This document shows, in pieces, positions 1 to 64,000 of a DNA stretch of 64,000 bases. Every line of letters begins with the position of its first letter. Position 1 is the first letter of the stretch. A model generated the notes under the pieces. The model saw nothing but the letters and a program-made list of their open reading frames with translations. It was not told the origin of the DNA and did not search any database. The DNA comes from Streptomyces sp. NRRL S-337 (GTDB lineage: Bacteria; Actinomycetota; Actinomycetes; Streptomycetales; Streptomycetaceae): the NCBI RefSeq assembly GCF_000720175.1, contig NZ_JOIX01000011.1:62001-126000 (forward strand). Direction: 5' to 3'. Made by a program: the position numbers and the translations under genes.

Positions 1-2
1 CG

Positions 3-140
3 GAGCTCGCCGACTGGCGCAAGCACACCTCGGCCGACTTCGCACTGCACCTGTTCCCGGGCGCCCCCCACCTGTATGTCCGCGGCTCGGAACGACAGCT
101 GGCGGAGACGATCACGCGCACCTTCCCCGCACGGGGCTGA
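3..140 (+). CDS. Thioesterase, C-terminal fragment (partial)
   Basis: The first reading frame that stays open from the left edge ends at a TGA at 138-140 and encodes about 45 residues. It contains a pattern resembling the last part of stand-alone type II thioesterases: an Asp-Phe-Ala-Leu-His-Leu-Phe-Pro-Gly-Ala-Pro-His stretch (the catalytic-His loop, usually Gly-Gly-His/Pro-His-Phe) followed by a closing amphipathic helix. Such alpha/beta hydrolases release mis-loaded groups from carrier proteins of NRPS lines. It lies 13 bp upstream of the NRPS start and is probably co-transcribed with it. The identity rests on a short C-terminus and on context only; most of the gene is outside the window. 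Confidence 0.6.
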   Translation, partial: ELADWRKHTSADFALHLFPGAPHLYVRGSERQLAETITRTFPARG

Positions 141-153
141 GAAAGGATCGTTC

Positions 154-3100
154 ATGGCGCCGACCACCCTGGTCGCACTGTGGGAGCAGCAGGCAGCCGC
201 GACACCCGACGCGGTCGCCGTCGTCGCGGGAGCACACCGCGCCACCTACGCCGACGTGGACCGCCGGGCCACGGCACTCGCCGCCGAGCTGCAGGCACGC
301 GGCATCGGGCCGGAGCACCTGGTCGGCGTCTGTCTCGGCCGCTCGGTCGAGATGGTCGTGGCCCTGCTCGGCATCCTGAAGTCGGGCGCCGCGTACCTGC
401 CCCTCGACCCGAGCTACCCGGCCGACCGGTTGCGGCACATGACCACCGACTCCGGGGCCGGGCTGTGGCTGTGCGACGCGGACCACCACGCGCAGGCCCT
501 GGCGTCCGGCGTGGCCGACGTCCTGCTGGTCGGGGACCTTCCCGCGGAACCGGCCGCACCGGTGGCCCCGGTGGTACACCCGCACCACCTGGCTTACGTC
601 ATCTACACCTCCGGTTCGACCGGCCTGCCCAAGGGCGTGGCCGTCGACCACGCGGCGCTCGCCTCGTTCCTGCGGAGTGTGGCCGAACGCCCCGGCCTCG
701 GGGTGGACGACCGGGTCCTCGCGCTGACCCCGCTGTCGTTCGACATCTCGATACTGGAGCTGTTCCTGCCGCTGACCCGGGGAGCGACGGTGGTGATGGC
801 CCCGCGCGCCGCCAACACCGACCCCGAGCTGCTGGCCGCCACCCTCTCCGAGGCGGGTGTGAGCGTCGTCCAGGCAACCCCCACCACCTGGCGGATGCTG
901 CTGGCGTCCGGCTGGACGGACGGGCACGGCCGGGTACTGCTGTCGGGCGGTGAGCCACTCGATCCGCAGCTGGCCCGGGACCTGCTCGCCACCGGCGGCA
1001 CCCTGTGGAACCTGTACGGGCCGACCGAGGCGACGGTGTGGGCCACCGCCGCCCGCATCGACGCCGTGGCCGACCGGGTCACGGTCGGCACGGCCCTGTC
1101 CAACACCCGGCTGCACGTCGTCGACGAGGACGGGCGGGAGGTCGGCCCAGGAGTCACCGGCGAGCTGTGGATCGGCGGCGCGGGCGTGGCACGCGGCTAC
1201 CTCAACCGGCCCGCGCTGACCGCCGACCGGTTCGTGCCCGACCCGTTCGGGGACGCCTCCGGGCGCCTGTACCGCACCGGCGACCTCGCCCGGTGGTCCG
1301 CCGAGGGCATGCTGGAGGTGCTGGGGCGCAACGATCACCAGGTCAAGGTGCGCGGCTTCCGCATCGAGCTCGGCGAGATCGAGGCCTGTGTGCGCAGCCA
1401 CCCCCTCGTCACGGACGCGGTGGTGCTCGTAGACCGCGAGGCAGCCGGCGGCGAGCAGTTGGTGGCGTACCTCGTGCCCGCGCACGACGCGCGGAACGTA
1501 TCCGAGGACCTGCCCCGCCAGGTCCGTGACCACCTCGCGCAGCGGCTGCCCGCCCACATGGTGGCCCAGGGCTACGCGGTGCTCGACGCCCTGCCCCGCA
1601 CCCCCGCGGGCAAGGCCGACCGCGGCGCCGTGCGGCGAATCCCGCACAGCCCGGTCCGGGCGAGCGGGCCGATGCCCGACGACGCCCCGCTGCCGCCGCA
1701 CACCGCGGCGGTGTGCCGCGTGTGGGCCGAGGTGCTCGGGCTCGACGACGTGTCCCCGTACGACGACTTCTTCGGCCTGGGTGGCCAGTCGCTCACCGCG
1801 GTACGAGCCGTGGCCCGGCTGCGTGCGGAGCTCGGCGTGCCGGTCGACGCCCGGTCGGTCTTCGCCCATCCGACACCCGCCAGGCTCGCCGCCGCCCTGG
1901 ACGGCGTGGCGCCCTCGGACGAGAAGCCGATCCCCGCGGCCGCGAGCGCCGAACTCTCCTTCGGCCAGGAGCGGATCTGGTTCTTCGAGCAGCTGAACGA
2001 CTCGGTGCCCGCCTACCACCTGCCGGTCGCCCTGGGCCTGCCCGGCGGGCGCGTCGACCTGACGCTGCTGCAGGACTGCCTGTCCGCGCTGGTGCAACGG
2101 CACCCGGCGCTGCGCACGGCCCTCGTCGCCGTCGCCGGCCGGGGCCGCCCCGAACTGCGCGAGCCGGGACCGGTGCCGCTGCGCCGCACCGAGGTCGCCG
2201 AGGAGGACCTGGACGCGCTGGTGACCGAGCTGATCCGCGCCCCCTTCGCCCTCGACCGCCCACCGCTGCTGCGCGCGGACGTGCTGCGCACCCCGAGCCG
2301 CGACATCACGTTGTTGACGATCCATCACATCGCGTGCGACGGCGCATCGGTCGACCTGCTGGTGCGGGAACTGGGCGAGCTCTACACCGAGCTCGCCGCC
2401 GGCCGCCGCCCCGCCCCGGCACCGCTGCCCGTGACGTACGCCGACTACGCGGCCTGGCAGCGCGAGCGACTCACCGGCGCCGAGCTGGAGCGGCTGGTCG
2501 ACCACTGGCGCACCCGGCTGTCCGGCGTGCCCGTCCTGGAGCTGCCGACCAGCCGCCCGCGGCCGGCCGTCGCGAGCCACCGCGGCCGCCGCGAACTGCT
2601 GCGTGTCCCGGCCGACTTGGCGCACCGGCTGCGCACGCTGTGCCGGTCCGAGGGCGTGACCCTGTTCATGGGCCTGCTGGCCCCTTTGCAGGTGCTGCTC
2701 GGCCGGTACGCCGACGAGAGCGATGTCGCCGTCGGCACCCTGACAGGCGGCCGGCCGCGCCCCGAACTGGACGACGTGGTCGGATACTTCGTGAACACCA
2801 TCGTCCTGCGCACCGACCTGTCCGGCGACCCGACCTGGCGCGAGCTGCTGGGCCGCGTCCGCGAGGTCGCGCGGCAGGCGTACGCGCACCAGGAGCTGCC
2901 CTTCGAGAAGCTGGTGGCGCGGCTGAGCCCGGAGCGCGACCTGAGCCGCAACCCGCTCTTCCAGGTGCTGTTCGCCCTGCACGAGGAGCCCAGGGCCGGT
3001 CACCTCACCGAGCTGTACGACCGCAAGGAGCTGGAGGGACGGCTCGGCACCGCCCGCTTCGACCTCGCCTTCGACCTGACGGACCACGCCGCCGGGGCCG

Positions 3101-5088
3101 GTGATCTCAGCATCTCCGTCGAGTACGCCACCGACCTGTTCGACGCGGACTTCGTCCGGGGCCTCGGCCGGCACTTCCTGGGGGTGATCGAGCAGATGGT
3201 GTCCGGCGCCACGGCCCACCTGTCCGAGCTGGAGATCGTCTCGGCCGATGAGTTGCGCGCCCTCGCCCTCGGCAACCGGGCCGAGCCGCTGCCCGAGCCG
3301 ACCACCCTGGTCCGCCTGTGGGACCGCCAGGTGCGGGCCGCCCCGGACGCGGTCTGCGTGGTGGGCGACGGCCGGTCGCTGACGTTCGCCGAGACCGACG
3401 CGCGGGCCTCGGCCCTGGCCCGGGAGCTGCGGGCCGGGGGCGTGCGCCCGGAAAGCCTGGTCGGTGTCTGCCTGGAGCGCTCGGTGGAGCTGGTGGTCGC
3501 CCTGCTGGGCGTGCTGAAGGCGGGCGGCGCCTATGTCCCGCTCGACCCCGGCTACCCGGCGGACCGGCTGCAGTACCTGCTGGCCGACTCGGGCGTACGC
3601 CTGGTCGTCGCGGACCCGGGGCACCCCACCTCGGCCCCGTTCGGCGACGGCGTGCGGCTGGTGGCGGTGGACCAGGAAGCCGGGGCGGACCCCGGGCCGG
3701 CCGAGGAGGCACAACCGCACCACCTCGCCTACGTGATCTACACGTCCGGCTCGACCGGCAACCCCAAGGGCGTCGCGATCACCCACGCCAACATCACCGG
3801 GTTCCTGGAGTGGAACCAGCGGCTGTGCCGGCTCACCGGGCGGGACCGGGCCCTGCTCAACCACTCGGTGGCGTTCGACAACTCGGTCTGGGAGATCTTC
3901 CAGTGCCTGGTGTCCGGCGCCGAACTGCACCTGGCGAGCCCCACCGCCGCCTACGACCCCGAGGAGTTCCTGCGGGAGGTCGCCGAGCGCGGCATCACCA
4001 CGCTCAACGCGACGCCCTCGCAGATGCGGATCCTGCTGGAGTCCGGTACGGATCCCGCTCCCCGACTCGCCTCCGTACGCCTGGTGTTCACCGGCGCCGA
4101 GGCCGTGCCGCACGACGTGGCCCGCCGCATCCTGGCCTCCACCGCGCCGGGATGCCAGGTCTTCAACGAGTACGGGCCCACCGAAGCGACCGTCACCTCG
4201 GCGTTCTGCCCGATCACCGAGGAGCTGCTCGACCGGCACAGCCACCTCCCGAGCGTCCCGTTCGGCCGGGCGACCGACAACGCGCACCTCTACGTACTGG
4301 ACCCGCAGCTGCGCCCGGTCGCCCCGGGCTGTCGCGGCGAGCTGTACGTCGGCGGCAGCGCGGTCGGCCGCGGCTATCTCGGCAGGCCGGCCCGCACGGC
4401 CGCGGCGTACCTGCCCGACCCGTACGCCGCGGAGCCCGGCGCCCGTATGTACGCCACGGGCGACGTGGTCCGGCTGCTGCCCGACGGAAATCTGGTCTTC
4501 CTCGGCCGCAACGACCACCAGGTCAAGGTGCGCGGCTTCCGCATCGAGCTCGGCGAGATCGAGTCCGCACTCCAGAGCCACCCCGCCTTGGCCGACTGCG
4601 TGGTGGCCGTGCGCCGCAGCCGCGCCGGTGTGGACCAGCTGGCGGCCTACCTGATCCCCGAGCACCCCGGCCGACCCGCCCCGGACCCGGCGGAACTGCG
4701 CGCCCACCTGGCGGAGCAACTGCCGCCGTACATGCTGCCGCAGAGCTACACCGTGATCGGCGAGATCCCCCTCACCCCGAACGGCAAGGTCGACCGGGAC
4801 GCACTGCCCGACCCACGCCCGGTGTCCGCCCCGGCCCCCGCCACCCGCCGGGCCGTCACCAAGCAGCAGCTCCTCGTCGCCGAAGTGTGGCGGGAGTGCC
4901 TGGGCGTCGAGGATGACTTCGGGCCGCAGGACGTCTTCTTCGACGTCGGCGGCACCTCGTTGACCATCACCACGGTCGCGGGCCGGCTCGGCGAGCGACT
5001 CGGGCGCCGGGTCTCGCCGGCCCTGGTCTTCAGAAACCCCACCGTCGCGGGCCTCGCCGAGGCACTGGAGGCGGACACACAGCGATGA
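154..5088 (+). CDS. Dimodular non-ribosomal peptide synthetase, A-PCP-C-A-PCP
   Basis: A 1644-residue NRPS of two modules. I chose the ATG at 154 because GAAAGGA lies 6 bp before it; the frame is open further upstream but has no ribosome binding site there. Module 1: adenylation core A3 IYTSGSTGLPKG near residue 150, A8 GRNDHQVKVRG near 391, then a carrier domain with LGGQSL (phosphopantetheine Ser near 545). Module 2: a condensation domain with an intact HHIACDG active site near 724, a second A domain (IYTSGSTGNPKG near 1195) and a carrier with VGGTSL near 1601. The ten-residue pocket code reads DILQLGLVWK for A1, close to known glycine codes, and DNWNVTEVTK for A2, which I do not recognise. 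There is no starter condensation, epimerase or terminal thioesterase domain, so a dipeptidyl product must be released in trans, plausibly by the upstream thioesterase or by a neighbouring ATP-grasp or transferase. Confidence 0.93.
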   Translation: MAPTTLVALWEQQAAATPDAVAVVAGAHRATYADVDRRATALAAELQARGIGPEHLVGVCLGRSVEMVVALLGILKSGAAYLPLDPSYPADRLRHMTTDSGAGLWLCDADHHAQALASGVADVLLVGDLPAEPAAPVAPVVHPHHLAYVIYTSGSTGLPKGVAVDHAALASFLRSVAERPGLGVDDRVLALTPLSFDISILELFLPLTRGATVVMAPRAANTDPELLAATLSEAGVSVVQATPTTWRMLLASGWTDGHGRVLLSGGEPLDPQLARDLLATGGTLWNLYGPTEATVWATAARIDAVADRVTVGTALSNTRLHVVDEDGREVGPGVTGELWIGGAGVARGYLNRPALTADRFVPDPFGDASGRLYRTGDLARWSAEGMLEVLGRNDHQVKVRGFRIELGEIEACVRSHPLVTDAVVLVDREAAGGEQLVAYLVPAHDARNVSEDLPRQVRDHLAQRLPAHMVAQGYAVLDALPRTPAGKADRGAVRRIPHSPVRASGPMPDDAPLPPHTAAVCRVWAEVLGLDDVSPYDDFFGLGGQSLTAVRAVARLRAELGVPVDARSVFAHPTPARLAAALDGVAPSDEKPIPAAASAELSFGQERIWFFEQLNDSVPAYHLPVALGLPGGRVDLTLLQDCLSALVQRHPALRTALVAVAGRGRPELREPGPVPLRRTEVAEEDLDALVTELIRAPFALDRPPLLRADVLRTPSRDITLLTIHHIACDGASVDLLVRELGELYTELAAGRRPAPAPLPVTYADYAAWQRERLTGAELERLVDHWRTRLSGVPVLELPTSRPRPAVASHRGRRELLRVPADLAHRLRTLCRSEGVTLFMGLLAPLQVLLGRYADESDVAVGTLTGGRPRPELDDVVGYFVNTIVLRTDLSGDPTWRELLGRVREVARQAYAHQELPFEKLVARLSPERDLSRNPLFQVLFALHEEPRAGHLTELYDRKELEGRLGTARFDLAFDLTDHAAGAGDLSISVEYATDLFDADFVRGLGRHFLGVIEQMVSGATAHLSELEIVSADELRALALGNRAEPLPEPTTLVRLWDRQVRAAPDAVCVVGDGRSLTFAETDARASALARELRAGGVRPESLVGVCLERSVELVVALLGVLKAGGAYVPLDPGYPADRLQYLLADSGVRLVVADPGHPTSAPFGDGVRLVAVDQEAGADPGPAEEAQPHHLAYVIYTSGSTGNPKGVAITHANITGFLEWNQRLCRLTGRDRALLNHSVAFDNSVWEIFQCLVSGAELHLASPTAAYDPEEFLREVAERGITTLNATPSQMRILLESGTDPAPRLASVRLVFTGAEAVPHDVARRILASTAPGCQVFNEYGPTEATVTSAFCPITEELLDRHSHLPSVPFGRATDNAHLYVLDPQLRPVAPGCRGELYVGGSAVGRGYLGRPARTAAAYLPDPYAAEPGARMYATGDVVRLLPDGNLVFLGRNDHQVKVRGFRIELGEIESALQSHPALADCVVAVRRSRAGVDQLAAYLIPEHPGRPAPDPAELRAHLAEQLPPYMLPQSYTVIGEIPLTPNGKVDRDALPDPRPVSAPAPATRRAVTKQQLLVAEVWRECLGVEDDFGPQDVFFDVGGTSLTITTVAGRLGERLGRRVSPALVFRNPTVAGLAEALEADTQR

Positions 5089-5281
5089 GCAGCCCCAACA
5101 GACCGAACGTCGTCCTGGTCGACGCCTACCCGTCGAGTCACGCACCGGCGTAGGCGTTCATGAGCCGCGGCTGCGCCGTCGTCCGCGTACAGAGCACGGC
5201 GACGTCAAGGCGGCGGGACTGCGCGGCGCGCGGCAACTGCTCGACGAGTACGTCGGATCGCTGAGGGACTTCCCTCTATGT
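5085..5281 (+). pseudogene. Remnant of an NRPS-coupled gene (ATP-grasp-like N-terminus), nonsense and deleted
   Basis: An ATG at 5085 overlaps the NRPS stop (ATGA), the usual sign of translational coupling. The frame reads MSSPNRPNVVLVDAYPSSHA and then meets a TAG at 5151. The same frame continues past the stop with a second plausible beta-alpha segment (AFMSRGCAVVRVQSTAT), the N-terminal pattern of several ATP-grasp ligases. From about 5201 a different frame continues with DVKAAGLRGARQLLDEYVGS, which also looks coding. A nonsense codon, a frame change and a length of only about 200 bp argue that a gene was inactivated and internally deleted. The ATP-grasp assignment is inferred from the N-terminal pattern and is weak; the decayed state is clear. 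Confidence 0.6.
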
Positions 5282-5323
5282 GCGCCATCGGTGCTCCGGC
5301 GCCCGGAGTGGAGGGACATGGCA

Positions 5324-5368
5324 AACGCCGACCGCCGCCCGGTGTGCTGCCGGGTGGCGGTCGGCGTT
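5324..5368. terminator. Strong hairpin between convergent NRPS and MFS operons
   Basis: A 19-bp arm (5324-5342) pairs with 5350-5368 across a 7-nt loop with a single G-T type mismatch. It lies between the plus-strand NRPS operon and the minus-strand transporter, where a bidirectional terminator is expected. No U-tract follows, as is common in high-GC actinomycetes. Confidence 0.75.
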
Positions 5369-5387
5369 GAGCGCGGTGCGCGCTCAA
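5367..5387. terminator. Second short perfect hairpin, 9-bp stem
   Basis: TTGAGCGCG (5367-5375) pairs perfectly with CGCGCTCAA (5379-5387) around a 3-nt loop. It directly abuts the larger hairpin and probably acts with it at the convergent gene ends. Confidence 0.55.
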
Positions 5388-5402
5388 CAGGCGCGGGAAG
5401 GC

Positions 5403-6842
5403 TCAGCCGACGGGGTCGCCGTCGAGGTGCTCCACGGGGGCGACGGCCCCGGCCGGTGCGGCCTCGCTCGTGCCCGCGGGCCGCCGGTCGAGCCCGAGGG
5501 CCAGCGGTACGGCCAGCACGCTGATCGCGGTGAGGAACACCCAGGGCAGCGCCGCACCGCCCTCCAACAGCGCGGTGAGCAGCGCCGGGGCGACCGCACT
5601 ACCGACCGACCAGGACAACTGGTAGACGGCCAGATAGCGGCCCCGCAGATGCTCGGGCGCCATCACCACGCTCAGTTCGCTGGTCGGCGGCGAGCTGAGG
5701 ATCTCGGCCACGGTGTAGAGCACCATCGCGATCAGCAGCCCGGCGATCACCGCCCAGCCGGGCAGCACGAGCAGCATGCCGAAGACGACGAACGCCGCCG
5801 CGTTGAGCAGCAGGGCCAGCACCAGCACCGTCACCGGCCTGCGGGCCTCGATCCACCGGCTGGCGAGCGTCTGGAGCAGCGCGACCATGGCCGTGTTCAG
5901 CACGATCAGCACGCCGACGATCCAGGAGCCGACATCGAGGTTGTCCGCCGCGTAGACGGCGAGCAGCACCGTGATCACCGTGGAGGCGAAGACGAAGGAG
6001 ATGTTCGTCGCGACCAGCCGCAGATACCGAGTGTCCTTCAGCACGGTGCGGTAACCGCCCGAGGGTTCTCCGGTGGTTTCGCCCGTCGTCTGCTCCAGCT
6101 CGGCGGGTATCGGCCCGGCGGGTATCAGCCCGGCGGGTATCGGCTCGGCGGACTTCGGATCCGCGGGCTTCGACTCCACGGGCTCCGGCACCGCGGGCCC
6201 GGCGGCGGCCGCCTCGCTCGTGTCCGCGCCCCGCAAGGTGATCACCAGCCAGCCTGCGACGGCGAAGGTGACCACGTTGATCACCATGACAGCCCGCAGC
6301 CCGGCGACCGTTCCGATGCTCAGGGCCACCGCGGACGCGGCGCCGCCGAAACCGACGCCGACATTGCGCAGGGCACGGACGAAGCCGAACCAGCGGGCCC
6401 GCTCGACGCCCCGGGCGACCAGCACGGTGAGCGGACTGCTGCCCATCCAGAAGGCGGTGGAACCCAGCTGCACCACGAACTGCCACAGCACGATCTGCCA
6501 GGCCGCGTGCGAGAACAGGAAACCGATGAATCCGGCCACCGAAACCCAGTTGCCCGCAGCGACCACGGTGCGCGGACCGTATGTGTCCAACAGGCGCCCG
6601 ATGAAGAGCGGAAAGGGCAGGACGAGCAGCTGGCCGGCGGTCAGCGCGGCGCCGACGGCGACCAGCGACAGCGACGTCGTCTTCACGAAGAAGACGACGA
6701 TGAACGCCGTCACCAACCCGTTTCCCAGGCTGTCGATCAGATTGGCCGTGACGAATCGGCCTTTTCCCGCGAGATCCGGCAGACCCCAGGCCGACTGAAT
6801 CCGCCGCCAAGCCGAAGGCGCCGACGAATGCTGCGGCATCAT
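5403..6842 (-). CDS. MFS-type exporter
   Basis: A 479-residue integral membrane protein of the major facilitator superfamily with about twelve hydrophobic segments. The N-terminal half carries the loop-2/3 pattern FIGRLLDTYGPRTV typical of drug/metabolite exporters. A long Pro/Ala/Glu-rich cytoplasmic linker near residues 215-260 separates the two six-helix halves. The gene starts 9 bp after the stop of the ATP-grasp gene (6852-8309), so the two form one operon. By context it most likely exports the cluster product or confers self-resistance. Start: ATGATG at 6842; the second ATG would serve equally well. The substrate cannot be told from the sequence. Confidence 0.88.
   Translation of the reverse strand: MMPQHSSAPSAWRRIQSAWGLPDLAGKGRFVTANLIDSLGNGLVTAFIVVFFVKTTSLSLVAVGAALTAGQLLVLPFPLFIGRLLDTYGPRTVVAAGNWVSVAGFIGFLFSHAAWQIVLWQFVVQLGSTAFWMGSSPLTVLVARGVERARWFGFVRALRNVGVGFGGAASAVALSIGTVAGLRAVMVINVVTFAVAGWLVITLRGADTSEAAAAGPAVPEPVESKPADPKSAEPIPAGLIPAGPIPAELEQTTGETTGEPSGGYRTVLKDTRYLRLVATNISFVFASTVITVLLAVYAADNLDVGSWIVGVLIVLNTAMVALLQTLASRWIEARRPVTVLVLALLLNAAAFVVFGMLLVLPGWAVIAGLLIAMVLYTVAEILSSPPTSELSVVMAPEHLRGRYLAVYQLSWSVGSAVAPALLTALLEGGAALPWVFLTAISVLAVPLALGLDRRPAGTSEAAPAGAVAPVEHLDGDPVG
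6101..6145. repeat. Three tandem 15-bp units inside the MFS gene
   Basis: Units at 6101, 6116 and 6131 differ by one or two bases and encode repeated Ile-Pro-Ala-Gly/Glu turns in the cytoplasmic linker of the transporter. In-frame slippage here would only change linker length. Confidence 0.85.
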
Positions 6843-6851
6843 GACTTCTCT

Positions 6852-8309
6852 TTACTTCGCTGCATCGGCCGGCGATTCGCCCACGGCAGGCACTTCGCCC
6901 CAGACGGGCAGCTCGCTCTGATGGAAGACGGCTGCGCTGCGCGCCCTGGCGTGCGACAGGACGGAGATGATGCCGCCCGAACCGGCCGGCACCAGCTTGC
7001 CAAATACTCCTGCACAACCTTGCGGGGTGTAGAACATGCCATAGGCCGCATGCCATTCCGCGGTTTCCCCGGATACCGGGTCCACCACAAGCTCAGGCCG
7101 GGGGATCACTCTCTGTTGGACGACACATCCTTCGGCGGCGGAGTTCTCCAGAGCCCGCCGCCACGTGGCGTCGTCCGTTTCCCAGCCCACCACGGCGCCG
7201 ACTCCGCCGCCGCGCGCGTTGACCTTCAGGATCAACTGATCGCGCCGCTCCAGGCATTCGTCGAAGAGGTCGGTGTCGGTCTTGAGCGCGTCAGTGTTGA
7301 TCAGCCGGGTCCAGGGCAGCACCCGGTCGATGAGCCGGCACTCGTCCTCGGTGAAGTTGCGCCGCCACGCCGGGTCCGAAAGCAGCGCCATACAGGCCTT
7401 GTTGGCGAGCATGTTGCTGGAAAGCGGCGTCCACAGCAGCGTCCCGCCCGCCCGGTGTGCACGCAGCAGGGGCGCGACCAGGTCCCAGCCGTCGGGTTCC
7501 TCGGCGATCTGGTCCGGGACGAAGGCGCGGTAGACCACGTCGATCTTCGTGTCCCCGAGGTAGAGCGCCCCGCCGCGTTCGTGCACGTCGGAGACCTCGG
7601 CCATCCGGATGTCGAGGCCCGCCCAGCGCAGTGCGGACAGGTCGTTGAGCCAGGCGGCGCCGTAGTCCGCCAGACCGCCACGCCATTCCAGCAGGGCCAC
7701 CACCGGCTCGCGCCCGGGTGCCACCCGGGCGCCGAAGCGGCGCAGCGCCTCCACCGCGGCGCGAGCGGGATGCACGTAACCAAGCCGATTCCGGCGCGCG
7801 AAGGCGGCAAAGGCGTCGACCTCCATCGTCGCCCGGGAGATTTCACCCGCGAGGCCCCAGCCGCCAGCCTCGCTCCCCAGATTGAACTCAAGGAGTTTGA
7901 ATGAGGTGCCGTCGTGATACATGTCGGCCCGGCCATAGTGGGGTGGCAGTACGTCACCCAACTGCCGTATCGCTTCCCAGTGGCCGTCGCTGATGCCCAG
8001 CACCGAGCGAAATGCTTCCAGATCACCGCCGAACATCCGGTCCGGCAAGGAAAGAAGTATTTTGAGGAGGTGTTGCAGGTCATCGCCGAAATCGCGAGTC
8101 TCACGCTCGTCGACGAAGAGGGGCCTGGCCAAATACTCGCCATGCCACGGTGCGAGCGTCGGGAAGTTCTTGACGTGCTGGGCGACCGTTGGCAAGTCGC
8201 TGCCCGGTGTGCTGAACTCCTCGTTGTACTGGGCCGTTACCCGCTCCGCCGACATGAAGTCTCCGCTCTTGCTCGATGGCGACTGGGCCCCTCGGCCCGC
8301 AGGGTTCAT
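6852..8309 (-). CDS. ATP-grasp ligase, glutathionylspermidine-synthase-like
   Basis: A 485-residue protein that I assign to the circularly permuted ATP-grasp group resembling glutathionylspermidine synthase. An N-terminal region contains LLEFNLGSEAGGWG (residues about 150-163), matching the conserved Glu-Phe-Asn motif of that fold. A central region carries the long alternating segment around TLLWTPLSSNMLANKACMA, and a C-terminal part has the lysine/glycine segment LILKVNARGGGVGAVVGWE expected to bind ATP. Such enzymes join a carboxylate to an amine through an acyl phosphate. The ATG at 8309 follows GGGGTG; a second good candidate is the ATG at 8255 after CGGAG. It is the first gene of an operon with the exporter. 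The substrate is unknown; amide bond formation on the cluster product is the likely role. Confidence 0.72.
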   Translation of the reverse strand: MNPAGRGAQSPSSKSGDFMSAERVTAQYNEEFSTPGSDLPTVAQHVKNFPTLAPWHGEYLARPLFVDERETRDFGDDLQHLLKILLSLPDRMFGGDLEAFRSVLGISDGHWEAIRQLGDVLPPHYGRADMYHDGTSFKLLEFNLGSEAGGWGLAGEISRATMEVDAFAAFARRNRLGYVHPARAAVEALRRFGARVAPGREPVVALLEWRGGLADYGAAWLNDLSALRWAGLDIRMAEVSDVHERGGALYLGDTKIDVVYRAFVPDQIAEEPDGWDLVAPLLRAHRAGGTLLWTPLSSNMLANKACMALLSDPAWRRNFTEDECRLIDRVLPWTRLINTDALKTDTDLFDECLERRDQLILKVNARGGGVGAVVGWETDDATWRRALENSAAEGCVVQQRVIPRPELVVDPVSGETAEWHAAYGMFYTPQGCAGVFGKLVPAGSGGIISVLSHARARSAAVFHQSELPVWGEVPAVGESPADAAK

Positions 8310-8334
8310 TGTTTCACCCCGATCTTCGGTGCGA

Positions 8335-8357
8335 CTCAATTGCGGCTCAATTGCCGG
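8335..8357. promoter_or_regulatory. Adjacent 11-bp direct repeats, SARP-operator-like
   Basis: CTCAATTGCGG (8335-8345) is followed directly by CTCAATTGCCGG (8346-8357). Near-identical heptamers repeated at an 11-bp period are the known form of SARP binding sites. This pair sits in the divergent promoter region between the ATP-grasp/exporter operon and the oxygenase operon of a cluster that encodes two SARPs. A perfect palindrome GTGTTAACAC (8387-8396) and a TAGAAT -10-like box (8397-8402) follow on the plus strand. Assigning the site to either SARP is inference. Confidence 0.5.
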
Positions 8358-8400
8358 TCAACGGCCCCTGTGGGCACGGACGATCTGTGTTAACACTAGA

Positions 8401-8568
8401 ATGCCTGAACACCTGGACGGAATGGTTCAGCCAGGTGGGAGCGTCACGCCCGACATCGACTCGATTGCGGTCTCGGCTGACCCTCGCCTCGGTGGCAGAG
8501 GGGCTGCACCGCCCGCAGCCGCTGCGTCGGCGGTCAGTAACTCAGCCTCGGCGGCGGCCACTTCATGA
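8401..8568 (+). CDS. Possible short ORF of 55 codons in the divergent promoter region
   Basis: An ORF from ATG 8401 to TGA 8566-8568 encodes a peptide with an acidic N-terminal half and an Ala/Ser-rich tail (AAPPAAAASAVSNSASAAAT). It has no clear ribosome binding site; an internal ATG at 8422 follows ACGGA. It may be only the untranslated leader of the oxygenase operon. Reported because this 309-bp gap otherwise holds only regulatory signals. Confidence 0.2.
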   Translation: MPEHLDGMVQPGGSVTPDIDSIAVSADPRLGGRGAAPPAAAASAVSNSASAAATS

Positions 8569-8618
8569 GCTGAAGAATGCTCCGTCAACTCCCCCTCACT
8601 TTCAGGAGTAGCATCAGC

Positions 8619-9431
8619 ATGCGACTGAACCAAATCCAAGTCGACGAATACCGCTCCAACGGATTCTTGCTGCTGGAATCCCTGCTGAACCAGCGAGAAG
8701 TGGAAGCACTGCGCTCCGCTTTCGAGCGTGACAGCGCGATCCCCGGCCCGCAGGTCGTCACCGAGGAAGGCGGGACGGAGGTCCGCGCGGTGTACTCCTC
8801 ACACCAGCGGCAACCGGAGTACGCCAGGCTCATCCGCGACCCGCGCCTTCTGCGCCCCGTCCAGCAACTGCTCAGCAACGACGTCTACATCTACCAGTTC
8901 AAGATCAATGCCAAGTCTGCCTTCGGCGGCGACAAGTGGGCCTGGCACCAGGACTACCTCGCCTGGCGCCTCGCTGACGGCCTGCCCGCCCCTCGGCAGA
9001 TCAACGTCGGTGTCTTCCTGGACGACGTGACCGAGTTCAACGGGCCGGTCATTTTCCTGCCCGGATCCCACCGCAATGGGCTGGTCCGCGAGGGCCGGGA
9101 AGACTCCGCCAAGTCGGACCAGCACCTGGACCCCGATGACATCTCGCTGACCCCGCGGCAGCTCGCCCAGCTCGTCAGCCGCCACGGAATGTCCGGCCCC
9201 AAGGGCCCTGCCGGCTCCATAGTGTTCTTCTCGCCGGAGATCGTGCACGGTTCGGCGCCCAACATGTCCCCGTTCACCCGCCGGCTGCTCATCGCGACCT
9301 ACAACGACGCGGCCAATCTGCCGCAACCGTCCGGCCCGGCCCGCCCCGCCCACGTGGTGTGCCGGGACACCGAGCCGCTGCGCGCCCTGGACGTGCCGTT
9401 CTCGGAGAACCTTGAGACGGTGACGGCATGA
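8619..9431 (+). CDS. Fe(II)/2-oxoglutarate oxygenase, phytanoyl-CoA dioxygenase (PhyH/EctD-like) family
   Basis: A 270-residue non-haem iron oxygenase. Start at ATG 8619 after AGGAG (8604-8608). The iron facial triad is visible: His-x-Asp in KWAWHQDYLAW near residues 107-117, and the distal His in EIVHGSAPN near residue 210. The arginine that binds 2-oxoglutarate is in FTRRLLIATYN. The closest known groups are the ectoine and free proline/leucine hydroxylases of the PhyH family, which act on free or carrier-bound amino acids. The gene leads a tightly coupled set: its TGA overlaps the ATG of the next (decayed) gene, which in turn overlaps the GNAT gene. It likely hydroxylates an amino-acid building block; which one cannot be read. 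Confidence 0.85.
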   Translation: MRLNQIQVDEYRSNGFLLLESLLNQREVEALRSAFERDSAIPGPQVVTEEGGTEVRAVYSSHQRQPEYARLIRDPRLLRPVQQLLSNDVYIYQFKINAKSAFGGDKWAWHQDYLAWRLADGLPAPRQINVGVFLDDVTEFNGPVIFLPGSHRNGLVREGREDSAKSDQHLDPDDISLTPRQLAQLVSRHGMSGPKGPAGSIVFFSPEIVHGSAPNMSPFTRRLLIATYNDAANLPQPSGPARPAHVVCRDTEPLRALDVPFSENLETVTA

Positions 9432-9940
9432 CGGCCGGCACCGCGCACGCCCTCGTACTACAGGAGTGCATCGCACCGCCGCGACTGCGAACCTTCGGCT
9501 TGCCACCGGCCCGCGACGGCGGCAGGCTCGTCGCCTGCGGGTTCAGCGGCGTCTCTGGCACCGCTATGCGCTTGCGCTAGGGCCGGCCGGCCACGACCGG
9601 CTGGCCTTCACCCAACCGCTGTGCGGCAGGCCGCCCTGGAGTCGCTGCTCAGACCGATGCGGGCGGGGCCCGCGGCGAATCCGTACGACCCGGCGAGCCC
9701 GCCCGCCCCGCCGCGGGTGCCCTGGCCGTCCAGCCCCGTCCGGCCGGCCTGGGGCAGATCGACCGGGTGATCGCCACCCTGGTCAGCGACGGCCTCACCC
9801 ACAGCCGGAGCGTCACCCGCATCAACCGCACGCCGCACACCGTCAGTTATCACCTACGCAAGATGTTCGGCACACTCAGCGTCCGATCGCGCAGCGAATT
9901 CGCGGGCACGGTCAGGCAGAGACCATGGGAGGCGCCATGA
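9428..9940 (+). pseudogene. LuxR-type HTH gene with an in-frame TAG
   Basis: One reading frame runs from ATG 9428 (overlapping the oxygenase stop) to TGA 9938-9940 (overlapping the next ATG), interrupted only by a TAG at 9578. The last third reads as a LuxR/GerE helix-turn-helix: an Ile-Asp-Arg-Val-Ile-Ala-Thr-Leu-Val-Ser-Asp-Gly-Leu-Thr segment, then RTPHTVSYHLRKMFGTLSVR. The N-terminal part (MTAGTAHALVLQECI and on) is not recognisable and the middle is Pro/Ala/Arg-rich. The helix-turn-helix is itself degenerate: the usual Asn-Arg/Lys-Glu-Ile-Ala is replaced by HSRSVTRI. Coupling at both ends shows a gene once lay here; the nonsense codon and poor middle suggest decay. An internal start giving a short HTH protein cannot be excluded. 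Confidence 0.6.
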
Positions 9941-11085
9941 CCGCCACGACGGACACTTTCGCCGACGCGATCGGCGGACTCGGGGACACCGAGTGGGACC
10001 GGCTCGCCGACGGCAGGTTCTACTCGTCGGCGCTGTGGCTGCGGGTATGCGCCCTCGACCCCGGGTCGGTCTCCGGCGGACTGCACGTGAAGACCCCGGG
10101 CGGCGGCCGCGCCGCGATCCCGGTGGCGGCGGTGACCGACGAGCCCACCCCGGACCTGCGGTGGCACGACATGCTGGCCGCGCGCGGCCTGCCGGCGCCC
10201 GAGCCGGGCGGCCTGCTCATCGGCCAGCGCCGCGGCTACCTGGCGCACCTCCTGACCGGCGAGGGAACCGATCGGACCGAGGCCGCCGCCGCGGTGCTCG
10301 ACGCGGTCCGCGCGCTGCGCTCACCCCTGCACGAGGAGTCGAAGATCGCCCGGGTGGCGATGTACCTGACCACCGAGGACGTGGGGGCGCTGCGCGCGGC
10401 GGGGGTGCGGACCGCCCCGGTCGCGTTGAAGACCGACGCCTGGATCGAGATCCCGCCCGGCGGCTTCCACGCCTGGCTGGACTCACTGTCGGCGCACCGG
10501 GCCCGCCGCATCCGCAGCGAGATACGGAAGTTCGAGAAGGCCGGATACGAGGTGGAGCACCGAACGCTCGCCGAGTCCTGGCAGGACGTCGCCCGGCTGC
10601 TGGCCCGTTCGCTGCTGCGCTATGGCAGAACTGTCGACGTGGCCCCGATGGCAGAGTCCTTCCGCAAGCAGGGGGAACTCGCCGGTTCGCGCGCCGAAGT
10701 GGTGCTGTGCTCGCGCCCCGGCGAACCGCCCGTCGGCTTCTGCCTGTACTACCGTTGCGGCGACACCGTGCACCTGCGGGGGCTCGGCCTCGATCACGAC
10801 CGACTCGCCTCGGCCGCCGAGTACTTCAACATCACCTACTACATGGCGGCGCGGCTCCCGGGAGTGCGCCGGATCCACGCGGGCACCGAGACCGCGGAAG
10901 GAAAGGCACTGCGCGGCGCGACGCTCCAGCCACTGTGGCTGCTGGACCTGTCCGAGGACAGCCCGCTGGCCGGGCACGACGAGGAGATCCGCGAGCACAA
11001 CCGCGCCCTGCTCACCCACCTGCGCGACTCCTCGCCCGCGATTTCCGGCGCCCTGATGTACGAGCTCTGGGAGCCGTACTGCTGA
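9937..11085 (+). CDS. FemAB/BioF2-like GNAT-fold transferase
   Basis: A 382-residue protein starting at ATG 9937, preceded by GGGAGG and coupled to the upstream frame by ATGA. It resembles the GNAT-fold proteins annotated as peptidoglycan biosynthesis/FemAB-like or BioF2-like acetyltransferases. It has an N-terminal segment FYSSALWLRVCAL, and in the second half a GNAT-like core with EVVLCSRPGEPPVGFCLYY, then LRGLGLDHDRL, then YYMAARLPGVRRIHAGTETA. FemX-like relatives transfer amino acids from aminoacyl-tRNA; others transfer acyl groups from CoA. In an NRPS/ATP-grasp cluster either role would extend or cap the peptide. The substrate cannot be assigned. The next 215 bp hold no convincing gene on either strand. 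Confidence 0.7.
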   Translation: MTATTDTFADAIGGLGDTEWDRLADGRFYSSALWLRVCALDPGSVSGGLHVKTPGGGRAAIPVAAVTDEPTPDLRWHDMLAARGLPAPEPGGLLIGQRRGYLAHLLTGEGTDRTEAAAAVLDAVRALRSPLHEESKIARVAMYLTTEDVGALRAAGVRTAPVALKTDAWIEIPPGGFHAWLDSLSAHRARRIRSEIRKFEKAGYEVEHRTLAESWQDVARLLARSLLRYGRTVDVAPMAESFRKQGELAGSRAEVVLCSRPGEPPVGFCLYYRCGDTVHLRGLGLDHDRLASAAEYFNITYYMAARLPGVRRIHAGTETAEGKALRGATLQPLWLLDLSEDSPLAGHDEEIREHNRALLTHLRDSSPAISGALMYELWEPYC

Positions 11086-11300
11086 GGCCAACTGCCGCCG
11101 TCGTGGAGCGCGCCTACGGGACGGCTTGCCGCGGGCCGGGCGGGCGGACCTTGATGCTGCACCGCGGGCTGGTACGCGACGACGAGCACCAGCCCCGCAC
11201 CTCCGGGTCGCGGGTGTATTGGGCGATGACCGCGGTGATACTGCGCCGGCTGACCGGGGTGGCCACGCCGTCCCGGCGCGCCGCATGACCGGCGATCAGC

Positions 11301-11839
11301 TCACCCTCGGCGCACTGCCGGCACGGCCGGAGGAGGGCGAACAGCGTCGAAGCCGGCGGGCAGCCGGCAGGACACCTCGGCGATGGCCTCGTGGATGTCG
11401 CCGCCGAGGCGGACCAGCAAGGGCAGTGCCTGGTCGAACAGCGCCAGGCCGCCGTGCCGGAAGTTCCAGCCCCCTTGTAGCCGACGCCCACGCAGGACGA
11501 GCCGCTGGGTTCCCCGATCACCACGGCGTCCGGCCGCATCCGGTCGGCCAGGTAGCAGGCGCCCGCCGAGTAGTGTTCCTCTTCGACGGCGCCGACCACG
11601 ACGATGCGGGCCCGGCACACGTCGGACCGGGCGAATCGCGCGGCGGCGCAGATCATGGCCGCCGGCGGGCCCTTGGCGTCGACCGTGCCCCGGCCGTGCA
11701 GCACGCCGTCGATCGAGGTCCGGAAGCCGAGTGCGGGCATGCGTTCGGCCAGGAAGTCGCCGAGGGTGTTCTCGGAGCTCGGCACCTATGGGATGCGCAC
11801 CATGACGTGCAGCCGCTCCGCCTCGTTCGCCCGGTCCAT
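11301..11839 (-). pseudogene. LysK/ArgE-like M20 metallopeptidase, decayed
   Basis: The frame starts at ATG 11839, only 4 bp after the stop of the upstream oxygenase. It reads MDRANEAERLHVMVRIP and then a TAG at about 11786-11788. Past the stop it continues as SENTLGDFLAERMPALGF and then jumps directly to DGVLHGRGTVDAKGPPAAM. The metal-binding Gly-His-x-Asp-Thr motif that should lie between them is missing, so a deletion has removed part of the active site. Around 11470 a one-base loss shifts the frame; the restored frame gives GWNFRHGGLALFDQALPLLV. The remaining motifs (VVGAVEEEH, VIGEPSG) match LysK-type lysine/ornithine carrier-protein hydrolases and related ArgE/DapE enzymes. A nonsense codon, an internal deletion and a frameshift make this a clear pseudogene. 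Confidence 0.8.
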
Positions 11840-11843
11840 AGGC

Positions 11844-12590
11844 TCAGACCGCCGGGTTGAAGTCGACCTGGAGCATGTCGCGCACGCCCGAGGCGCCCTC
11901 GGAGACGGTCGGCGAGACCTCGTGGGTGATCCTGTTGTCGTCGAAGAACATGGAGTCGAGCGGCTGGAGCAGGGTGGTCTGCACGATGCCGCTGCCGTCG
12001 TTGGGGTGGACGGTGGACAGGCCGCCGGTGACGCCCTCGCGGCGCATCAGGTGCAAACCGACGCAGGAATGGCCGTCGCGGTGGCGGCCCTCGGGGGTGG
12101 GCAGGCCATCGGCGCCGGCGCGGGCGACGACGCGGACCAGGTGAACCCCGACCGTCCACGAGGTGTTGCCGTTGACCGCGGTCGCCATCCGGGCGTCGAA
12201 GCTGACCAGGGCGCGCATGCCGGCGCCGAGCAGGACGTCCTCGGCTATCGGCTCGAAGACCCGGTCCTTGCCCTTCCAGAGCGGGATGGCGTCCTGGCGG
12301 AAGACGGCGTTGGGCAGGACCTCGAAGGTGACGGCGTCGCCGTCGACGTCGACGCGCAGCCGGCCGTAGCGGCGCTCGCGGTAGACGCCGACGCCGTCGA
12401 CCTGGGTGTCGACCGGCAGGTTCTCCCAGGCGCCGCGGAGTTCCTCAAGGTCGGCGTCGCCGATCAGCCCGGCGAGCTCCGGTTTGCGCAGGACGACGAA
12501 GCCGGTGCGGCGGACCTGCTCCGAGAAGGTGGGCACGCCGTCACGGAGCTGTGGTGCGGTGGTCAGCGTGGTGCTGGTGCTGTCGGTCAT
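11844..12590 (-). CDS. Fe(II)/2-oxoglutarate oxygenase, PF10014-like amino-acid hydroxylase family
   Basis: A 248-residue protein. Start at ATG 12590, preceded by AAGGGGA; the frame is open 18 bp further but that would place the start in the binding site. It fits the 2OG-Fe dioxygenase family that includes bacterial free L-isoleucine dioxygenases: an N-terminal RTGFVVLRKPELAG, a His-x-Asp in PEGRHRDGHSCVGLHLM near residues 168-184, the distal His in DDNRITHEVSP, and a following Arg-Asp-Met-Leu-Gln-Val-Asp-Phe strand. Known members hydroxylate aliphatic or basic free amino acids. It follows the ATP-grasp gene with a 155-bp gap and is coupled to the decayed peptidase. Its substrate is probably an amino-acid precursor of the cluster product. 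Confidence 0.78.
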   Translation of the reverse strand: MTDSTSTTLTTAPQLRDGVPTFSEQVRRTGFVVLRKPELAGLIGDADLEELRGAWENLPVDTQVDGVGVYRERRYGRLRVDVDGDAVTFEVLPNAVFRQDAIPLWKGKDRVFEPIAEDVLLGAGMRALVSFDARMATAVNGNTSWTVGVHLVRVVARAGADGLPTPEGRHRDGHSCVGLHLMRREGVTGGLSTVHPNDGSGIVQTTLLQPLDSMFFDDNRITHEVSPTVSEGASGVRDMLQVDFNPAV

Positions 12591-12745
12591 GGTGTTTCCC
12601 CTTTGCACGGGTGTCCCGGCGGGGCCGGCGTTTCCGGCCGGGCCGGGTGCGGTTGATGTCGGGTGCGACCGATGGTCCGGTCACGCCCGGTGACGACGGT
12701 CGCCACGGGCAGATCGGCAGAGGCGTTGTGTGTCGTGGCGGGTGC

Positions 12746-14014
12746 TCACTCCTGCTCCTCGTACTCGACGTGCAGCGTCCGGGCGAGGTGGTCGAGGTAC
12801 GCCTCGGCCTCCGCGTCCGACGCGTGGTGGGAGAGCACGACCGCCGGGTTTCCGGACCAGTCCGGGTAGGGGCGCAGCACTGCGCCGGGGCCCGCGGTCT
12901 GCACCACGTAGTCCACCTGCGGGTCGGTACGCACCGCGTCCAAGCCGCGTATCTGCTTGACCCGTCCGCCGCTGCCGATCGGCACCAGGTACGCCGCCGC
13001 GTGGCCGGCCGGTGCCGGCCCCTCACGCCAGCAGATGGGCTCCTGCCCGAGGTGGATGCGCAGTGCCTCAGCAGCCAGGTCGATCCCGCTGCTGACGTGG
13101 GCGAGGTGGTGCATATTGCCCCCGCCGCCGAGGCGCGCGGTCATCTCCAGCAGCACCGGCCGCACCCCGCCGACCAGCCGCAGTTCGGTGTGCGTGGTGC
13201 CTTCCGTGACGCCGAAGGCGTGGTGGGCACCGATCACCTCCGCCTCGATCGCGGCGAGTATCTCGGCCGGCAGCTGGGCGGGGGCCCGCAATGTGGTCTC
13301 CTCGAAGTAGGGCCCCGTCAGCTGTCCCTTCCAGCTGACGGCACAGACCCTTACCTGCCCGTGGTACACGAGGGATTCGGCGGAGATCTCCGGCCCGTCC
13401 AGGTACTCCTCGACCAGCACACCGGTGTCCGAGTCCGGTCCGTGGGCGGCGCCCAGGTGGGTTTCGACGAGCTTCCAGGTACGGGCCACGGCCTGCTCAA
13501 GGCTGTCCCTGTCGTCCGCACGGATCACACCGAAACTGGAGTGGCCGTTCGCCGGTTTGACCACGACGGGGAACCGCAAGGTCAGCGCGTCGGTCCAGCT
13601 GTCCGGATCCTTGACGACCACGAAGCCGGGCACGCCCAGCCCCGCTTCCAGCAGGCGCTGGCGCATGCTGCGCTTGTCGCGCACCACGGCCGCCGCCTCC
13701 TCGGTCAGCCCGGTGAGGCCCAGCTCCCGAGCGGCGCGCGCCACGAACGGTATGACCCTTTCGTTGCCCGACATGATGCCGTCGAAGGGCTCTTGCCGGT
13801 AGCGGTCGGCGAGCGCGGACAACGCACCGTCCGGGTCTCCGTCGATGTCCAGCGGCAGCAGTTCGACCACCGCGTTGGCCCGCCCGGCGGACTCCGCCGA
13901 GTCGTCCCCCCTGGGGATGAGGATCAGGTCGATACCGGCACGCTCGGCGGCATCGAACACCCAGGGGAACACGGACAACTGACCGGCGAGGACAAGTTTC
14001 GGGCGTTGCGGCAT
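12746..14014 (-). CDS. ATP-grasp carboxylate-amine ligase
   Basis: A 422-residue ATP-grasp enzyme of the type used as L-amino-acid or peptide ligases. I chose ATG 14014 because GGAGA precedes it by about 8 bp; the open frame reaches 15589 but that part overlaps a SARP antisense and is not coding. Visible features: a Rossmann-like N-terminus (RPKLVLAGQLSVFPWVF), the ATP-binding strand RFPVVVKPANGHSSFGVI near residues 145-162, the acidic hinge VLVEEYLDGPEIS, and the C-terminal metal-binding segment VLLEMTARLGGGGNMHH. These enzymes activate a carboxylate as acyl phosphate and couple it to an amine. It lies downstream of a SARP and upstream of an amino-acid hydroxylase, consistent with ligating a modified amino acid or a deazaguanine carboxylate; the latter is speculation. 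Confidence 0.85.
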   Translation of the reverse strand: MPQRPKLVLAGQLSVFPWVFDAAERAGIDLILIPRGDDSAESAGRANAVVELLPLDIDGDPDGALSALADRYRQEPFDGIMSGNERVIPFVARAARELGLTGLTEEAAAVVRDKRSMRQRLLEAGLGVPGFVVVKDPDSWTDALTLRFPVVVKPANGHSSFGVIRADDRDSLEQAVARTWKLVETHLGAAHGPDSDTGVLVEEYLDGPEISAESLVYHGQVRVCAVSWKGQLTGPYFEETTLRAPAQLPAEILAAIEAEVIGAHHAFGVTEGTTHTELRLVGGVRPVLLEMTARLGGGGNMHHLAHVSSGIDLAAEALRIHLGQEPICWREGPAPAGHAAAYLVPIGSGGRVKQIRGLDAVRTDPQVDYVVQTAGPGAVLRPYPDWSGNPAVVLSHHASDAEAEAYLDHLARTLHVEYEEQE

Positions 14015-14166
14015 GACGGTTCTCCAAGCATCGGCTGTAGGGACGGGTCCGGGCAAGGCGCGCCGGCCGGTACGGTCCTGCGTGCGATCACCCTGGCGAT
14101 CAGGGAGCCGCAGAACACCCCGGTGGCGTACGTCTCCAGGTTTCGCGTGAATTCCTCGAACTGCAC
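13924..14166 (-). CDS. Possible short ORF between SARP and ATP-grasp gene
   Basis: A GTG at 14166, 18 bp after the SARP stop, opens an 80-codon frame beginning with QFEEFTRNLETYATGVFCGS. Its last 30 codons overlap the ATP-grasp gene in another frame. Third positions are GC-rich over the first 45 codons, suggesting real coding or a truncated gene. CGGAGG lies about 13 bp before the GTG, rather far. It could be a small protein, a truncated remnant or chance. Confidence 0.3.
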   Translation of the reverse strand: MQFEEFTRNLETYATGVFCGSLIARVIARRTVPAGAPCPDPSLQPMLGEPSCRNARNLSSPVSCPCSPGCSMPPSVPVST

Positions 14167-14184
14167 CGGGGGGGGTGGCCTCCG

Positions 14185-16017
14185 TCAGGCGGAGCACATG
14201 ACCGGCGCGCTGCTCGGCCGCGTCCCGAACGGGCGTATCCCGGGCTCCCATTCGTAGGAGAACCGGCCGTTCACGCACGGGTGCTGCGCGCGCAGCAGGT
14301 AGTTCTCCGCGAGCTCCTCCAGCAGGTCCTCGGCCCGCTGGTCGCTGATCCCCAGGGCCGTTGCGACGAGCGCCGACGTGAGCCGGTCGGGGACGCCGGG
14401 AGACAACAGCGCGTACGCCAGGGGCCGCGACCCGGCGGGCAGCGTCGCGAGCGTCCTGTCGAATCCGGCCCGCACGCCCAGCGGATCGCTGTCGGCGCCC
14501 CCGGACGCGAGGACCCAGGCAGTGGCGTGCCGGGCCGTCCAGTGCGGGCGGCGGCGCAACTGCGAAGCGACCGCGAAGAGCGCGCCCGGCAGCCCCCGGC
14601 ACAACCGGGCCAGCCGTCGCAGCCCCTCCGGGTCCATGGTGATCCGGTGTCTCGGCACGGAGGATGCCAGCAGGTGCAGACAGTCGTCGAAGGGCAGTCC
14701 GGACAGTTCGACGTGGACCGCCGACGAGGACACGAACAGCCGCCGACGGCTGCCGATCACCACGCCGCAGCCGGCGCCGGAGGGCAGCAGCGGGGTCAAG
14801 TCCCGTACGTCGCACACGTCGTCGAGCACCACCAGGACGCGGAGGTCGGCGGTCCAGGTGCGGAACAGCAGGCTCAGGTCGGTCGTGCCCAGTCGCAACT
14901 GCTCCTCGGTCGCGCCGAGTCCCCGCAGGAACGAGCGCAGGATCTCGGCGGGCCGCACCCGCCGGCCGGCGCCGTCCCGGAGACGCGCATAGAGCCGTCC
15001 GTCCGGGTAGTGACCGCTCACCTGATGCGCGGCGTGCAGGCACAGCTCGCTCTTGCCCGTGCCGGGGGCGCCCCCCACGATCACGAGCGGCCGGTCCTCC
15101 CGCGCCCGGCCGGCCAGCACCGCGGTGAGGCGCGCCAGCTGGCCGGCGCGTCCGGTCAGACGCTCGCGCGGGGCGGGCAGATGGCAGGGCGCCCGGGTGG
15201 CGGCGGTCACGGCCGTGAGCCGCCCGGCGGGACGCAGCAGCGCCTCGTCCGACGTGAGCACGGCCGTGTGCAGGGCCTGGAGTTGGGGCGAAGGGTCGAG
15301 ACCCAGCTCGGTGGCGATCCGCTCGCGTGCGCGCTGGTAGACCTGGAGCGCTTCCGCCCGCCGGTCCATGCGGTAGAGAGCCGTCATCAGATTGCCCTGG
15401 GCCCGCTCGTCCGTCGGTTCCCGCCCGGCCATCGAGGTGAGTTCGCCGAGCACCTCGTGGTGCCGGCCGAGGTGCAGGTCCGATTCGATCCGCAGGTGGA
15501 GTGCGCCGGTACGCAGCTCCTTCAGGCGGATCGCCTCGGCCTTCAGCGTAGGCCCCTTGCGTACGTCCACCAGGGCATCGTCCCGCCACAGCTGCAGCGC
15601 AGCGGCGGCCGTGTCACGGGCCCGGGCGAAGTCCTCGGCACGGAACTCCGCTCGGGCACGTTCGAGCAACGGCTCGCACCGGAAGACGTCCACGTGGTCG
15701 GCGGGCAGCGACAGCTGGTAGCCGCCGTCGACCGTGCCCAGCAGCGGTCCGGCCGCCCGTACCGCGCCGCCGCTCCTCGGGTTGCCGAGGGAGAACCGCT
15801 TCCTGAGCTGGTACACGTACGTCTGCAGCGCGGTGTGCGCGCTGGCCGGCGGGTTGTCGTTCCACAGCTCGTCCATGAGTTGCTCGAAGGGCACCACCCG
15901 GCCCGCGTTCAGCACGAGCGTTGCCAGTGTCTGACGTACTTTCTGGGCGGCCGGCGCCATGTCGACGCGGTGATCGTCCCCGTAGGCCTGGAGCGGCCCG
16001 AGAAGGTTGATTCTCAT
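14185..16017 (-). CDS. SARP-family pathway activator with NB-ARC domain
   Basis: A 610-residue AfsR/SARP regulator. Residues 1-95 form the OmpR-like winged-helix DNA-binding domain (begins MRINLLGPLQAY, includes LMDELWNDNPPASAHTALQ). Residues about 100-250 are the bacterial transcriptional activation domain with TPR-like helices (ELGLDPSPQLQALH). From about 300 on is an NB-ARC ATPase with Walker A GGAPGTGKSEL (near 314) and Walker B RVLVVLDDV. The long C-terminal TPR array of AfsR itself is missing. Start ATG 16017 has AGGGCGA upstream. It is the first gene of an operon with the ATP-grasp and PF10014-like genes and most likely activates the cluster by binding direct repeats such as those at 8335-8357. 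Confidence 0.93.
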   Translation of the reverse strand: MRINLLGPLQAYGDDHRVDMAPAAQKVRQTLATLVLNAGRVVPFEQLMDELWNDNPPASAHTALQTYVYQLRKRFSLGNPRSGGAVRAAGPLLGTVDGGYQLSLPADHVDVFRCEPLLERARAEFRAEDFARARDTAAAALQLWRDDALVDVRKGPTLKAEAIRLKELRTGALHLRIESDLHLGRHHEVLGELTSMAGREPTDERAQGNLMTALYRMDRRAEALQVYQRARERIATELGLDPSPQLQALHTAVLTSDEALLRPAGRLTAVTAATRAPCHLPAPRERLTGRAGQLARLTAVLAGRAREDRPLVIVGGAPGTGKSELCLHAAHQVSGHYPDGRLYARLRDGAGRRVRPAEILRSFLRGLGATEEQLRLGTTDLSLLFRTWTADLRVLVVLDDVCDVRDLTPLLPSGAGCGVVIGSRRRLFVSSSAVHVELSGLPFDDCLHLLASSVPRHRITMDPEGLRRLARLCRGLPGALFAVASQLRRRPHWTARHATAWVLASGGADSDPLGVRAGFDRTLATLPAGSRPLAYALLSPGVPDRLTSALVATALGISDQRAEDLLEELAENYLLRAQHPCVNGRFSYEWEPGIRPFGTRPSSAPVMCSA

Positions 16018-16079
16018 GAAATTCGCCCTGTCTCATGTTCGTTCGGTCCCCGTCGGACCGGCCGGCGACGCCACCGCCG

Positions 16080-16097
16080 GGCCCGACCACTCGGGCC
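16080..16097 (-). terminator. Short hairpin after the IPNS-like gene
   Basis: GGCCCGA (16080-16086) pairs with TCGGGCC (16091-16097) around a 4-nt loop. It lies in the 112-bp gap after the last gene of the deazaguanine operon and before the SARP start, so it may end that transcript. The stem is short. Confidence 0.4.
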
Positions 16098-16129
16098 GGG
16101 CGGTGAGGATGTGCTCGGCCGCCCCGGTG

Positions 16130-17155
16130 TCAGGAACTCCTGGACCCGGCTACCGCGGCCAGGGTCGGGTGGTGTCGGGCAACGATGTCGGGGAAGGAGC
16201 GGATCAGCCCTTTCATGACGTTGTCGCCGTAGAGGGCGAACAACGGGTTGCCGGCGACGTCGATGACTCCGCCGGCGCCCTCGACATAGGGGCTGGGCAG
16301 TGGCTGCATCGTGGCGTCCAGCCGAGGGTTGTAGAAGAAGGGAATGGAGTAGCGGTTGACGCCCGGGGCGGGCCGGACCACCCGGTGGAGGGTGGCACGC
16401 ACATAGCCCCTCGTCGCCACCTCCAGCAGCTCTCCCAGGTTGACCACGAACGCCCCCGGGATCACCGGCACGTCGGCGAACTGGTCGTCCTCGACCGCGA
16501 CCTGGAGGCCGCCGTTGCCGTCCTGGACGAGCAGGGTGAGCAGTCCGAGGTCGTTGTGGATGCCGGTGCCCTGGCCGGAGCCGGCGTTCTCGCTCGTCTG
16601 CGTGGGACCGGGGTAGTGCAGGAGTTTGAGGTGGATCTGCGGATCCGGAGCGACCACATCGTCGAGGAAATCGGCGGGGGCGTCGAGGGACTCAAGCATC
16701 AGCCGTAGCAGTCGATGTGACAGGTCGGTCAGCCGGGTGATCCATGACTCGATGGCCGGGCGCAGCTCTGGCATCGCCTCGGGCCACTCGTTCGGGCCGA
16801 TCAGGCACCGGTAGGCGGGTTCGCCGGGCGCGGGCGTCCTCGCGGGCTGCTCCGGCCCGATGTCCAGCTGTTGGCGCTGGTCGGGGATGCCCTTGGTGTG
16901 TTCGCGGCCGAGTTCGGAGTAGCCGCGGAACAGTGGCGAATCGAGGATGTTCAGCGCGAGCCGATCGGGCTCGGGCAGGGCGAAGAACCGGCGGGACAGT
17001 TCGAGCATGTCCTCGGCGTCCTCGATGCCGTGGCCGACGAGCTGGAAGAAGCCGATCTCGTGGATGGCCTGGCGCAACCGGTTCAGGAACGCTGCCCGGG
17101 TTTCTTGTGAACCGGCGGCGTCACGGAGGTCGAGCACGGGAAAGCGGTCGGTCAT
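16130..17155 (-). CDS. Isopenicillin-N-synthase-like Fe(II)/2-oxoglutarate oxygenase
   Basis: A 341-residue protein of the IPNS/DIOX_N family. Start at ATG 17155, eight bases after AAGGAG and overlapping the stop of the QueC-like gene (ATGA). The N-terminal DIOX_N signature is present (FPVLDLRDAAG, then EIGFFQLVGHGIE). The catalytic domain shows the His-x-Asp motif in GTGIHNDLGLLTLLVQD near residues 206-222, the distal His in RATLHRVVRP, and the Arg-x-Ser that binds the co-substrate in NRYSIPFFYNP. Family members hydroxylate, desaturate or cyclise small molecules. It is the last gene of the deazaguanine operon and could modify either the amino-acid part or the heterocycle. Confidence 0.88.
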   Translation of the reverse strand: MTDRFPVLDLRDAAGSQETRAAFLNRLRQAIHEIGFFQLVGHGIEDAEDMLELSRRFFALPEPDRLALNILDSPLFRGYSELGREHTKGIPDQRQQLDIGPEQPARTPAPGEPAYRCLIGPNEWPEAMPELRPAIESWITRLTDLSHRLLRLMLESLDAPADFLDDVVAPDPQIHLKLLHYPGPTQTSENAGSGQGTGIHNDLGLLTLLVQDGNGGLQVAVEDDQFADVPVIPGAFVVNLGELLEVATRGYVRATLHRVVRPAPGVNRYSIPFFYNPRLDATMQPLPSPYVEGAGGVIDVAGNPLFALYGDNVMKGLIRSFPDIVARHHPTLAAVAGSRSS

Positions 17156-17841
17156 GGCAGCTCCTTCGCATCGCTGGTCTGGTAGTGCGTCGGGTCGGTC
17201 ACGCCGGCGTCCCGGAACGCTTCCTGCCGCTCCCGGCAGGCGGCGCACCGTCCGCACTGCAGCGCATCGCCGCGAAAGCAGCTCCAGGTCTCGGTCCAGG
17301 GGACGCCGAGTTCCTCACCGAGCGACACCACGTCGCTCTTGCGCAGCCTGACCAGCGGCGCTGTCAGTGTCAGGTCAGGGTGCGCGTATCCGCGGGTCGC
17401 GATCCGCTCCATGGCGAGGAAGGAATCGATGAACGCGGCATTGCTGTCGGGCGCGGCCTGGAGGTCGTCGACCACCCCGACGGCCACCGCTTCCGCCTTC
17501 TCGGCGACGGCGACCGCGAAGGCGACGGACAGCAGGAGGGCATTGCGGTTGGGTACGACGTTCGGGCTCCCGCCGGACGACCCACTCCGGTGATCCGGCA
17601 CGTCGACGGTCGGGTCGGTGAGCGAGGAGCCGCTCAGGAGCTTGCCGACGGGGCTGAGATCGACGACGTCGTGCGGCACCCCGAGTGATCGAGCCGCCTT
17701 CACGGCGAACTCGTGCTCGACGAGATGGCGCTGGCCGTAGTTCACGGACAGCAGGTGGAGGGTGTGTCCTTGCGCCTGGAGGTGGTAGGCCATGGTGACC
17801 GAGTCCAGGCCGCCGGACACGATTGCGACAGTTTTCGGCAT
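17152..17841 (-). CDS. Divergent QueC-like 7-deazaguanine enzyme
   Basis: A 229-residue protein of the QueC family, which converts 7-carboxy-7-deazaguanine (CDG) to preQ0 with ATP and ammonia through an amide intermediate. Seen: the PP-loop SGGLDS (residues 9-14), LSVNYGQRH, VVPNRNALLLS, and a four-cysteine zinc site CFRGDALQCGRCAAC near the C-terminus. Odd: canonical QueC has a Ser-Gly-Tyr-Pro-Asp-Cys-Arg motif in the middle, but here the equivalent segment is DDLQAAPDSNAAFI, with Tyr, Cys and Arg replaced. This suggests altered chemistry or another nucleophile. QueC relatives that act on proteins have been described in anti-phage loci (from memory, not checked). It sits in one operon with FolE, QueD and QueE, so its substrate CDG is made next door. 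It overlaps the IPNS-like gene by 4 bp. Confidence 0.85.
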   Translation of the reverse strand: MPKTVAIVSGGLDSVTMAYHLQAQGHTLHLLSVNYGQRHLVEHEFAVKAARSLGVPHDVVDLSPVGKLLSGSSLTDPTVDVPDHRSGSSGGSPNVVPNRNALLLSVAFAVAVAEKAEAVAVGVVDDLQAAPDSNAAFIDSFLAMERIATRGYAHPDLTLTAPLVRLRKSDVVSLGEELGVPWTETWSCFRGDALQCGRCAACRERQEAFRDAGVTDPTHYQTSDAKELP

Positions 17842-17943
17842 GCGTCGCCTTCCGGCAGACGGAGAGGGATGGAGGGTCAGTGCTGAAGGATCAGGGCAGC
17901 GGTGTGCTGTGCACCGAAACGGCGGCGGACGTGCGGGCGTTTG

Positions 17944-18924
17944 TCACCGTGCCGGCGTGGCCGGGACGAGCAGCCGGGTCGATCGGTGGCCCTTGCGGTA
18001 GGTCAGTTCGACTTCGGGCCGCGGACCGTCCAGCCTCGTGGTGACGGTTCGCTCCTCGCTCCATCCGACCAGGCGGTACTCGTTTCCGCCGAGGGCCACC
18101 AGCGGGAAGAGGTGGTCCTGGGGAGATCGAATGGCCAGGTCCGTACCGGTGTCGACGATGCTGAAGGTGGCCTGCGGCTGCGGGCCGGTGAGCGACCCGA
18201 ACACCTCTATTTCCAGCAGGTGCGCCGGCGCGTCGAACGAACACCGCGCCGCTTCCCGCTCCTGGTCGGTCGTGGCCACGGCCGGACGGTTGTAGAGCAC
18301 GTCCGGGCCGTTGAAGTAGTCGGCCCAGTCAGCCGGGAACAGCCCTGCGAGCTCCGGTGTGACGAGCACGTCCACGACGAGATGCACCCGGTGCTGGGTA
18401 CCGAGGTTCTGGATCTGGTGCTTGCGGCTGAAGTCGCCGAACCAGAACTCACCGGGCTGCCAGCGGTACATCCCTCCGTCAAGGTCCAGCGAGGCTTCCT
18501 CGTGGGTGAGGACCGGGATGTGCAGCCGGGCCATGCCCCAGTCCGGGGCGAACTTGGGATCGCAATGGCGGTATCCGACGACGCCGGGTCCGAGATCCAT
18601 GAATCGGACTGCATAGAGGGGTCCGGGAATCGAGCGCAGGACCTCCTGCACGTAGGGCATGTGGTCCAGCCACTCGGTGTCGGCGAACTCCGCGCTGCCA
18701 GGGCCCCCTGGGTCGGTACGTGTCTTGTCGCCACCGGGGCTGCGCACCGGGAGGCAGCGCCAGTCCTGTTCGGCCCACCTGGACACTCGCCCGTTCTCGT
18801 GCGAGCTCTGCTCATCCCACAGGTGGTCGCGCGCAGTCATGAGGTCGGCCACCAGCCGGTCGGCGTCCAGCACGGGGAGCAGCCGAGCCGCTTCCGCAGG
18901 CGTCGAAGAATCACTTTCGTTCAT
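17944..18924 (-). CDS. Aspartyl/asparaginyl beta-hydroxylase-like oxygenase
   Basis: A 326-residue protein. I start it at ATG 18924 after AAGGGA; the frame is open a further 108 bp without a binding site. The N-terminal 200 residues fit the Asp/Asn beta-hydroxylase family (PF05118-like). VGYRHCDPKFAPDWGMARLH carries a His-x-Asp, MYRWQPGEFWFGDFSRKHQI the core strands, and GTQHRVHLVVDVLV the distal His. The family hydroxylates Asp, Asn or Arg side chains on peptides or carrier proteins. The C-terminal 110 residues (from about SLTGPQPQATFSIVD) look like an extra beta-rich domain that I do not recognise. It lies between folE and the QueC-like gene in the same operon. A peptide or carrier-bound substrate is plausible. 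Confidence 0.75.
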   Translation of the reverse strand: MNESDSSTPAEAARLLPVLDADRLVADLMTARDHLWDEQSSHENGRVSRWAEQDWRCLPVRSPGGDKTRTDPGGPGSAEFADTEWLDHMPYVQEVLRSIPGPLYAVRFMDLGPGVVGYRHCDPKFAPDWGMARLHIPVLTHEEASLDLDGGMYRWQPGEFWFGDFSRKHQIQNLGTQHRVHLVVDVLVTPELAGLFPADWADYFNGPDVLYNRPAVATTDQEREAARCSFDAPAHLLEIEVFGSLTGPQPQATFSIVDTGTDLAIRSPQDHLFPLVALGGNEYRLVGWSEERTVTTRLDGPRPEVELTYRKGHRSTRLLVPATPAR

Positions 18925-19084
18925 CGTTGTCCCTTCATGTCGACCGGACCGGATTCCCATGTCTGTCATCGGCCGCGATCGACCAGTCGGCCCCCGCAGC
19001 GGTCCGGAGAGTGAGCTCGCGAGCAGCGTCACGCCCGTTCCGAGCGCCCCGCCGGACGCCGCACTTTCGGAGTCCGATGACTCG

Positions 19085-19675
19085 TCACGCCCGGAGCAGG
19101 TCGAACAGCTCGCCCCGGAGCCCGGGGTCCGTGCTGAACTCCCCGCGATATGCGGTCGAGGTCATCTGCGCGGCAGCCTTGATGCCGCGCATCGACATGC
19201 AGAGGTGCTCGCCCTTCGCTATGACCGCGACGTCCGGGGTGCCGCTCAGGGTGCTGATCTCGAGCGCGATCTGGTCCACGAGGCGTTCCTGGACCTGCAG
19301 CTTGTGCGCGTACTGATGGGCGACCCTGGCGAACTTCGACAGGCCGAGCAGTTGCCCCGTCGGGCGGTACGCGATCGTCACGGAGCAGTTGAACGGCAGG
19401 AGGTGGTGCTCGCACAGCGACCAGACCTGAATGTCTGAGACGACTACGAGCTGGCTCGTGCCGATGGACTCGAAAAGCGTGCCCAGCGAACCCGGGTCGT
19501 AGTTGATGAACTCTCGCCACCAGCGGGCGAACCGCGCCGGTGTGTCGCGCAGTCCGTCGCGATTCGGGTCCTCGCCGATCTCCACCAACAGTTGGCGGGC
19601 GATCTCGACCAGGGGGTCCTCGGTCGTCCTCGACGCTGACGGGTCACCATCGAGGTCCAATTTTGTCATCGACAT
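19085..19675 (-). CDS. folE: GTP cyclohydrolase I
   Basis: A 196-residue FolE of normal length. It converts GTP to dihydroneopterin triphosphate, the first step of both folate and 7-deazaguanine synthesis. Zinc and active-site motifs are intact: SLCEHHLLPF near residues 86-95, then GLSKFARV and GEHLCMSMRGI. Start ATG 19675 has AAAGGTG upstream; a second ATG lies two codons in. It is embedded among queD, queE and the QueC-like gene, so it is a dedicated pathway copy rather than the housekeeping folate gene. Confidence 0.96.
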   Translation of the reverse strand: MSMTKLDLDGDPSASRTTEDPLVEIARQLLVEIGEDPNRDGLRDTPARFARWWREFINYDPGSLGTLFESIGTSQLVVVSDIQVWSLCEHHLLPFNCSVTIAYRPTGQLLGLSKFARVAHQYAHKLQVQERLVDQIALEISTLSGTPDVAVIAKGEHLCMSMRGIKAAAQMTSTAYRGEFSTDPGLRGELFDLLRA

Positions 19676-19712
19676 GTGGTCACCTTTCGTCCGGGCTGCG
19701 GAGTTACCGACC

Positions 19713-20075
19713 TCACGGCCGGTACTCGGCCCAGGTCTTGGGAGTCTCTGAGATACGCACGCAGGTCAACTCGGGAAACTTCGTCGACCATGTCTTGTAG
19801 AGCCAGGCCGCCATATTCTCAGCCGTCGGATTTTCGTCCATCACATCGTTGAGATGCCGATGATCAAGGTGATCGTCCAGCCAGGCCTTGAATGCGGACA
19901 ACTCTCCGTAGTCTCGAACGAAGCCCACGGGCAGCAGATCCGCATCATCGGCTCCAAGCTCCAGCTCGATCACATAGTTGTGCCCGTGCATTCGGGCACA
20001 CTGGTGCTCAGGAGCAAGGCCGGCAAGCCGATGACTGGCCGAGAATTCAAACTTCTTGGTGATGCGAAATGCCAT
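19713..20075 (-). CDS. queD: 6-carboxytetrahydropterin synthase
   Basis: A 120-residue QueD/PTPS-family enzyme that turns dihydroneopterin triphosphate into 6-carboxy-5,6,7,8-tetrahydropterin. The zinc histidines are in FEFSASHRL and CARMHGHNY. The catalytic Cys precedes HGH, DHRHLND supplies the Asp/His pair, and the pterin-anchoring Glu is in VRISETPKTW. All are intact, so the enzyme should be active. Start ATG 20075 follows AAGGGA. It lies 38 bp upstream of folE and downstream of queE on the same strand. Confidence 0.95.
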   Translation of the reverse strand: MAFRITKKFEFSASHRLAGLAPEHQCARMHGHNYVIELELGADDADLLPVGFVRDYGELSAFKAWLDDHLDHRHLNDVMDENPTAENMAAWLYKTWSTKFPELTCVRISETPKTWAEYRP

Positions 20076-20112
20076 CGATCCGAGTTCCCTTCTGCTTTGC
20101 GCGCACCGTTGC

Positions 20113-20826
20113 TCACACGGCGCGTTTGTCGTCCCACACCAAGGTGTGCAGTCTGGTCGTCAGGTTCCAGCCGCGCTTTACCACCGCGTCGGCCAACTCG
20201 CTCATGTGCTTGGTGACATCGTCGGCGGTACGCCCGATCGGCATGATCCATACCGAGGGCAGGTCGAAAGCGGCAACCAACTGGGCCACTTCGTCGAGAT
20301 CACGGGTGTTCTGGCAGACGAACTTGAACGTGCTTCCCGGCAGTGCCGCAAGACTGGTGAGGGCGGAAGGGACGATCCTGCGCTGCAGGGTGTCGCCCGA
20401 GTGCGACAACTTCGGCGAGACGTTGAACCGGACGCCGGCGGCGATGAGTTCGGGGTGCGCGGCGTGCGTCCCATTGGTCTCTATCTCGATCTCCTTACCG
20501 CGTCCGGTCAGTGCTGCCACCAGAGGAATCAGTCGCTCTTGCTGGCCCAGGGGCTCACCGCCGGATATCACGATCAGCTCGGTGTCGAACCCGAGCAATT
20601 CTGCGACGACCTCTTCGACCGGACGGCGGTGCAGCTCCTTACGCGGATCGTGGGCGACCCCGCTCTCACCGGCCCCGGTCCAGTCCCACGTGTAGGGCGT
20701 ATCGCACCACGAGCACGACAGGTTGCACCCGCCGAGTCGCAGGAACGCGCACCTGCGTCCCAGGGACCGACCCTCGCCCTGGACGGTCGGACCGAAGATT
20801 TCGTTCACTACGAGATCCTGCTCCAT
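20113..20826 (-). CDS. queE: 7-carboxy-7-deazaguanine synthase (radical SAM)
   Basis: A 237-residue QueE. It rearranges 6-carboxytetrahydropterin to 7-carboxy-7-deazaguanine using a 4Fe-4S cluster and SAM. The cluster motif Cys-x3-Cys-x2-Cys is in GGCNLSCSWCDT near residues 33-44. FGPTVQGEG at the N-terminus and VISGGEPLGQ for SAM binding are also present. Start ATG 20826 follows AGGAAA, and the gene begins 13 bp after the methyltransferase stop. Its product CDG should be the last common intermediate before the divergent QueC-like enzyme. Confidence 0.95.
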   Translation of the reverse strand: MEQDLVVNEIFGPTVQGEGRSLGRRCAFLRLGGCNLSCSWCDTPYTWDWTGAGESGVAHDPRKELHRRPVEEVVAELLGFDTELIVISGGEPLGQQERLIPLVAALTGRGKEIEIETNGTHAAHPELIAAGVRFNVSPKLSHSGDTLQRRIVPSALTSLAALPGSTFKFVCQNTRDLDEVAQLVAAFDLPSVWIMPIGRTADDVTKHMSELADAVVKRGWNLTTRLHTLVWDDKRAV

Positions 20827-20839
20827 GGCGCACCGTTTC

Positions 20840-21622
20840 CTATGAGTGGGACGGCTCGACGGCCGCGGGCTTCTGCGCCTGGACTATGAACCAATGCCGA
20901 CTCAGCCGGACGCCCTGTTCGACCGTCACCGCGGCGACATATCGATCGAATGCCTCCTTGTCCGCCGCCGAATCGTAGTTGTCGAGGATCGGCACTTGGT
21001 GCAGAAAGGTGTCCAGATCGCCCGCCGAGTGGTAGAACTCCTCGAACCGGAACGCCTGGTTTCTTGTCACGACGAAACCCGCATCGGACAGTTCTTGAGC
21101 AATCTCCTCCGACAAGGGCCTGCCGTTCCAGCTGTCGAAGTTCTGGCCGCGGCCGAACGTTTCCTTCAGCTCTCGCGCGTCCTGCTCCCCGATCCCCATG
21201 TACAACACGACCCCGCTGGGCCGCAGCACCCGCTCGAATTCACGGGCGATCAGCGGACCGCGGCGGGAAGTGACCACATCGGCGTACCCATCGGGCAGTC
21301 CCGTGTGGGCGGCATCGCACAGCTCGAACGTGACGTGCGACAGACCTGCCTCCGCTCGGTACCGCGCGGCGCATTCCAGCATCGAGGGCGACAGATCTAT
21401 CCCGGTCACGGCGCCGTACGCACGAGAGATGCGCAGCAAACTCCGCCCGTCGGCGCAGCCGACATCCAGCAGTCGGGCGTCCGGCGCTCCCAGTGCGTTC
21501 GCCAGTTCGTCGAAGACGGCGTCCGGGCGGCCGTCGGCGAATACGTCGGTGCTCCGCGCATCGCTCAAGTAGCCGCCGAACCGCTCGGCCACCCGGGAGT
21601 AGAACTCCGCGTCCATCGTCAT
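20840..21622 (-). CDS. Class I SAM-dependent methyltransferase
   Basis: A 260-residue methyltransferase with motif I LLDVGCADGRSL near residues 50-61, motif II TGIDLSPSML and motif IV-like GYADVVTSRRGPLIA. The ATG at 21622 overlaps the stop of the small upstream ORF (ATGA), so translation is coupled. A second ATG lies two codons downstream. It precedes queE by 13 bp. By context it may N-, O- or C-methylate the deazaguanine or the peptide part; the sequence does not tell which. Confidence 0.85.
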   Translation of the reverse strand: MTMDAEFYSRVAERFGGYLSDARSTDVFADGRPDAVFDELANALGAPDARLLDVGCADGRSLLRISRAYGAVTGIDLSPSMLECAARYRAEAGLSHVTFELCDAAHTGLPDGYADVVTSRRGPLIAREFERVLRPSGVVLYMGIGEQDARELKETFGRGQNFDSWNGRPLSEEIAQELSDAGFVVTRNQAFRFEEFYHSAGDLDTFLHQVPILDNYDSAADKEAFDRYVAAVTVEQGVRLSRHWFIVQAQKPAAVEPSHS

Positions 21623-21816
21623 CGGCCGTGCACCTTCCCCTGAACCACGGTCGAGGAGAGGCCCTGATGCGCACGCACCGGTTCCCTCCTCTTCCGTGGG
21701 AACTCCCAGTCAAGCTCTACCGCTGCTGTCGCGGGGGTCTTTGCGCTGCGCTGCGATTCGGTTTCCGGGACGCCGCACGCGGCGGGCGTCACCGCGTCCC
21801 GGGTCAATACGGTCAT
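21619..21816 (-). CDS. 65-aa small protein, first gene of the deazaguanine operon; precursor-peptide candidate
   Basis: ATG at 21816 has a full AAGGAG (21825-21830 read on the minus strand) at 8-nt spacing. The frame ends in a TGA that overlaps the methyltransferase ATG. The peptide begins MTVLTRDAVTPAACGVPETE, has one cysteine, a Trp in VELDWEFPRKRREPV, and a basic end GKVHGR. Codon third positions are about 77% GC, in keeping with coding. I do not recognise the family. Strong signal, operon-first position and coupling make it a real gene in my judgement. The role as a peptide substrate is only inferred from the surrounding enzymes. Alternatively it is a small regulator or a translational leader. 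Confidence 0.6.
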   Translation of the reverse strand: MTVLTRDAVTPAACGVPETESQRSAKTPATAAVELDWEFPRKRREPVRAHQGLSSTVVQGKVHGR

Positions 21817-22044
21817 TCGGACCACTCCTTGAGGGCCGTCCCCTGAAGGGGCCGCCGAGGTCGGCAGGACCCAATCTCCGGTGTCGCCCTATCGGCCCGG
21901 CATCACGGCGCATCCACGGCGGGGCGGGGCCGGGGTAAGGCGGTGATAGCGCGAGCATGCGGCCGCGATGGGCACCTGGTTCACGCTGGTTTCAGCAACG
22001 CCCGGACGGATTGCGAAACGGGCTGCGAAGGGAGGAGAACGGAG
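21817..22044. promoter_or_regulatory. Divergent promoter region between two small ORFs
   Basis: This 228-bp gap separates the minus-strand deazaguanine operon from a plus-strand small ORF and must contain the operon promoter. The minus-strand binding site AAGGAG is at 21825-21830 and the plus-strand GGAGGAG at 22031-22037. I could not fix -35/-10 boxes or SARP heptamers with confidence. Confidence 0.5.
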
Positions 22045-22188
22045 ATGGCCATCAAGAAGTTGCCGACTGCCGCGGGGGACGTCGTCGCGGTCCTCGGCGC
22101 TGTAGGAGATCAGCACGGCGTGGAGCAGGGCCCGGTCGCCGTGTTGTCGGCGGGCGAACCACCCGCCGACAACACGCCGTGGTCATGA
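22045..22188 (+). CDS. 47-aa small ORF with strong ribosome binding site
   Basis: ATG 22045 is preceded by GGAGGAG (22031-22037) at ideal spacing. The frame encodes a peptide starting MAIKKLPTAAGDVVAVLGAV and ending PPADNTPWS. Third positions are GC-rich. Its 3' part overlaps a perfect hairpin. It is divergent from the deazaguanine operon and convergent with the second SARP. No family is recognised; a small peptide of the cluster or a chance ORF with a good binding site are both possible. Confidence 0.45.
   Translation: MAIKKLPTAAGDVVAVLGAVGDQHGVEQGPVAVLSAGEPPADNTPWS
22141..22175. terminator. Perfect 14-bp stem hairpin between convergent genes
   Basis: GTGTTGTCGGCGGG (22141-22154) pairs perfectly with CCCGCCGACAACAC (22162-22175) across a 7-nt loop. 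It lies 36 bp beyond the stop of the second SARP and inside the last codons of the small plus-strand ORF, so it probably ends the SARP transcript. Confidence 0.8.
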
Positions 22189-22210
22189 CGGGCCGGCATG
22201 CCTCCTGGTA

Positions 22211-25135
22211 TCAGCCGACCGGCGTCATCGTCCTGCCCAGGGTGGCAACGATGTCAGCCCGTACGGCAGCGGCCCCGCTGTGGTCCATGATCCGCTCCCG
22301 GATCCTGGCCGATCGGGAGTAGTACTCGACGGCCTGTTCCACACGACGCAGGCGGGCATTGACCCGGCCGAGGTCGTGCAGCACATACCCCTCTCCGACC
22401 AGGTCGCCGCTCGCCCCGACCATGGCGAGGACCTCAAGCAGGGTCCGTTCCGCCGCCTCGTACCGCTGCTGGTACATCAGCATGTGGCCCAGCCGCCGCA
22501 GTGCGAGGGCTTGGCCCCGGTCGAAGCCGGCTGACCGGCAGATCCCGAGAGCCTCGTCGAGATACGAACGGGTTCGCGCGAAGTCCGCTCGCCGCATCGT
22601 GATGTGCGCCATCTCGCCCAGCACGTATGCCCGGCCGATGACGTCCTGCGCCCGCACGAAGTTGCGCTCGGCGCTCTCGTAGAGGGCCAGCGCCCGAGCG
22701 TCGTCACCATGGTGCCGCTCGATGCGCGCCAGGTCACGCAGACACAGCGCTTGGCCACTCGGCTCCCCGATCCGCTCAAAGATCTCCAAAGCGGTGCTGA
22801 GGTAAGGGCCTGCTGCCTCATGCTCGCCCCGGTACAGGTGCAGGGTCCCCAACGAGCCGAGTACCGCTGCCCGGCCCCGTTCGTTGCCGGCCTCCTGTAC
22901 CGCGGTCAGCGCCACCTGATGTGTGCGCTCCCAGAGCTCGGGATAGCCACGGGCCTCGAAGAGCGTCACCAGAGTCGTGGCCAGCTCCCAGCACAACTCG
23001 TCCAGCCCGGACCGGGCCGCCAACTCGACCGCGTTCAACAGGTTGGTCTGCTCGCTCTCCAGCCACCCGAGCGGGTCGCGGAGGCACCGCTGGACCTGGT
23101 CCTCCGGCGGATGCCACCGTTCACCCCGGCCCGTCACGATGGTGTACGCACCGCCGTAGATCTCTTTGTGCGCCCGCTCGGCGAGCGCCATCCAGCCGCC
23201 GACCATACGCCGCACCGCTCCGGCGCGTTCTGCCTCGGAAATCTCCGCGGGCAGCCGTTCGTGCGCGATCATCCGTACGATCTGCGACAGTCCGCATCGG
23301 AACTCCCCGCCCTGGTCCATGGCGGTGATGTCGAGGAGCCGGCTGTCGATGAGCGGTTCCAGCAGGTCAGCGGGGTGCGGCGGGCGGTCGTCGATAAGGG
23401 CGGCACCCAGCCAGCTCGGGATCTCCGTCCCCTCGGCCAGACTGAGCAGGCACAACAGGCGACGGTCGGCCGCCGCCAGGCCGTCGTAGCTGAGCGAAAG
23501 ACTTGCCCGGATCGACAGCTCGCCGTGTGCCAGCTCGTCCAACCGGCGGTGCTCGTCCTCAAGCCGCTGGCACATGGAGGTCAGTGACCAGTGCGGGCGC
23601 GCGGCCAGGCGCGCGCCGATGATACGCAGCGCGAGGGGCAGCCCGCCCACCAAGCGTATGACGACCCGCGCTGCCTCCCGCTCGCTCTCCACACGGTGCT
23701 CTCCGATGATCCGCCCCAGGAGCTGGATCGCCTGTTCCGGACTCAACGGCTCCAAGTTGAACCGGCGTGTGCCCGGCAAGGCCGTGAGCTGGCCGCGGCT
23801 GGTGACCAGCACGCCGCTGCTGCCGGTTCCGGGCAGCAGCGGCATCACCTGCGACTCGCTCACCGCGTCGTCCAGCAACACCAGGATCCGGCGACCGGCC
23901 AGCAGACTGCGGTACATCTCCGCGCGCTCATCAAGCGCATCGGGTATGGCCTGGCCCGGTACGCCCAGCGCTCGGAGGAACCGCCCCAACGCCTGGGCGG
24001 GGTCGACCGGTTGTCCGCCCGGCCCTCGGAGGTCGCAGTAGAGCTGTCCGTCCGGGAAGTACTCGGTCGCGAGTCGGTGCGCCACGTGCCTGGCCAACGT
24101 GCTTTTGCCGACACCAGGTCTGCCGAGCACCAGGACCACGTTCAGTCGCCCCTTTTCCTGTCCCCCGGTGACCGCGTCGCAGACCGCTGAAACGATCGCG
24201 TCGTCGGCTACGAAGTCGCCGATGTCGGCGGGAAGTTGCCTGGGGGTGACGACCGGGTCGGGATCGGCGCTGCGCTCTTGCACCGCCTCGGTCAGCGGCG
24301 TCGCCATGAGAGGACGTGGTTCGGCCGGTTCGGCCGGTTCGGCCAGTGCCAGGTCAGCGTCGTCGGTCAGGATCGCCTGCGCCAGGTCGCGTAGTTCCCT
24401 TCCTGGGTCCAGGCCCAGTTCTTCGGTGAGCATCGCGCGGCCCTGGTGGTAGACGTCCAGCGCCTCCGCCTGCCGGCCCGAACGGTACAACGCCACCATG
24501 AGGTGCCCCCGCAGCCGCTCACGCAGCGGATGGTCGGCGACAAGCTGCATCAGCTCGCCGACCAGGTGCTCATGACGGCCCAGCTCCAGCAACAGCCGCA
24601 TGCAGGTCTCCACCGCTTCCAGGCGGCTCTCGTCCCACTGCGCTGCCGTACCGGCCAGGACTTCGCTGGGTACACCGGCCAGGCACCGCCCCCGCCACAG
24701 ACCTATCGCCGAGCGAAGCGTGTCCACCGCAGGCATCTTCAGACCGTCACGGGCCAGCGCATGCGCCTCCGTTACCAGGCGACGGAAGGTGCCGATGTCG
24801 GTCGCATCCTCCGGCGCCCTCAGGATGTAGCCACAGGCACGGGTCTCGATGGTGGCGTCGACTCCCCCGGCCGAAAGTGCCTTGCGGAGCCGGGAGATGC
24901 AGATCTGCACCTGGGCGCGTGCGGTCTTCGGCGGACGGTGAGCCCAGATGACATCCACCAGGCGGGTCGTCTCCACCACCCGGTTCAGTTCGAGCACCAG
25001 CGCCCCGAGGACGATCTCTTGACGCCCCGGTGCCACGGATACGGCCCCCAGCTCGCCGCACACCTCAAGCGGCCCGAGCACCCGGAAAGGAGCTGCCGCT
25101 ACGCCACTGCCGTCGTAACCTGACGAGACTGCCAT
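22211..25135 (-). CDS. AfsR-type SARP with NB-ARC and TPR domains
   Basis: A 974-residue large SARP. An N-terminal winged helix (FRVLGPLEVCGELG, then LVDVIWAHRPPKTARAQVQI) spans residues 15-110, and an activation domain follows to about 265. A Glu-Pro-Ala linker leads into an NB-ARC ATPase with Walker A VLGRPGVGKSTLA near 336 and Walker B RRILVLLDDAV. The C-terminal 300 residues are TPR helices (for example ALCLRDLARIERHHGDDARA). This is the full AfsR architecture, unlike the shorter SARP at 14185. It is the outermost gene of the cluster and is transcribed alone towards the deazaguanine operon. The TPR part may sense a protein or small ligand. Confidence 0.94.
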   Translation of the reverse strand: MAVSSGYDGSGVAAAPFRVLGPLEVCGELGAVSVAPGRQEIVLGALVLELNRVVETTRLVDVIWAHRPPKTARAQVQICISRLRKALSAGGVDATIETRACGYILRAPEDATDIGTFRRLVTEAHALARDGLKMPAVDTLRSAIGLWRGRCLAGVPSEVLAGTAAQWDESRLEAVETCMRLLLELGRHEHLVGELMQLVADHPLRERLRGHLMVALYRSGRQAEALDVYHQGRAMLTEELGLDPGRELRDLAQAILTDDADLALAEPAEPAEPRPLMATPLTEAVQERSADPDPVVTPRQLPADIGDFVADDAIVSAVCDAVTGGQEKGRLNVVLVLGRPGVGKSTLARHVAHRLATEYFPDGQLYCDLRGPGGQPVDPAQALGRFLRALGVPGQAIPDALDERAEMYRSLLAGRRILVLLDDAVSESQVMPLLPGTGSSGVLVTSRGQLTALPGTRRFNLEPLSPEQAIQLLGRIIGEHRVESEREAARVVIRLVGGLPLALRIIGARLAARPHWSLTSMCQRLEDEHRRLDELAHGELSIRASLSLSYDGLAAADRRLLCLLSLAEGTEIPSWLGAALIDDRPPHPADLLEPLIDSRLLDITAMDQGGEFRCGLSQIVRMIAHERLPAEISEAERAGAVRRMVGGWMALAERAHKEIYGGAYTIVTGRGERWHPPEDQVQRCLRDPLGWLESEQTNLLNAVELAARSGLDELCWELATTLVTLFEARGYPELWERTHQVALTAVQEAGNERGRAAVLGSLGTLHLYRGEHEAAGPYLSTALEIFERIGEPSGQALCLRDLARIERHHGDDARALALYESAERNFVRAQDVIGRAYVLGEMAHITMRRADFARTRSYLDEALGICRSAGFDRGQALALRRLGHMLMYQQRYEAAERTLLEVLAMVGASGDLVGEGYVLHDLGRVNARLRRVEQAVEYYSRSARIRERIMDHSGAAAVRADIVATLGRTMTPVG

Positions 25136-25155
25136 GCATAACCTGCTTCTGTGCT

Positions 25156-25402
25156 ATCAGCCAGGCGATGTGTCCGGCTTGCAAAGTTGAACGGAACTCA
25201 TACCGACCTGGCCACTCAGCCGTAACCGTTGGCTGCGGATAAGACCGAGGTCGGGGTGTACCGCGTCGCTGACCTGGAACGTGCGCACCATGTGCGGTGC
25301 GTGCCAGGTACGGCCGTTGAAGTGCAGTCCCAGGACCAGGTCGGTGTCCGGGTCAGCGGAGGGCCAACGGTGCTCCGCGCCCCGCAGTGCCCGACGGTGT
25401 CC
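25156..25402 (-). pseudogene. Possible decayed coding fragment upstream of the SARP
   Basis: In the 326-bp gap before the GlxA-type gene, one minus-strand frame has strongly GC-biased third positions and reads WPSADPDTDLVLGLHFNGR, then TWHAPHMVRTFQVSDAVHPD, ending at a TGA near 25156. There is no convincing start. It looks like the C-terminal end of an otherwise lost gene; the family is not recognised. The promoter of the large SARP must also lie here. Confidence 0.3.
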
Positions 25403-25461
25403 GAGGAGACATGGTGGTGGCGCTCGGGCTTCTCATCGCGACGGCCAGGCCAGGCGCTCCT

Positions 25462-26430
25462 TCACCCTGCTCTGGAAAAGTGGTGGCGATACTGGCCCGG
25501 GGTGACGCCGAGGGTGCGTTTGAAGCGGCGGTGCAGGGTCTCGGCGAAGCCGAATCCGCAGGCTCGGGCGATCGCGTCGATGGTGGTGTCCGTCGTCTCC
25601 AGCAGAGCCCGGGCAGCCTCGATGCGGACGGTCTCCACGTAGGCGGCCGGGGTGAGTCCGGTCTCGGCGCGGAAGACCCGGGTGAAGTTCCGCTCGCTCA
25701 TACCGGCCCGTTCGGCGAGCACCCGGACGGTCAGGTCGTCAGCGAGGTGGTCGGTGACCCATGCCTGAACGTCCCGCAGCGGCTTCCGTGTGGGCCGTTG
25801 CGCGGCGAGCTGGGTGCTGAACTGTGCTTGCCCACCGGGGCGTTGGACGAACATCACCAGCATCCGCGCGACGGCCCGGGAGACCTCGGGCCCGTGGTCC
25901 TCCTCGACCATGGCGAGCGCCAGGTCCATCCCCGCCGTGATTCCGGCGGAGGTCCACACCGCCCCGTCGTGTACGAAGATCTGGTCCGGGGTGACCGTGA
26001 CGTCCGGGTGCTCGTGGGCCAGCCGCTCGCAGGCCGCCCAGTGCGTCACCGCGCGCCGTCCGTCGAGCAGCCCGGCCCGCGCGAGCAGGAACGCGCCCGT
26101 ACACACGGAAGCGACCCGCCGGGCCCGGGCGGCCGCCGCCCTGAGCCAGCCGACAAGTTCTTCATCGTCCACCGCCTCCCGATCGCCCGGTCCACCGACG
26201 ACCACCAGCGTGTCCAGCGGTCCCTCACACTCCTGGACGCTACTGCCGGCCGCAACGTCGATCCCATGACAGGCCCGCACCGCTCCGGCCCGGCCCGCGA
26301 CGATCTCAACGGCATAGCCCTCGCCCTCGGGCACCCACCGTTCCGTCTGCGCGAACACCTCATGCGGTCCCGCCAGGTCCAGCACCTGAAACCGCGGATA
26401 GACAAGGAAGACGACGCGCCGTTGGGTCAC
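25462..26430 (-). CDS. GlxA-type AraC regulator with DJ-1/GATase1-like domain
   Basis: A 322-residue transcription factor. The N-terminal 190 residues form a DJ-1/PfpI-like domain (RRVVFLVYPRFQVLDLAGPH, nucleophile-elbow motif ASVCTGAFLLA, then WTSAGITAGMDLALAMV). The C-terminal 100 residues form the AraC double helix-turn-helix (VRVLAERAGMSERNFTRVFR and AIARACGFGFAETLHRRFKR). I place the start at GTG 26430, where homology begins. The frame stays open to 26931, but that part has no family similarity and holds two TTA codons. Family members repress or activate nearby catabolic or stress genes; no partner gene is adjacent. Confidence 0.88.
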   Translation of the reverse strand: MTQRRVVFLVYPRFQVLDLAGPHEVFAQTERWVPEGEGYAVEIVAGRAGAVRACHGIDVAAGSSVQECEGPLDTLVVVGGPGDREAVDDEELVGWLRAAAARARRVASVCTGAFLLARAGLLDGRRAVTHWAACERLAHEHPDVTVTPDQIFVHDGAVWTSAGITAGMDLALAMVEEDHGPEVSRAVARMLVMFVQRPGGQAQFSTQLAAQRPTRKPLRDVQAWVTDHLADDLTVRVLAERAGMSERNFTRVFRAETGLTPAAYVETVRIEAARALLETTDTTIDAIARACGFGFAETLHRRFKRTLGVTPGQYRHHFSRAG

Positions 26431-27087
26431 CGAGTCATCATGGCCCGCCGTGTCATTTGGCAGCAAGGACACGGATATGACGATCTCCGCCACAGGCGTG
26501 CTGCCAGGTTTCGCTTTCGGCGGGTTCCGCCGTAAGGCACCCAAAGGGCTGAGCAGTTCGGTAGTGGGAAGCGCCTCTGCGGGAATCGGGCCGACCAACA
26601 CGGCGGAGATGAGTCGGGGTTCGTCCTCGGGGCGCTGCGTGCTCGCCGTCACGGGGCACGCCGGACGTAACCAGCACGTCTGCTGACGGGGCTTCACCAC
26701 GCCGGCGCGCTGCACCACCGCGGGAACCCGAGCCGGCGGCACGGCGGTGCCGTCCGGCGTACCGGTGTGTGTCATCCGGATCGAGTTGAGCACCCTGCCT
26801 CCTGTCCACGACCCCGCCACTTCTGTGAAATCAGAGGCGTGCGGAGGCTGTTCACCTTCATGTGACGCCCGTGACCAGCGCAATCGTGGAGCACCACAAC
26901 ACGGACCACGAGATCGGGCGGCCGGAACCACGACAGTGGGAACGTGATGGCAAAAGCGACATCCCGGTTCCCACGCACTGGTGCGCGGCCATGGTGGTTC
27001 TTCTCACGGTGTGGGTCACGCCACCGATGTCCGGCGCGCTGCGTCCTCGTGTGTGAGAGCGCTCACGTCCACCACAAGGAGGCAGGG
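26431..27087. other. 657-bp gap between divergent regulators
   Basis: The region upstream of the GlxA-type gene and the LAL gene holds both promoters. The minus-strand frame of the GlxA-type gene stays open for 167 codons into it, with GC-rich third positions in its outer half and two TTA codons. This suggests the remnant of an older N-terminal gene or an extended start. AAGGAG at 27077-27082 is the ribosome binding site of the LAL regulator. No RNA gene or repeat was found. Confidence 0.5.
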
Positions 27088-29880
27088 ATGTCCCGACCGG
27101 CATGTGCACGACGGGAAGCGGCACGGCTGCTGGCCACCGCGACCGAGCGCGCTCATGCGGGCACCGGTCGTCTGGTCCTGCTGCGCGGTGCCACCGGCAC
27201 CGGCCGCACCACGGTCCTGGAGGCCGCTGCGGAGAACGCCGCGGCCCACGGTATGCAGGTGCTGCGCGCCCGCTGCTCCGCCGGCGACTCAGCGATCCCC
27301 TTCGCCGCGGTCCTTCAACTCTTCTGCTGCGTACCCGATTTCGCCGATCCGGCATGGGACGGCGATGAACGGGCGACCGGCGCCGGGCTGCGACGGGTAC
27401 TGCGCTCGTACGCCGAGCAGTCGCCGCTGCTGATCACCGTGGACGATGTGCACCTGGCCGACCCGGCGTCCCGCCGCTGGCTGGTGGAGTCCGCCCGGCT
27501 CGTGGACCGGCTGCCGATCGTCCTGGCGGCCACCGAGCGCAGCCAGTACGACGTCGACCCGCCCGCACAGGGCCTCGCCCACAGCCTCTCCCCCTCCCTG
27601 GTCACCACTCACACCCTGACCCCGCTGTCCGACACCTCGGCGGTCACAGCGATCCGTTCGGCCTTCCCTGACGCCGACGACTCCTGGATCGAGGACTGCA
27701 TACGGGCCAGCGCGGGCAACCCCCTGCTGCTGCGCGCCCTGCTGGACGACCTCTCCGACGGCAGTCACCCGGTCGTGCCGGACACCTCGGCCGCGCTGTA
27801 CCCGGGAGCGTTCTCGGCGGCCGTGCAGTGGTGGCTGGACTGCGCCGGGCCGGGTACCGCGGAGGTGGCACGGACGCTGGCGATCCTGGACGAGGGCTGG
27901 GACCACGGACCCGCCCCCGGCGCGGGGTTCCCCGTCCTCCACATCCCCTCACTCCTCGCCGAACTCTCCGGCGGCGACCCGGCCCGGGTCGCGGGCTGGA
28001 TCACCGCGATGACCGGCCTCGGACTGCTGCGCTCCGACGGCGTGGGCCGCCCCCGCTACGCCCATCCACTGCTGCGGGACGAGATGCTCACCGGCGTGCC
28101 CGCGGCCCGGCGGCGCGCCGCGCACCGGACGACCGCCGAGGCGATGCTGCACCGCGGTGTCTCCAGTGAGCTGGTCGCCCGTCAACTGCTGCTCACCGAC
28201 GTGGTGGACGCGCCCTGGGCACTGCCGGTGCTTCAGGACGCCGCTTCACTGGCGCTGCGTGAGGGGCACACCGAGGACGCGGTGGCTTTCCTGCGCCGGG
28301 CTCTGGATGAGCCCCTCTCCGATGAGAGCAGACAACGCCTGCTGACCGAACTGGGCTCACTGGAGTACGCGGTTCCCGGCTCCTCGGCCGCGATCCTGAG
28401 GCTCACCGAGGCACTGCGGCTGCCCGGGCCTCCGCAGGAACGGGTGCGCGCCGCGGTCGCCCTGGGGACGGCGCTGACCGGCCGTGGCAGGACCAGCGCG
28501 GGGGTCGAGGTGCTGCGCTCGCTGTACGACGCGCTCGCCGACCGTCCCGACCTGGTGAGCATCCTGCGGCAGGCGTTCCTGCAACTGTCCGACAACGACC
28601 AGTTGGTGCGGCAGGAGGCGTACAAGCGGCTGGCCGAGGTGGCCGAGCGCTCGCCGGAGTCGATCAGCACGGCCGGTCACGCGTACCTGGTGAAATACGC
28701 GGTCACGGCAGGTCTGAGCTCGGCGAGGGAGGCGATGCTGCGCCTGCGCGGTCTGCTGGCGGAACCGGCCGACCCGCTGTCCGAGCCGTACCTGCTGGGG
28801 ACGGTCGCCGCGGTCGCTCAGTGGGCCGACGAACTCGACGAGGCCGAACAGCTGGTGGAGCGCGGTCTGGCCGGGCAGCGCCCCGACTTCCTGCATCCCA
28901 TGCACGGGGCGCTGCTCAACACCCGCATGGACATCGTCGCGGCACGGGCCGACTACACGCGCCTCCTGGCCGACCCACCGCCCGCCGCCGCGACCCCGAC
29001 CAACGCCCATGCCCACGCGCTGACGGCACTCGTGGCGACGGGCCGCGCCGCCGAGGCCGAACGCCTGGCCGAAGCCTTCGACTTACGGACGGCGCCGGAT
29101 TCCTGGGAGCTGAACCGGTTCCTGTACGCGCGCGGGGAGCTGCGCGCCGCGAACGGTGACCTGGCGGGAGCCCTGCACGACTTCCTGGAGTGCGGTCGCC
29201 GCCAGTCGGCCCGGGAGGTGTTCAGCCCGGTCGTCACCCCGTGGCGCACGGCGGCCGCCGAGTGCCATCTGGCCCTGGGCGTCCCACGGGAGGCGCTCAC
29301 CCTGGCCGAGGAGGAGCTGCGCCTGGCCCGGGTGTGGAACACGCCCCGCACGGTGGGTCGGGCACTGCGTGTCCTCGGCACCGCGACCGGCGGGCGCCGG
29401 GGTCTGGAGCTGACTCAGGAGGCGGTACGGCTGCTGCGCAGCGGCCCGGCAGGACCGGAGATCGTGGCGGCGCTGCTGGCCCTGGGCCGTCAATTGACCG
29501 CGTCGGGCGAGTCGTCCCGCGCCCGCGACATCCTGCGGGAGGCGGCCGGGCTCGCCGAACGCCTGGGCGCGATACGGCTGCGGGACCTGGCGGAGGAGGC
29601 GCTGCGGGCGGGCGGCGCGCGCCGTCCGGCGACGCGGACCGGTGCCGCCTCGCTCACCGACAGCGAGCGCCGTATCGCCGAACTGGCCGCGGGGGGACGC
29701 ACCAACGCGGAGATCGCGGATCTGCTGCATCTCGCCCGCCGTACCGTGGAGACCCATCTGACGCACAGCTACCGCAAGTTGGGCATCCATCGACGCAGCG
29801 CCCTGAGCGCGGCCCTGACGGGGGACGACGCGGCGTTGCGGATCTCTGGCCAGCGGCCGGGACATGTAGGGCGCGCATGA
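27088..29880 (+). CDS. LAL-family LuxR regulator (AAA ATPase, TPR, LuxR HTH)
   Basis: A 930-residue regulator of the large ATP-binding LuxR (MalT-like) family. Start ATG 27088 after AAGGAG. Walker A is LLRGATGTGRTTV near residue 33, with Gly-Arg-Thr replacing the usual Gly-Lys-Thr/Ser, which may weaken ATP binding. Walker B is PLLITVDDVHLADP near 115. Helical repeats fill the middle. The C-terminus is a LuxR helix-turn-helix (LTDSERRIAELAAGGRTNAE, then RTVETHLTHSYRKLG) near residues 854-900. A TTA leucine codon at 29083-29085 would make translation depend on the bldA tRNA. Target genes cannot be read; it stands alone, convergent with the carboxypeptidase. Confidence 0.92.
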   Translation: MSRPACARREAARLLATATERAHAGTGRLVLLRGATGTGRTTVLEAAAENAAAHGMQVLRARCSAGDSAIPFAAVLQLFCCVPDFADPAWDGDERATGAGLRRVLRSYAEQSPLLITVDDVHLADPASRRWLVESARLVDRLPIVLAATERSQYDVDPPAQGLAHSLSPSLVTTHTLTPLSDTSAVTAIRSAFPDADDSWIEDCIRASAGNPLLLRALLDDLSDGSHPVVPDTSAALYPGAFSAAVQWWLDCAGPGTAEVARTLAILDEGWDHGPAPGAGFPVLHIPSLLAELSGGDPARVAGWITAMTGLGLLRSDGVGRPRYAHPLLRDEMLTGVPAARRRAAHRTTAEAMLHRGVSSELVARQLLLTDVVDAPWALPVLQDAASLALREGHTEDAVAFLRRALDEPLSDESRQRLLTELGSLEYAVPGSSAAILRLTEALRLPGPPQERVRAAVALGTALTGRGRTSAGVEVLRSLYDALADRPDLVSILRQAFLQLSDNDQLVRQEAYKRLAEVAERSPESISTAGHAYLVKYAVTAGLSSAREAMLRLRGLLAEPADPLSEPYLLGTVAAVAQWADELDEAEQLVERGLAGQRPDFLHPMHGALLNTRMDIVAARADYTRLLADPPPAAATPTNAHAHALTALVATGRAAEAERLAEAFDLRTAPDSWELNRFLYARGELRAANGDLAGALHDFLECGRRQSAREVFSPVVTPWRTAAAECHLALGVPREALTLAEEELRLARVWNTPRTVGRALRVLGTATGGRRGLELTQEAVRLLRSGPAGPEIVAALLALGRQLTASGESSRARDILREAAGLAERLGAIRLRDLAEEALRAGGARRPATRTGAASLTDSERRIAELAAGGRTNAEIADLLHLARRTVETHLTHSYRKLGIHRRSALSAALTGDDAALRISGQRPGHVGRA

Positions 29881-29963
29881 CACCAACAGACCAAGAACAG
29901 GTGGTGCCGGGCGCTGGGGCTGGGGCTGGGGCAGGGCCGGCGGTGCCGCACGCGGTGTGCGTT

Positions 29964-29980
29964 CAGCGCCGGGGGCGCTG
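29964..29980. terminator. Short hairpin between convergent LAL and carboxypeptidase genes
   Basis: CAGCGCC (29964-29970) pairs with GGCGCTG (29974-29980) around GGG. It lies six bases past the carboxypeptidase stop and 84 bases past the LAL stop. Upstream is a GCTGGG/GCAGGG run. Confidence 0.45.
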
Positions 29981-29985
29981 TCTGT

Positions 29986-31050
29986 TCAGTGGGCGAAGCC
30001 CCAGTCGAGCATCTTGGTGGCGTCGTCGAAGCGGCCCTCGTCGTCCTTGAGGATCGCGCCGACCAGCGTGCGGTTGTCCCGCTTGGCGGCGAAGACGAGG
30101 GCGTACCCGGACTCCGGGCCACTGCCCGTCTTGATGCCCAGGGCACCGTCGTAGCTGCTCAGCAGCTTGTTGGTGTTGTTCCAGGTGTAGTACCGGGTGT
30201 GACCGTTGGCCGCCGGAGCCTCGGTCTTGAACTGCTTGTTCTTCACGATGTCGGCGAACACCGGCTGCAGCATGGCGCGCTGGCCGAGCTTGGCCAGGTC
30301 GCGGGCGGTGCTGTAGTTGTTGCCGTGCGAGATGCCGTCGAAGCCGTCGAAGTGCGTGCCGATCAGGCCCAGTTGTTGTGCCTCGAAGTTCATCTGGCAC
30401 ACGAAGTCGGCGATCCGCGCGTCCGCGGTGTCCCCGGAACCGAGGTTGTCTGCCAGGGCCATCGCGGCGTCGTCGCCGGACGGGATCAGCAGGGCGTGCA
30501 GCAGCTGCTCGACGGTCAGCGTGTCGCCGGTCTGAAGGTCGGCGGTGCTGCCGCCGACCTTCTGGACGTAGTCCCGGTACTCCTGCTTCACCGTGATCTG
30601 CCGGCTCAGCCACTCCGGGTGCTTGAGCACCACGAGGGCAGTCATGATCTTGGTGGTGCTGGCCATCGACACGCTCTCGTCCGCCTTGGCCCCACCCCAC
30701 AGCTCCCGCTCCTGGCTGCCGTCGCCGGCGTCCAGCAGGAAGGCATGGTCGGCGTTGTTCTGGGGACCGGCCTGAACCTTCGCGTTCTGCGCATCGGCTG
30801 CCTTGTCCTGGACAGCGTGCCGTGCCGCCTGGTCAGACCGGAACTGCCACTGCGTTCCCTGCTTCTGGCCGGCCGTTGTGGTGGCCGCGCCGCCCTGCCG
30901 GTCGTTCTCGTCAGCGGAGTGTGTGGCGCCGGGGGTGGCCGCCTCGGCGAGACCGCCGGCGGTGATCGGCAGGGCGGCACCGACAAGTGCAACCATCGCG
31001 ATCCGGACTCCGGTGCGGTGTATGCGGTTCGGGCGGGCGTGGGAACCCAT
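29986..31050 (-). CDS. Secreted D-alanyl-D-alanine carboxypeptidase (serine-type)
   Basis: A 354-residue low-molecular-mass penicillin-binding protein that trims the terminal D-Ala from peptidoglycan stem peptides outside the cell. A signal peptide is visible (basic start, hydrophobic VRIAMVALVGAALPITAGG, Ala-x-Ala near residue 37). About 80 residues of Gln/Ala-rich linker follow. The active-site motifs are Ser-x-x-Lys in SMASTTKIMTAL near residue 130, the Ser-x-Asn position in LLIPSGDDAAMALAD, where Asn is Asp, and Lys-Thr-Gly in GIKTGSGPESG. Apart from that variation the family pattern is intact. It stands alone and is probably housekeeping. Confidence 0.9.
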   Translation of the reverse strand: MGSHARPNRIHRTGVRIAMVALVGAALPITAGGLAEAATPGATHSADENDRQGGAATTTAGQKQGTQWQFRSDQAARHAVQDKAADAQNAKVQAGPQNNADHAFLLDAGDGSQERELWGGAKADESVSMASTTKIMTALVVLKHPEWLSRQITVKQEYRDYVQKVGGSTADLQTGDTLTVEQLLHALLIPSGDDAAMALADNLGSGDTADARIADFVCQMNFEAQQLGLIGTHFDGFDGISHGNNYSTARDLAKLGQRAMLQPVFADIVKNKQFKTEAPAANGHTRYYTWNNTNKLLSSYDGALGIKTGSGPESGYALVFAAKRDNRTLVGAILKDDEGRFDDATKMLDWGFAH

Positions 31051-31237
31051 GAGGCGTCCATCCTTCCGGCGAAGGGACGCCGGTGCGTAGAAGAACTCCG
31101 TTCATGGCGAACCTACTTGGGCGATGACAATGACTCAAGTCGGTATGTCGTAGCCACGTAACGGGGTTCACCTCCGTGGTGTGCGGCACAGGTGACTGAG
31201 CAATTGCCCATACCTGGGGTTTTCGGAGCCGATGAGC

Positions 31238-33187
31238 TCAGCCCGGGAGGGGGATGAACACCAGGATGCCGTGGGCGGTCGCGGCGTTGTAGCAGGCATT
31301 GCCGGGGAAGGTGGCGGTGTAGAAGGGGGTGGCGACGGCGAAGACGGGGACGATGGCGTTGTGGATGGTGGCGGTGCCGTTGGCGTCGGTGACGGCGGTG
31401 CCGAGGTTGACCGGGCCGAAGAGCGTGATGGCGGTGAAGGTCACCGGCTGACCGGCCACCGGCATCCCCGAGGTGGTCGTCAGGGTGGCGCTGAGGGTGG
31501 GGATGTAGAACTCGGGCAGCGGGGTCAGCCGGAGCCGGATCGTGCCTGGCTGCGCGGTCAGCGTTGTGGGGCTGGGGTTCACGGTGACGGGGGTGCTGGT
31601 GGAGGAGCCGGTGAAGCAACTGTCACCGCTGTAGGTGGCGGTGAGGGAGCCGGTGGTCAGGGCGGTGGTGGTGAAGCAGGCCTGCCCCGATGCGTTGACG
31701 GGGACCATCTGGGTCTGGCTGTTGGGGAGGGTGAAGGTGACCGTGCCGGTCGGCACTGAGGTGGTGGCTGGCGCCGGGGTGATGGTGGCGCACACGGTCA
31801 CGCTCTGCCCGCAGGTGGAGGGGTTCGGCGTCACCGACAGCGTCGTCGTTGTGGGGTTGGGGCTCACCGTGACGGAGGTGGGGTTGCCGTTCACGGTCGC
31901 GGTGAACGTACCGGCGGTGTAGGTGTGGGTGGTCTGCCCGCTCCCGGTGGCGTCCAGGGCGACGGTGACCGTGGGGCTGGCGTCCCCGAAGCTCACCACT
32001 GCGGTCCCGTTGGGAGTCCCCCCGGAAATGCTGAACGTCACCGGTTGCCCGCACACCGGCGACGCCGGCGAGGTCGTCACCGTCAACGGCGAAATCTCCG
32101 TCACATTGGCCGAATTGGCGTTGGTGACGTAGACATTGCTGTTCGGCGCCGCCGCCACCGAGAACGGGAACGCGCCGACGGGGACGGTGGCCAGGACCGT
32201 GTTCGTGGCGCTGCTGATCACCGTCACGTTGTTGGAACTGGAGTTGCCGACGTAGACGTTGCCGGTCGGCGCCACCGCCACCCCGAACGGCCCCCCGCCG
32301 GTGGGGACGGTGGCCAGGACCGTGTTCGTGGCGCTGTCGATCACCGTGACGTTGTTCGAAACGGTGTTGGTGACGTAGACGTTGCCGTTGGGCGCCACCG
32401 CGATCACCCCCGGGACCGTGCCGGCGGGGACGGTGGCCACGACCGTGTTCGTGGCGCTGTTGATCACCGTCACGTTGTTCGAGGTCTGGTTGGCGATGTA
32501 GACGTTGCCGTTCTGCGCCACCGCCGCCGCGCCGGGGAAACCACCGGTGGGGAGGGTGGTGAGAACGGTGTTCGTGGCGCTGTTGATCACCGTCACGGTG
32601 TTCGCGTTCCGGTTCGCGACGTAGACGTTGCCGTTCGCCGCCACCGCCACCGCGTCCGGGACCGCGCCGACGGGAACGGTGGCCACGACCGTGTTCGTGG
32701 CGCTGCTGATCACCGTGGCGTTGTTCGAGGTGCTGTTGGCGACGTAGACGTTGCCGTTCGGCGCCACCGCCAGTGCGAAGGGGCCCCCGCCGACGGGGAC
32801 GGTGGCCAGGACGGTGTTTGTGGCGCTGCTGATCACCGTCACGTTGTTCGAGCTCTGGTTGGTGACGTAGACGTTGCCGTTCTGCGCCACCGCAATCATG
32901 GCCGGGCTTGAGCCGACAGGGACGGTGGCCAGGACGGTGTTCGTGGTGCTGCTGATCACCGTCACGTTGTTGGAATTGGCGTTGCCGACGTAGACGTTGC
33001 CGTTCTGCGCCACCGCCACCGCCAGCGGGGTCGTGCCCGCCGGGATCGTCACCGTGGAGAACGCCGCGCTGAACGGCGTGGCCACGAGCCCCCGTACAGC
33101 GGCTACCTCAGATCCACCGGCCGGAACAACCGGCCGAGCTCCGCGAGCTACCGCCGGAACTCCCAACCAACCCGTACTCGGATCCAT
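31238..33187 (-). CDS. YVTN beta-propeller repeat protein with Ig-like C-terminal domains
   Basis: A 649-residue repeat protein. Residues about 45-380 hold eight 42-residue blades, each with a Gly-Asn-Val-Tyr-Val core and a Thr-Asn-Thr-Val-Leu/Val-Ala-Thr-Val-Pro strand, as in YVTN/NHL surface propellers. Residues about 380-649 look like three immunoglobulin-like or PKD-like domains with paired cysteines (SPVCGQPVTFSISGGTPNG, PSTCGQSVTVCATITPAPA). Such proteins are normally cell-surface adhesins or scaffolds. No classical signal peptide is visible at the N-terminus (MDPSTGWLGVPAVARGARPV), so its export route or a wrong start is an open point. ATG 33187 follows AGAGAGG, which lies in a hairpin. 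Confidence 0.88.
   Translation of the reverse strand: MDPSTGWLGVPAVARGARPVVPAGGSEVAAVRGLVATPFSAAFSTVTIPAGTTPLAVAVAQNGNVYVGNANSNNVTVISSTTNTVLATVPVGSSPAMIAVAQNGNVYVTNQSSNNVTVISSATNTVLATVPVGGGPFALAVAPNGNVYVANSTSNNATVISSATNTVVATVPVGAVPDAVAVAANGNVYVANRNANTVTVINSATNTVLTTLPTGGFPGAAAVAQNGNVYIANQTSNNVTVINSATNTVVATVPAGTVPGVIAVAPNGNVYVTNTVSNNVTVIDSATNTVLATVPTGGGPFGVAVAPTGNVYVGNSSSNNVTVISSATNTVLATVPVGAFPFSVAAAPNSNVYVTNANSANVTEISPLTVTTSPASPVCGQPVTFSISGGTPNGTAVVSFGDASPTVTVALDATGSGQTTHTYTAGTFTATVNGNPTSVTVSPNPTTTTLSVTPNPSTCGQSVTVCATITPAPATTSVPTGTVTFTLPNSQTQMVPVNASGQACFTTTALTTGSLTATYSGDSCFTGSSTSTPVTVNPSPTTLTAQPGTIRLRLTPLPEFYIPTLSATLTTTSGMPVAGQPVTFTAITLFGPVNLGTAVTDANGTATIHNAIVPVFAVATPFYTATFPGNACYNAATAHGILVFIPLPG
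32115..33050. repeat. 126-bp tandem coding repeats (eight blades)
   Basis: The DNA encoding the propeller repeats at a period of 126 bp. Long stretches are almost identical between units, such as the GACGTAGACGTTGCCGTT segment. The high nucleotide identity points to recent duplication or gene conversion and may cause assembly collapse or phase changes in blade number. Confidence 0.88.
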
Positions 33188-33194
33188 GACAAAC

Positions 33195-33212
33195 CTCTCT
33201 CAGCTGAGAGGG
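33195..33212 (-). promoter_or_regulatory. Hairpin that includes the ribosome binding site of the YVTN gene
   Basis: On the minus strand, CCTCTC-AGCT-GAGAGG-like arms form a near-perfect palindrome centred at 33203/33204. The 3' arm contains the AGAGAGG that precedes the ATG at 33187. Folding would hide the site and could limit translation. Functional relevance is inferred. Confidence 0.4.
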
Positions 33213-33450
33213 CCGCCCAAGAACTCCCACCGGGGCCCGCGTCGCATGGCGCCGGCATACGCGAACCGGATTACCGCTTGCACACCGGGACAGAGAGAGG
33301 GCACACCGACACGTACGCGCACCGGCGCACCAACGGGTTGCCTCCCTCCCCGGAGAGATGGGCAACCCACCGGAAAACAGTCACCACCATTAACCCGAAA
33401 TAACCAATACAACTCCACGCCCTTGACCCGACTTCACCCGAACAGCCCAA

Positions 33451-33888
33451 TCACATGTGGACACGACGGGGCGGACCCGTCGTTGGGCAGACGCATGCGG
33501 TGGGCCAGGTAAGCGTCATGCGTTGGGTGAGGCGGCTGCGCCAGGTGACGTCGGGGTAGCAGGCGCGCAGGTGCGCTACGGCGCGTGTGCCAAGGGCGCT
33601 GTCCCCCAAAGGCGTAGCGACGTGGACCTGGGTGATCAGGCCACTCGCACAGAGTTCGCACACCTCGTAGGTGACCTCGCCGACGACGCGGCGGATGTAC
33701 ACCAGCAGCAGACTTTGAGCCTGCTCACTCGTCGGGTGCGGGGAGTGGAAGATGACCACATCCCGGTAGGCGAACACCCTCCTATGGAGCTTGCCGCGTC
33801 GACGGCCCGGGCGCCTGTGCCGTGGCCGTCGGCGGCCATGAAGACTCTGCCGAAGGGCTCCCGGGACCAAGTTACGTGTGGTGACCAT
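33451..33888 (-). CDS. Small hypothetical protein, acetyltransferase-like C-terminus
   Basis: The second two thirds of this 145-codon frame look like real protein (FAYRDVVIFHSPHPTSEQAQ, YEVCELCASGLITQVHVATP, ALGTRAVAHLRACYPDVTWR). The Gly-x-Gly-like loop and the ending resemble the end of GNAT-type or related small Streptomyces proteins. The first 35 codons are Arg-rich and probably not translated in this frame. AGGAGG just before the VFAYRDVV segment suggests a later start (a GTG there) or a frameshift. It lies between the YVTN gene and corA; no function is assigned. Confidence 0.45.
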   Translation of the reverse strand: MVTTRNLVPGALRQSLHGRRRPRHRRPGRRRGKLHRRVFAYRDVVIFHSPHPTSEQAQSLLLVYIRRVVGEVTYEVCELCASGLITQVHVATPLGDSALGTRAVAHLRACYPDVTWRSRLTQRMTLTWPTACVCPTTGPPRRVHM

Positions 33889-34039
33889 GCGGGCCGTCTA
33901 CCCCCGACGAAAATGGACAATCAGCCCTTTCGGGCTCTTGTCGACCGCATTCCACGGCCAGGTGTGGACGGGCGGTGACAGACGCTGCCGTTCGAAAACA
34001 TGAGCATGGAATGCGGCAAGCGGAAGCATCCGAGAAGGT

Positions 34040-35029
34040 ATGGAGTGTGTGATTTACCAGGAGCGGACGGGTGAAGGCGAGCCGATCGACTGCCGGCAGC
34101 AGGACGGGGGTTGCCAGGCCGCCTTGGACCGTCTGGCTGGACTGAAGCAGGATGAGTTCGCCTGGATCCGCATGGACAAACCCCGCCAGGAGGAACTGCA
34201 GCGGCTCGGCGCGTACCTGAAGCTGCATCCGCTGGCCATCGAGGACGCGGTCCAGGCCCACCAGCGACCGAAACAGGAGCGCTACGGCGACGTTCTGGCG
34301 GTCGCCGTGAAGACCCTGTGGTTCGTCGAACAGACCGCGGATGTGGAGACCGGCGAAGTGATGATCTTCCTCGGCCCGTCCTTCGCGCTGACCGTACGCC
34401 ACGGCGCGGACGACCCCACGGTGGAGGCTGCGCGCCGGTTCTCGCAGCAGCCGGAGATGGCACGGCTCGGGCCGGTAGGCGTCCTGCACTCGGTGACCGA
34501 TGTGATCGTCGATGCCTACGCCGAGGCCGCCGCCCAAGTACGCGCAGACTTGACGGAGTTGGAGCAGTGCGTGTTCTCACCCGCCCGCGAGGACCTGACC
34601 GAGCGGATCTACTCGCTCAAACGCGAGGTGGTGGAGTTCCGCGACGCCGTCCAGCCGCTCGTGCCGGTGCTGCAGCCCTTCAGCACGTCGCGGGATGACT
34701 GGCCGCGGCAGGTCGTGCCGTACTTCCGTGACGTCACCGACCACCTCACGCGTACCGACACCGAGGTCCGCGCCCTGGATGATCTGCTCGTCTCCGTCCT
34801 GGACGCCCATCTGGCGAAGGTGGGCACCTGGCAGAACGACGACATGCGCCGCATCAGCGCATGGGCGGCGATCTTCGCCATCCCCACCATGGTCGCCGGA
34901 ATCTACGGCATGAACTTCACCCACATGCCCGAACTGGACTGGCGCTACGGCTACCCCTGCGCGCTCGCCGTGATGGCGTTGGGGGCAGGACTGCTGTACC
35001 GGGCCTTCCGCCGCAACGGCTGGCTCTGA
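34040..35029 (+). CDS. corA: Magnesium/cobalt transporter CorA
   Basis: A 329-residue CorA-family channel of normal length. A cytoplasmic alpha/beta funnel makes up residues 1-240 and a long stalk helix leads to two C-terminal transmembrane helices. The signature Gly-Met-Asn is present in GIYGMNFTHMPEL near residue 290. The family forms pentameric Mg2+/Co2+ uptake channels in the plasma membrane. It starts at ATG 34040 with GAGAAGG upstream. It is monocistronic; the following gene starts about 340 bp later with its own leader. Confidence 0.93.
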   Translation: MECVIYQERTGEGEPIDCRQQDGGCQAALDRLAGLKQDEFAWIRMDKPRQEELQRLGAYLKLHPLAIEDAVQAHQRPKQERYGDVLAVAVKTLWFVEQTADVETGEVMIFLGPSFALTVRHGADDPTVEAARRFSQQPEMARLGPVGVLHSVTDVIVDAYAEAAAQVRADLTELEQCVFSPAREDLTERIYSLKREVVEFRDAVQPLVPVLQPFSTSRDDWPRQVVPYFRDVTDHLTRTDTEVRALDDLLVSVLDAHLAKVGTWQNDDMRRISAWAAIFAIPTMVAGIYGMNFTHMPELDWRYGYPCALAVMALGAGLLYRAFRRNGWL

Positions 35030-35369
35030 CGGCGCACCGGCGTTCCGAGTCGGCCGGCGGGAGCTGGCCCGGCCGGCGAGGGCACCGACCGCGGCCTGAT
35101 CCACATATGGCCGCCGGCGCCCAGGCTCCACCGCAATCCATGGACGGTCCGTGGTGTCCAACCCGAGCCGATGGCGGCAACTGCAGAGCTGCGCCCTTCT
35201 GCAGCGTTGCGCGCGACTGTGGCACGGATAGGCCGTTCGGCACCGGCGTGGAGGTGGCGGCCGCCGCCTGGCCACACAAATCGGTACATTTACCCGCCAG
35301 GGTGGACCGGGCTCCCAGGCGCGCCTCTGGTCGCGCCCGGTGCTCATGGACCTCGCAGACGAGGAGAAT

Positions 35370-38300
35370 ATGTTCGATTTGAGTGCGCCGATCGTGACCA
35401 CGTTCCTCGTGTATGCGGTCGCCATGATCGGAGTGGGCGTCTGGGCGTACACCCGCACTCACACCTTCGCCGACTTCGCCCTGGGGAGCCGCAGGCTCAG
35501 CGCGTTGGTCGCCGCCCTGTCCGCAGGGGCCAGTGACATGTCCGGCTGGCTGTTTCTCGCGTTTCCCGGAGCGGTGTACGCGGCCGGCATCGGCGCCAGT
35601 TGGATCGCAGTCGGCCTGGCGGTCGGCACCTACCTCAACTGGCGGTTCGTCGCGCCGAGGCTGCGCACCTACACCGAGCGTGCCGAGAACGCCTTGAGCC
35701 TGTCGGCCTACCTGGAGGAGCGGTTCGAGGACCGCACCCGGATGCTCAGGATGGTCTCGGCGGTGGTCACCCTCGTGTTCTTCACCGTCTACGTCGCCAG
35801 CGGTCTGGTGGCCGGCGGGTTGCTGTTCGAGCATGTCTTCGACGTCCGTTTCGGGCTCGGGGTGACCCTGATGGCCCTGGTGATAGTCATCTACTCGGGC
35901 CTGGGCGGCTTCCTCGCCGTGAGCCTGACGCACGTGATGCAGGCGACCCTGATGTTCCTCGCCCTGCTCGTGGTCCCCCTGACCGGTATCGGAGCCCTCG
36001 GAGGCTTCCGGGAACTGGCCGATGCCCTCCACAAGAAGGCACCGGGCCTGCTGGACATGGGGTCCAAGGTCAACTACGCCGACGGGCAGTGGTCGGCAGG
36101 CGGGTCGCTCGGCGCCGTCGCGATCGTTTCGCTGCTCGCCTGGGGCCTCGGCTACTTCGGTCAGCCGCACATCCTGGCCCGCTTCATGGGCATCCGCAGC
36201 ACCCGTGCCATCCCCGCGGCCCGCCGTATCGAAACGGGGTGGGTCGTCGTCGTACTCGCCGGCGCCACACTCGTCGGCCTCGCGGGGATCGGGCGGCTCG
36301 GCACGCCGCTCCACGACCCCGAGACGGTGTACATCGTCCTCAGTCGCCTCCTGCTCAATCCCTGGATCGCCGGGGTGATGCTGATCGCCGTACTGGCCGC
36401 GATCATGTCGACCGCGGACAGCCAGCTCCTCGTGTCGTCCGTCGCGCTCACGGAGGACTTCTACCGCGCGTTCCTCAAGCGGCGCGCTCCGGACAGGGTG
36501 CTGGTGCGGGTCGGCCGCGGCGCCGTCGTCGCGGTGATCCTCGTGGCCTTCCTGATCGCGCTCAACGGCGGCGGGCTGCTGGGCATCGTCGCCTACGCCT
36601 GGGCGGGCTTCGGGGCCGCCTTCGGGCCGGTCATCCTCCTCTCGCTGTACTGGCCGCGGATGACCTGGGCGGGAGCCATGGCCGGGATCGTGTCGGGCGC
36701 GACCACGGTGCTTCTCTGGAAAAAGATCAATGGGCTGCTCGGGCCACTCGAATCGGGCATCTACGAAATGGTGCCGGGTGTACTGGTCGCCACGGTCGCC
36801 GCACTGGTCTTCGGCCGGTTCGTCGGCCAGCCGCCGAAACGGGCCTTCTGGCGGATGCCGGGAGGCGGGACGAGCCAGCTGATGCTCACGCCGTTCCTCA
36901 CCCACGCACCGGTCGGCATGGCCATCCTGGATACGGATCTGCGCTACGTCTGGGTGAACGAGCCCCTGGGTCGCCTGATCCCCCTCGAACAACGACTTGG
37001 GCGGCAGGTGGGGGAAGTACTGCCGAGGGCCGAGGCGGAAGCCTTCGAGGAGCGGATGCGCAGGGTTCTTGAGACCGGGCACCCGGTGCTGGACTACGAG
37101 TTCCGCAGCCCCAGCTACGCCGATCCCGACCGTACGCGCGCGGCCTCCGCCTCGTTCTTCGCCATGAAGGACCGTCAGGGCCGGTACGTGGGCATCTGGT
37201 ACATGGTCATCGACGTCACCGAGCGCTGGCGGGCCCAGGAACGCCTGGCTCTGCTGAACGACGCCGGTGCCCGTATCGGCAGCACACTGGAAGTGACGCG
37301 GACCGCGCAGGAACTGGCCGACGAGGTCGTACCGTCCGTCGCCGAGTTCGTCGCCGTCGACCTGCTGGACTCGGTCATGAGGGGCGAGGAGCCGGCTCCC
37401 GGACCGGTCGGCATGACGCCCGTCATCCGCCGAGCGGGGCAGCAGTCGGTGCGCGAGGGCTGTCCGGAGGCGTCTCTGGCCGTGGGCGAAACGGTCCGGC
37501 GCGCTCCCTCGTCGCCCGTGACCCGCTGCCTGTTGGAAAGCAGGACTCTCGTCGAACGGATCCTGGACCGCTCCACCAGTGCCTGGGTGACCGAAGACCA
37601 GTCACTGGGCGCCTCCATCCGTGAGTTCGACTTCCGCTCGCTGATGGTGGTTCCGGTGCGGGCGCGGGGCGTCACCCTTGGCGTGGCGACGTTCGCCCGC
37701 TCCCGGCGTCGGGGTCCCTTCGAGGACGACGACGTGCGTCTCGCGGAGGAACTCGTCTCCCGCGCGGCGGTGTGCGTGGACAACGCGCGCCGCTTCACCC
37801 GCGAGCGCACCGCGGCCCGCTCCATGCAGCGTTACCTGCTGCCGCAGGAGCTCACGGGAGGGTCCGCCCTGGAGGTGGCGTCGTGGTATCTCCCGGCGGA
37901 TGCCCCCAGCGGTGTGGGCGGCGACTGGTTCGACGTGATTCCGCTCTCCGGTGCCCGGGTTGCCCTGGTCGTCGGGGACGTCGTCGGACACGGCATGAAC
38001 GCGGCGGCGACCATGGGGCGTCTGCGCACCGCGGTACGCACGCTCGCCGATCTGGACCTCCCCCCGGACGAACTGCTGGCCCACCTGGACGACCTGGTCA
38101 TCGGCCTCATGGGGCCGGCGGAGGCCGAGGACGAGGCTGCGGGTGCCGCGTTCATGGGTGCCACCTGTCTGTACGCCGTGTACGACCCGGTCAGCAGACG
38201 GTTCACGCTCGCCCGGGCCGGTCACCTCCCACCGGTGATCACCGGCCCCGACGGCACCGCCAACGTCCTCGACCTGGCCGCCGGACCGCCACTCGGCCTC

Positions 38301-38939
38301 GGGTATCTCCCCTTCGAGTCCGTCGAACTGGAACTGGCCGAAGGCAGCCTCATCGCCCTCTACACCGACGGCCTCATCGAGACCTTCGACCGGGATCTCG
38401 ACGTCGGGCTCTCCCGACTGGGCGACGCCCTGGTGGCGCCCGCTCAGACGCTGGAGGAGATCGGTCTGCGTGCGGTCGACGCCCTGCTGACCGGTCCGCC
38501 AGCCGACGACGCAGCCCTACTCCTCGCCCGTACCCACGTCCTGGCTCCGGACCGGGTCGTGTCATGGGAACTGCCCAGCGACCCGGCGGCCGTGGCGAAC
38601 GCCCGCGCCCTCACCGGCCGGCAGTTGACGGAGTGGGGCATGGACGACCTGACGTTCACCACGGAGCTCATCGTCAGCGAGCTGGTCACCAACGCCATCC
38701 GCCATGCGACCGGACCGGTAAGTCTGCGCCTGATCCGGGACCGCGGCCTGATCTGCGAGGTCTCCGACGCCAGCAGCACTTCGCCGCGCCTGCGCCATGC
38801 CCGGACCACCGACGAGGGAGGGCGGGGCCTACTGATCGTGGCTCAACTAGCCCGGCGATGGGGCACCCGTTACACGATGACCGGCAAGATCATCTGGACG
38901 GAGCAGGACATTGCCGCCAACATGGGCGCCCGGTGGTGA
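35370..38939 (+). CDS. PutP-like sodium/solute symporter fused to PAS-GAF-SpoIIE-HATPase modules
   Basis: A 1189-residue fusion. Residues 1-485 are a complete sodium:solute symporter of the PutP type, 12-13 hydrophobic helices with hallmark stretches ALSAGASDMSGWLFLAFPGA, GLGYFGQPHILARFMGIR and AIMSTADSQLLVSS. They are followed by a PAS domain (LTHAPVGMAILDTDLRYVWV, near 510) and a GAF domain (about 627-800). Next is a PP2C-type SpoIIE phosphatase (GGDWFDVIPLSG near 850, then VVGDVVGHGMNAA, then IALYTDGLIE near 994). Last is an anti-sigma-type HATPase (SELVTNAIRHATGPVSL near 1102, then GGRGLLIVAQLARRWG). Start ATG 35370 follows GAGGAG with short spacing; an in-frame ATG lies at 35346. It likely couples solute or ion uptake to a partner-switching sigma-factor pathway. 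No anti-sigma antagonist gene is adjacent. Confidence 0.9.
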   Translation: MFDLSAPIVTTFLVYAVAMIGVGVWAYTRTHTFADFALGSRRLSALVAALSAGASDMSGWLFLAFPGAVYAAGIGASWIAVGLAVGTYLNWRFVAPRLRTYTERAENALSLSAYLEERFEDRTRMLRMVSAVVTLVFFTVYVASGLVAGGLLFEHVFDVRFGLGVTLMALVIVIYSGLGGFLAVSLTHVMQATLMFLALLVVPLTGIGALGGFRELADALHKKAPGLLDMGSKVNYADGQWSAGGSLGAVAIVSLLAWGLGYFGQPHILARFMGIRSTRAIPAARRIETGWVVVVLAGATLVGLAGIGRLGTPLHDPETVYIVLSRLLLNPWIAGVMLIAVLAAIMSTADSQLLVSSVALTEDFYRAFLKRRAPDRVLVRVGRGAVVAVILVAFLIALNGGGLLGIVAYAWAGFGAAFGPVILLSLYWPRMTWAGAMAGIVSGATTVLLWKKINGLLGPLESGIYEMVPGVLVATVAALVFGRFVGQPPKRAFWRMPGGGTSQLMLTPFLTHAPVGMAILDTDLRYVWVNEPLGRLIPLEQRLGRQVGEVLPRAEAEAFEERMRRVLETGHPVLDYEFRSPSYADPDRTRAASASFFAMKDRQGRYVGIWYMVIDVTERWRAQERLALLNDAGARIGSTLEVTRTAQELADEVVPSVAEFVAVDLLDSVMRGEEPAPGPVGMTPVIRRAGQQSVREGCPEASLAVGETVRRAPSSPVTRCLLESRTLVERILDRSTSAWVTEDQSLGASIREFDFRSLMVVPVRARGVTLGVATFARSRRRGPFEDDDVRLAEELVSRAAVCVDNARRFTRERTAARSMQRYLLPQELTGGSALEVASWYLPADAPSGVGGDWFDVIPLSGARVALVVGDVVGHGMNAAATMGRLRTAVRTLADLDLPPDELLAHLDDLVIGLMGPAEAEDEAAGAAFMGATCLYAVYDPVSRRFTLARAGHLPPVITGPDGTANVLDLAAGPPLGLGYLPFESVELELAEGSLIALYTDGLIETFDRDLDVGLSRLGDALVAPAQTLEEIGLRAVDALLTGPPADDAALLLARTHVLAPDRVVSWELPSDPAAVANARALTGRQLTEWGMDDLTFTTELIVSELVTNAIRHATGPVSLRLIRDRGLICEVSDASSTSPRLRHARTTDEGGRGLLIVAQLARRWGTRYTMTGKIIWTEQDIAANMGARW

Positions 38940-39973
38940 GCGGGTCCCGTACAGGCCAGGCAAGACGGTAACCCGGATCCCACGGGCCCGCGTCGTGGGC
39001 GGACCGCGCAGGACCGCGCTGCAGCACGGCACCTACCGGTAGGCGCCAGACGTAGTTGCGAATAAACAATTTCCGGACTGCTCGGAGAATTCGCGTCCGA
39101 GCTCGTCCACGGGATGCATACCAAACTCGCCAAAGATAAGTTGATCGACTGATTTTGCCGCCGTGAGCCTAGTCGGCCCGTTCACTGTGGCCGCGAGGTC
39201 GACGATGGGTGGGGTTCCGCCATCAAGGGCGGTACGCATCTTCAGTACCGGCGTTCTCGGCGCCACCCAGACCAAGGGCGGGAGGACCAGGCTCAGCGAA
39301 TTCGCCGACGCCGTCAACGCCTACACGATCAACGACGCATCGCCAAGCAAACATTTCCTCGCCATCGGAAGCTTGCAACTTCGGCGTTCGCCACATTGCA
39401 CACAGTTCGCCACATTGCACACAGCTGGATACCGACAAAGAGTGACACTGAAGAACGAGCTCGGGATGCGGAAATTATGGAACGGCACCTTTAACCAATT
39501 CCTGGGTTTAAGCTAGATTTCTCGCTTATTGATGTCTCGTCGTCCCACATTTCGTCCGCCGACCGCATCAGAAGTCCGCCGGACAGTACTTCTCCACCTG
39601 CCAAGCGGGCGAGGCGAGACCAATCGCCTCAAGTGCCACCGTCCTGTGGCTACCGCCGAGGACGGGGTACGCCCCGTCCGCCGGACACCGCAGCGCGCGA
39701 ACGATGGCGCTGGTTGCCGGAGAGTGAGGTTGGTCCGCCGGTACGCCGCGACCAGCAACACAGATCCGCCAGCGGCAGGCTCCAAGGACGGCCCCTACGG
39801 ACCGGATCCGCCCCCTCGCATCTCAAGGCCGCGATCCGGCTGCCCAACTGACGTGGGCTCAGCCCGTGAAGGGCGCCATCCAGGACGTCCTCGACGCCGT
39901 GATCACACCAGCCATAGCAAGATCATCTCGCTCGTAACCAGCAGGTACGGGTCATCTCGCAGCCATGCCTCCG
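38940..39973. other. 1-kb gap with AT-richer stretch and no convincing gene
   Basis: GC content falls visibly between about 39030 and 39560. A minus-strand frame at 39033-39317 (94 codons, with a TTA codon and a plausible C-terminus FGEFGMHPVDELGREFSEQS) may be a short or truncated gene. Plus-strand fragments near 39866 (KGAIQDVLDAVITPAIARSS) also look like coding debris. A 19-bp tandem repeat lies at 39387-39424. A short hairpin CCCACG/CGTGGG follows the symporter gene near 38980. No transposase or integrase was recognised. Confidence 0.5.
39387..39424. repeat. Perfect 19-bp tandem direct repeat
   Basis: TTCGCCACATTGCACACAG occurs at 39387-39405 and again, directly adjoining, at 39406-39424. 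It is located in the AT-richer non-coding stretch. It could be a regulator site or a duplication scar. Confidence 0.9.
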
Positions 39974-40366
39974 TCAGCGATCGCGGACAGGTTCAAGGAA
40001 CTCAAGCCGATTGCCCAGCCTGTCGAACGCGTAGAAGCGATTGTGTCCAGGGAAGTTGTCATCCCAGGTGACGCTCACCCCATGGTCTTCCCATCGCGTG
40101 GCGAGCGCTTGGAGCGAGGTCACAAGAATGCCCGGATGCGCCTTCCGGTTCGGACGGAACTCCTCTTCAACCCCCAAGTGGACCTCCAGACCACCGCCGC
40201 GAAACCAGCACCCACCACGAGCCGCTAGCGTCGGCGGCTTCTTGAGCTCTGTCATCCCGAGAACGCCTCCCCAGAAGTCGCGGCAGAGCTCTTCAGTTCC
40301 TGGAGGGATGGCCAGCTGCACGTGATGCAGGCCACCCAAGGCGTATCCGAGCGCTTCTTGAGTCAT
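39974..40366 (-). CDS. VOC (glyoxalase/bleomycin-resistance fold) protein
   Basis: A 130-residue single-module VOC protein made of two beta-alpha-beta-beta-beta units. First unit: GLHHVQLAIPPGTEELCRDF with a candidate metal His, then GLEVHLGVEEEF. Second unit: HPGILVTSLQALATRWEDHG, with the terminal metal Glu in RLEFLEPVRDR. Start ATG 40366 follows GAGGAGGAG, a strong binding site. The family includes dioxygenases, glyoxalases and drug-binding proteins; members with this layout are often just annotated as glyoxalase. A perfect palindrome lies 26 bp upstream, suggesting repression by a MarR-like factor. Confidence 0.88.
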   Translation of the reverse strand: MTQEALGYALGGLHHVQLAIPPGTEELCRDFWGGVLGMTELKKPPTLAARGGCWFRGGGLEVHLGVEEEFRPNRKAHPGILVTSLQALATRWEDHGVSVTWDDNFPGHNRFYAFDRLGNRLEFLEPVRDR

Positions 40367-40392
40367 CTCTCCTCCTCACCTTCCAGGCGGAA

Positions 40393-40408
40393 ATCTTGAT
40401 GTCAAGAT
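40393..40408. promoter_or_regulatory. Perfect inverted repeat upstream of the VOC gene
   Basis: ATCTTGATGTCAAGAT consists of 7-bp arms (40393-40399 and 40402-40408) around TG. Such TTGA...TCAA palindromes are typical MarR-family operators. It lies 26 bp upstream of the VOC start codon, where it would overlap the promoter. No MarR gene is adjacent, so the regulator would act from elsewhere. Confidence 0.6.
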
Positions 40409-40731
40409 AATGAGGTCGCATGGATCCGACAAGAGGACGGCTGGGCAGGGACAGGCAGGCGGATCGAGTCATGCCAAGTCACAAGAAGGGGGTCGCTGGG
40501 CCCGTTGGGGGCGTGAGACGGGGAGGCGACTGGTGCATGACGGTCGCCGCTCACCGCGTTGTCCCGGACCCCGGTCGGCTGGCTCGGGGAACAGGTCGTC
40601 CACGATGCGGTGCCGGCCGCTGTGCGGCCGGAGTACAAGCAGATCTGTCGGGTGCGGTGCAACGTGGCAGGGCCTGTCCCGGCCCCGTGGGCGGATCAGG
40701 GGCACAGCCCGTCGTCGGGCCGCGGGGACGG
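40409..40731. other. 323-bp gap without a convincing gene
   Basis: The stretch between the VOC operator and the 3' end of the hydrolase gene contains only open frames with Arg/Pro-rich, non-homologous translations. No hairpin, repeat or RNA gene was identified. Confidence 0.4.
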
Positions 40732-41508
40732 TCAGGCTGCCGGCGCGAATGCGGTGATGGCGTCGACGAGGTCGGCCGGGGCTTCCAGCGGGATCAGGTG
40801 ACCGGTGTGGGGGACCACCACGAAGTCGGCTTGGGAGAGGTAGGGCACCAGGTTGTCGCGGAGCACGCCGACGGGCTCCACCTGGTCGTGTTCTCCGGCG
40901 ACGACGAGAGCGGGCACGCTGACCATGCGCGCGTGCTCGGTGATGTCCTGCGCGATGCCGCGCCGCGGCCACTCGGTGCGGGCGGCGTCGGTGACGGTCC
41001 GCGAATCGGTCACGATCTGCGCCTTGACCGAAGCGGGCAGCTCGGTCGCGGTGAGGACGTGATCCCGCGCCCCGGCCACGGACTCGGCGGAGTCGTAGGC
41101 GTGCGACAGGGCTTCCTGGTACTCGGGAGTGACCTGTGCGGCGGGCTTCGCCGGGCCGGAGCCGACGAGAACGATGCCGCGCAAGCCGGCGGGCCGGGTG
41201 GCCGCGACCAGCTGTGCGACCTTGCCCCCCATCGAATGCCCCACCAGGACGTAGTCGGTGACCCCCGCATCCGCGAGCACGGCGAGCATGTCGTCGGCGA
41301 GCTGACCGAGCGTATAGGGACCGGGCAGAGCGCTCGACCGGCTCCACCCGCGGAAGTCGACCGTGAGCACGTCACGGCCCGCCAGGCGGTCGACGACGAG
41401 GTCCCAGGTGCGGGCAGAACCACCCCAATAGTGCAGGAACACCAGAGTCGGCCCGGTCCCCGGCCGATGGTCGTAAGCGGGCAGAAGCGTCTGCTGCGTC
41501 GTGTTCAT
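40732..41508 (-). CDS. Alpha/beta hydrolase
   Basis: A 258-residue alpha/beta-hydrolase-fold enzyme. Start ATG 41508 after GGAAG. The oxyanion region is LVFLHYWGGSARTWD and the nucleophile elbow is VGHSMGGKVAQLV (Ser near residue 95). The acid lies in PALVVAGEHDQVEP and the catalytic His in VVPHTGHLIPLEAP. Length and order match carboxylesterase/lactonase-type hydrolases of the family. It is transcribed divergently from an AraC-type regulator gene with a 93-bp gap, so the regulator probably controls it. Substrate unknown. Confidence 0.92.
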   Translation of the reverse strand: MNTTQQTLLPAYDHRPGTGPTLVFLHYWGGSARTWDLVVDRLAGRDVLTVDFRGWSRSSALPGPYTLGQLADDMLAVLADAGVTDYVLVGHSMGGKVAQLVAATRPAGLRGIVLVGSGPAKPAAQVTPEYQEALSHAYDSAESVAGARDHVLTATELPASVKAQIVTDSRTVTDAARTEWPRRGIAQDITEHARMVSVPALVVAGEHDQVEPVGVLRDNLVPYLSQADFVVVPHTGHLIPLEAPADLVDAITAFAPAA

Positions 41509-41601
41509 GATGGCTCTTCCGGTCGATGCTCTAGGCGATTGCCCTGTGTATTCATTGAAACTTCTGCACCCGCGCGGGGCATCGGCGTGACTGGTCGCCC
41601 G

Positions 41602-42447
41602 ATGGTGAAAACTGGACACGTGAGCGTGATCCGGCAGATGACCTACCAGCCCGCAGGACGCCGCGCCGCCTCGGTCGAGACGATGACGTTCGGCCGCCTT
41701 CGCGAGCTGAACGACGGCGGCACGCAGCGCGCCGACTTCCACGTCCTTGCCGTCATCGACGCCGGACCCGGCTCAGTCACGGTCGATTTCCACCTCCACC
41801 CGCTCCGAGATCGGTCCGCGGTGTGGATTCCCCCCGGCGCGGTGCACCGGTGGGACGACATCGCCGAAGTGGCAGGGCACCTCGTGCTGTTCGTGCCGAC
41901 CGCGCCGGTCACCCACGCCACCCGAGAACTCGTCGCCTCCCCGGACCTGGCCGCGCACTGGAGCATCCCCGACGCCGACTGGCCCTTCGTCGACACGGCG
42001 CGCAGCCATCTCCTCCTCGAAGCGTCCGCCCCACCCAGTGACTCCTCGACGGAGCTGCCCGAAATCCTGCTCTCCGCGCTCATCACCCGGCTGCACCCAC
42101 CGCACGCCGAAGCACGGCTCACACATCCGGTGTTCCGGTTGTTCCGCTCCAGCGTCGAAGCGCACTTCCGGCAACACCACGACGCCGGCTACTACGCCCG
42201 TGCGCTGGGATACGCGCCCCGCACCCTCTCACGAGCGGTGCAGCAGGCCACCGGCCGCACCGCGAAGGCGTACATCGTCGAACGGATCACCCTGGAAGCC
42301 AAACGGCTCCTCGCACACGACCGCCTCACCGCCGCGCGCTGTGCCGACATACTCGGCTTCTCCGACGCATCCAACTTCTCGGTGTTCTTCCACAAGGCCA
42401 CAGGCAAACGCCCGGGCGCGTGGCAGGCGACGGTGGCCGCCGAGTGA
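41602..42447 (+). CDS. AraC-family regulator, divergent from the hydrolase
   Basis: A 281-residue AraC-type regulator. The N-terminal half is a cupin-like sensor (FHVLAVIDAGPGSVTVDFHL, then IPPGAVHRWDDI). The C-terminal 100 residues hold the two helix-turn-helix motifs (YYARALGYAPRTLSRAVQQ and CADILGFSDASNFSVFFHKA). The ATG at 41602 is the first in-frame start after the hydrolase; GTG 41620 and ATG 41638 are alternatives and none has a strong binding site. It probably senses the substrate or product of the neighbouring hydrolase. Confidence 0.88.
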   Translation: MVKTGHVSVIRQMTYQPAGRRAASVETMTFGRLRELNDGGTQRADFHVLAVIDAGPGSVTVDFHLHPLRDRSAVWIPPGAVHRWDDIAEVAGHLVLFVPTAPVTHATRELVASPDLAAHWSIPDADWPFVDTARSHLLLEASAPPSDSSTELPEILLSALITRLHPPHAEARLTHPVFRLFRSSVEAHFRQHHDAGYYARALGYAPRTLSRAVQQATGRTAKAYIVERITLEAKRLLAHDRLTAARCADILGFSDASNFSVFFHKATGKRPGAWQATVAAE

Positions 42448-43251
42448 GGAGATGCGCACAAGAACACTCATATCTGTCATCACGTGGCGTCACAACCCCA
42501 TGATCACCTGAACTCCACGCTCACCTCTCTGTATCGGTGCGCCACCGTGCCTACCCGCGCGACCTCTTATGGGACAAGCCTCAGCGGGCGCCGGCGCCAC
42601 GTTCGGTCACAGCTGGCGGCCGTCTCGGCTGTCGGCCGTCTCGGCTGTCGGCCGTCTCGGGTGGTCCTTTGAGGGCAAAGGGCGGGGTCACAGCCTTGCG
42701 AACCGGTCTCTGCCGGCCGCATCAGGCCGCTGGGGTCGGAGTCGGTGACGGGGCTACTGCCCGCGTAGGTGGAGCCGTTGAGGGACTGCGAATCCCAAGG
42801 CCAGCAGCCCCGGCCGGGACCTGCGCCCGCTGCGCGACCCGGATGCTCCCGAGTGGGACGAGGACGACGGGGCCCTGGACTGGCCTGGGCTTTCCCAGGC
42901 TGCGCGGGTGTCATCCGCGGTCGCTGACCCGCTGCGCCTCGCCTTGATCGTCAACCTGCGCCACACGGTCGCGAGCCGGTCGGGTCAGTCCGCTCTGCGG
43001 TGATGGCCCGGACGCCTTCGGGCGGTCACAGCCCAGATGGATGCAGGATGCGCCCCTGGTCATCGAGCCGTGTGTGCGCTGGACCGATCTGTCGTGCGAG
43101 AAGCGGTTCGCGGTTCGCTTCGGGCGAGCGTGAGTTTCGTCGACGAGGTCAGCGAGACAGTCCAGCCGGCCCGGACCTCGTCTCGTGAGTCGTCGTTGAG
43201 CACCGTGTGCGTATCAGGTGACGGATGCTCAGCGATGGCTGGGCCCGCCGG
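42448..43251. other. 804-bp gap with tandem repeat and degraded coding debris
   Basis: It holds three 16-bp tandem units at 42615-42662. A plus-strand frame from about 42810 to a TGA at 43002-43004 looks coding (RDLRPLRDPDAPEWDEDDGA, then DWPGLSQAARVSSAVADPLR) but has no start or known family, so it is likely the end of a lost gene. No RNA gene was seen. Confidence 0.45.
42615..42662. repeat. Three 16-bp tandem units
   Basis: Units at 42615, 42631 and 42647 share GGCCGTCTCGG with one or two differences each. Non-coding minisatellite. Confidence 0.85.
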
Positions 43252-43545
43252 TCAGTCGATGCCTTCGATGATGCGGAAGTCGCGCTCGAAGCCGTCGGGG
43301 AGGGCCACCAGCGCCTTCTGGTATGCCTCGCTCTCGTATGCCGCGACCGCCTGTTCAAAGCTGTCGAACTCGATCAGAACGACGCGTTCGGTGATTCCGG
43401 CCTCGTGGGCGACGACTCGACCGAAATTGGACAGGACGCGCCCGCCCCCAGCCCGGACAGCCAGACCCGCCAGCGCGTTGTAGTCAGTCAGCCCCTCAGG
43501 GTCGGAAATGGCGGGGTAGACACTGACCCCGTAGCCCTTGGCCAT
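43252..43545 (-). CDS. DUF1330-type small protein
   Basis: A 97-residue protein of the dimeric ferredoxin-like DUF1330 group. Start ATG 43545 follows a perfect AGGAGG; the frame is open slightly further but has no binding site there. It reads MAKGYGVSVYPAISDPEGL, then VVLIEFDSFEQAVAAYES and YQKALVALPDGFERDFRIIE, matching the family in length and pattern. Biochemical role unknown. It is transcribed divergently from a GlxA-type regulator, which probably controls it. Confidence 0.9.
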   Translation of the reverse strand: MAKGYGVSVYPAISDPEGLTDYNALAGLAVRAGGGRVLSNFGRVVAHEAGITERVVLIEFDSFEQAVAAYESEAYQKALVALPDGFERDFRIIEGID

Positions 43546-43724
43546 GGAAACCTCCTGTGCTCGGCCGGACACGTCCGACTCGAATTGACACTCAGATTGC
43601 TCGATCCCGACGACGGCCCGGGGGCGAGGTTCTCAAATACCTCCGTCGAGGTCATGCCTCGATCCTTGCCGTTCGAGCCGGCCTCGGCCATGGCGGAATG
43701 GTCAGCCTCCGATACATTCTCGCC

Positions 43725-44801
43725 ATGACCGTCCACCATGCCGCCCCCGGTCCTCCCGGCGCCCGCGACCTAGCCGGTCGCACCGCCGAACTGGATCGCG
43801 CGATGCGCCCAGAACCGCGACCTGGCGCCCACAAGGTGGTCGTCCTCGTACTCGACGGGATCTACCCCTTCGAACTCGGCATACCTCAACACGTCCTGGG
43901 CTCCGCCGGTGGCCGCTACGAGGTGGTGACCGCGGGCGTGGACGGGAAGCCCGTGCGCACCGTCTCGGACCTGACCGTCACACCCGGGCACGGCCCTGAG
44001 GTGCTGGCCGAGGCAGACACCGTGATCATCCCTGGGTACGCGATCACCCAGGCCCCGGCCGCCGCCACGGACTCGAAGGCCCTGGACGCGCTTTCCAGCG
44101 TCCGGCCCGGTACCCGTCTGGTGTCGATCTGCAGCGGTGCCTTCCTGCTGGCCGGCACCGGTCTCCTCGATGGGCGTCGGGCCACCACCCACTGGGCACT
44201 CGCCGACCGCTTCCGGGAACTGTTCCCCCGGGTCGAGCTCGACACCGGCGTTCTTTTCGTCGACCACGGTGACGTGTTGACCTCAGCGGGGGCGGCCAGC
44301 GGCTTCGACGTCTGCCTGCACCTGCTGCGCCAGGACCACGGCACCGAGGTCGCCAACCAGGTCGCCCGCTACTGCGTCATGCCGCCGTACCGGGACGGCG
44401 GGCAGGCACAGTACATCGAGCGGCCACTGCCGCCGACTGACGCAACCGGCACCGGGCCGACCCGCGACTGGGCATTGCAGCGGCTTGAACTACCGCTGTC
44501 GCTGGATGAGTTGGCCGCGCACGCGGCGATGAGCACCCGTACCTTCGCCCGGCGCTTCAAGGAGGAGACCGGTCTGAGCCCCGGCCGCTGGCTGACCTCG
44601 CAGCGGCTGCGGCGGGCCCGGCACCTGTTGGAGTCCAGCGATCTGCCGGTGGAACGCGTCGCCCACGAGGTCGGATTCGCTACCGCCACCTCGCTGCGGC
44701 GGCACCTCGCGGCGGAGGCCGGAGTCGCCCCGTCGGCGTACCGTCGCACCTTCCGCGCCCCGGACCCGGCCCCCGCCGATGCGGGCTCCATTCCCGCCTA
44801 G
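43725..44801 (+). CDS. GlxA/FtrA-type AraC regulator
   Basis: A 358-residue regulator with an N-terminal DJ-1/PfpI-like domain (HKVVVLVLDGIYPFELGIPQ, elbow motif LVSICSGAFLLAGTGLLDG, LTSAGAASGFDVCLHLLR). A C-terminal AraC helix-turn-helix pair follows (LDELAAHAAMSTRTFARRFK and VERVAHEVGFATATSLRRHL). The start is uncertain: ATG 43725, an in-frame ATG 27 bp upstream at 43698, or the ATG at 43803. It is divergent from the DUF1330 gene by 180 bp. It is the second regulator of this type in the window. Confidence 0.9.
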   Translation: MTVHHAAPGPPGARDLAGRTAELDRAMRPEPRPGAHKVVVLVLDGIYPFELGIPQHVLGSAGGRYEVVTAGVDGKPVRTVSDLTVTPGHGPEVLAEADTVIIPGYAITQAPAAATDSKALDALSSVRPGTRLVSICSGAFLLAGTGLLDGRRATTHWALADRFRELFPRVELDTGVLFVDHGDVLTSAGAASGFDVCLHLLRQDHGTEVANQVARYCVMPPYRDGGQAQYIERPLPPTDATGTGPTRDWALQRLELPLSLDELAAHAAMSTRTFARRFKEETGLSPGRWLTSQRLRRARHLLESSDLPVERVAHEVGFATATSLRRHLAAEAGVAPSAYRRTFRAPDPAPADAGSIPA

Positions 44802-44809
44802 CCACGACG

Positions 44810-45183
44810 CACCGTACGCTTCCCGGTGGTTCATCCGAACCTCTGCGCCGGGCGCACATCAGGGCGGTGACCGCCATCGCGGCGATGCCGACCAGCACTG
44901 CGGTGGTGCAGGCGTGGTCGTTCGGGAAGAGATGACCGGTGTCGGTCGCCAGGACCAGGCCGCCTATCGCGCTGCCCAGGGAGTACCCAACACTGCGGAC
45001 GACGTAAGGGCGGCGGCCCCGTCGCCCTGGTCGGCGCCGAGGAGACATATCGACGATCGCCAGCGCCAATGGCCTGCTGAGACAAGAGAAACAGGTGGAC
45101 CACGACTCGGCCGGCAGCATGCGCGGCGTTGCCTCGACCATGCCGGAACGAACCACAGAAAGATTCCGGACAGAATCTCCCAT
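44810..45183 (-). pseudogene. MFS transporter C-terminal remnant
   Basis: One minus-strand frame encodes recognisable MFS helices: RPLALAIVDMSPRR, then VGYSLGSAIGGLVLATDTGH, then TTAVLVGIAAMAVTALMCAR. The segment between the first two is scrambled (RRRPGRRGRRPY), indicating a frame disruption. Everything N-terminal is missing. The frame runs on into the end of the regulator gene without a proper stop. It is a degraded, non-functional fragment. Confidence 0.65.
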
Positions 45184-46248
45184 TGGTGGGGCAGTCGGGA
45201 CGCTGATCCGTCACCGTCGCCGTGGCGGTCACCCAGACTTTCACAAACGGTCCCTTGCGCGAGCAAGATCAAGACCAGGCCGCCAGACCCCGCCCGACAC
45301 TCGATCGGTTCTCACCACCCGTTCTCACTCAAAGCCGGGACAGACTCCCTTCTGAGACTTGCATTGTGCGAAAATCCGGGCCCACGACGGACCCTCAGCA
45401 CCCTTCCTCGGTCGACCGGTCGGACGCGGACGACGTCGAACGATCGACAGCGGCGGTCCATCGGGCGGTCCGCGGGCGATGCGCTCGGCCAGGGTGGCCC
45501 GGTAGCCGTCCAGCGCGTCCTGCAGATTGCGCAGTCGCCCTGCGACGGTCGCCCAGTTCCCGTCGCCACGAGCCTCGGAAGGTTCGCCACCACCAGCGCA
45601 CTCCCCACTGCCGCGGCCGTCCGCGGATCAGTCTCGTAGTCGCCCCGCGCGTTCCTCATCGTGGACGGCTCGCGATACGGGGACGGGGTGCCGCTCGGTG
45701 CAGAAGTCACAGGACCGTCGTCAGGCCTGGAGGGCTCACAACAAGGCGAAGTGGATGCGCGCGATGGTCCGTTCGCCGGTCGTCAACTGCCCTGGAGGGT
45801 TGGCAACTTGCCGACCGCGAAGGTGCGGGGCCGCGGCGGGTTCGATTCGTTATCAACCCTGAAGGGCTCGCAAATCGGATCGCAGAGCGACGGTGGGGTC
45901 GGCGCCCGCTGGTCGTCATAGGCCCTGGCAATACGGCACGAGTGCGCAGGTGTCAGGAACTCATGGAGACTCCACGCTCCTCGGCGAGCGGGTGGCGCGG
46001 GCTGTCGAGTCGGTGCAGTCAGATCCTGCCGAACGGAAGGAAGTTCTTCCCTTTCACGCATTCACTGCCGAAGGGGTATCTAGCGGCGACCACGACGCCC
46101 TACTCTGGAGCCGCCCCGGTCGCGTCGACGGACGTACGGACGTGGTGTACGGCAGCGCGCCGGTGCGGGCGATCCGACCTGTCCGTCCGTCCCGGTCGTG
46201 TGCCCAAGTCCCCGGGCCCGGTGCACCGCGTCACCCAGGGAGGCGAAC
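45184..46248. other. 1.06-kb region of degraded sequence upstream of the toxin locus
   Basis: A minus-strand fragment near 45655-45390 reads DYETDPRTAAAVGSALVVAN, then LPRLVATGTG, and continues after a frame change as NWATVAGRLRNLQDALDGYR. It is therefore a frameshifted, truncated gene of unknown family. From 45700 to 46240 no frame looks coding. This stretch must contain the promoter of the Tc toxin operon; the binding site GGGAGG is at 46239-46244. I could not fix promoter boxes. Confidence 0.5.
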
Positions 46249-49200
46249 GTGCCCAGTGGGGCTGGCCCGACCGATTCCGCACCCATCGCGCCCTCCGTCG
46301 ACACCGCCCCGGGAACTCCCAACGCTCCGGTGATCTCGCTGCCGAAGGGTGGCGGCGCCATCCGGGGAATCGGGGAGAAGTTCACCGCGAACCTGGTGAC
46401 CGGCACCGGCGGGCTCTCGGTTCCCCTCGCGATCAGCCCGGGACGGTCCGGGTTCGGCCCGTCCTTGACACTCGCTTACGACTCCGCTGCCGGCAACGGC
46501 CCGTTCGGGATCGGCTGGGGTATCGGACTACCGGCGATCACCCGCAAGACCGACAAGGGCATCCCGGGCTATGCCGACGACGGCGAGGACTTCGAAGACA
46601 CCTTCATCCTGTCCGGCACGGAGGACCTTGTCCCCGTCCTGGTGGAGCGCGGTGGAGAGTGGATCCGGAATCGCCGGTCGTGCAGGGTGGACGGCTCGGA
46701 TTATGTGGTGTGCCGATATCGGCCGCGCGTGGAAGGCCTCTATGCGCGCATCGAGCGGTGGACCGACGTACGGTCCGGCGACGTCCATTGGCGCTCGATC
46801 AGCCGGGACAATGTCACCACCGTCTATGGACGTGATGCCGCCAGCCGCATCGCCGACCCGAACGATGCGCGCCGGGTGTTCAGTTGGCTGATCTGTGAAA
46901 GCCATGACGATGTCGGCAACGCGGTCCGCTACGAGTACAAGACCGAGGACGGCAGCGGCGTCGATCTTGCTGCCGGCTGCGAACGCAACCGCACCGCGGC
47001 CGGTCGCGCCGCGAACCGGTATCTGAAGCGAATCCGCTACGGAAACACGGTTTCCCGGCTGGTCTCCGACGATTCGGACCATATGTTCGAGATCGTATTC
47101 GACTACGGCGAACACGACGAGAGTACGGCCGAAGTCCGGCCGTGGGCCTGTCGCCTGGACCCGTTCTCCTCCTACCGGGCCGGATTCGAGATTCGCGGCT
47201 ACCGGCTCTGCCGCCGGGTGCTGATGTTCCATCATTTCCCGGACGAGCCCGATGTCGGTCGTGACTGCCTGGTGCGCTCCACCGAGCTGGTATATCGCGG
47301 CGATGCCGAGCGGGGCGGGGTGACGGGCGCATGTTTGGAGTCGGTGTCACACAGCGGCTGGCGGCGGGATTCCGGTGGATATCTCACCAGGTCGATGCCG
47401 CCACTGGAATTTTCCTATTCCCAGGCCGAGATCGACACCGAGGTACGCACGCTCGACGCGGCTGACCTGGAGAACGCGCCGATCGGCGTGGACGGATCGG
47501 TATACCGATGGACGGACTTGGACGGCGACGGGCTGGCCGGGCTGCTCACCGAGCAGGCCGGGACCTGGTTCTACAAGCCCAACCTCGGTGGTGGCCACCT
47601 CGGACCGATGCGCGTGGTACGCAGCCGCCCGACCGGCGGCCGGACCGAGCTGCTGGACCTGGACGGCGACGGCCGCCCGGCCGTGGTGGATTTCGGTGGC
47701 ACCACACCGGGGTTCACCGAACGGTCCGACCAGGACTGGGAGGTGTTCCGGCCGTTCCGGTCCCGACCGAACCTGGCCTGGGACGACCCGAACGTGCGCT
47801 TCGTGGACCTCAGCGGCGACGGCCGGGCGGACGTGCTTGTCACCGGCGAGCCGGGCTGGACCTGGTATCGATCGCTGGGCGAGGAGGGATTCGACACCGG
47901 CCGCCGGACCTGGCCGGCACGGGACGAGGAATCCGGGCCGCAACTGGTCTTCGCCGACCGCACCTCGTCGATCCACTGGGCGGACCTGTCCGGCGACGGG
48001 CTCGCCGACCTGGTCCGGATCCGCAACGGCGAGATCTGCTACTGGCCGAACCTGGGCCACGGCCGGTTCGGCGCCAAGGTCGGCATGGACGGCGCTCCCC
48101 GGCTCGACAGTCCGGACCAGTTCGACCCGGCCAGGATCCGGCTGGCCGATGTCGATGGTTCCGGCCCGGCGGACCTGATCTACCTGCACCGCGACGGGGT
48201 CCGGCTCTACCTGAACCGTTCGGGCAACGCGTGGAGCGCTCCGCACGCCCTGCCCGTGGCCTTTCCCCGGATCGAGAACGTGTCCAAGGTCGCCGCGATC
48301 GACCTGCTCGGCTCCGGCACCGGCTGCCTGGTGTGGTCCTCGCCACTGCCCGCCGAATCCGGCCGGCAGCTGCGCTATCTGGATCTGATGCGCGGCGGCA
48401 AACCCCATCTGCTCACCGGGGTACGCAACAACCTGGGCGCCGAAACCCATATCCGCTACGCCCCCTCGACCCGCTTCTACGCCGAGGACGCCGCCGCCGG
48501 GCGCCCGTGGCTGACCCGGTTGCCGTTCGTCGTGCACCTGGTCGAGCGCGTGGAGACGGTGGACGCGATCGGTCGTCACCGATTCGTCAGCCGGTACGCC
48601 TACCACCATGGCCATTTCGACGGGCCGGAGCGTGAGTTCCGGGGTTTCGGCATGGTCGAGCAGACCGATACCGAAGCGTTGGAGGCGTTGGCCGAGGCCG
48701 GCAATGTGGACGAGGCCACGTACCGGCCGCCCACGCTCACCCGGACCTGGTTCCACACGGGTGCGTTTCTCCCCGGACAGCGGATCTCGCGGCAGTTCGA
48801 ACGCGAATACCACAGCGATGACCTGTTACTGCCCGACACGGTGCTGCCGGACGGCCTGACCGCCGACGAGGCCCGGCAGGCATGTCGTTCCCTGAAGGGA
48901 TCGGTGCTCCGCACCGAGGTGTACGCGCTCGACGACAGTGACGCCGAAAGCCGCCCGTACCGCGTCACCGAGCACAACCATTTGATCCGGATGCTCCAAC
49001 CGGCCGTCGGCCACGCCGACTCGACCGGCGCGCCGCATGCGGTTTTCGACGTACACCCCAGGGAAACCCTGACCGGGCACTACGAGCGCACCGTGGACCC
49101 GCGGGTCGGCCATGAGCTGACCCTCGCCGTCGACGCATACGGCAATGTGCTGCGGTCGGTGACCGTCGGCTACGGCCGTACCCGCCCCTCCCCCGATCTC

Positions 49201-52200
49201 GATGAGCGGGACGCGGGGCCGCAGCGGCGCACGCATATGGTGCTCACCGACCACGACTACACCAACGCCGTCGAGGAACCCGACAGCCACCGTGCGCCCC
49301 TGCTCTGCCGGACACGCGCCTTCGAGGTGCTGGCGCTCCGCCCCGCCGGGGACCGGTTCACCCACGCCGAGCTGACCCGCGCGCTGACCGGCATCGATCA
49401 GACGATTCCCTACCAGGACTGGGACGCACTGCCGGCGAAACCGGCACTCCGGCTCACCGAGCATGTACGCACCCTGTACCGGAGCGACGACCTCTCAGGG
49501 CCGCTGCCCCTCGGCACGCTCCAGTCCCGCGCGCTGCCCTACCAGGAGTACCGACTCGCCTTCCCCGACGGACTGGTCACTGCGCTGTACGGGGACCGGG
49601 TCGACGAACCGATGCTGCGGACCGCCGGATATCTGCCGCACGAGGGTGGATGGTGGGTCCCCTCGGCGCGGACCGCGTACGCGCCACCGGACACGAGCGA
49701 ACTGGACTACGCCGAACGCCACTTCTTCCTGCCCTGCCGGTTCACCGATCCGCTCGGTGAGACGTCGACGGTCTCCTACGACGACTACGACCTGCTCCTC
49801 GTCGACAGCACCGACCAACTCGGCAACCGCTACACGGTGGGTGAGCGCGACGCCGACGGCAGGACGCTCTCCCAGGGCAACGACTACCGCGTGCTGCGGC
49901 CGGCCCTCGTCACCGATCCCAACCGCAACCGGGTCCAGATGGCCTACGACGTGCATGCCAGGGTCGCCGGGACCGCGACCATGGGCAAGCGCGAGGAATC
50001 CCTCGGCGACTCTCTGGACGGCTTCGACCCCGACCCGTCACCCGCGCTGGTGGCCCGATACCTCGCCGATCCGCTCGCGGCCGGACCTGCATTGCTCAAG
50101 TCGGCGGGGAGCAGGTTCTGTTACGACGAGTCGGCATTCCGGCTGCGCGGGGAACCGGCCATGGTCGCGACCCTCGCCCGGCACACCCACCAGTCCGACC
50201 TCGCCCCTGGCGAGCAGAGCAGGATCACCCACACGATCGCCTACAGCGACGGTTTTGGACGCGAGGTCCAGTCCAAGGTCCAGGCCGAACCCGGTCCGCT
50301 GTCCGAGGGCGGCCCGGTCGTCGAGCCCCGCTGGGCCGGCACCGGATGGACGCTCTTCAACAACAAGGGCAACCCGGTTCGTACCTTCGAGCCGTTCTTC
50401 ACCGAGACCCACGCTTTCGAGTTCGCGGTCATCGCCGGGGTGAGCACGGTGCTCCTCTACGACCCGCTGGAGCGGGTGGTCGGCAGCTTGCATCCCGACC
50501 ACACCTATGCGAAAACGGTGTTCGACCCGTGGCGGCAGCGGGTGTGGGACGGCAACGACACCGTGCTGACCGACCCCCGGCAGGATCCGGACATCGGCGG
50601 CCAGGTCCGCCAACTGCTGGCCACGGAGCCCGGGTGGACCACATGGCATGCCGCGAGGGCCGAAGGGGCGCTCGGCCCCGAGCAGCGGCGCGCCGCCGAG
50701 AAGGCCGCACTCCACGCGCACACGCCCACCGACACCCATCTCGACTCCCTCGCCCGCCCGTTCCGCACCGTTGCGCACAACCGGCACGCCAAGGACGGGA
50801 CGCTCGTCGAGGAGCGTCTGGTGACCCGGACGAGCACGGATGTCGAGGGCAACGTCCGCGAGGTGCGCGACCCGCTCGGCCGCGCCGCGATCCGCCACGC
50901 CTACTCGATGGCGGGCATGCAGGTGAGCCGGGCAGGCATCGACTACGGGGCCGGGGCACTGCTGCCGGACGTGCTCGGCAACCCCCGCTGCACCTGGAAC
51001 AGCAGGGGCTTCCGGTTCCGCACCGAGTACGACGCCGGCCACCGCCCGGTGCGCGCCTACGTCAGCGGTCCGGGCCTCGCCGGTGAGGTTCTGCATCAGA
51101 AGACCGAATACGGCGAGGACCCGGCCCGCAACCTGCGGACCCGGGTGTTCCGGCGGCACGACGGTTCCGGTGTCAGCACCCACGAGGCGTACGACTTCCG
51201 CGGCAACCTGCTGGAGGCGACGCGCCGGTTCCCGGTGGATTACCGGCGAGCGCCCGACTGGCGGGAGGAGGTCGCGCTCGAGGAGGAGGTCTACACCGGC
51301 CGCACCCGATTCGACGCGCTGGACCGCCCCATCAGCATCACCAGCCCGGACGGCACCATGGTCCGGCCGTACTACAACGAGGCGAACCTGCTGGAGCGTC
51401 TCGTGGCCACGTCCGACGGCAGGGACACCGTGCTGATCGCGGGGGTGGAGTACAACGCCCGCGGGCAGCGCACCCGGATCGACCACGGCAACGGCGCGCG
51501 GACCCGCTACACCTACGACCCGCTGACGTTCCGGCTCACCGCGCTGCGTACCCGCCGTGAGCGGCCGCGTTCCCGCCGTGAGCGCAGGACGGTGCAGCAC
51601 CTGGCCTACTGCCACGACCCGGTCGGCAACATCGTCTCGATCCGAGACACCGCGCAGCAGAGGGCGTTCTTCCGCAACCGGGTCGTCGAGTCCGGCGCGG
51701 ACTACACCTACGACGCGGTGTACCGGCTCATCGAGGCGACCGGCCGGGAACACCTCGGCCAGACCGATCCCGGTGACACCGGCGACGCGCCCAGGGTGGG
51801 ACTCGCGCACCCCGGCGACGGTGCCGCGATGGGGCGTTACCTGGAGCGGTATGTCTACGACGCGGTCGGCAACATGCTGACCCTGGAACACCGCGCGTCC
51901 ACCGCTCCCGGCTGGACCCGACGGTTCCGGTACGCCGGGCCCAGTGCGCTGGAACCGGACGTGACCGGCAACCGGCTGAGCGGTGCGGGCGACGGCGAAT
52001 TCGCCTACGACGCCAGGGGGAACACCACCGCCATGCCCGGCCTGCCGGTGCTGCGCTGGGATCCCGAGGACCAGTTGGAGACCACCGCCCGGCAGGTCCG
52101 CGGCGGTGGAACCCCGCAGACGACGTACTACTCCTACGACGCCACCGGACAACGCGTCCGCAAGGTCACCGACTTGCCCTGCGGCGAGGGTGGCACCGCG

Positions 52201-53772
52201 CGGAGAAGCAACGAACGACGCTACATCGGCCCGTTCGAGGTCTACCGGGAGTACGGCGCGGACGGCGCGGTGACCCTGGAACGCCAGACGGTGCACGCGA
52301 TGGACGACACGCGGCGCGTCGCGTTGCTGGAGCGGCGGACCCGCGGCGCGGATTCCGGTCCGGAACACCAGGTCCGCTATCAGCTGGCGGACCATCTCGG
52401 ATCCGCCACGCTGGAACTGGACGAGCGGGCCCGGATCCTCACGTACGAGGAGTACTACCCCTACGGCGGCACGGCCTACCAGGCGGTACGTGCCAAGACC
52501 GAGACGCCCAAGCGTTACCGCTTCACCGGGCGGGAGCGCGACACCGAGACCGGCCTGTACTTCCACGGCGCCCGCTACTACGCCCCGTGGCTGTGCCGCT
52601 GGACCAGCTGCGACCCGATCGACACACCTCAGGCCAGCTCGTACGAGTACGCCCATGGCAATCCGGTCGCGCTGGTCGACCTGGACGGCAGGAATCCGAC
52701 GCCTCCCACGCACACCATCGACGACATCCTGGAGTTCGTTCGCAACCAGGCGGGATTCGAGGCCGGCGCCAGTACCAGCGCCGGCGCCATCAACCGGACG
52801 CCGCTGAACTTCAGCAGCAAGGCGGCGAGCCCGTTCGGCACCGCGGCGCACGGTCGCGTCGGCGGCGTACTGCGGGAGTTGCAGCAGCTGGGTGTGCAGG
52901 GCGCTGAGCGGATCTACGCCGATGTGCGGGTGATCGGCGGCACGATCACCGACATCGGCGTCCCACCGGGGGGTCCGAAAGGGGCGCACAACCTCGATGT
53001 GGTGGTCGCCAAGGCCGGTCAGACGCTGACGAAGGGGCAGAGCCTGCTCGGTGGCGTCGCCGAGGCGATCGGCGATTTCAAGTACGGCGGGGGCCGGATC
53101 TCCCAGAAGTACGCCGTCTATCTCTCCAAGCTGCTGACGCTGAACGCCCGTCCTCTGGCGGCCGCGGACTTCATCGAAGACGCCGCGTCCACGGCGGCCA
53201 ACGTCGAGCAGGCCGCAGCGAGCACCCAGCAGGCGGTGACGTCCACGGTCTCCGCGGCCGCGACCGAGACCGCGTCCGTCGCCAAGACCGTTTCGACAAC
53301 CGCCCAGGTGGCCTCCGAGACCGGCGTCGCGGCCAAGGCGGTGGGTACGGGAGCACGAGCCCTGCAGGCGGCCGCGCCGGTGCTCAAGGTGGTCGGGAAG
53401 GTGGCGGCCCCGCTGGCCGTGGCCGCCACCGCCCTCCAAGTGGCCACCGCGAAGACCACGGCCGAGAAGGTCGACGCGGGAATCGGTGTCGTGTCCACAG
53501 CGGTCGGTTTCGCGGGCCCGCCGGGGGCGGTCGCCGCGGTCGGCATCCAGGGGACCGCGTACGTCAGCGGCAAGGTGGGCGAAATCGTCACCGAGAAGAC
53601 CGGCAGCGAGACCGCCGGGGTGGCCGCGGCCACGTTGACCGGAGCAGCGGCCGGGGCGGGGGTCGGCGCAGTGGTGGGAAGCATCGTGCCCGGAGTGGGT
53701 ACCGCGGTCGGCGCCGGGGTGGGCGCGGTCGTCGGCGCCGGCATCGGATTCGTCAAGTCGTACTGGAAATAG
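46249..53772 (+). CDS. Tc (ABC) toxin TcB-TcC fusion with Rhs core and C-terminal effector
   Basis: A 2507-residue protein. I chose GTG 46249, preceded by GGGAGG at 5-nt spacing, since the TcB-type N-terminus (VISLPKGGGAIRGIGEKF) begins soon after. Order: SpvB-like domain (about 25-330, SGFGPSLTLAYDSAAGNGPF). Then FG-GAP-like propeller blades (about 420-660, DLDGDGLAGLL, DLSGDGRADVL) with TcB middle domains (near 710-830). Then TcC-type YD repeats to the Rhs core end (RFTGRERDTETGLYFHGARY near 2089, NPVALVDLDGRNP near 2139). These build the cocoon that encloses the effector. The last about 360 residues are a variable effector: a stretch with LDVVVAKAG and GDFKYGGGR, then Ala-rich helices and a Gly-zipper tail. 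TcB and TcC are separate genes in many loci; here they are one. A TTA codon lies at 48826-48828. Confidence 0.93.
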   Translation: MPSGAGPTDSAPIAPSVDTAPGTPNAPVISLPKGGGAIRGIGEKFTANLVTGTGGLSVPLAISPGRSGFGPSLTLAYDSAAGNGPFGIGWGIGLPAITRKTDKGIPGYADDGEDFEDTFILSGTEDLVPVLVERGGEWIRNRRSCRVDGSDYVVCRYRPRVEGLYARIERWTDVRSGDVHWRSISRDNVTTVYGRDAASRIADPNDARRVFSWLICESHDDVGNAVRYEYKTEDGSGVDLAAGCERNRTAAGRAANRYLKRIRYGNTVSRLVSDDSDHMFEIVFDYGEHDESTAEVRPWACRLDPFSSYRAGFEIRGYRLCRRVLMFHHFPDEPDVGRDCLVRSTELVYRGDAERGGVTGACLESVSHSGWRRDSGGYLTRSMPPLEFSYSQAEIDTEVRTLDAADLENAPIGVDGSVYRWTDLDGDGLAGLLTEQAGTWFYKPNLGGGHLGPMRVVRSRPTGGRTELLDLDGDGRPAVVDFGGTTPGFTERSDQDWEVFRPFRSRPNLAWDDPNVRFVDLSGDGRADVLVTGEPGWTWYRSLGEEGFDTGRRTWPARDEESGPQLVFADRTSSIHWADLSGDGLADLVRIRNGEICYWPNLGHGRFGAKVGMDGAPRLDSPDQFDPARIRLADVDGSGPADLIYLHRDGVRLYLNRSGNAWSAPHALPVAFPRIENVSKVAAIDLLGSGTGCLVWSSPLPAESGRQLRYLDLMRGGKPHLLTGVRNNLGAETHIRYAPSTRFYAEDAAAGRPWLTRLPFVVHLVERVETVDAIGRHRFVSRYAYHHGHFDGPEREFRGFGMVEQTDTEALEALAEAGNVDEATYRPPTLTRTWFHTGAFLPGQRISRQFEREYHSDDLLLPDTVLPDGLTADEARQACRSLKGSVLRTEVYALDDSDAESRPYRVTEHNHLIRMLQPAVGHADSTGAPHAVFDVHPRETLTGHYERTVDPRVGHELTLAVDAYGNVLRSVTVGYGRTRPSPDLDERDAGPQRRTHMVLTDHDYTNAVEEPDSHRAPLLCRTRAFEVLALRPAGDRFTHAELTRALTGIDQTIPYQDWDALPAKPALRLTEHVRTLYRSDDLSGPLPLGTLQSRALPYQEYRLAFPDGLVTALYGDRVDEPMLRTAGYLPHEGGWWVPSARTAYAPPDTSELDYAERHFFLPCRFTDPLGETSTVSYDDYDLLLVDSTDQLGNRYTVGERDADGRTLSQGNDYRVLRPALVTDPNRNRVQMAYDVHARVAGTATMGKREESLGDSLDGFDPDPSPALVARYLADPLAAGPALLKSAGSRFCYDESAFRLRGEPAMVATLARHTHQSDLAPGEQSRITHTIAYSDGFGREVQSKVQAEPGPLSEGGPVVEPRWAGTGWTLFNNKGNPVRTFEPFFTETHAFEFAVIAGVSTVLLYDPLERVVGSLHPDHTYAKTVFDPWRQRVWDGNDTVLTDPRQDPDIGGQVRQLLATEPGWTTWHAARAEGALGPEQRRAAEKAALHAHTPTDTHLDSLARPFRTVAHNRHAKDGTLVEERLVTRTSTDVEGNVREVRDPLGRAAIRHAYSMAGMQVSRAGIDYGAGALLPDVLGNPRCTWNSRGFRFRTEYDAGHRPVRAYVSGPGLAGEVLHQKTEYGEDPARNLRTRVFRRHDGSGVSTHEAYDFRGNLLEATRRFPVDYRRAPDWREEVALEEEVYTGRTRFDALDRPISITSPDGTMVRPYYNEANLLERLVATSDGRDTVLIAGVEYNARGQRTRIDHGNGARTRYTYDPLTFRLTALRTRRERPRSRRERRTVQHLAYCHDPVGNIVSIRDTAQQRAFFRNRVVESGADYTYDAVYRLIEATGREHLGQTDPGDTGDAPRVGLAHPGDGAAMGRYLERYVYDAVGNMLTLEHRASTAPGWTRRFRYAGPSALEPDVTGNRLSGAGDGEFAYDARGNTTAMPGLPVLRWDPEDQLETTARQVRGGGTPQTTYYSYDATGQRVRKVTDLPCGEGGTARRSNERRYIGPFEVYREYGADGAVTLERQTVHAMDDTRRVALLERRTRGADSGPEHQVRYQLADHLGSATLELDERARILTYEEYYPYGGTAYQAVRAKTETPKRYRFTGRERDTETGLYFHGARYYAPWLCRWTSCDPIDTPQASSYEYAHGNPVALVDLDGRNPTPPTHTIDDILEFVRNQAGFEAGASTSAGAINRTPLNFSSKAASPFGTAAHGRVGGVLRELQQLGVQGAERIYADVRVIGGTITDIGVPPGGPKGAHNLDVVVAKAGQTLTKGQSLLGGVAEAIGDFKYGGGRISQKYAVYLSKLLTLNARPLAAADFIEDAASTAANVEQAAASTQQAVTSTVSAAATETASVAKTVSTTAQVASETGVAAKAVGTGARALQAAAPVLKVVGKVAAPLAVAATALQVATAKTTAEKVDAGIGVVSTAVGFAGPPGAVAAVGIQGTAYVSGKVGEIVTEKTGSETAGVAAATLTGAAAGAGVGAVVGSIVPGVGTAVGAGVGAVVGAGIGFVKSYWK

Positions 53773-53826
53773 TCGCGTTGGCACAGCTGGAACAGCTGGA
53801 ATCGGGGCGGAAGGGCGAAGATTGAG

Positions 53827-56800
53827 ATGCCGGAGTTGATCATCGTTCGGTTGCATCCGACGAAGCCGATGTCCGCGGCGGATTTCCGGGCGGCCCTGGA
53901 CAAGCTGACCGTGACGGCGTTCGACCTGACCTTCGCCGATCCCAGGAAGGGCGTAGGGATCGGCTCGGCGAAGGGGCTTGCCGTCACGCCCGCCGATGTC
54001 ACCGAGCACGACGTGGACGTGACCAACACGGCGATCATCCAGCACTACCAGGACATCGCCGGCGGCGGCCTGCCGCCCGTGACCACACGGTTCCAGGAGG
54101 CGGTCGCCACCGCGGTGATCGTGGTGACACCGCCGTCGGGCCATCCGGAGTACCCGACCGGCTCCTCGTACGACCTCCGGCTGGAGCTGACCCGCGACGG
54201 CGTCCCCGTCGGCGGCGGGGAGCTGGACTTCAACATCAAGGTCACCAGCGTGGGCACGCTGCCGGTGCTCCAGCCGGCGTACTTCGCGATGCCCGCGAGC
54301 GCCTACGCGGCGGTGCCGACGATGTCGCCCGGAGGGGACCAGATCGAGCTGCCCAGGGACGGCACCCCGCCGAACTTCGCCGACCTGGTCGCGAAGATCG
54401 ACAAGGTGCTGGCGAAGGATCCCGGCACCGGTGGCTCCCTCGGGCAGCGTCCGCCGCTCAGCCCGGCGCAGAGCCGGTATGTGGCAGCCGAACTGACCTG
54501 GGACCGGCTGGTGTATCCGCCCCCGGACCTGCCGCGTCCGCTCGGCGAGATGTACACCAAGCCGCCCGTGGACCCCGGTCTCGACAAGCAGCAGGCGGAG
54601 AACGACCGGCAGCGGTTCGAGGCGGAACTGGCCGGCTATCACGCCACCGTCGACGCGAAGGCGTCACTGCTGGCCACCTTCGTCTTTGCCGCCTCGGCGG
54701 CCGTGCGGGGCGAACGGCTGGCCGCGGACGCCGCCCGGGCGAGGCTCACCTTCCCGGTCCTGACCGGCGCGGAGACCGGGCACGCCGCGGTGACCTTCGT
54801 TCCACAGGGTGGCTCGACCGCACTGGACCCGACGTTCGCCGTTCCGGCGGCGTACCTGTACGCGCTCGGCGCGACACTGCCGATGACGGTCGATCCCGAA
54901 CACCGCTACGACGCGGCCCGTTTCGGCGTCGAGACGCAGTCCCTGGCGCAACTGCGCATCGCGATCGAGAACGGCGTGGTCGCCGCGTCCGAGCCGCTGC
55001 TCACCAGGCCCGCCGAACCGGCGATCGGCCCGCAGGCCGCGGCTCGCCGACTGCGCGCGCTGGGCTCGGTCACCACGTCGGACCCCACCGTCGCACTGGC
55101 ACCGCCGGTCTCCGTCATGGTGCGCTCGTGGAGCACGCACCCCGGGGCAACGGAGGCCATCGATGCGGAGTTCTGGGCCCCGACCGCGACCACCTCCCCC
55201 GGACCGTACCTGGAGCTGGTGCTGCGAGCAGTCACCGGAAACCACGATCCGCTGGTGGTCGCGGTGGGGCAGCCGCCGCTCTCGGTCACCACGGTGGCCG
55301 GGCTGGTGGCGGTCACCGATGAGCAGTGGCGCACCGTCCTGCGGGACGATCCCGCGCTGCTGCCGCCGTTCACCGAGCCGGGCACGGTTTCGGAGCGGGC
55401 ACAGGCCTTCGTCCGGCACCTGCGCAAGTTCTTCACCGTCCCCGTCCAGCCCCCGACCGCGGAGGGGCCCGCCGCCGGTGGCCTTCCGACGCTTGGTGTG
55501 TCCGCCTCGGACGTGTTCGCCCGCATGATCGCGGCATACGGCGACCACGGCGGTGGCGCCTTCGTCTTCGGAGCACCCCGGGACGAGGCCGCGTTCGCGG
55601 CCGCGCTGGCCGACACCTTCGGCGCGGACATCGCGGCGCAGCAGTGGCTGGAGCAGGCGGTCGCGGTGCTCGACGCGCTGCACGAACTGACCGCGTTCGC
55701 GGCCGGTGACGAACTGCGGTTCTCGCTGATGGAAGCGCTGTACTCGGTCGGCTTCACCAGCACGTCGCAGCCCGCCGCGCTGCCGGCGGACGATTTCGCC
55801 GCGGCGCTCGCCGGCACCGTCGCGCACCCGTTCGCCGCGCAGATCCAACAGGCCGCGGGGGGACCCGCCGATCCGGCCGGACCACCGGACGAGAGCTTCG
55901 CGCCGGTCAACCCGGACGGAACACTGACCGACTGTGTGCCGCCGGATCACCTCTCACCGTTCGGCCCGCCGCAGTACCTGCATGACCTGCTGCGGATCTC
56001 GTCCGCGTCGACCTGCGAGCACCCCACCACACCGGCCAACGTGGCATCGGTCGGCGAACTGCTCCTCGACCGCCGTGGCCCGCTCGGCGATCTGCAGGTG
56101 ACGGCCGCCAACCTCGGCACTCCCCTGCCGGTGATCGACCTGGTGAACGAGAGCCTGGAGAAGCTGGCCGGCGGCGGTGCGCAGGGCGCGATCCACGACA
56201 CCGCTGCGGATCGGCTTGCCGGGCACGCTCTGGGGCAGCCGCACGATCCGGCGACCCTGTTCGCCGCGGTGCCGGAGCACTCCTCCCCGGCCACCGAGGC
56301 CCTGCCCCAGGCTCACCTCGACGCGTACGCCCTGCTGCGCAAGGATTTCACCGCACCCGCCCTGCCGTACCACCAGCCCCTGGACGTGAACAGGTCCTAC
56401 CTGCGGTTCCTGGGCACCAGCCGGTACGCCGCGATGCGCCGGTTCCGCGAGGAGATCACCGAGCTGGTGCTGGACCCGGTGCACGAGCCCGCCGGGTTCC
56501 AGAGCCACCGGTGGCGCTACCCGGTCCGGCTGGAGATCGCCTGCGAGTACCTGGGCATCTCCGCCGAGGAGTACGACCTGCTCTACGCCCACGACATCGC
56601 TTTCCGGAAGGCGCGGGGCCGACTGACCCTGTACGAGGTGTACGGGTTCACCAAGGAGTCCGCCGGCGGTTCGTCCTGGATCGGCACCGTGTTGCGGGTG
56701 CCCGAGTTCCTGGACCGTACCGGCCTGGGCTACTGCGAGTTCCTCGAACTGTGGCGCAGCGGCTTCGTCGCGTTCCAGCGCGCCGTGCCGGAGGGCCAGG

Positions 56801-59800
56801 CCCCGGACTTTCCCGACTGCGAGCCGTGCTGTCCCGACGATCTGCGGATCAGGTTCACCGATCCCGCCGACGAGCAGGACCCGTGCGCCGCGCTGCGCAA
56901 GCTGATCGTTTTCGTCCGGCTGTGGCGGCGGCTGGGCGAGGGCACGGCGCCGGGGATCACCTTCGCGATGCTGCGTGATGTGTGCGAGACGCTGAGGCTG
57001 TTCAACGGTTCCACGATCAACGCGGACTTCTGCCGCCAGCTCGCGGCGCTGCTCATCCTGCACGCGGAGCTGGGTCTCTCTCTCGTGGACACCTATCGGG
57101 CCGACGCGGCGTCGCCGGCCGAGAGAGTGCCGCTGCTGGGGCTGTGGGCCACCGAGCGCCCGGCCGCCGGAGCCGTCGAGCTCGTGCTGGACCGGATCGG
57201 CGAGCTGGCACGGGCCCGCTATTCCTGCGGGGACCGGGAACCGCGCTTCGCCAAGGCGCTCGCCGGGAACCTGACGGTGTTGTCCCGGCTGGCCGGGTTC
57301 GACCCCGGCACCGCGAGCGATACCTGGCACGCGCTGCCCACACACACGCTGCGGTTCGTGGAGGTTCTCGGCAAGATCTACGCCTCCGACTTCACCGTCG
57401 GCGAGATCATGTGGCTCTTCACCGTCGAAGAGCACCGCGACGGTGACGACCCGTTCGCTCTCCAGGACCGCAACGAGTCGGCCGACGATCCCCTGTCACT
57501 GCCCGAGCCGGCGGGATCGACCGGGTGCGACGAGGCGCAGACGCTGTGGGCGCTGCGGCGGTCCCTGCTGGCCGTGCGCGTTTCCGAGGAGGACGCCGAG
57601 GCCTGGACGTGGCCCCGGATGACCGCGACCTTGCGGGACGAGTTCGGCTACGTCCCGGCTTCGAGCGGACCCGACGCCTGGCGGGTGCTCGGGGAACGCT
57701 TCTTCCCGACCGTGCTGGAGCGGTGCGGCTGCCCGGTCGATGTGCTGGGGCGCCAGTACCGTACGCCGCTGGCAGCAGCGGACACCTCTCCCTTGATGTG
57801 GCTGCGACCGGAGGAAGGGCCGTTCGGCTACGACAGCGCCGCGCAGGAACTGTGGACCTCGCTGCCGGTTTCCGACACCGAGGTGATCGAGGAGCTGAGC
57901 CGCATGCGGCCGCTGCGGGAGGCCGAGCGGGTCGCCGTACGCAACCTGTACTTCGCGCCCCGGGCCGCGCTCGCCCCGTTCGCAGCGCTCTTCGACAATG
58001 CCGAGCTCGCCATCGACACCCTGGTCTCCGAACCGGACGAGCAAGCGAGATTCGCCTTCTTCCAGGGCCAGTTCGCCAGATTCCGGGCGCGCTGCACGGT
58101 GATCGTCGATCATCTGGCGGCACACGTGGCCGCGGTGACCGGATGCCCGCCCGACGCGGACGCGGCGGCCACGGTGCTGCGCAGTTTGTGGGCGGACGAG
58201 AATCTGGCGGCAACACCGTGGGAGGCCGATGACGGCAAGACCCCCGAGGTGACCTGGGCGCCACCGCCCAGTGGCGGCGCGTTCGCCGCTCTGCTGGGCC
58301 TCGTCGGCACCGGTCTCCTCGGCGAACTGCACGACGGGGCGGGAGAGTTGGTCTGGAGGGAGACCCGCGGCCCGGCCACCGCGTTCGGTCCTGTGCGCGA
58401 CCGCTACAACGCTCCAGTGCCCACCGTGTTGCCGGCGATGGACCTGGCGCTGAGCCCGGCCCGGTCCCGCTTGGTCGGCGTGCGCAACGGCTTCGCCGTC
58501 AGGGAGGGTGACGCCGAGCCGCTCGGTGGCGCGAGTCCCTTCACCGTGTGCTGGAGCGGTGTGCTTTTGGTGGACGAGGCCGGGGAGTACCACTTCCACG
58601 CCGGCGCGCCCACCGAGGGCGACCTCGCACCGGACTTCTCCCGCGCCCACGAGCACCGCTGGCGGGTCACCCTGGGACGCGGCCAGAAGACCTGGATCAT
58701 GCTGGATCACCACTGGGCCTCCGACGACGCGCCGGCGGCCGCGTCACGGGGCGTGCGGCTGCGCCGGGGCGCCTACCGGATCACGATCGAGTACGCGCAG
58801 TCCGATCCGACCTTCGAGCGGGCCGAGGAGGTCTGTCCGGAGCAGACCGGATTCCAGCTGAAGTATCGCGGCCCCGACAGCGACGGTGTGCTGACGGAGA
58901 TCGGCTACGACCGGCTGTTCCGGGACGCCAAAAACGGCACCCTGGGCGACGGCCTCGTGGGGTCCGCGGGCCGGTACGCCTCGGGCGAAGCCGCCGCGCA
59001 GTACCTGGAACGGCGCTACGGCGCCACCCTGCGCGACATTCGCCGCACCTACCAGCGGGCGGTGAAGGCGGCGCTGCTCGCCCGCCGGTTCGCGCTCTCG
59101 GCGACGATCGTGCCCGGTTACCGGCAGTCCGAACTGGGCCACCTGATCACGCATTCGCAATCCTTCGCCGGCACGTCCTACCCCAGGACCGGACCTTCGG
59201 CGTTCGGGGTGCACCACGCCTGGTTCGACTTCGACCTCCTGCCGGTGTCCGACCCGTACCCGCCGCAACCGGTGGGGGACCAGCGCACCGCGCCGAGCCC
59301 ACGCCGTCAGGCGGCACTCTTCGACTGGTGGGAACGGCTCTTCGACTACTGCCTGCTGCGGGCGGAGACCGAGTCCGCCCGGGAGCGACCGGCCTGGCTG
59401 CTCTTCGCCGACGTGCTCGAACAACAGCCCGACGACCCGGCACAGCTGCTGCGACATCTGGGCGTCGATCTGGCGCACTCACCGCTGCTGCACACCTACT
59501 TCGCGACGCCCCCGTATTCGCTCGACGCCGACGACCTCACCGATGAGCGGTGGGCGCTGCGGGTCTGGCAGGGTGAGAAATGGCTGACCCGGCTGCGCAG
59601 CCACTTCGCGTGCCGCTGGATCGGCGATGCCGTGCCGTGGAAGTGGGTCGCCGACGCCCCTGGGGCGCAACCTGACTCGGGCAACACGAACCTCACCCGG
59701 TTTGTGCGGGACGGCTGTTTCGAGAACGGCGAGCCGCTGCGCTACGAGGACCTGCGCGGGCTCAACGACGGCCTGCGGGAGCGGGCGAGGACGGCCCTGC

Positions 59801-62800
59801 TCGCGTACCTGTGCGGGATGGACCGGGTACCGCTGCCGTGGGCGCCGGGCACCTTCGCGACCGCGCCGAAGGATCTCTCGGATCTCCTGGTCCAAGATGT
59901 CGAGGCGGGCATCTGCCAGCGGATGAGCCGGATCGAGGAGGCCGTCCGGACCGTGCAGGCATTCGTCCAGCGGGCCCGGCTCGGGCTCGAACCCACACTG
60001 AGGCCGGGGCCGGAGTTCGTCCGGCTGTGGGAGCGGCGGCTCGCCACCTACCGGGTGTGGGAGGCATGCCGGCGCCGCGAGGTCTACGGGGAGAACTGGA
60101 TCGAGTGGGACGAGCTGAGCAGCGCCCGGGAGTCGGAGGCGTTCGCGTTCCTGGAGTCCGAGCTGCGCCGGTCGACGCTGACCGTGCCGGTACCCGGTGG
60201 ACTGGAATGGTGGCCGGGGCAGCGGCCGCCTGAGCACCCGTCGCTGCCCCCGCTCCAGGCCCGCGAACCGTCCGGAATCCAGCTGCGGCAACCGGCCCCG
60301 GAGGGTCTGGGGTTGCTGGGCACGCCCGAGCGGGCCGCCCGTAACTCCTGGCTCGCGCCGGTGCTCGGCCTCACCCCCGCCCACCGCCCCCGGGGGAACG
60401 ACCGCCCCCGGCTTGAGCGCGACCCGCGCGAACACCAGCAGGGGACCGAGGACGAACCCACCGGATTTCCGCTGTGGCTGGCCGCCGCGGTCCGCCTGGG
60501 CACCCGGTTCGTCCGGGTCGCCGCCGCCGGGCTCCCGCCCGCCGGGACGGAATTCGAAGCCTGGCACGAGGACACCGGCTGCTGCGCACAGTGCGGCGAG
60601 GAACGACACCACGTCGACGAGTACTACTTCTGGCTCGCCGATTCCGCGTTCTACTCGGCACGGGACCAGCACGCGGACGTCGGTGCTCAGCCGGACCAAA
60701 CGCACCGCGACACCTCCGACTGGCACCGGCCGGAGAAGCTGCCCGCCCTGCTGGACTGGGACGCACAACCCGTGGTGCATCTGTGGTGGAGCCGGGTGCG
60801 GCACGGCGAGTTCGACCCGCCGCGCCGGTCCAGCCAGGGCATCGCGGTCACCAAAGACACGGCCACCCTGAAGTTCTCCGGACGCACGGCGGATTCTCTG
60901 CGCTTCGAGGTGGTGGGCGCGGTCACGCCGGTCATCGGCCACGCCGACCCGACGCCACCGGGGTTCCGCTACGACCTGGCCGAGGACCACGCCGTACCGC
61001 TTCCGTTGGTCGAGCCGCCGGACCCGGCGCCGAGCTACCCCGGCGGGCTCGCCGCCTACCCCTACTTCGTCTACGTCGTCCCGGGGGCTCCCCTGCTGCC
61101 GCCCTCGCCGTTCAGCGTGGCGATGACCGTGGCGGGCGCGCTGCGCACCCACTGCCAGTACGAGTCCGCGCTGAAGTGGTACGAGCTGGCGTACCAGCCT
61201 CAGGCCCGCGACAACAGCTGGGCCTTCTGCGCCACGGACAACCAGCGACGGCGACGACGGCAGGACGTGCCGTGCTGCCCGAGTTCGCCCGTCCGCGAGG
61301 ACCGGGCCAGGAACCGGGCGGTGCTGCTGGCCCACCTGGAGACCATGGTGCAGTGGGCCGATTCCCACGCCTGCCGCAACACCATGGAGGGCGCACAGCA
61401 AGCGGGCGTCCTCCTCGCCGCCGTCCAGCGGATCTTGGGCGAGCGTCCCACCGAGGTGCGGGCCGGGAACCACGTCGGCGAGTCCATGACGGTGAGCGGC
61501 CTCGTCACCCGTCCTGCGCCGCTGAACCCGCGGCTGATCGCCCTGTACGACGACACCGCGGACCGTATCGCCCTGAATCACCACTGTCTCAACCGCTACC
61601 GGCTTCCCCAGCGTGGTGCCTTCGGTGAGACCGGGCTGCGGGAAGGGTGGCAGGAGACCGTCGAGCCGTGCGCCGGTGACTGCGCGGAGGACTGCAAGTG
61701 CGGCGGCAGCCCGTACCGGTTCGCCTTCCTGGTGGCCAAGGCCAACGAACTCTGCGCGGAGGTACGCCAACTGGGCGCGGCGCTGCTCGCGGCCTACGAG
61801 AAGGGCGATGCCGAAGCCCTGGCCGCGCTGCGCAACAATCACGAGCGGCAACTGCTGGAACTGGCCCTGGACATCAGGAAGAACCAGTGGCGGGAGGCCG
61901 ACTGGCAGGTGCAGGCGCTGGACAAGACCAAGGAGGGCGCGCTCGCCCGGCTGCGGTACTACCAGGAGCTGATCGCCGGTGGGCTCAACACCGGCGAGAC
62001 CGGCTACGAGGCGCTGACCGGCGTCTCGATCGCGTCCCGGATCGCCGGCAACGTGCTGGAGGGCGTCGCGCAGGGAATCGGGATCAGCCCGGACATGTGG
62101 ATCGGCATCGCGGGAATCGCAGGCACCCCGCTGGAGTTCAACCAGCTTCCGGTCGGCAACAAACTCGCATCCGGGTTCTCCACCGCGGCGCGGATCATGA
62201 TGGCGATCGCCGACAATGCCAACACCGGCGCGGGTCTGAGCCTCACCGAGGGCGGCTGGGCTCGCAGAGAACGCGAATGGCACCATCAGGTCGAGGTCAT
62301 CGGCATCGAGATCGAGCAGATCGAACGGCAGATCCTGGCCGCCCACCGCCGACGTGACGTTGCGCTGCGCGAGCTGAACAACCACCAGCAGCAGATCGAC
62401 AACAGCGCCGAGGTCTCCGACTTCCTGCGGGACAAGTTCGCCGGCACGCAGCTGTACCTGCATCTGCAGCGCGAGACCGCCGCGCTCTATCGCGGCCTGT
62501 ACGAGGTGGCGATGCACACCGGCCGCCGGGCCCAACGCGCCTTCAACTACGAACGCGGCCACACCGCCCGTGCCTTCCTGCCCGAGGCCGGATGGGACGG
62601 CCTGCATGAGGGGCTACTGGCCGGCGAACGACTGCAGTTGGCACTGCGGCAGATGGAAGGGGCCTACCTCGATGCCAACTGCCGCGAGTACGAGCTGACC
62701 AGGCACATCTCGATGCGCCAGGAGTTCCCGCTTGCCTTCCTGCATCTGCAACACGCCGGCTGGGCCGAGATCGACATCCCCGAGTGGCTCTTCGACCTCG

Positions 62801-63723
62801 ATCACCCCGGGCACTACCTGCGCCGCATCAAGAGCGTGACGGTGACGATCCCCTGCGTGGTGGGTCCCTACACCGGCGTTCACGCCCGGTTGACCCTGCT
62901 CGGCAGCAGCACCCGCGTCGATCCCGCGCTCGCCGAACCACCGGCCGGATGCTGCTCGGGCCCCGAGTTCGACGGCTACCAGGCCGGCAGCGACGACCGG
63001 CGGGTGGTGCGCGCCTACGGCGCGACCGAGGCGATCGCCACATCCAGCGGCCAGAACGACGCAGGCCTCTTCGAGCTGCGCTTCGCCGACGAGCGCTATC
63101 TGCCCTTCGAATTCGCCGGAGCCGTGAGCCGCTGGCGGATCGAGCTTCCTCAGGAGAACAACCGGTTCGACTTCGACACGCTCGGGGATGTCGTCCTGCA
63201 CCTCAACTACACGGCCAGGGAAGGCGGCGACGTACTGCGCAGGGCCGCCGGCGCCGCCGCACGGCGACACCTGCCGGGCGCGGGCCTGCAGTTGTTCGAC
63301 GTGCGGCACGACTTCCCCGACGACTGGCACCGCCTGACCACCGCCACGGGCCCGAGGCGGTTGCCGCTGCGCTTGACACGCGCGCACTTCCCGTACCTGC
63401 CCGGTGATCAGGACCTGCGGGTCAACCGGCTCGGATTGTTCGTCGAGACCGCGGGCTGCGATGGCATCGGCCACGTCACGGTGCGGTTCAGGACTGAGCA
63501 CGAGGTGACCCACGGCCCCGACGAGAACTGCGGGTGCGTCGGGCACGACATCACCTGTGTGGCCAGTGCCGAATACCCGGGTCTGTTCCACGGGGAGCTG
63601 AGCCTGCCGTTGGCACCGCTACATCGCGCCCGAGACCGCGAGCTGGGTGGCTTCACCCTCTCCACCGATGTAGGCCCGGTCACCCGGATGTACATCCTGT
63701 GCGGCTACGAACTGGTCCCGTGA
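53827..63723 (+). CDS. Tc toxin TcA-type pore-forming/translocation subunit
   Basis: A 3298-residue protein, longer than the usual about 2400-2500 residues of TcA. Start ATG 53827, 54 bp after the TcB-TcC stop, with GAAGGG upstream. Residues about 1-700 are not recognised and account for the extra length. From about 710 the alpha-helical shell begins, with VRP1-like text (PPQYLHDLLRISSAS, LPVIDLVNESLEKL). A PA14-like beta domain lies near 1555-1680 (FTVCWSGVLLVDEAGEYHFH). The ABC-toxin-N region is near 1985-2100 (DLLVQDVEAGICQRMSRIEE, ENWIEWDEL). The pore-forming region is near 2720-2900, and the TcB-binding domain near 2935-3290 (ATSSGQNDAGLFELRFADER, DVVLHLNYTAREGG). The pentamer is expected to bind a host cell and inject the TcC effector. 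Cys clusters (CCAQCGEERHH; CAGDCAEDCKCGG) are unusual. Confidence 0.92.
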   Translation: MPELIIVRLHPTKPMSAADFRAALDKLTVTAFDLTFADPRKGVGIGSAKGLAVTPADVTEHDVDVTNTAIIQHYQDIAGGGLPPVTTRFQEAVATAVIVVTPPSGHPEYPTGSSYDLRLELTRDGVPVGGGELDFNIKVTSVGTLPVLQPAYFAMPASAYAAVPTMSPGGDQIELPRDGTPPNFADLVAKIDKVLAKDPGTGGSLGQRPPLSPAQSRYVAAELTWDRLVYPPPDLPRPLGEMYTKPPVDPGLDKQQAENDRQRFEAELAGYHATVDAKASLLATFVFAASAAVRGERLAADAARARLTFPVLTGAETGHAAVTFVPQGGSTALDPTFAVPAAYLYALGATLPMTVDPEHRYDAARFGVETQSLAQLRIAIENGVVAASEPLLTRPAEPAIGPQAAARRLRALGSVTTSDPTVALAPPVSVMVRSWSTHPGATEAIDAEFWAPTATTSPGPYLELVLRAVTGNHDPLVVAVGQPPLSVTTVAGLVAVTDEQWRTVLRDDPALLPPFTEPGTVSERAQAFVRHLRKFFTVPVQPPTAEGPAAGGLPTLGVSASDVFARMIAAYGDHGGGAFVFGAPRDEAAFAAALADTFGADIAAQQWLEQAVAVLDALHELTAFAAGDELRFSLMEALYSVGFTSTSQPAALPADDFAAALAGTVAHPFAAQIQQAAGGPADPAGPPDESFAPVNPDGTLTDCVPPDHLSPFGPPQYLHDLLRISSASTCEHPTTPANVASVGELLLDRRGPLGDLQVTAANLGTPLPVIDLVNESLEKLAGGGAQGAIHDTAADRLAGHALGQPHDPATLFAAVPEHSSPATEALPQAHLDAYALLRKDFTAPALPYHQPLDVNRSYLRFLGTSRYAAMRRFREEITELVLDPVHEPAGFQSHRWRYPVRLEIACEYLGISAEEYDLLYAHDIAFRKARGRLTLYEVYGFTKESAGGSSWIGTVLRVPEFLDRTGLGYCEFLELWRSGFVAFQRAVPEGQAPDFPDCEPCCPDDLRIRFTDPADEQDPCAALRKLIVFVRLWRRLGEGTAPGITFAMLRDVCETLRLFNGSTINADFCRQLAALLILHAELGLSLVDTYRADAASPAERVPLLGLWATERPAAGAVELVLDRIGELARARYSCGDREPRFAKALAGNLTVLSRLAGFDPGTASDTWHALPTHTLRFVEVLGKIYASDFTVGEIMWLFTVEEHRDGDDPFALQDRNESADDPLSLPEPAGSTGCDEAQTLWALRRSLLAVRVSEEDAEAWTWPRMTATLRDEFGYVPASSGPDAWRVLGERFFPTVLERCGCPVDVLGRQYRTPLAAADTSPLMWLRPEEGPFGYDSAAQELWTSLPVSDTEVIEELSRMRPLREAERVAVRNLYFAPRAALAPFAALFDNAELAIDTLVSEPDEQARFAFFQGQFARFRARCTVIVDHLAAHVAAVTGCPPDADAAATVLRSLWADENLAATPWEADDGKTPEVTWAPPPSGGAFAALLGLVGTGLLGELHDGAGELVWRETRGPATAFGPVRDRYNAPVPTVLPAMDLALSPARSRLVGVRNGFAVREGDAEPLGGASPFTVCWSGVLLVDEAGEYHFHAGAPTEGDLAPDFSRAHEHRWRVTLGRGQKTWIMLDHHWASDDAPAAASRGVRLRRGAYRITIEYAQSDPTFERAEEVCPEQTGFQLKYRGPDSDGVLTEIGYDRLFRDAKNGTLGDGLVGSAGRYASGEAAAQYLERRYGATLRDIRRTYQRAVKAALLARRFALSATIVPGYRQSELGHLITHSQSFAGTSYPRTGPSAFGVHHAWFDFDLLPVSDPYPPQPVGDQRTAPSPRRQAALFDWWERLFDYCLLRAETESARERPAWLLFADVLEQQPDDPAQLLRHLGVDLAHSPLLHTYFATPPYSLDADDLTDERWALRVWQGEKWLTRLRSHFACRWIGDAVPWKWVADAPGAQPDSGNTNLTRFVRDGCFENGEPLRYEDLRGLNDGLRERARTALLAYLCGMDRVPLPWAPGTFATAPKDLSDLLVQDVEAGICQRMSRIEEAVRTVQAFVQRARLGLEPTLRPGPEFVRLWERRLATYRVWEACRRREVYGENWIEWDELSSARESEAFAFLESELRRSTLTVPVPGGLEWWPGQRPPEHPSLPPLQAREPSGIQLRQPAPEGLGLLGTPERAARNSWLAPVLGLTPAHRPRGNDRPRLERDPREHQQGTEDEPTGFPLWLAAAVRLGTRFVRVAAAGLPPAGTEFEAWHEDTGCCAQCGEERHHVDEYYFWLADSAFYSARDQHADVGAQPDQTHRDTSDWHRPEKLPALLDWDAQPVVHLWWSRVRHGEFDPPRRSSQGIAVTKDTATLKFSGRTADSLRFEVVGAVTPVIGHADPTPPGFRYDLAEDHAVPLPLVEPPDPAPSYPGGLAAYPYFVYVVPGAPLLPPSPFSVAMTVAGALRTHCQYESALKWYELAYQPQARDNSWAFCATDNQRRRRRQDVPCCPSSPVREDRARNRAVLLAHLETMVQWADSHACRNTMEGAQQAGVLLAAVQRILGERPTEVRAGNHVGESMTVSGLVTRPAPLNPRLIALYDDTADRIALNHHCLNRYRLPQRGAFGETGLREGWQETVEPCAGDCAEDCKCGGSPYRFAFLVAKANELCAEVRQLGAALLAAYEKGDAEALAALRNNHERQLLELALDIRKNQWREADWQVQALDKTKEGALARLRYYQELIAGGLNTGETGYEALTGVSIASRIAGNVLEGVAQGIGISPDMWIGIAGIAGTPLEFNQLPVGNKLASGFSTAARIMMAIADNANTGAGLSLTEGGWARREREWHHQVEVIGIEIEQIERQILAAHRRRDVALRELNNHQQQIDNSAEVSDFLRDKFAGTQLYLHLQRETAALYRGLYEVAMHTGRRAQRAFNYERGHTARAFLPEAGWDGLHEGLLAGERLQLALRQMEGAYLDANCREYELTRHISMRQEFPLAFLHLQHAGWAEIDIPEWLFDLDHPGHYLRRIKSVTVTIPCVVGPYTGVHARLTLLGSSTRVDPALAEPPAGCCSGPEFDGYQAGSDDRRVVRAYGATEAIATSSGQNDAGLFELRFADERYLPFEFAGAVSRWRIELPQENNRFDFDTLGDVVLHLNYTAREGGDVLRRAAGAAARRHLPGAGLQLFDVRHDFPDDWHRLTTATGPRRLPLRLTRAHFPYLPGDQDLRVNRLGLFVETAGCDGIGHVTVRFRTEHEVTHGPDENCGCVGHDITCVASAEYPGLFHGELSLPLAPLHRARDRELGGFTLSTDVGPVTRMYILCGYELVP

Positions 63724-63905
63724 CCTGCTTCGTGCGGTTTCGGGTGGGAGCGCCGACGCGGGGTGCAAACGCTCGTACGCCCGACAGAGCTCTCTCGCCC
63801 GGCACAGCCTTGCCAGGCAGAAGACTTCGGCCCAGCTACCGCACAGGCAACGGCGGCTGATCCAACCGCTCGCCACGCACGGCCTGTGGAGTCGGATCGG
63901 GTGAG

Positions 63906-64000
63906 CTACCGCGGAGTGATCGTGACCCTGTAGGTGGCTCCCGCCCTGCCATGGGCGCTCACGCTGACGGTCTGGCCGTGATCGCCCCAACTGGCCTTGC
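63906..64000 (-). CDS. C-terminal end of an unidentified minus-strand protein (partial)
   Basis: From the right edge a minus-strand frame runs 31 codons to TAG (63906-63908), reading ASWGDHGQTVSVSAHGRAGA and then TYRVTITPR. The beta-strand pattern is like the end of an extracellular carbohydrate-binding or Ig-like domain. The rest is outside the window, so no function is given. It is convergent with the toxin operon, 182 bp away; no clear terminator was seen in between. Confidence 0.45.
   Translation of the reverse strand, partial: KASWGDHGQTVSVSAHGRAGATYRVTITPR

Follow-up and report, generated by a model that had tools for sequence, protein, structure and literature searches.

The window analysed here, the whole 64,000-nucleotide stretch of Streptomyces sp. 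NRRL S-337 DNA, encodes a QueC-like protein of a motif-degenerate clade. From sequence we infer a reaction, an order of steps and a product: on balance, proteins of this clade would be amide ligases coupling 7-carboxy-7-deazaguanine (CDG) to amino acids or peptides through an amine of the latter. We also lean slightly towards regarding the clade as an undescribed QueC subfamily for small-molecule deazaguanylation, and thus as the founder of a diverse family of actinobacterial peptides that carry a deazaguanine cap and fall into at least three amino-acid subtypes. Because its relatives mostly adjoin peptide-forming enzymes, the altered enzyme probably joins the base to amino acids. In the proposed pathway, FolE, QueD and QueE would produce CDG, and the QueC-like enzyme would use ATP to activate the CDG carboxylate, as in QueC and Cap9. 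The activated CDG would then be transferred to an amine on an amino acid or short peptide, rather than being amidated with ammonia and dehydrated to preQ0. The amino-acid part would be supplied or extended by ATP-grasp ligases and, in one subtype (type A), by a nonribosomal peptide synthetase (NRPS) with 2,3-diaminopropionate; the product would be decorated by 2OG oxygenases and a methyltransferase and exported by an MFS pump. Among the matches listed in a search of open PMC papers, there was no paper on this cluster.

The QueC-like protein (17152..17841, minus strand; PF06508, 2.4e-51) has 229 amino acids, the full length of QueC, and the closest folds to its AF2 model (pLDDT 91) are QueC (2PG3 and 3BL5) and Cap9 (9NTO). 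The ATP and zinc sites are retained as SGGxDS, YxQxHxxE, VPxRN and the four zinc cysteines, which bears out the view in an earlier note on this DNA that the PP-loop and zinc cysteines are kept. The same note considered the motif of the YPDC region lost. The central motif is DDLQAAPDSNAAFI, with Ala130, Pro131, Asp132 and Ser133 at the YPDC positions, followed by Asn134 in place of Arg; the Tyr, Cys and Arg are thus replaced as claimed, but Pro131 and Asp132 remain, and a further change, Phe instead of Tyr at position 189, had been overlooked. Both tyrosines are essential in E. coli QueC, where Y131A and Y189A each abolish queuosine (PMC13329287). Neither is found in any of the 30 clade loci, where residue 189 is Phe in 28 and Met in 2; Tyr189 is present in 1/53 clade proteins. 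The 109 loci with a YPDC motif all have Tyr189, and all have Tyr130 by definition of that class. Y35, R99, D132 and K168 are conserved in 30/30 clade loci. Nitrile formation by the QueC-like protein is disfavoured on the basis of its sequence, since both tyrosines that E. coli needs for queuosine are gone.

Loss of the Tyr, Cys and Arg marks a single clade, with UFBoot/SH-aLRT support of 100/99 in a tree of 68 rows, chosen by us, from which the motif columns were removed. Because the motif state recurs within one clade, it is not a chance occurrence. The phylogeny proposed in the earlier note asked whether the protein groups inside canonical preQ0 synthases; the clade does so only in the sense that midpoint rooting nests it in the canonical QueC family, as a separate branch with strong support. 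A second QueC tree of 130 rows, including 42 of 120 listed homologues and likewise built without the motif columns, also recovers the clade as monophyletic and has 17 clade loci as rows (L001-L008, L040, L041, L043-L048 and L050). Eight of the 13 loci L149-L161 were placed by the 68-row tree, and L149, L152, L154, L156 and L157 were assigned by motif and identity. We set the clade list ourselves, leaving out L042, which comes from the same genome as L005. Phylum-wide sampling (51 new loci) and class-wide sampling (13 new loci) yielded no additional clade members; members are also known from Kutzneria, Actinoplanes and Amycolatopsis. Some relatives (within P0025-P0049) carry the motif variant SVPDSTPEF and lie outside the neighbourhood counts.

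Gene neighbourhoods were compared across 145 loci: the 30 clade loci, 109 YPDC loci (107 distinct sequences), defined by the motif itself, and six other non-YPDC loci (L121, L124, L128, L199, L200 and L206). Sampling used the window protein (E 1e-20) and P0028 (E 1e-40) as queries; all matches listed were taken up, and at most seven first-look candidates were scored per genome. Genomes G264 and G371 are represented by L001 and L005, and six clade loci (L002-L004 and L006-L008) came from targeted searches outside the sampling. A gene for an L-amino-acid-ligase-type ATP-grasp enzyme (LAL) was found in 29/30 clade versus 1/109 YPDC neighbourhoods, a comparison in which detection is favoured in clade loci, as two of the three LAL seeds were taken from them, and in which gene absence is weaker for nine YPDC loci because they are shorter than 10 kb. 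The Fisher P for the clade-versus-YPDC association, 1.3e-27, overstates independence because the association is one evolutionary gain. The sole YPDC locus with an LAL-type match, L127, is without LAL_C2, a domain confirmed by Pfam in 9/9 scanned clade loci outside type A (L043, L045, L047, L048, L050, L153, L156, L158 and L160). With the window's LAL as single query (at least 50 bits), the counts were 23/30 and 1/109, with 7/13 in type B. The LAL match lies no more than about 250 bp from QueC in 6/13 type-B loci, and the two ORFs as called share 4 bp in L153, L156 and L158. Homologues of the dioxygenase DIOX were found in 28/30 clade loci (all except L050 and L160) versus 0/109 YPDC loci, methyltransferase homologues in 23/30 versus 0/109, and FolE, QueD and QueE together in 30/30 versus 26/109. 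The earlier note had envisaged a CDG amide or nitrile joined to an amino acid or peptide; the LAL association argues for the conjugate, whereas the absence of both tyrosines argues against the nitrile.

The main rival to the proposed CDG-amine ligase, which we consider possible but unlikely, is a primary-amide synthase that has lost dehydration and stops at 7-amido-7-deazaguanine (ADG), with the ATP-grasp ligases attaching amino acids elsewhere. A protein that keeps its ATP and zinc sites but lacks both tyrosines could equally have lost the second half-reaction or changed its nucleophile. However, on chemical grounds ADG would offer an LAL no good amine or carboxyl handle, and yet all clade loci but one have an LAL. 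It is doubtful that the QueC-like protein continues to make preQ0 despite its changed motif and that this preQ0 enters an ordinary deazapurine metabolite. While this would be consistent with the PF06508 match, with a TIGR00364 score of 147.5 bits, just below the cut-off of 150.3, and with the public names of clade orthologues (7-cyano-7-deazaguanine synthase, where given), the two tyrosines essential in E. coli are missing throughout the clade loci, whereas the nucleoside-type, huimycin- and toyocamycin-like clusters L056-L058 carry canonical QueC with both kept. Because clade proteins are publicly named preQ0 synthase, the difference would escape automatic annotation. A further reading, in which the LAL joins CDG to an amino acid and the QueC-like protein is vestigial or modifies something else, is quite improbable. 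CDG is a carboxylic acid, and LAL enzymes turn carboxylates into amide bonds via acyl phosphates, but the ATP-site, substrate-Asp and Lys residues checked in the QueC-like protein are kept in 30/30 clade loci, including L149, where the type-A genome (G1362) has no LAL in the cluster and a best match elsewhere of 33%.

The QueC-like gene belongs to a minus-strand operon that encodes a methyltransferase, QueE, QueD, FolE, an AspH-like oxygenase, the QueC-like protein and DIOX. The gaps between ORFs as called are 13, 37, 37, 52 and 102 bp, the 52-bp gap being computed with the first possible AspH start, 19032; the QueC-like and DIOX genes share 4 bp, ATGA. The class I SAM methyltransferase (20840..21622; PF13649/PF08241) has homologues in 11/11 type A, 12/13 type B and 0/6 type C loci. 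QueE, a radical SAM CDG synthase (20113..20826; PF04055; TIGR03365 99 bits, cut-off 206), QueD, a 6-carboxytetrahydropterin synthase (19713..20075; PF01242; TIGR03367 83.5 bits, cut-off 89.25), and FolE, GTP cyclohydrolase I (19085..19675; PF01227; NF006826 175.6 bits, cut-off 162), all lie where the earlier note had described them with intact motifs. QueE and QueD fall below the respective NCBIfam equivalog cut-offs and FolE lies above one subfamily cut-off; what we take to be the Zn and Fe-S motifs of the three enzymes are readable in their translations, including CxxxCxxC in QueE. The AspH-like protein, an aspartyl/asparaginyl beta-hydroxylase-like 2OG oxygenase (17944..18924; PF05118), occurs in type A loci only; its start was placed by analogy with the annotated 326-aa L008 orthologue, and the ORF itself opens at 19032. 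DIOX, a 2OG-Fe(II) oxygenase (16130..17155; PF14226/PF03171), is 62-66% identical to its homologues in type C and 27-31% in type B.

Beyond the operon, the minus strand encodes a SARP-type regulator (14185..16017; BTAD and NB-ARC domain matches) and the LAL (12746..13984, start possibly upstream; PF18130, PF13535 and PF18603). The LAL matches the BL00235 L-amino acid ligase 3VOT (233 bits, 4.6e-68) and has both the ATP-grasp (PF13535) and LAL C-terminal (PF18603) domains that characterize L-amino acid ligases. CDG is itself an acid, so an LAL could link an amino acid to it without QueC, a counterpoint to the QueC-like ligase reading. The second of the two ATP-grasp ligases that the earlier note had listed (6852..8339, minus strand) has no Pfam match of its own; it was assigned as circularly permuted/glutathione-synthetase-like from the names and Pfam matches of homologues, some of which are called circularly permuted ATP-grasp or glutathionylspermidine-synthase-like, and from an AF2 model (pLDDT 87) whose best PDB matches are glutathione synthetases and also the ligase Cp1B. 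Two further 2OG oxygenases are accessory: an isoleucine-dioxygenase-like 2OG-Fe_Oxy_2 protein (11844..12608, minus; PF10014), with no counterpart in L006, L007, L008 or L149, and a PhyH/ectoine-hydroxylase-like protein (8577..9431, plus; PF05721; TIGR02408 below cut-off). A partial M20 peptidase (11114..11785, minus; PF01546 over positions 19-113 of 206) is perhaps a remnant, with matches of just 71 (L002) and 79 (L041) residues. A GNAT/FemAB-like protein (9904..11085, plus, start uncertain; PF13480) is possibly an aminoacyl transferase; its L008 orthologue is annotated with a phosphatidylglycerol lysyltransferase domain. An MFS exporter (5403..6842, minus; PF07690) and the NRPS already noticed earlier (76..5088, plus, likely start about 154; A-T-C-A-T) follow. 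Read by eye, the first NRPS A domain resembles what we take to be a glycine code, on which no weight is placed. On the other side, a large SARP/TPR regulator (22211..25135, minus) marks the cluster edge, with 84-96% identity in L001, L002 and L004-L008 and no match of such identity in L003.

The clade loci comprise 11 of type A, 13 of type B and six of type C, which differ in their amino-acid genes: SbnA/SbnB in type A, a class III aminotransferase in 11/13 type B loci, and a succinyltransferase with an Orn/DAP decarboxylase in 3/6 type C loci; L050 has a beta-eliminating lyase. Just upstream of the NRPS, as seen in L010, are genes for a thioesterase, SbnB and SbnA, of which the thioesterase gene extends into the first 140 bases of the window. 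An NRPS orthologue with at least 89% identity was found in 9/9 type-A genomes searched, the other matches listed being at most 46% identical, and in seven of the nine it shares a contig with the QueC-like gene. In S. olivochromogenes and S. iranensis the orthologue is on a separate contig, and both QueC contigs end nearby. The L008 plasmid and L149 also have an NRPS orthologue next to the QueC-like gene. In type A, 2,3-diaminopropionate and an NRPS dipeptide are probably part of what is joined to CDG.

Queuosine or DNA 7-deazaguanine modification was rejected. The earlier note had seen no QueF or tRNA-guanine transglycosylase (TGT) nearby, and this holds genome-wide: there were no matches to TGT-family transglycosylases (control found in 14/14 genomes) or QueF (control found in 8/14), and the genome has one QueC match only. 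A nucleoside antibiotic is disfavoured, as no glycosyl- or phosphoribosyltransferase was detected by Pfam among 20 cluster-region proteins, in agreement with the earlier note; one glycosyltransferase seed had matches in 0/30 clade and 22/109 YPDC loci. Protein deazaguanylation or anti-phage defence in the style of Cap9 or QatC is extremely unlikely: the superfamily is the same and Cap9 is among the closest solved folds, but PADLOC gave generic QueC as the best match, with QatC over the C-terminal part only (QatC model NF041925, 26.8 bits, cut-off 280), no CD-NTase or TGT-family gene was found among cluster genes scanned with Pfam, and the 35-120 aa ORFs of 16 type B and C loci include no shared small protein besides QueD. 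The remaining ORFs of that size look antisense to larger genes, as judged without individual checks.

In phage defence, proteins are known to be modified by deazaguanylation. If amino acids are likewise deazaguanylated by QueC relatives, this chemistry would gain a natural-product branch, a small-molecule counterpart of Cap9. Formation of a substituted amide would explain why two tyrosines essential for queuosine are dispensable, and the absence of Tyr from the YPDC motif and from position 189, together with an LAL near QueC, would provide a handle for mining deazaguanine-capped peptides.

Canonical QueC resembles the QueC-like protein in fold, in the SGGxDS, YxQxHxxE, VPxRN and zinc Cys motifs, in the substrate Asp and in the FolE/QueD/QueE context, but it has the YPDCR Tyr, Cys and Arg and Tyr189, which are absent from the QueC-like protein on its separate branch beside LAL and DIOX genes. 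The huimycin, toyocamycin and tubercidin clusters share the FolE/QueD/QueE core, mostly with QueC, and a deazapurine product; as published, however, they use the glycosyl- or phosphoribosyltransferases that are absent from the cluster genes scanned here. Echiguanine A, a 7-deazaguanine-7-carboxamide, represents a possible product class for this cluster. Since one paper (PMC6112128) names this compound among Streptomyces products, the "new scaffold" of the earlier note may be too strong a wording. QatC has a QueC core with a remodelled YPDC motif, as here, but it is extended at both termini and belongs to an immunity operon, and the QueC-like protein scores only 22-27 bits against it. Cap9 of type IV CBASS, which converts CDG to an N-terminal glycine amide, shares with the QueC-like protein the absence of Tyr189 (Glu in Cap9) and the presence of Ala200, and by analogy its chemistry, CDG plus an amine, is the one proposed here. 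Unlike the QueC-like protein, which has full QueC length and lies in a biosynthetic cluster, Cap9 has a scaffold of about 185 aa, a protein substrate and a CD-NTase partner. Cap9 also keeps YxDC with the stacking Tyr that the clade has lost, and the clade must therefore hold the base in another way.

We infer that the QueC-like enzyme uses the amine of an amino acid or peptide, not ammonia, and that its product, as predicted from gene content, belongs to a family of conjugates of 7-carboxy-7-deazaguanine (CDG) with amino acids. In the 9.06-Mb host genome (window at G000:C11:62001-126000), genes for a methyltransferase, QueE, QueD, FolE, an AspH-like oxygenase, the QueC-like protein and a 2OG oxygenase (DIOX) follow in that order on the minus strand, from 21622 to 16130. 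They are tightly packed, with a 4 bp overlap between the QueC-like and DIOX genes. Past DIOX lie a SARP regulator, an L-amino-acid-ligase-type ATP-grasp enzyme (LAL) and more 2OG oxygenases, and the same flank carries a GNAT/FemAB-like protein, a second ATP-grasp enzyme, an MFS pump and an NRPS of domain order A-T-C-A-T. On its upstream side the NRPS is directly flanked by a thioesterase, SbnB and SbnA; these last two each exceed their NCBIfam cut-offs and together form the 2,3-diaminopropionate pair.

The nearest relatives of the QueC-like protein are from Streptomyces olivochromogenes (98% identity) and S. rhizoryzae (97%). With the motif and Cys-Phe columns removed, the 53 motif-degenerate proteins besides L121, L124 and L128 formed one branch (SH-aLRT 99 in a quick tree of 130 rows; UFBoot/SH-aLRT 100/99 with 68 chosen rows), and midpoint rooting placed this clade inside actinobacterial QueC. 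Clade members occur in 12 of the 392 genomes of the Streptomyces sample, the host genome included. Four partly overlapping sampling searches (392, 396, 394 and 394 genomes) and two targeted searches yielded 145 neighbourhoods. LAL was found in 29/30 clade neighbourhoods, 1/109 with canonical YPDC and 0/6 others lacking YPDC; the corresponding counts were 28/30, 0/109 and 0/6 for DIOX, and 30/30, 26/109 and 0/6 for FolE, QueD and QueE together. With the window's LAL as sole query, LAL was counted in 23/30 clade and 1/109 YPDC neighbourhoods, and the sole YPDC neighbourhood with a match lacks the C-terminal LAL_C2 domain. Leaving out type A, the window's own kind, gave 19/19 clade versus 1/74 YPDC neighbourhoods in an earlier, smaller locus set. 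Three genomes of 9-10 Mb hold 4-5 LAL-like matches each, which corresponds to a LAL background of about 1% per 20 kb. The six others are QueC homologues outside the clade (L121, L124, L128, L199, L200, L206) with no exact YPDC, carrying for example FPDN, FPDA or LPDA, and no LAL match was found near them.

Comparison with relatives indicates that the operon and the NRPS region are one cluster rather than two neighbouring ones. The methyltransferase-to-LAL stretch has the same gene order in seven genome relatives (L001-L007) and in L008. An NRPS orthologue of at least 89% identity was present in all nine other type-A genomes searched, in seven of them sharing a contig with the QueC-like gene; the orthologues of S. 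olivochromogenes and S. iranensis lie on a different contig, and the QueC contigs end nearby. L008 also has an NRPS orthologue. Among the matches listed for seven non-type-A clade genomes, none to the NRPS exceeded 46%. In L149 the NRPS adjoins the operon and the LAL segment is absent.

L149 (G1362, type A) gave no matches to the LAL, MFS or second ATP-grasp genes, and its NRPS and a divergent FemAB-like gene beside the operon make it a natural reduced version. L008 is the 616 kb S. angustmyceticus plasmid NZ_CP104318.1, typed by MOB-suite as non-mobilizable, and the type-A cluster also occurs in Kutzneria (L003). A remnant-like M20 peptidase at 11114-11785 (with a match in L041) and a 69% identical LAL fragment in G325 (C1:8255898-8256062) suggest recent loss or duplication at that spot. 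Next to the cluster, at 25462-29880, lie GlxA- and LuxR-like genes with counterparts beside the type B cluster L044 (LuxR 86%; GlxA 69% over 52 residues), suggesting a common insertion site or common regulators. A long repetitive ORF with repeats of the VTVISSATNTVLATVPVG type occupies 31238-33187. Its 5' part is overlapped by a same-strand tRNA-Leu(gag) call (33054-33145), which probably puts the real start of the ORF further in.

Type A (11 of 30 loci, plus the window) carries SbnA/SbnB, NRPS and AspH. Type B (13 loci) has a methyltransferase in 12/13 and a class III aminotransferase in 11/13, and LAL adjoins QueC in 6/13. Among the six type C loci, three have a succinyltransferase and an Orn/DAP decarboxylase, and L050 has a beta-eliminating lyase. 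In L045, L047 and L161 (type C), the tetrahydrodipicolinate-succinyltransferase-like and Orn/DAP-decarboxylase-like genes accompany the QueC-like/LAL core, hinting at an amino acid derived from the lysine pathway. Across subtypes, CDG synthesis, the QueC-like enzyme and LAL (L149 excepted) are invariant and the amino-acid supply changes, the pattern to be expected of a family of conjugates between CDG and amino acids. Such an amide may already be known from Streptomyces in the form of echiguanine A, a compound that PMC6112128 mentions by name.

On sequence, the QueC-like enzyme may instead be an ADG (7-amido-7-deazaguanine) synthase, forming the primary amide; this is the main rival reading, though the less probable one. 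The protein keeps SGGLDS, YGQRHxxE, VPNRN, Lys168, the four zinc cysteines and the Asp of YPDC; in the YPDC region Tyr, Cys and Arg are replaced by Ala, Ser and Asn, and Tyr189 by Phe. In E. coli QueC, Y35A, R99A, Y131A and Y189A each abolish queuosine, according to PMC13329287; the first two of these residues are present in the QueC-like protein and the last two are gone. Its AlphaFold2 model (pLDDT 91) best matches QueC and Cap9, the type IV CBASS QueC relative.

No further QueC match, and no TGT or QueF match, was found in the host genome. Three clusters served as controls. L056 (methyltransferase and glycosyltransferase-like gene), L058 (two glycosyltransferases and a methyltransferase-like ORF) and L057 (IMPDH/GMPR) look like the published huimycin cluster and the toyocamycin or tubercidin clusters (PMC7439116 and PMC6112128). 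The QueC proteins of all three have both YPDC and Tyr189. The words Streptomyces, Actino-, ATP-grasp and natural product are absent from the main text of the family survey. According to PMC13279940, Cap9 stacks its Tyr against the base and uses the Asp to read the Watson-Crick edge. Cap9 retains the YPDC Tyr, whereas the clade proteins do not; its residues at positions 189 and 200 are Glu and Ala, so that Tyr189 is missing as well from an enzyme whose reported product is a substituted CDG amide.
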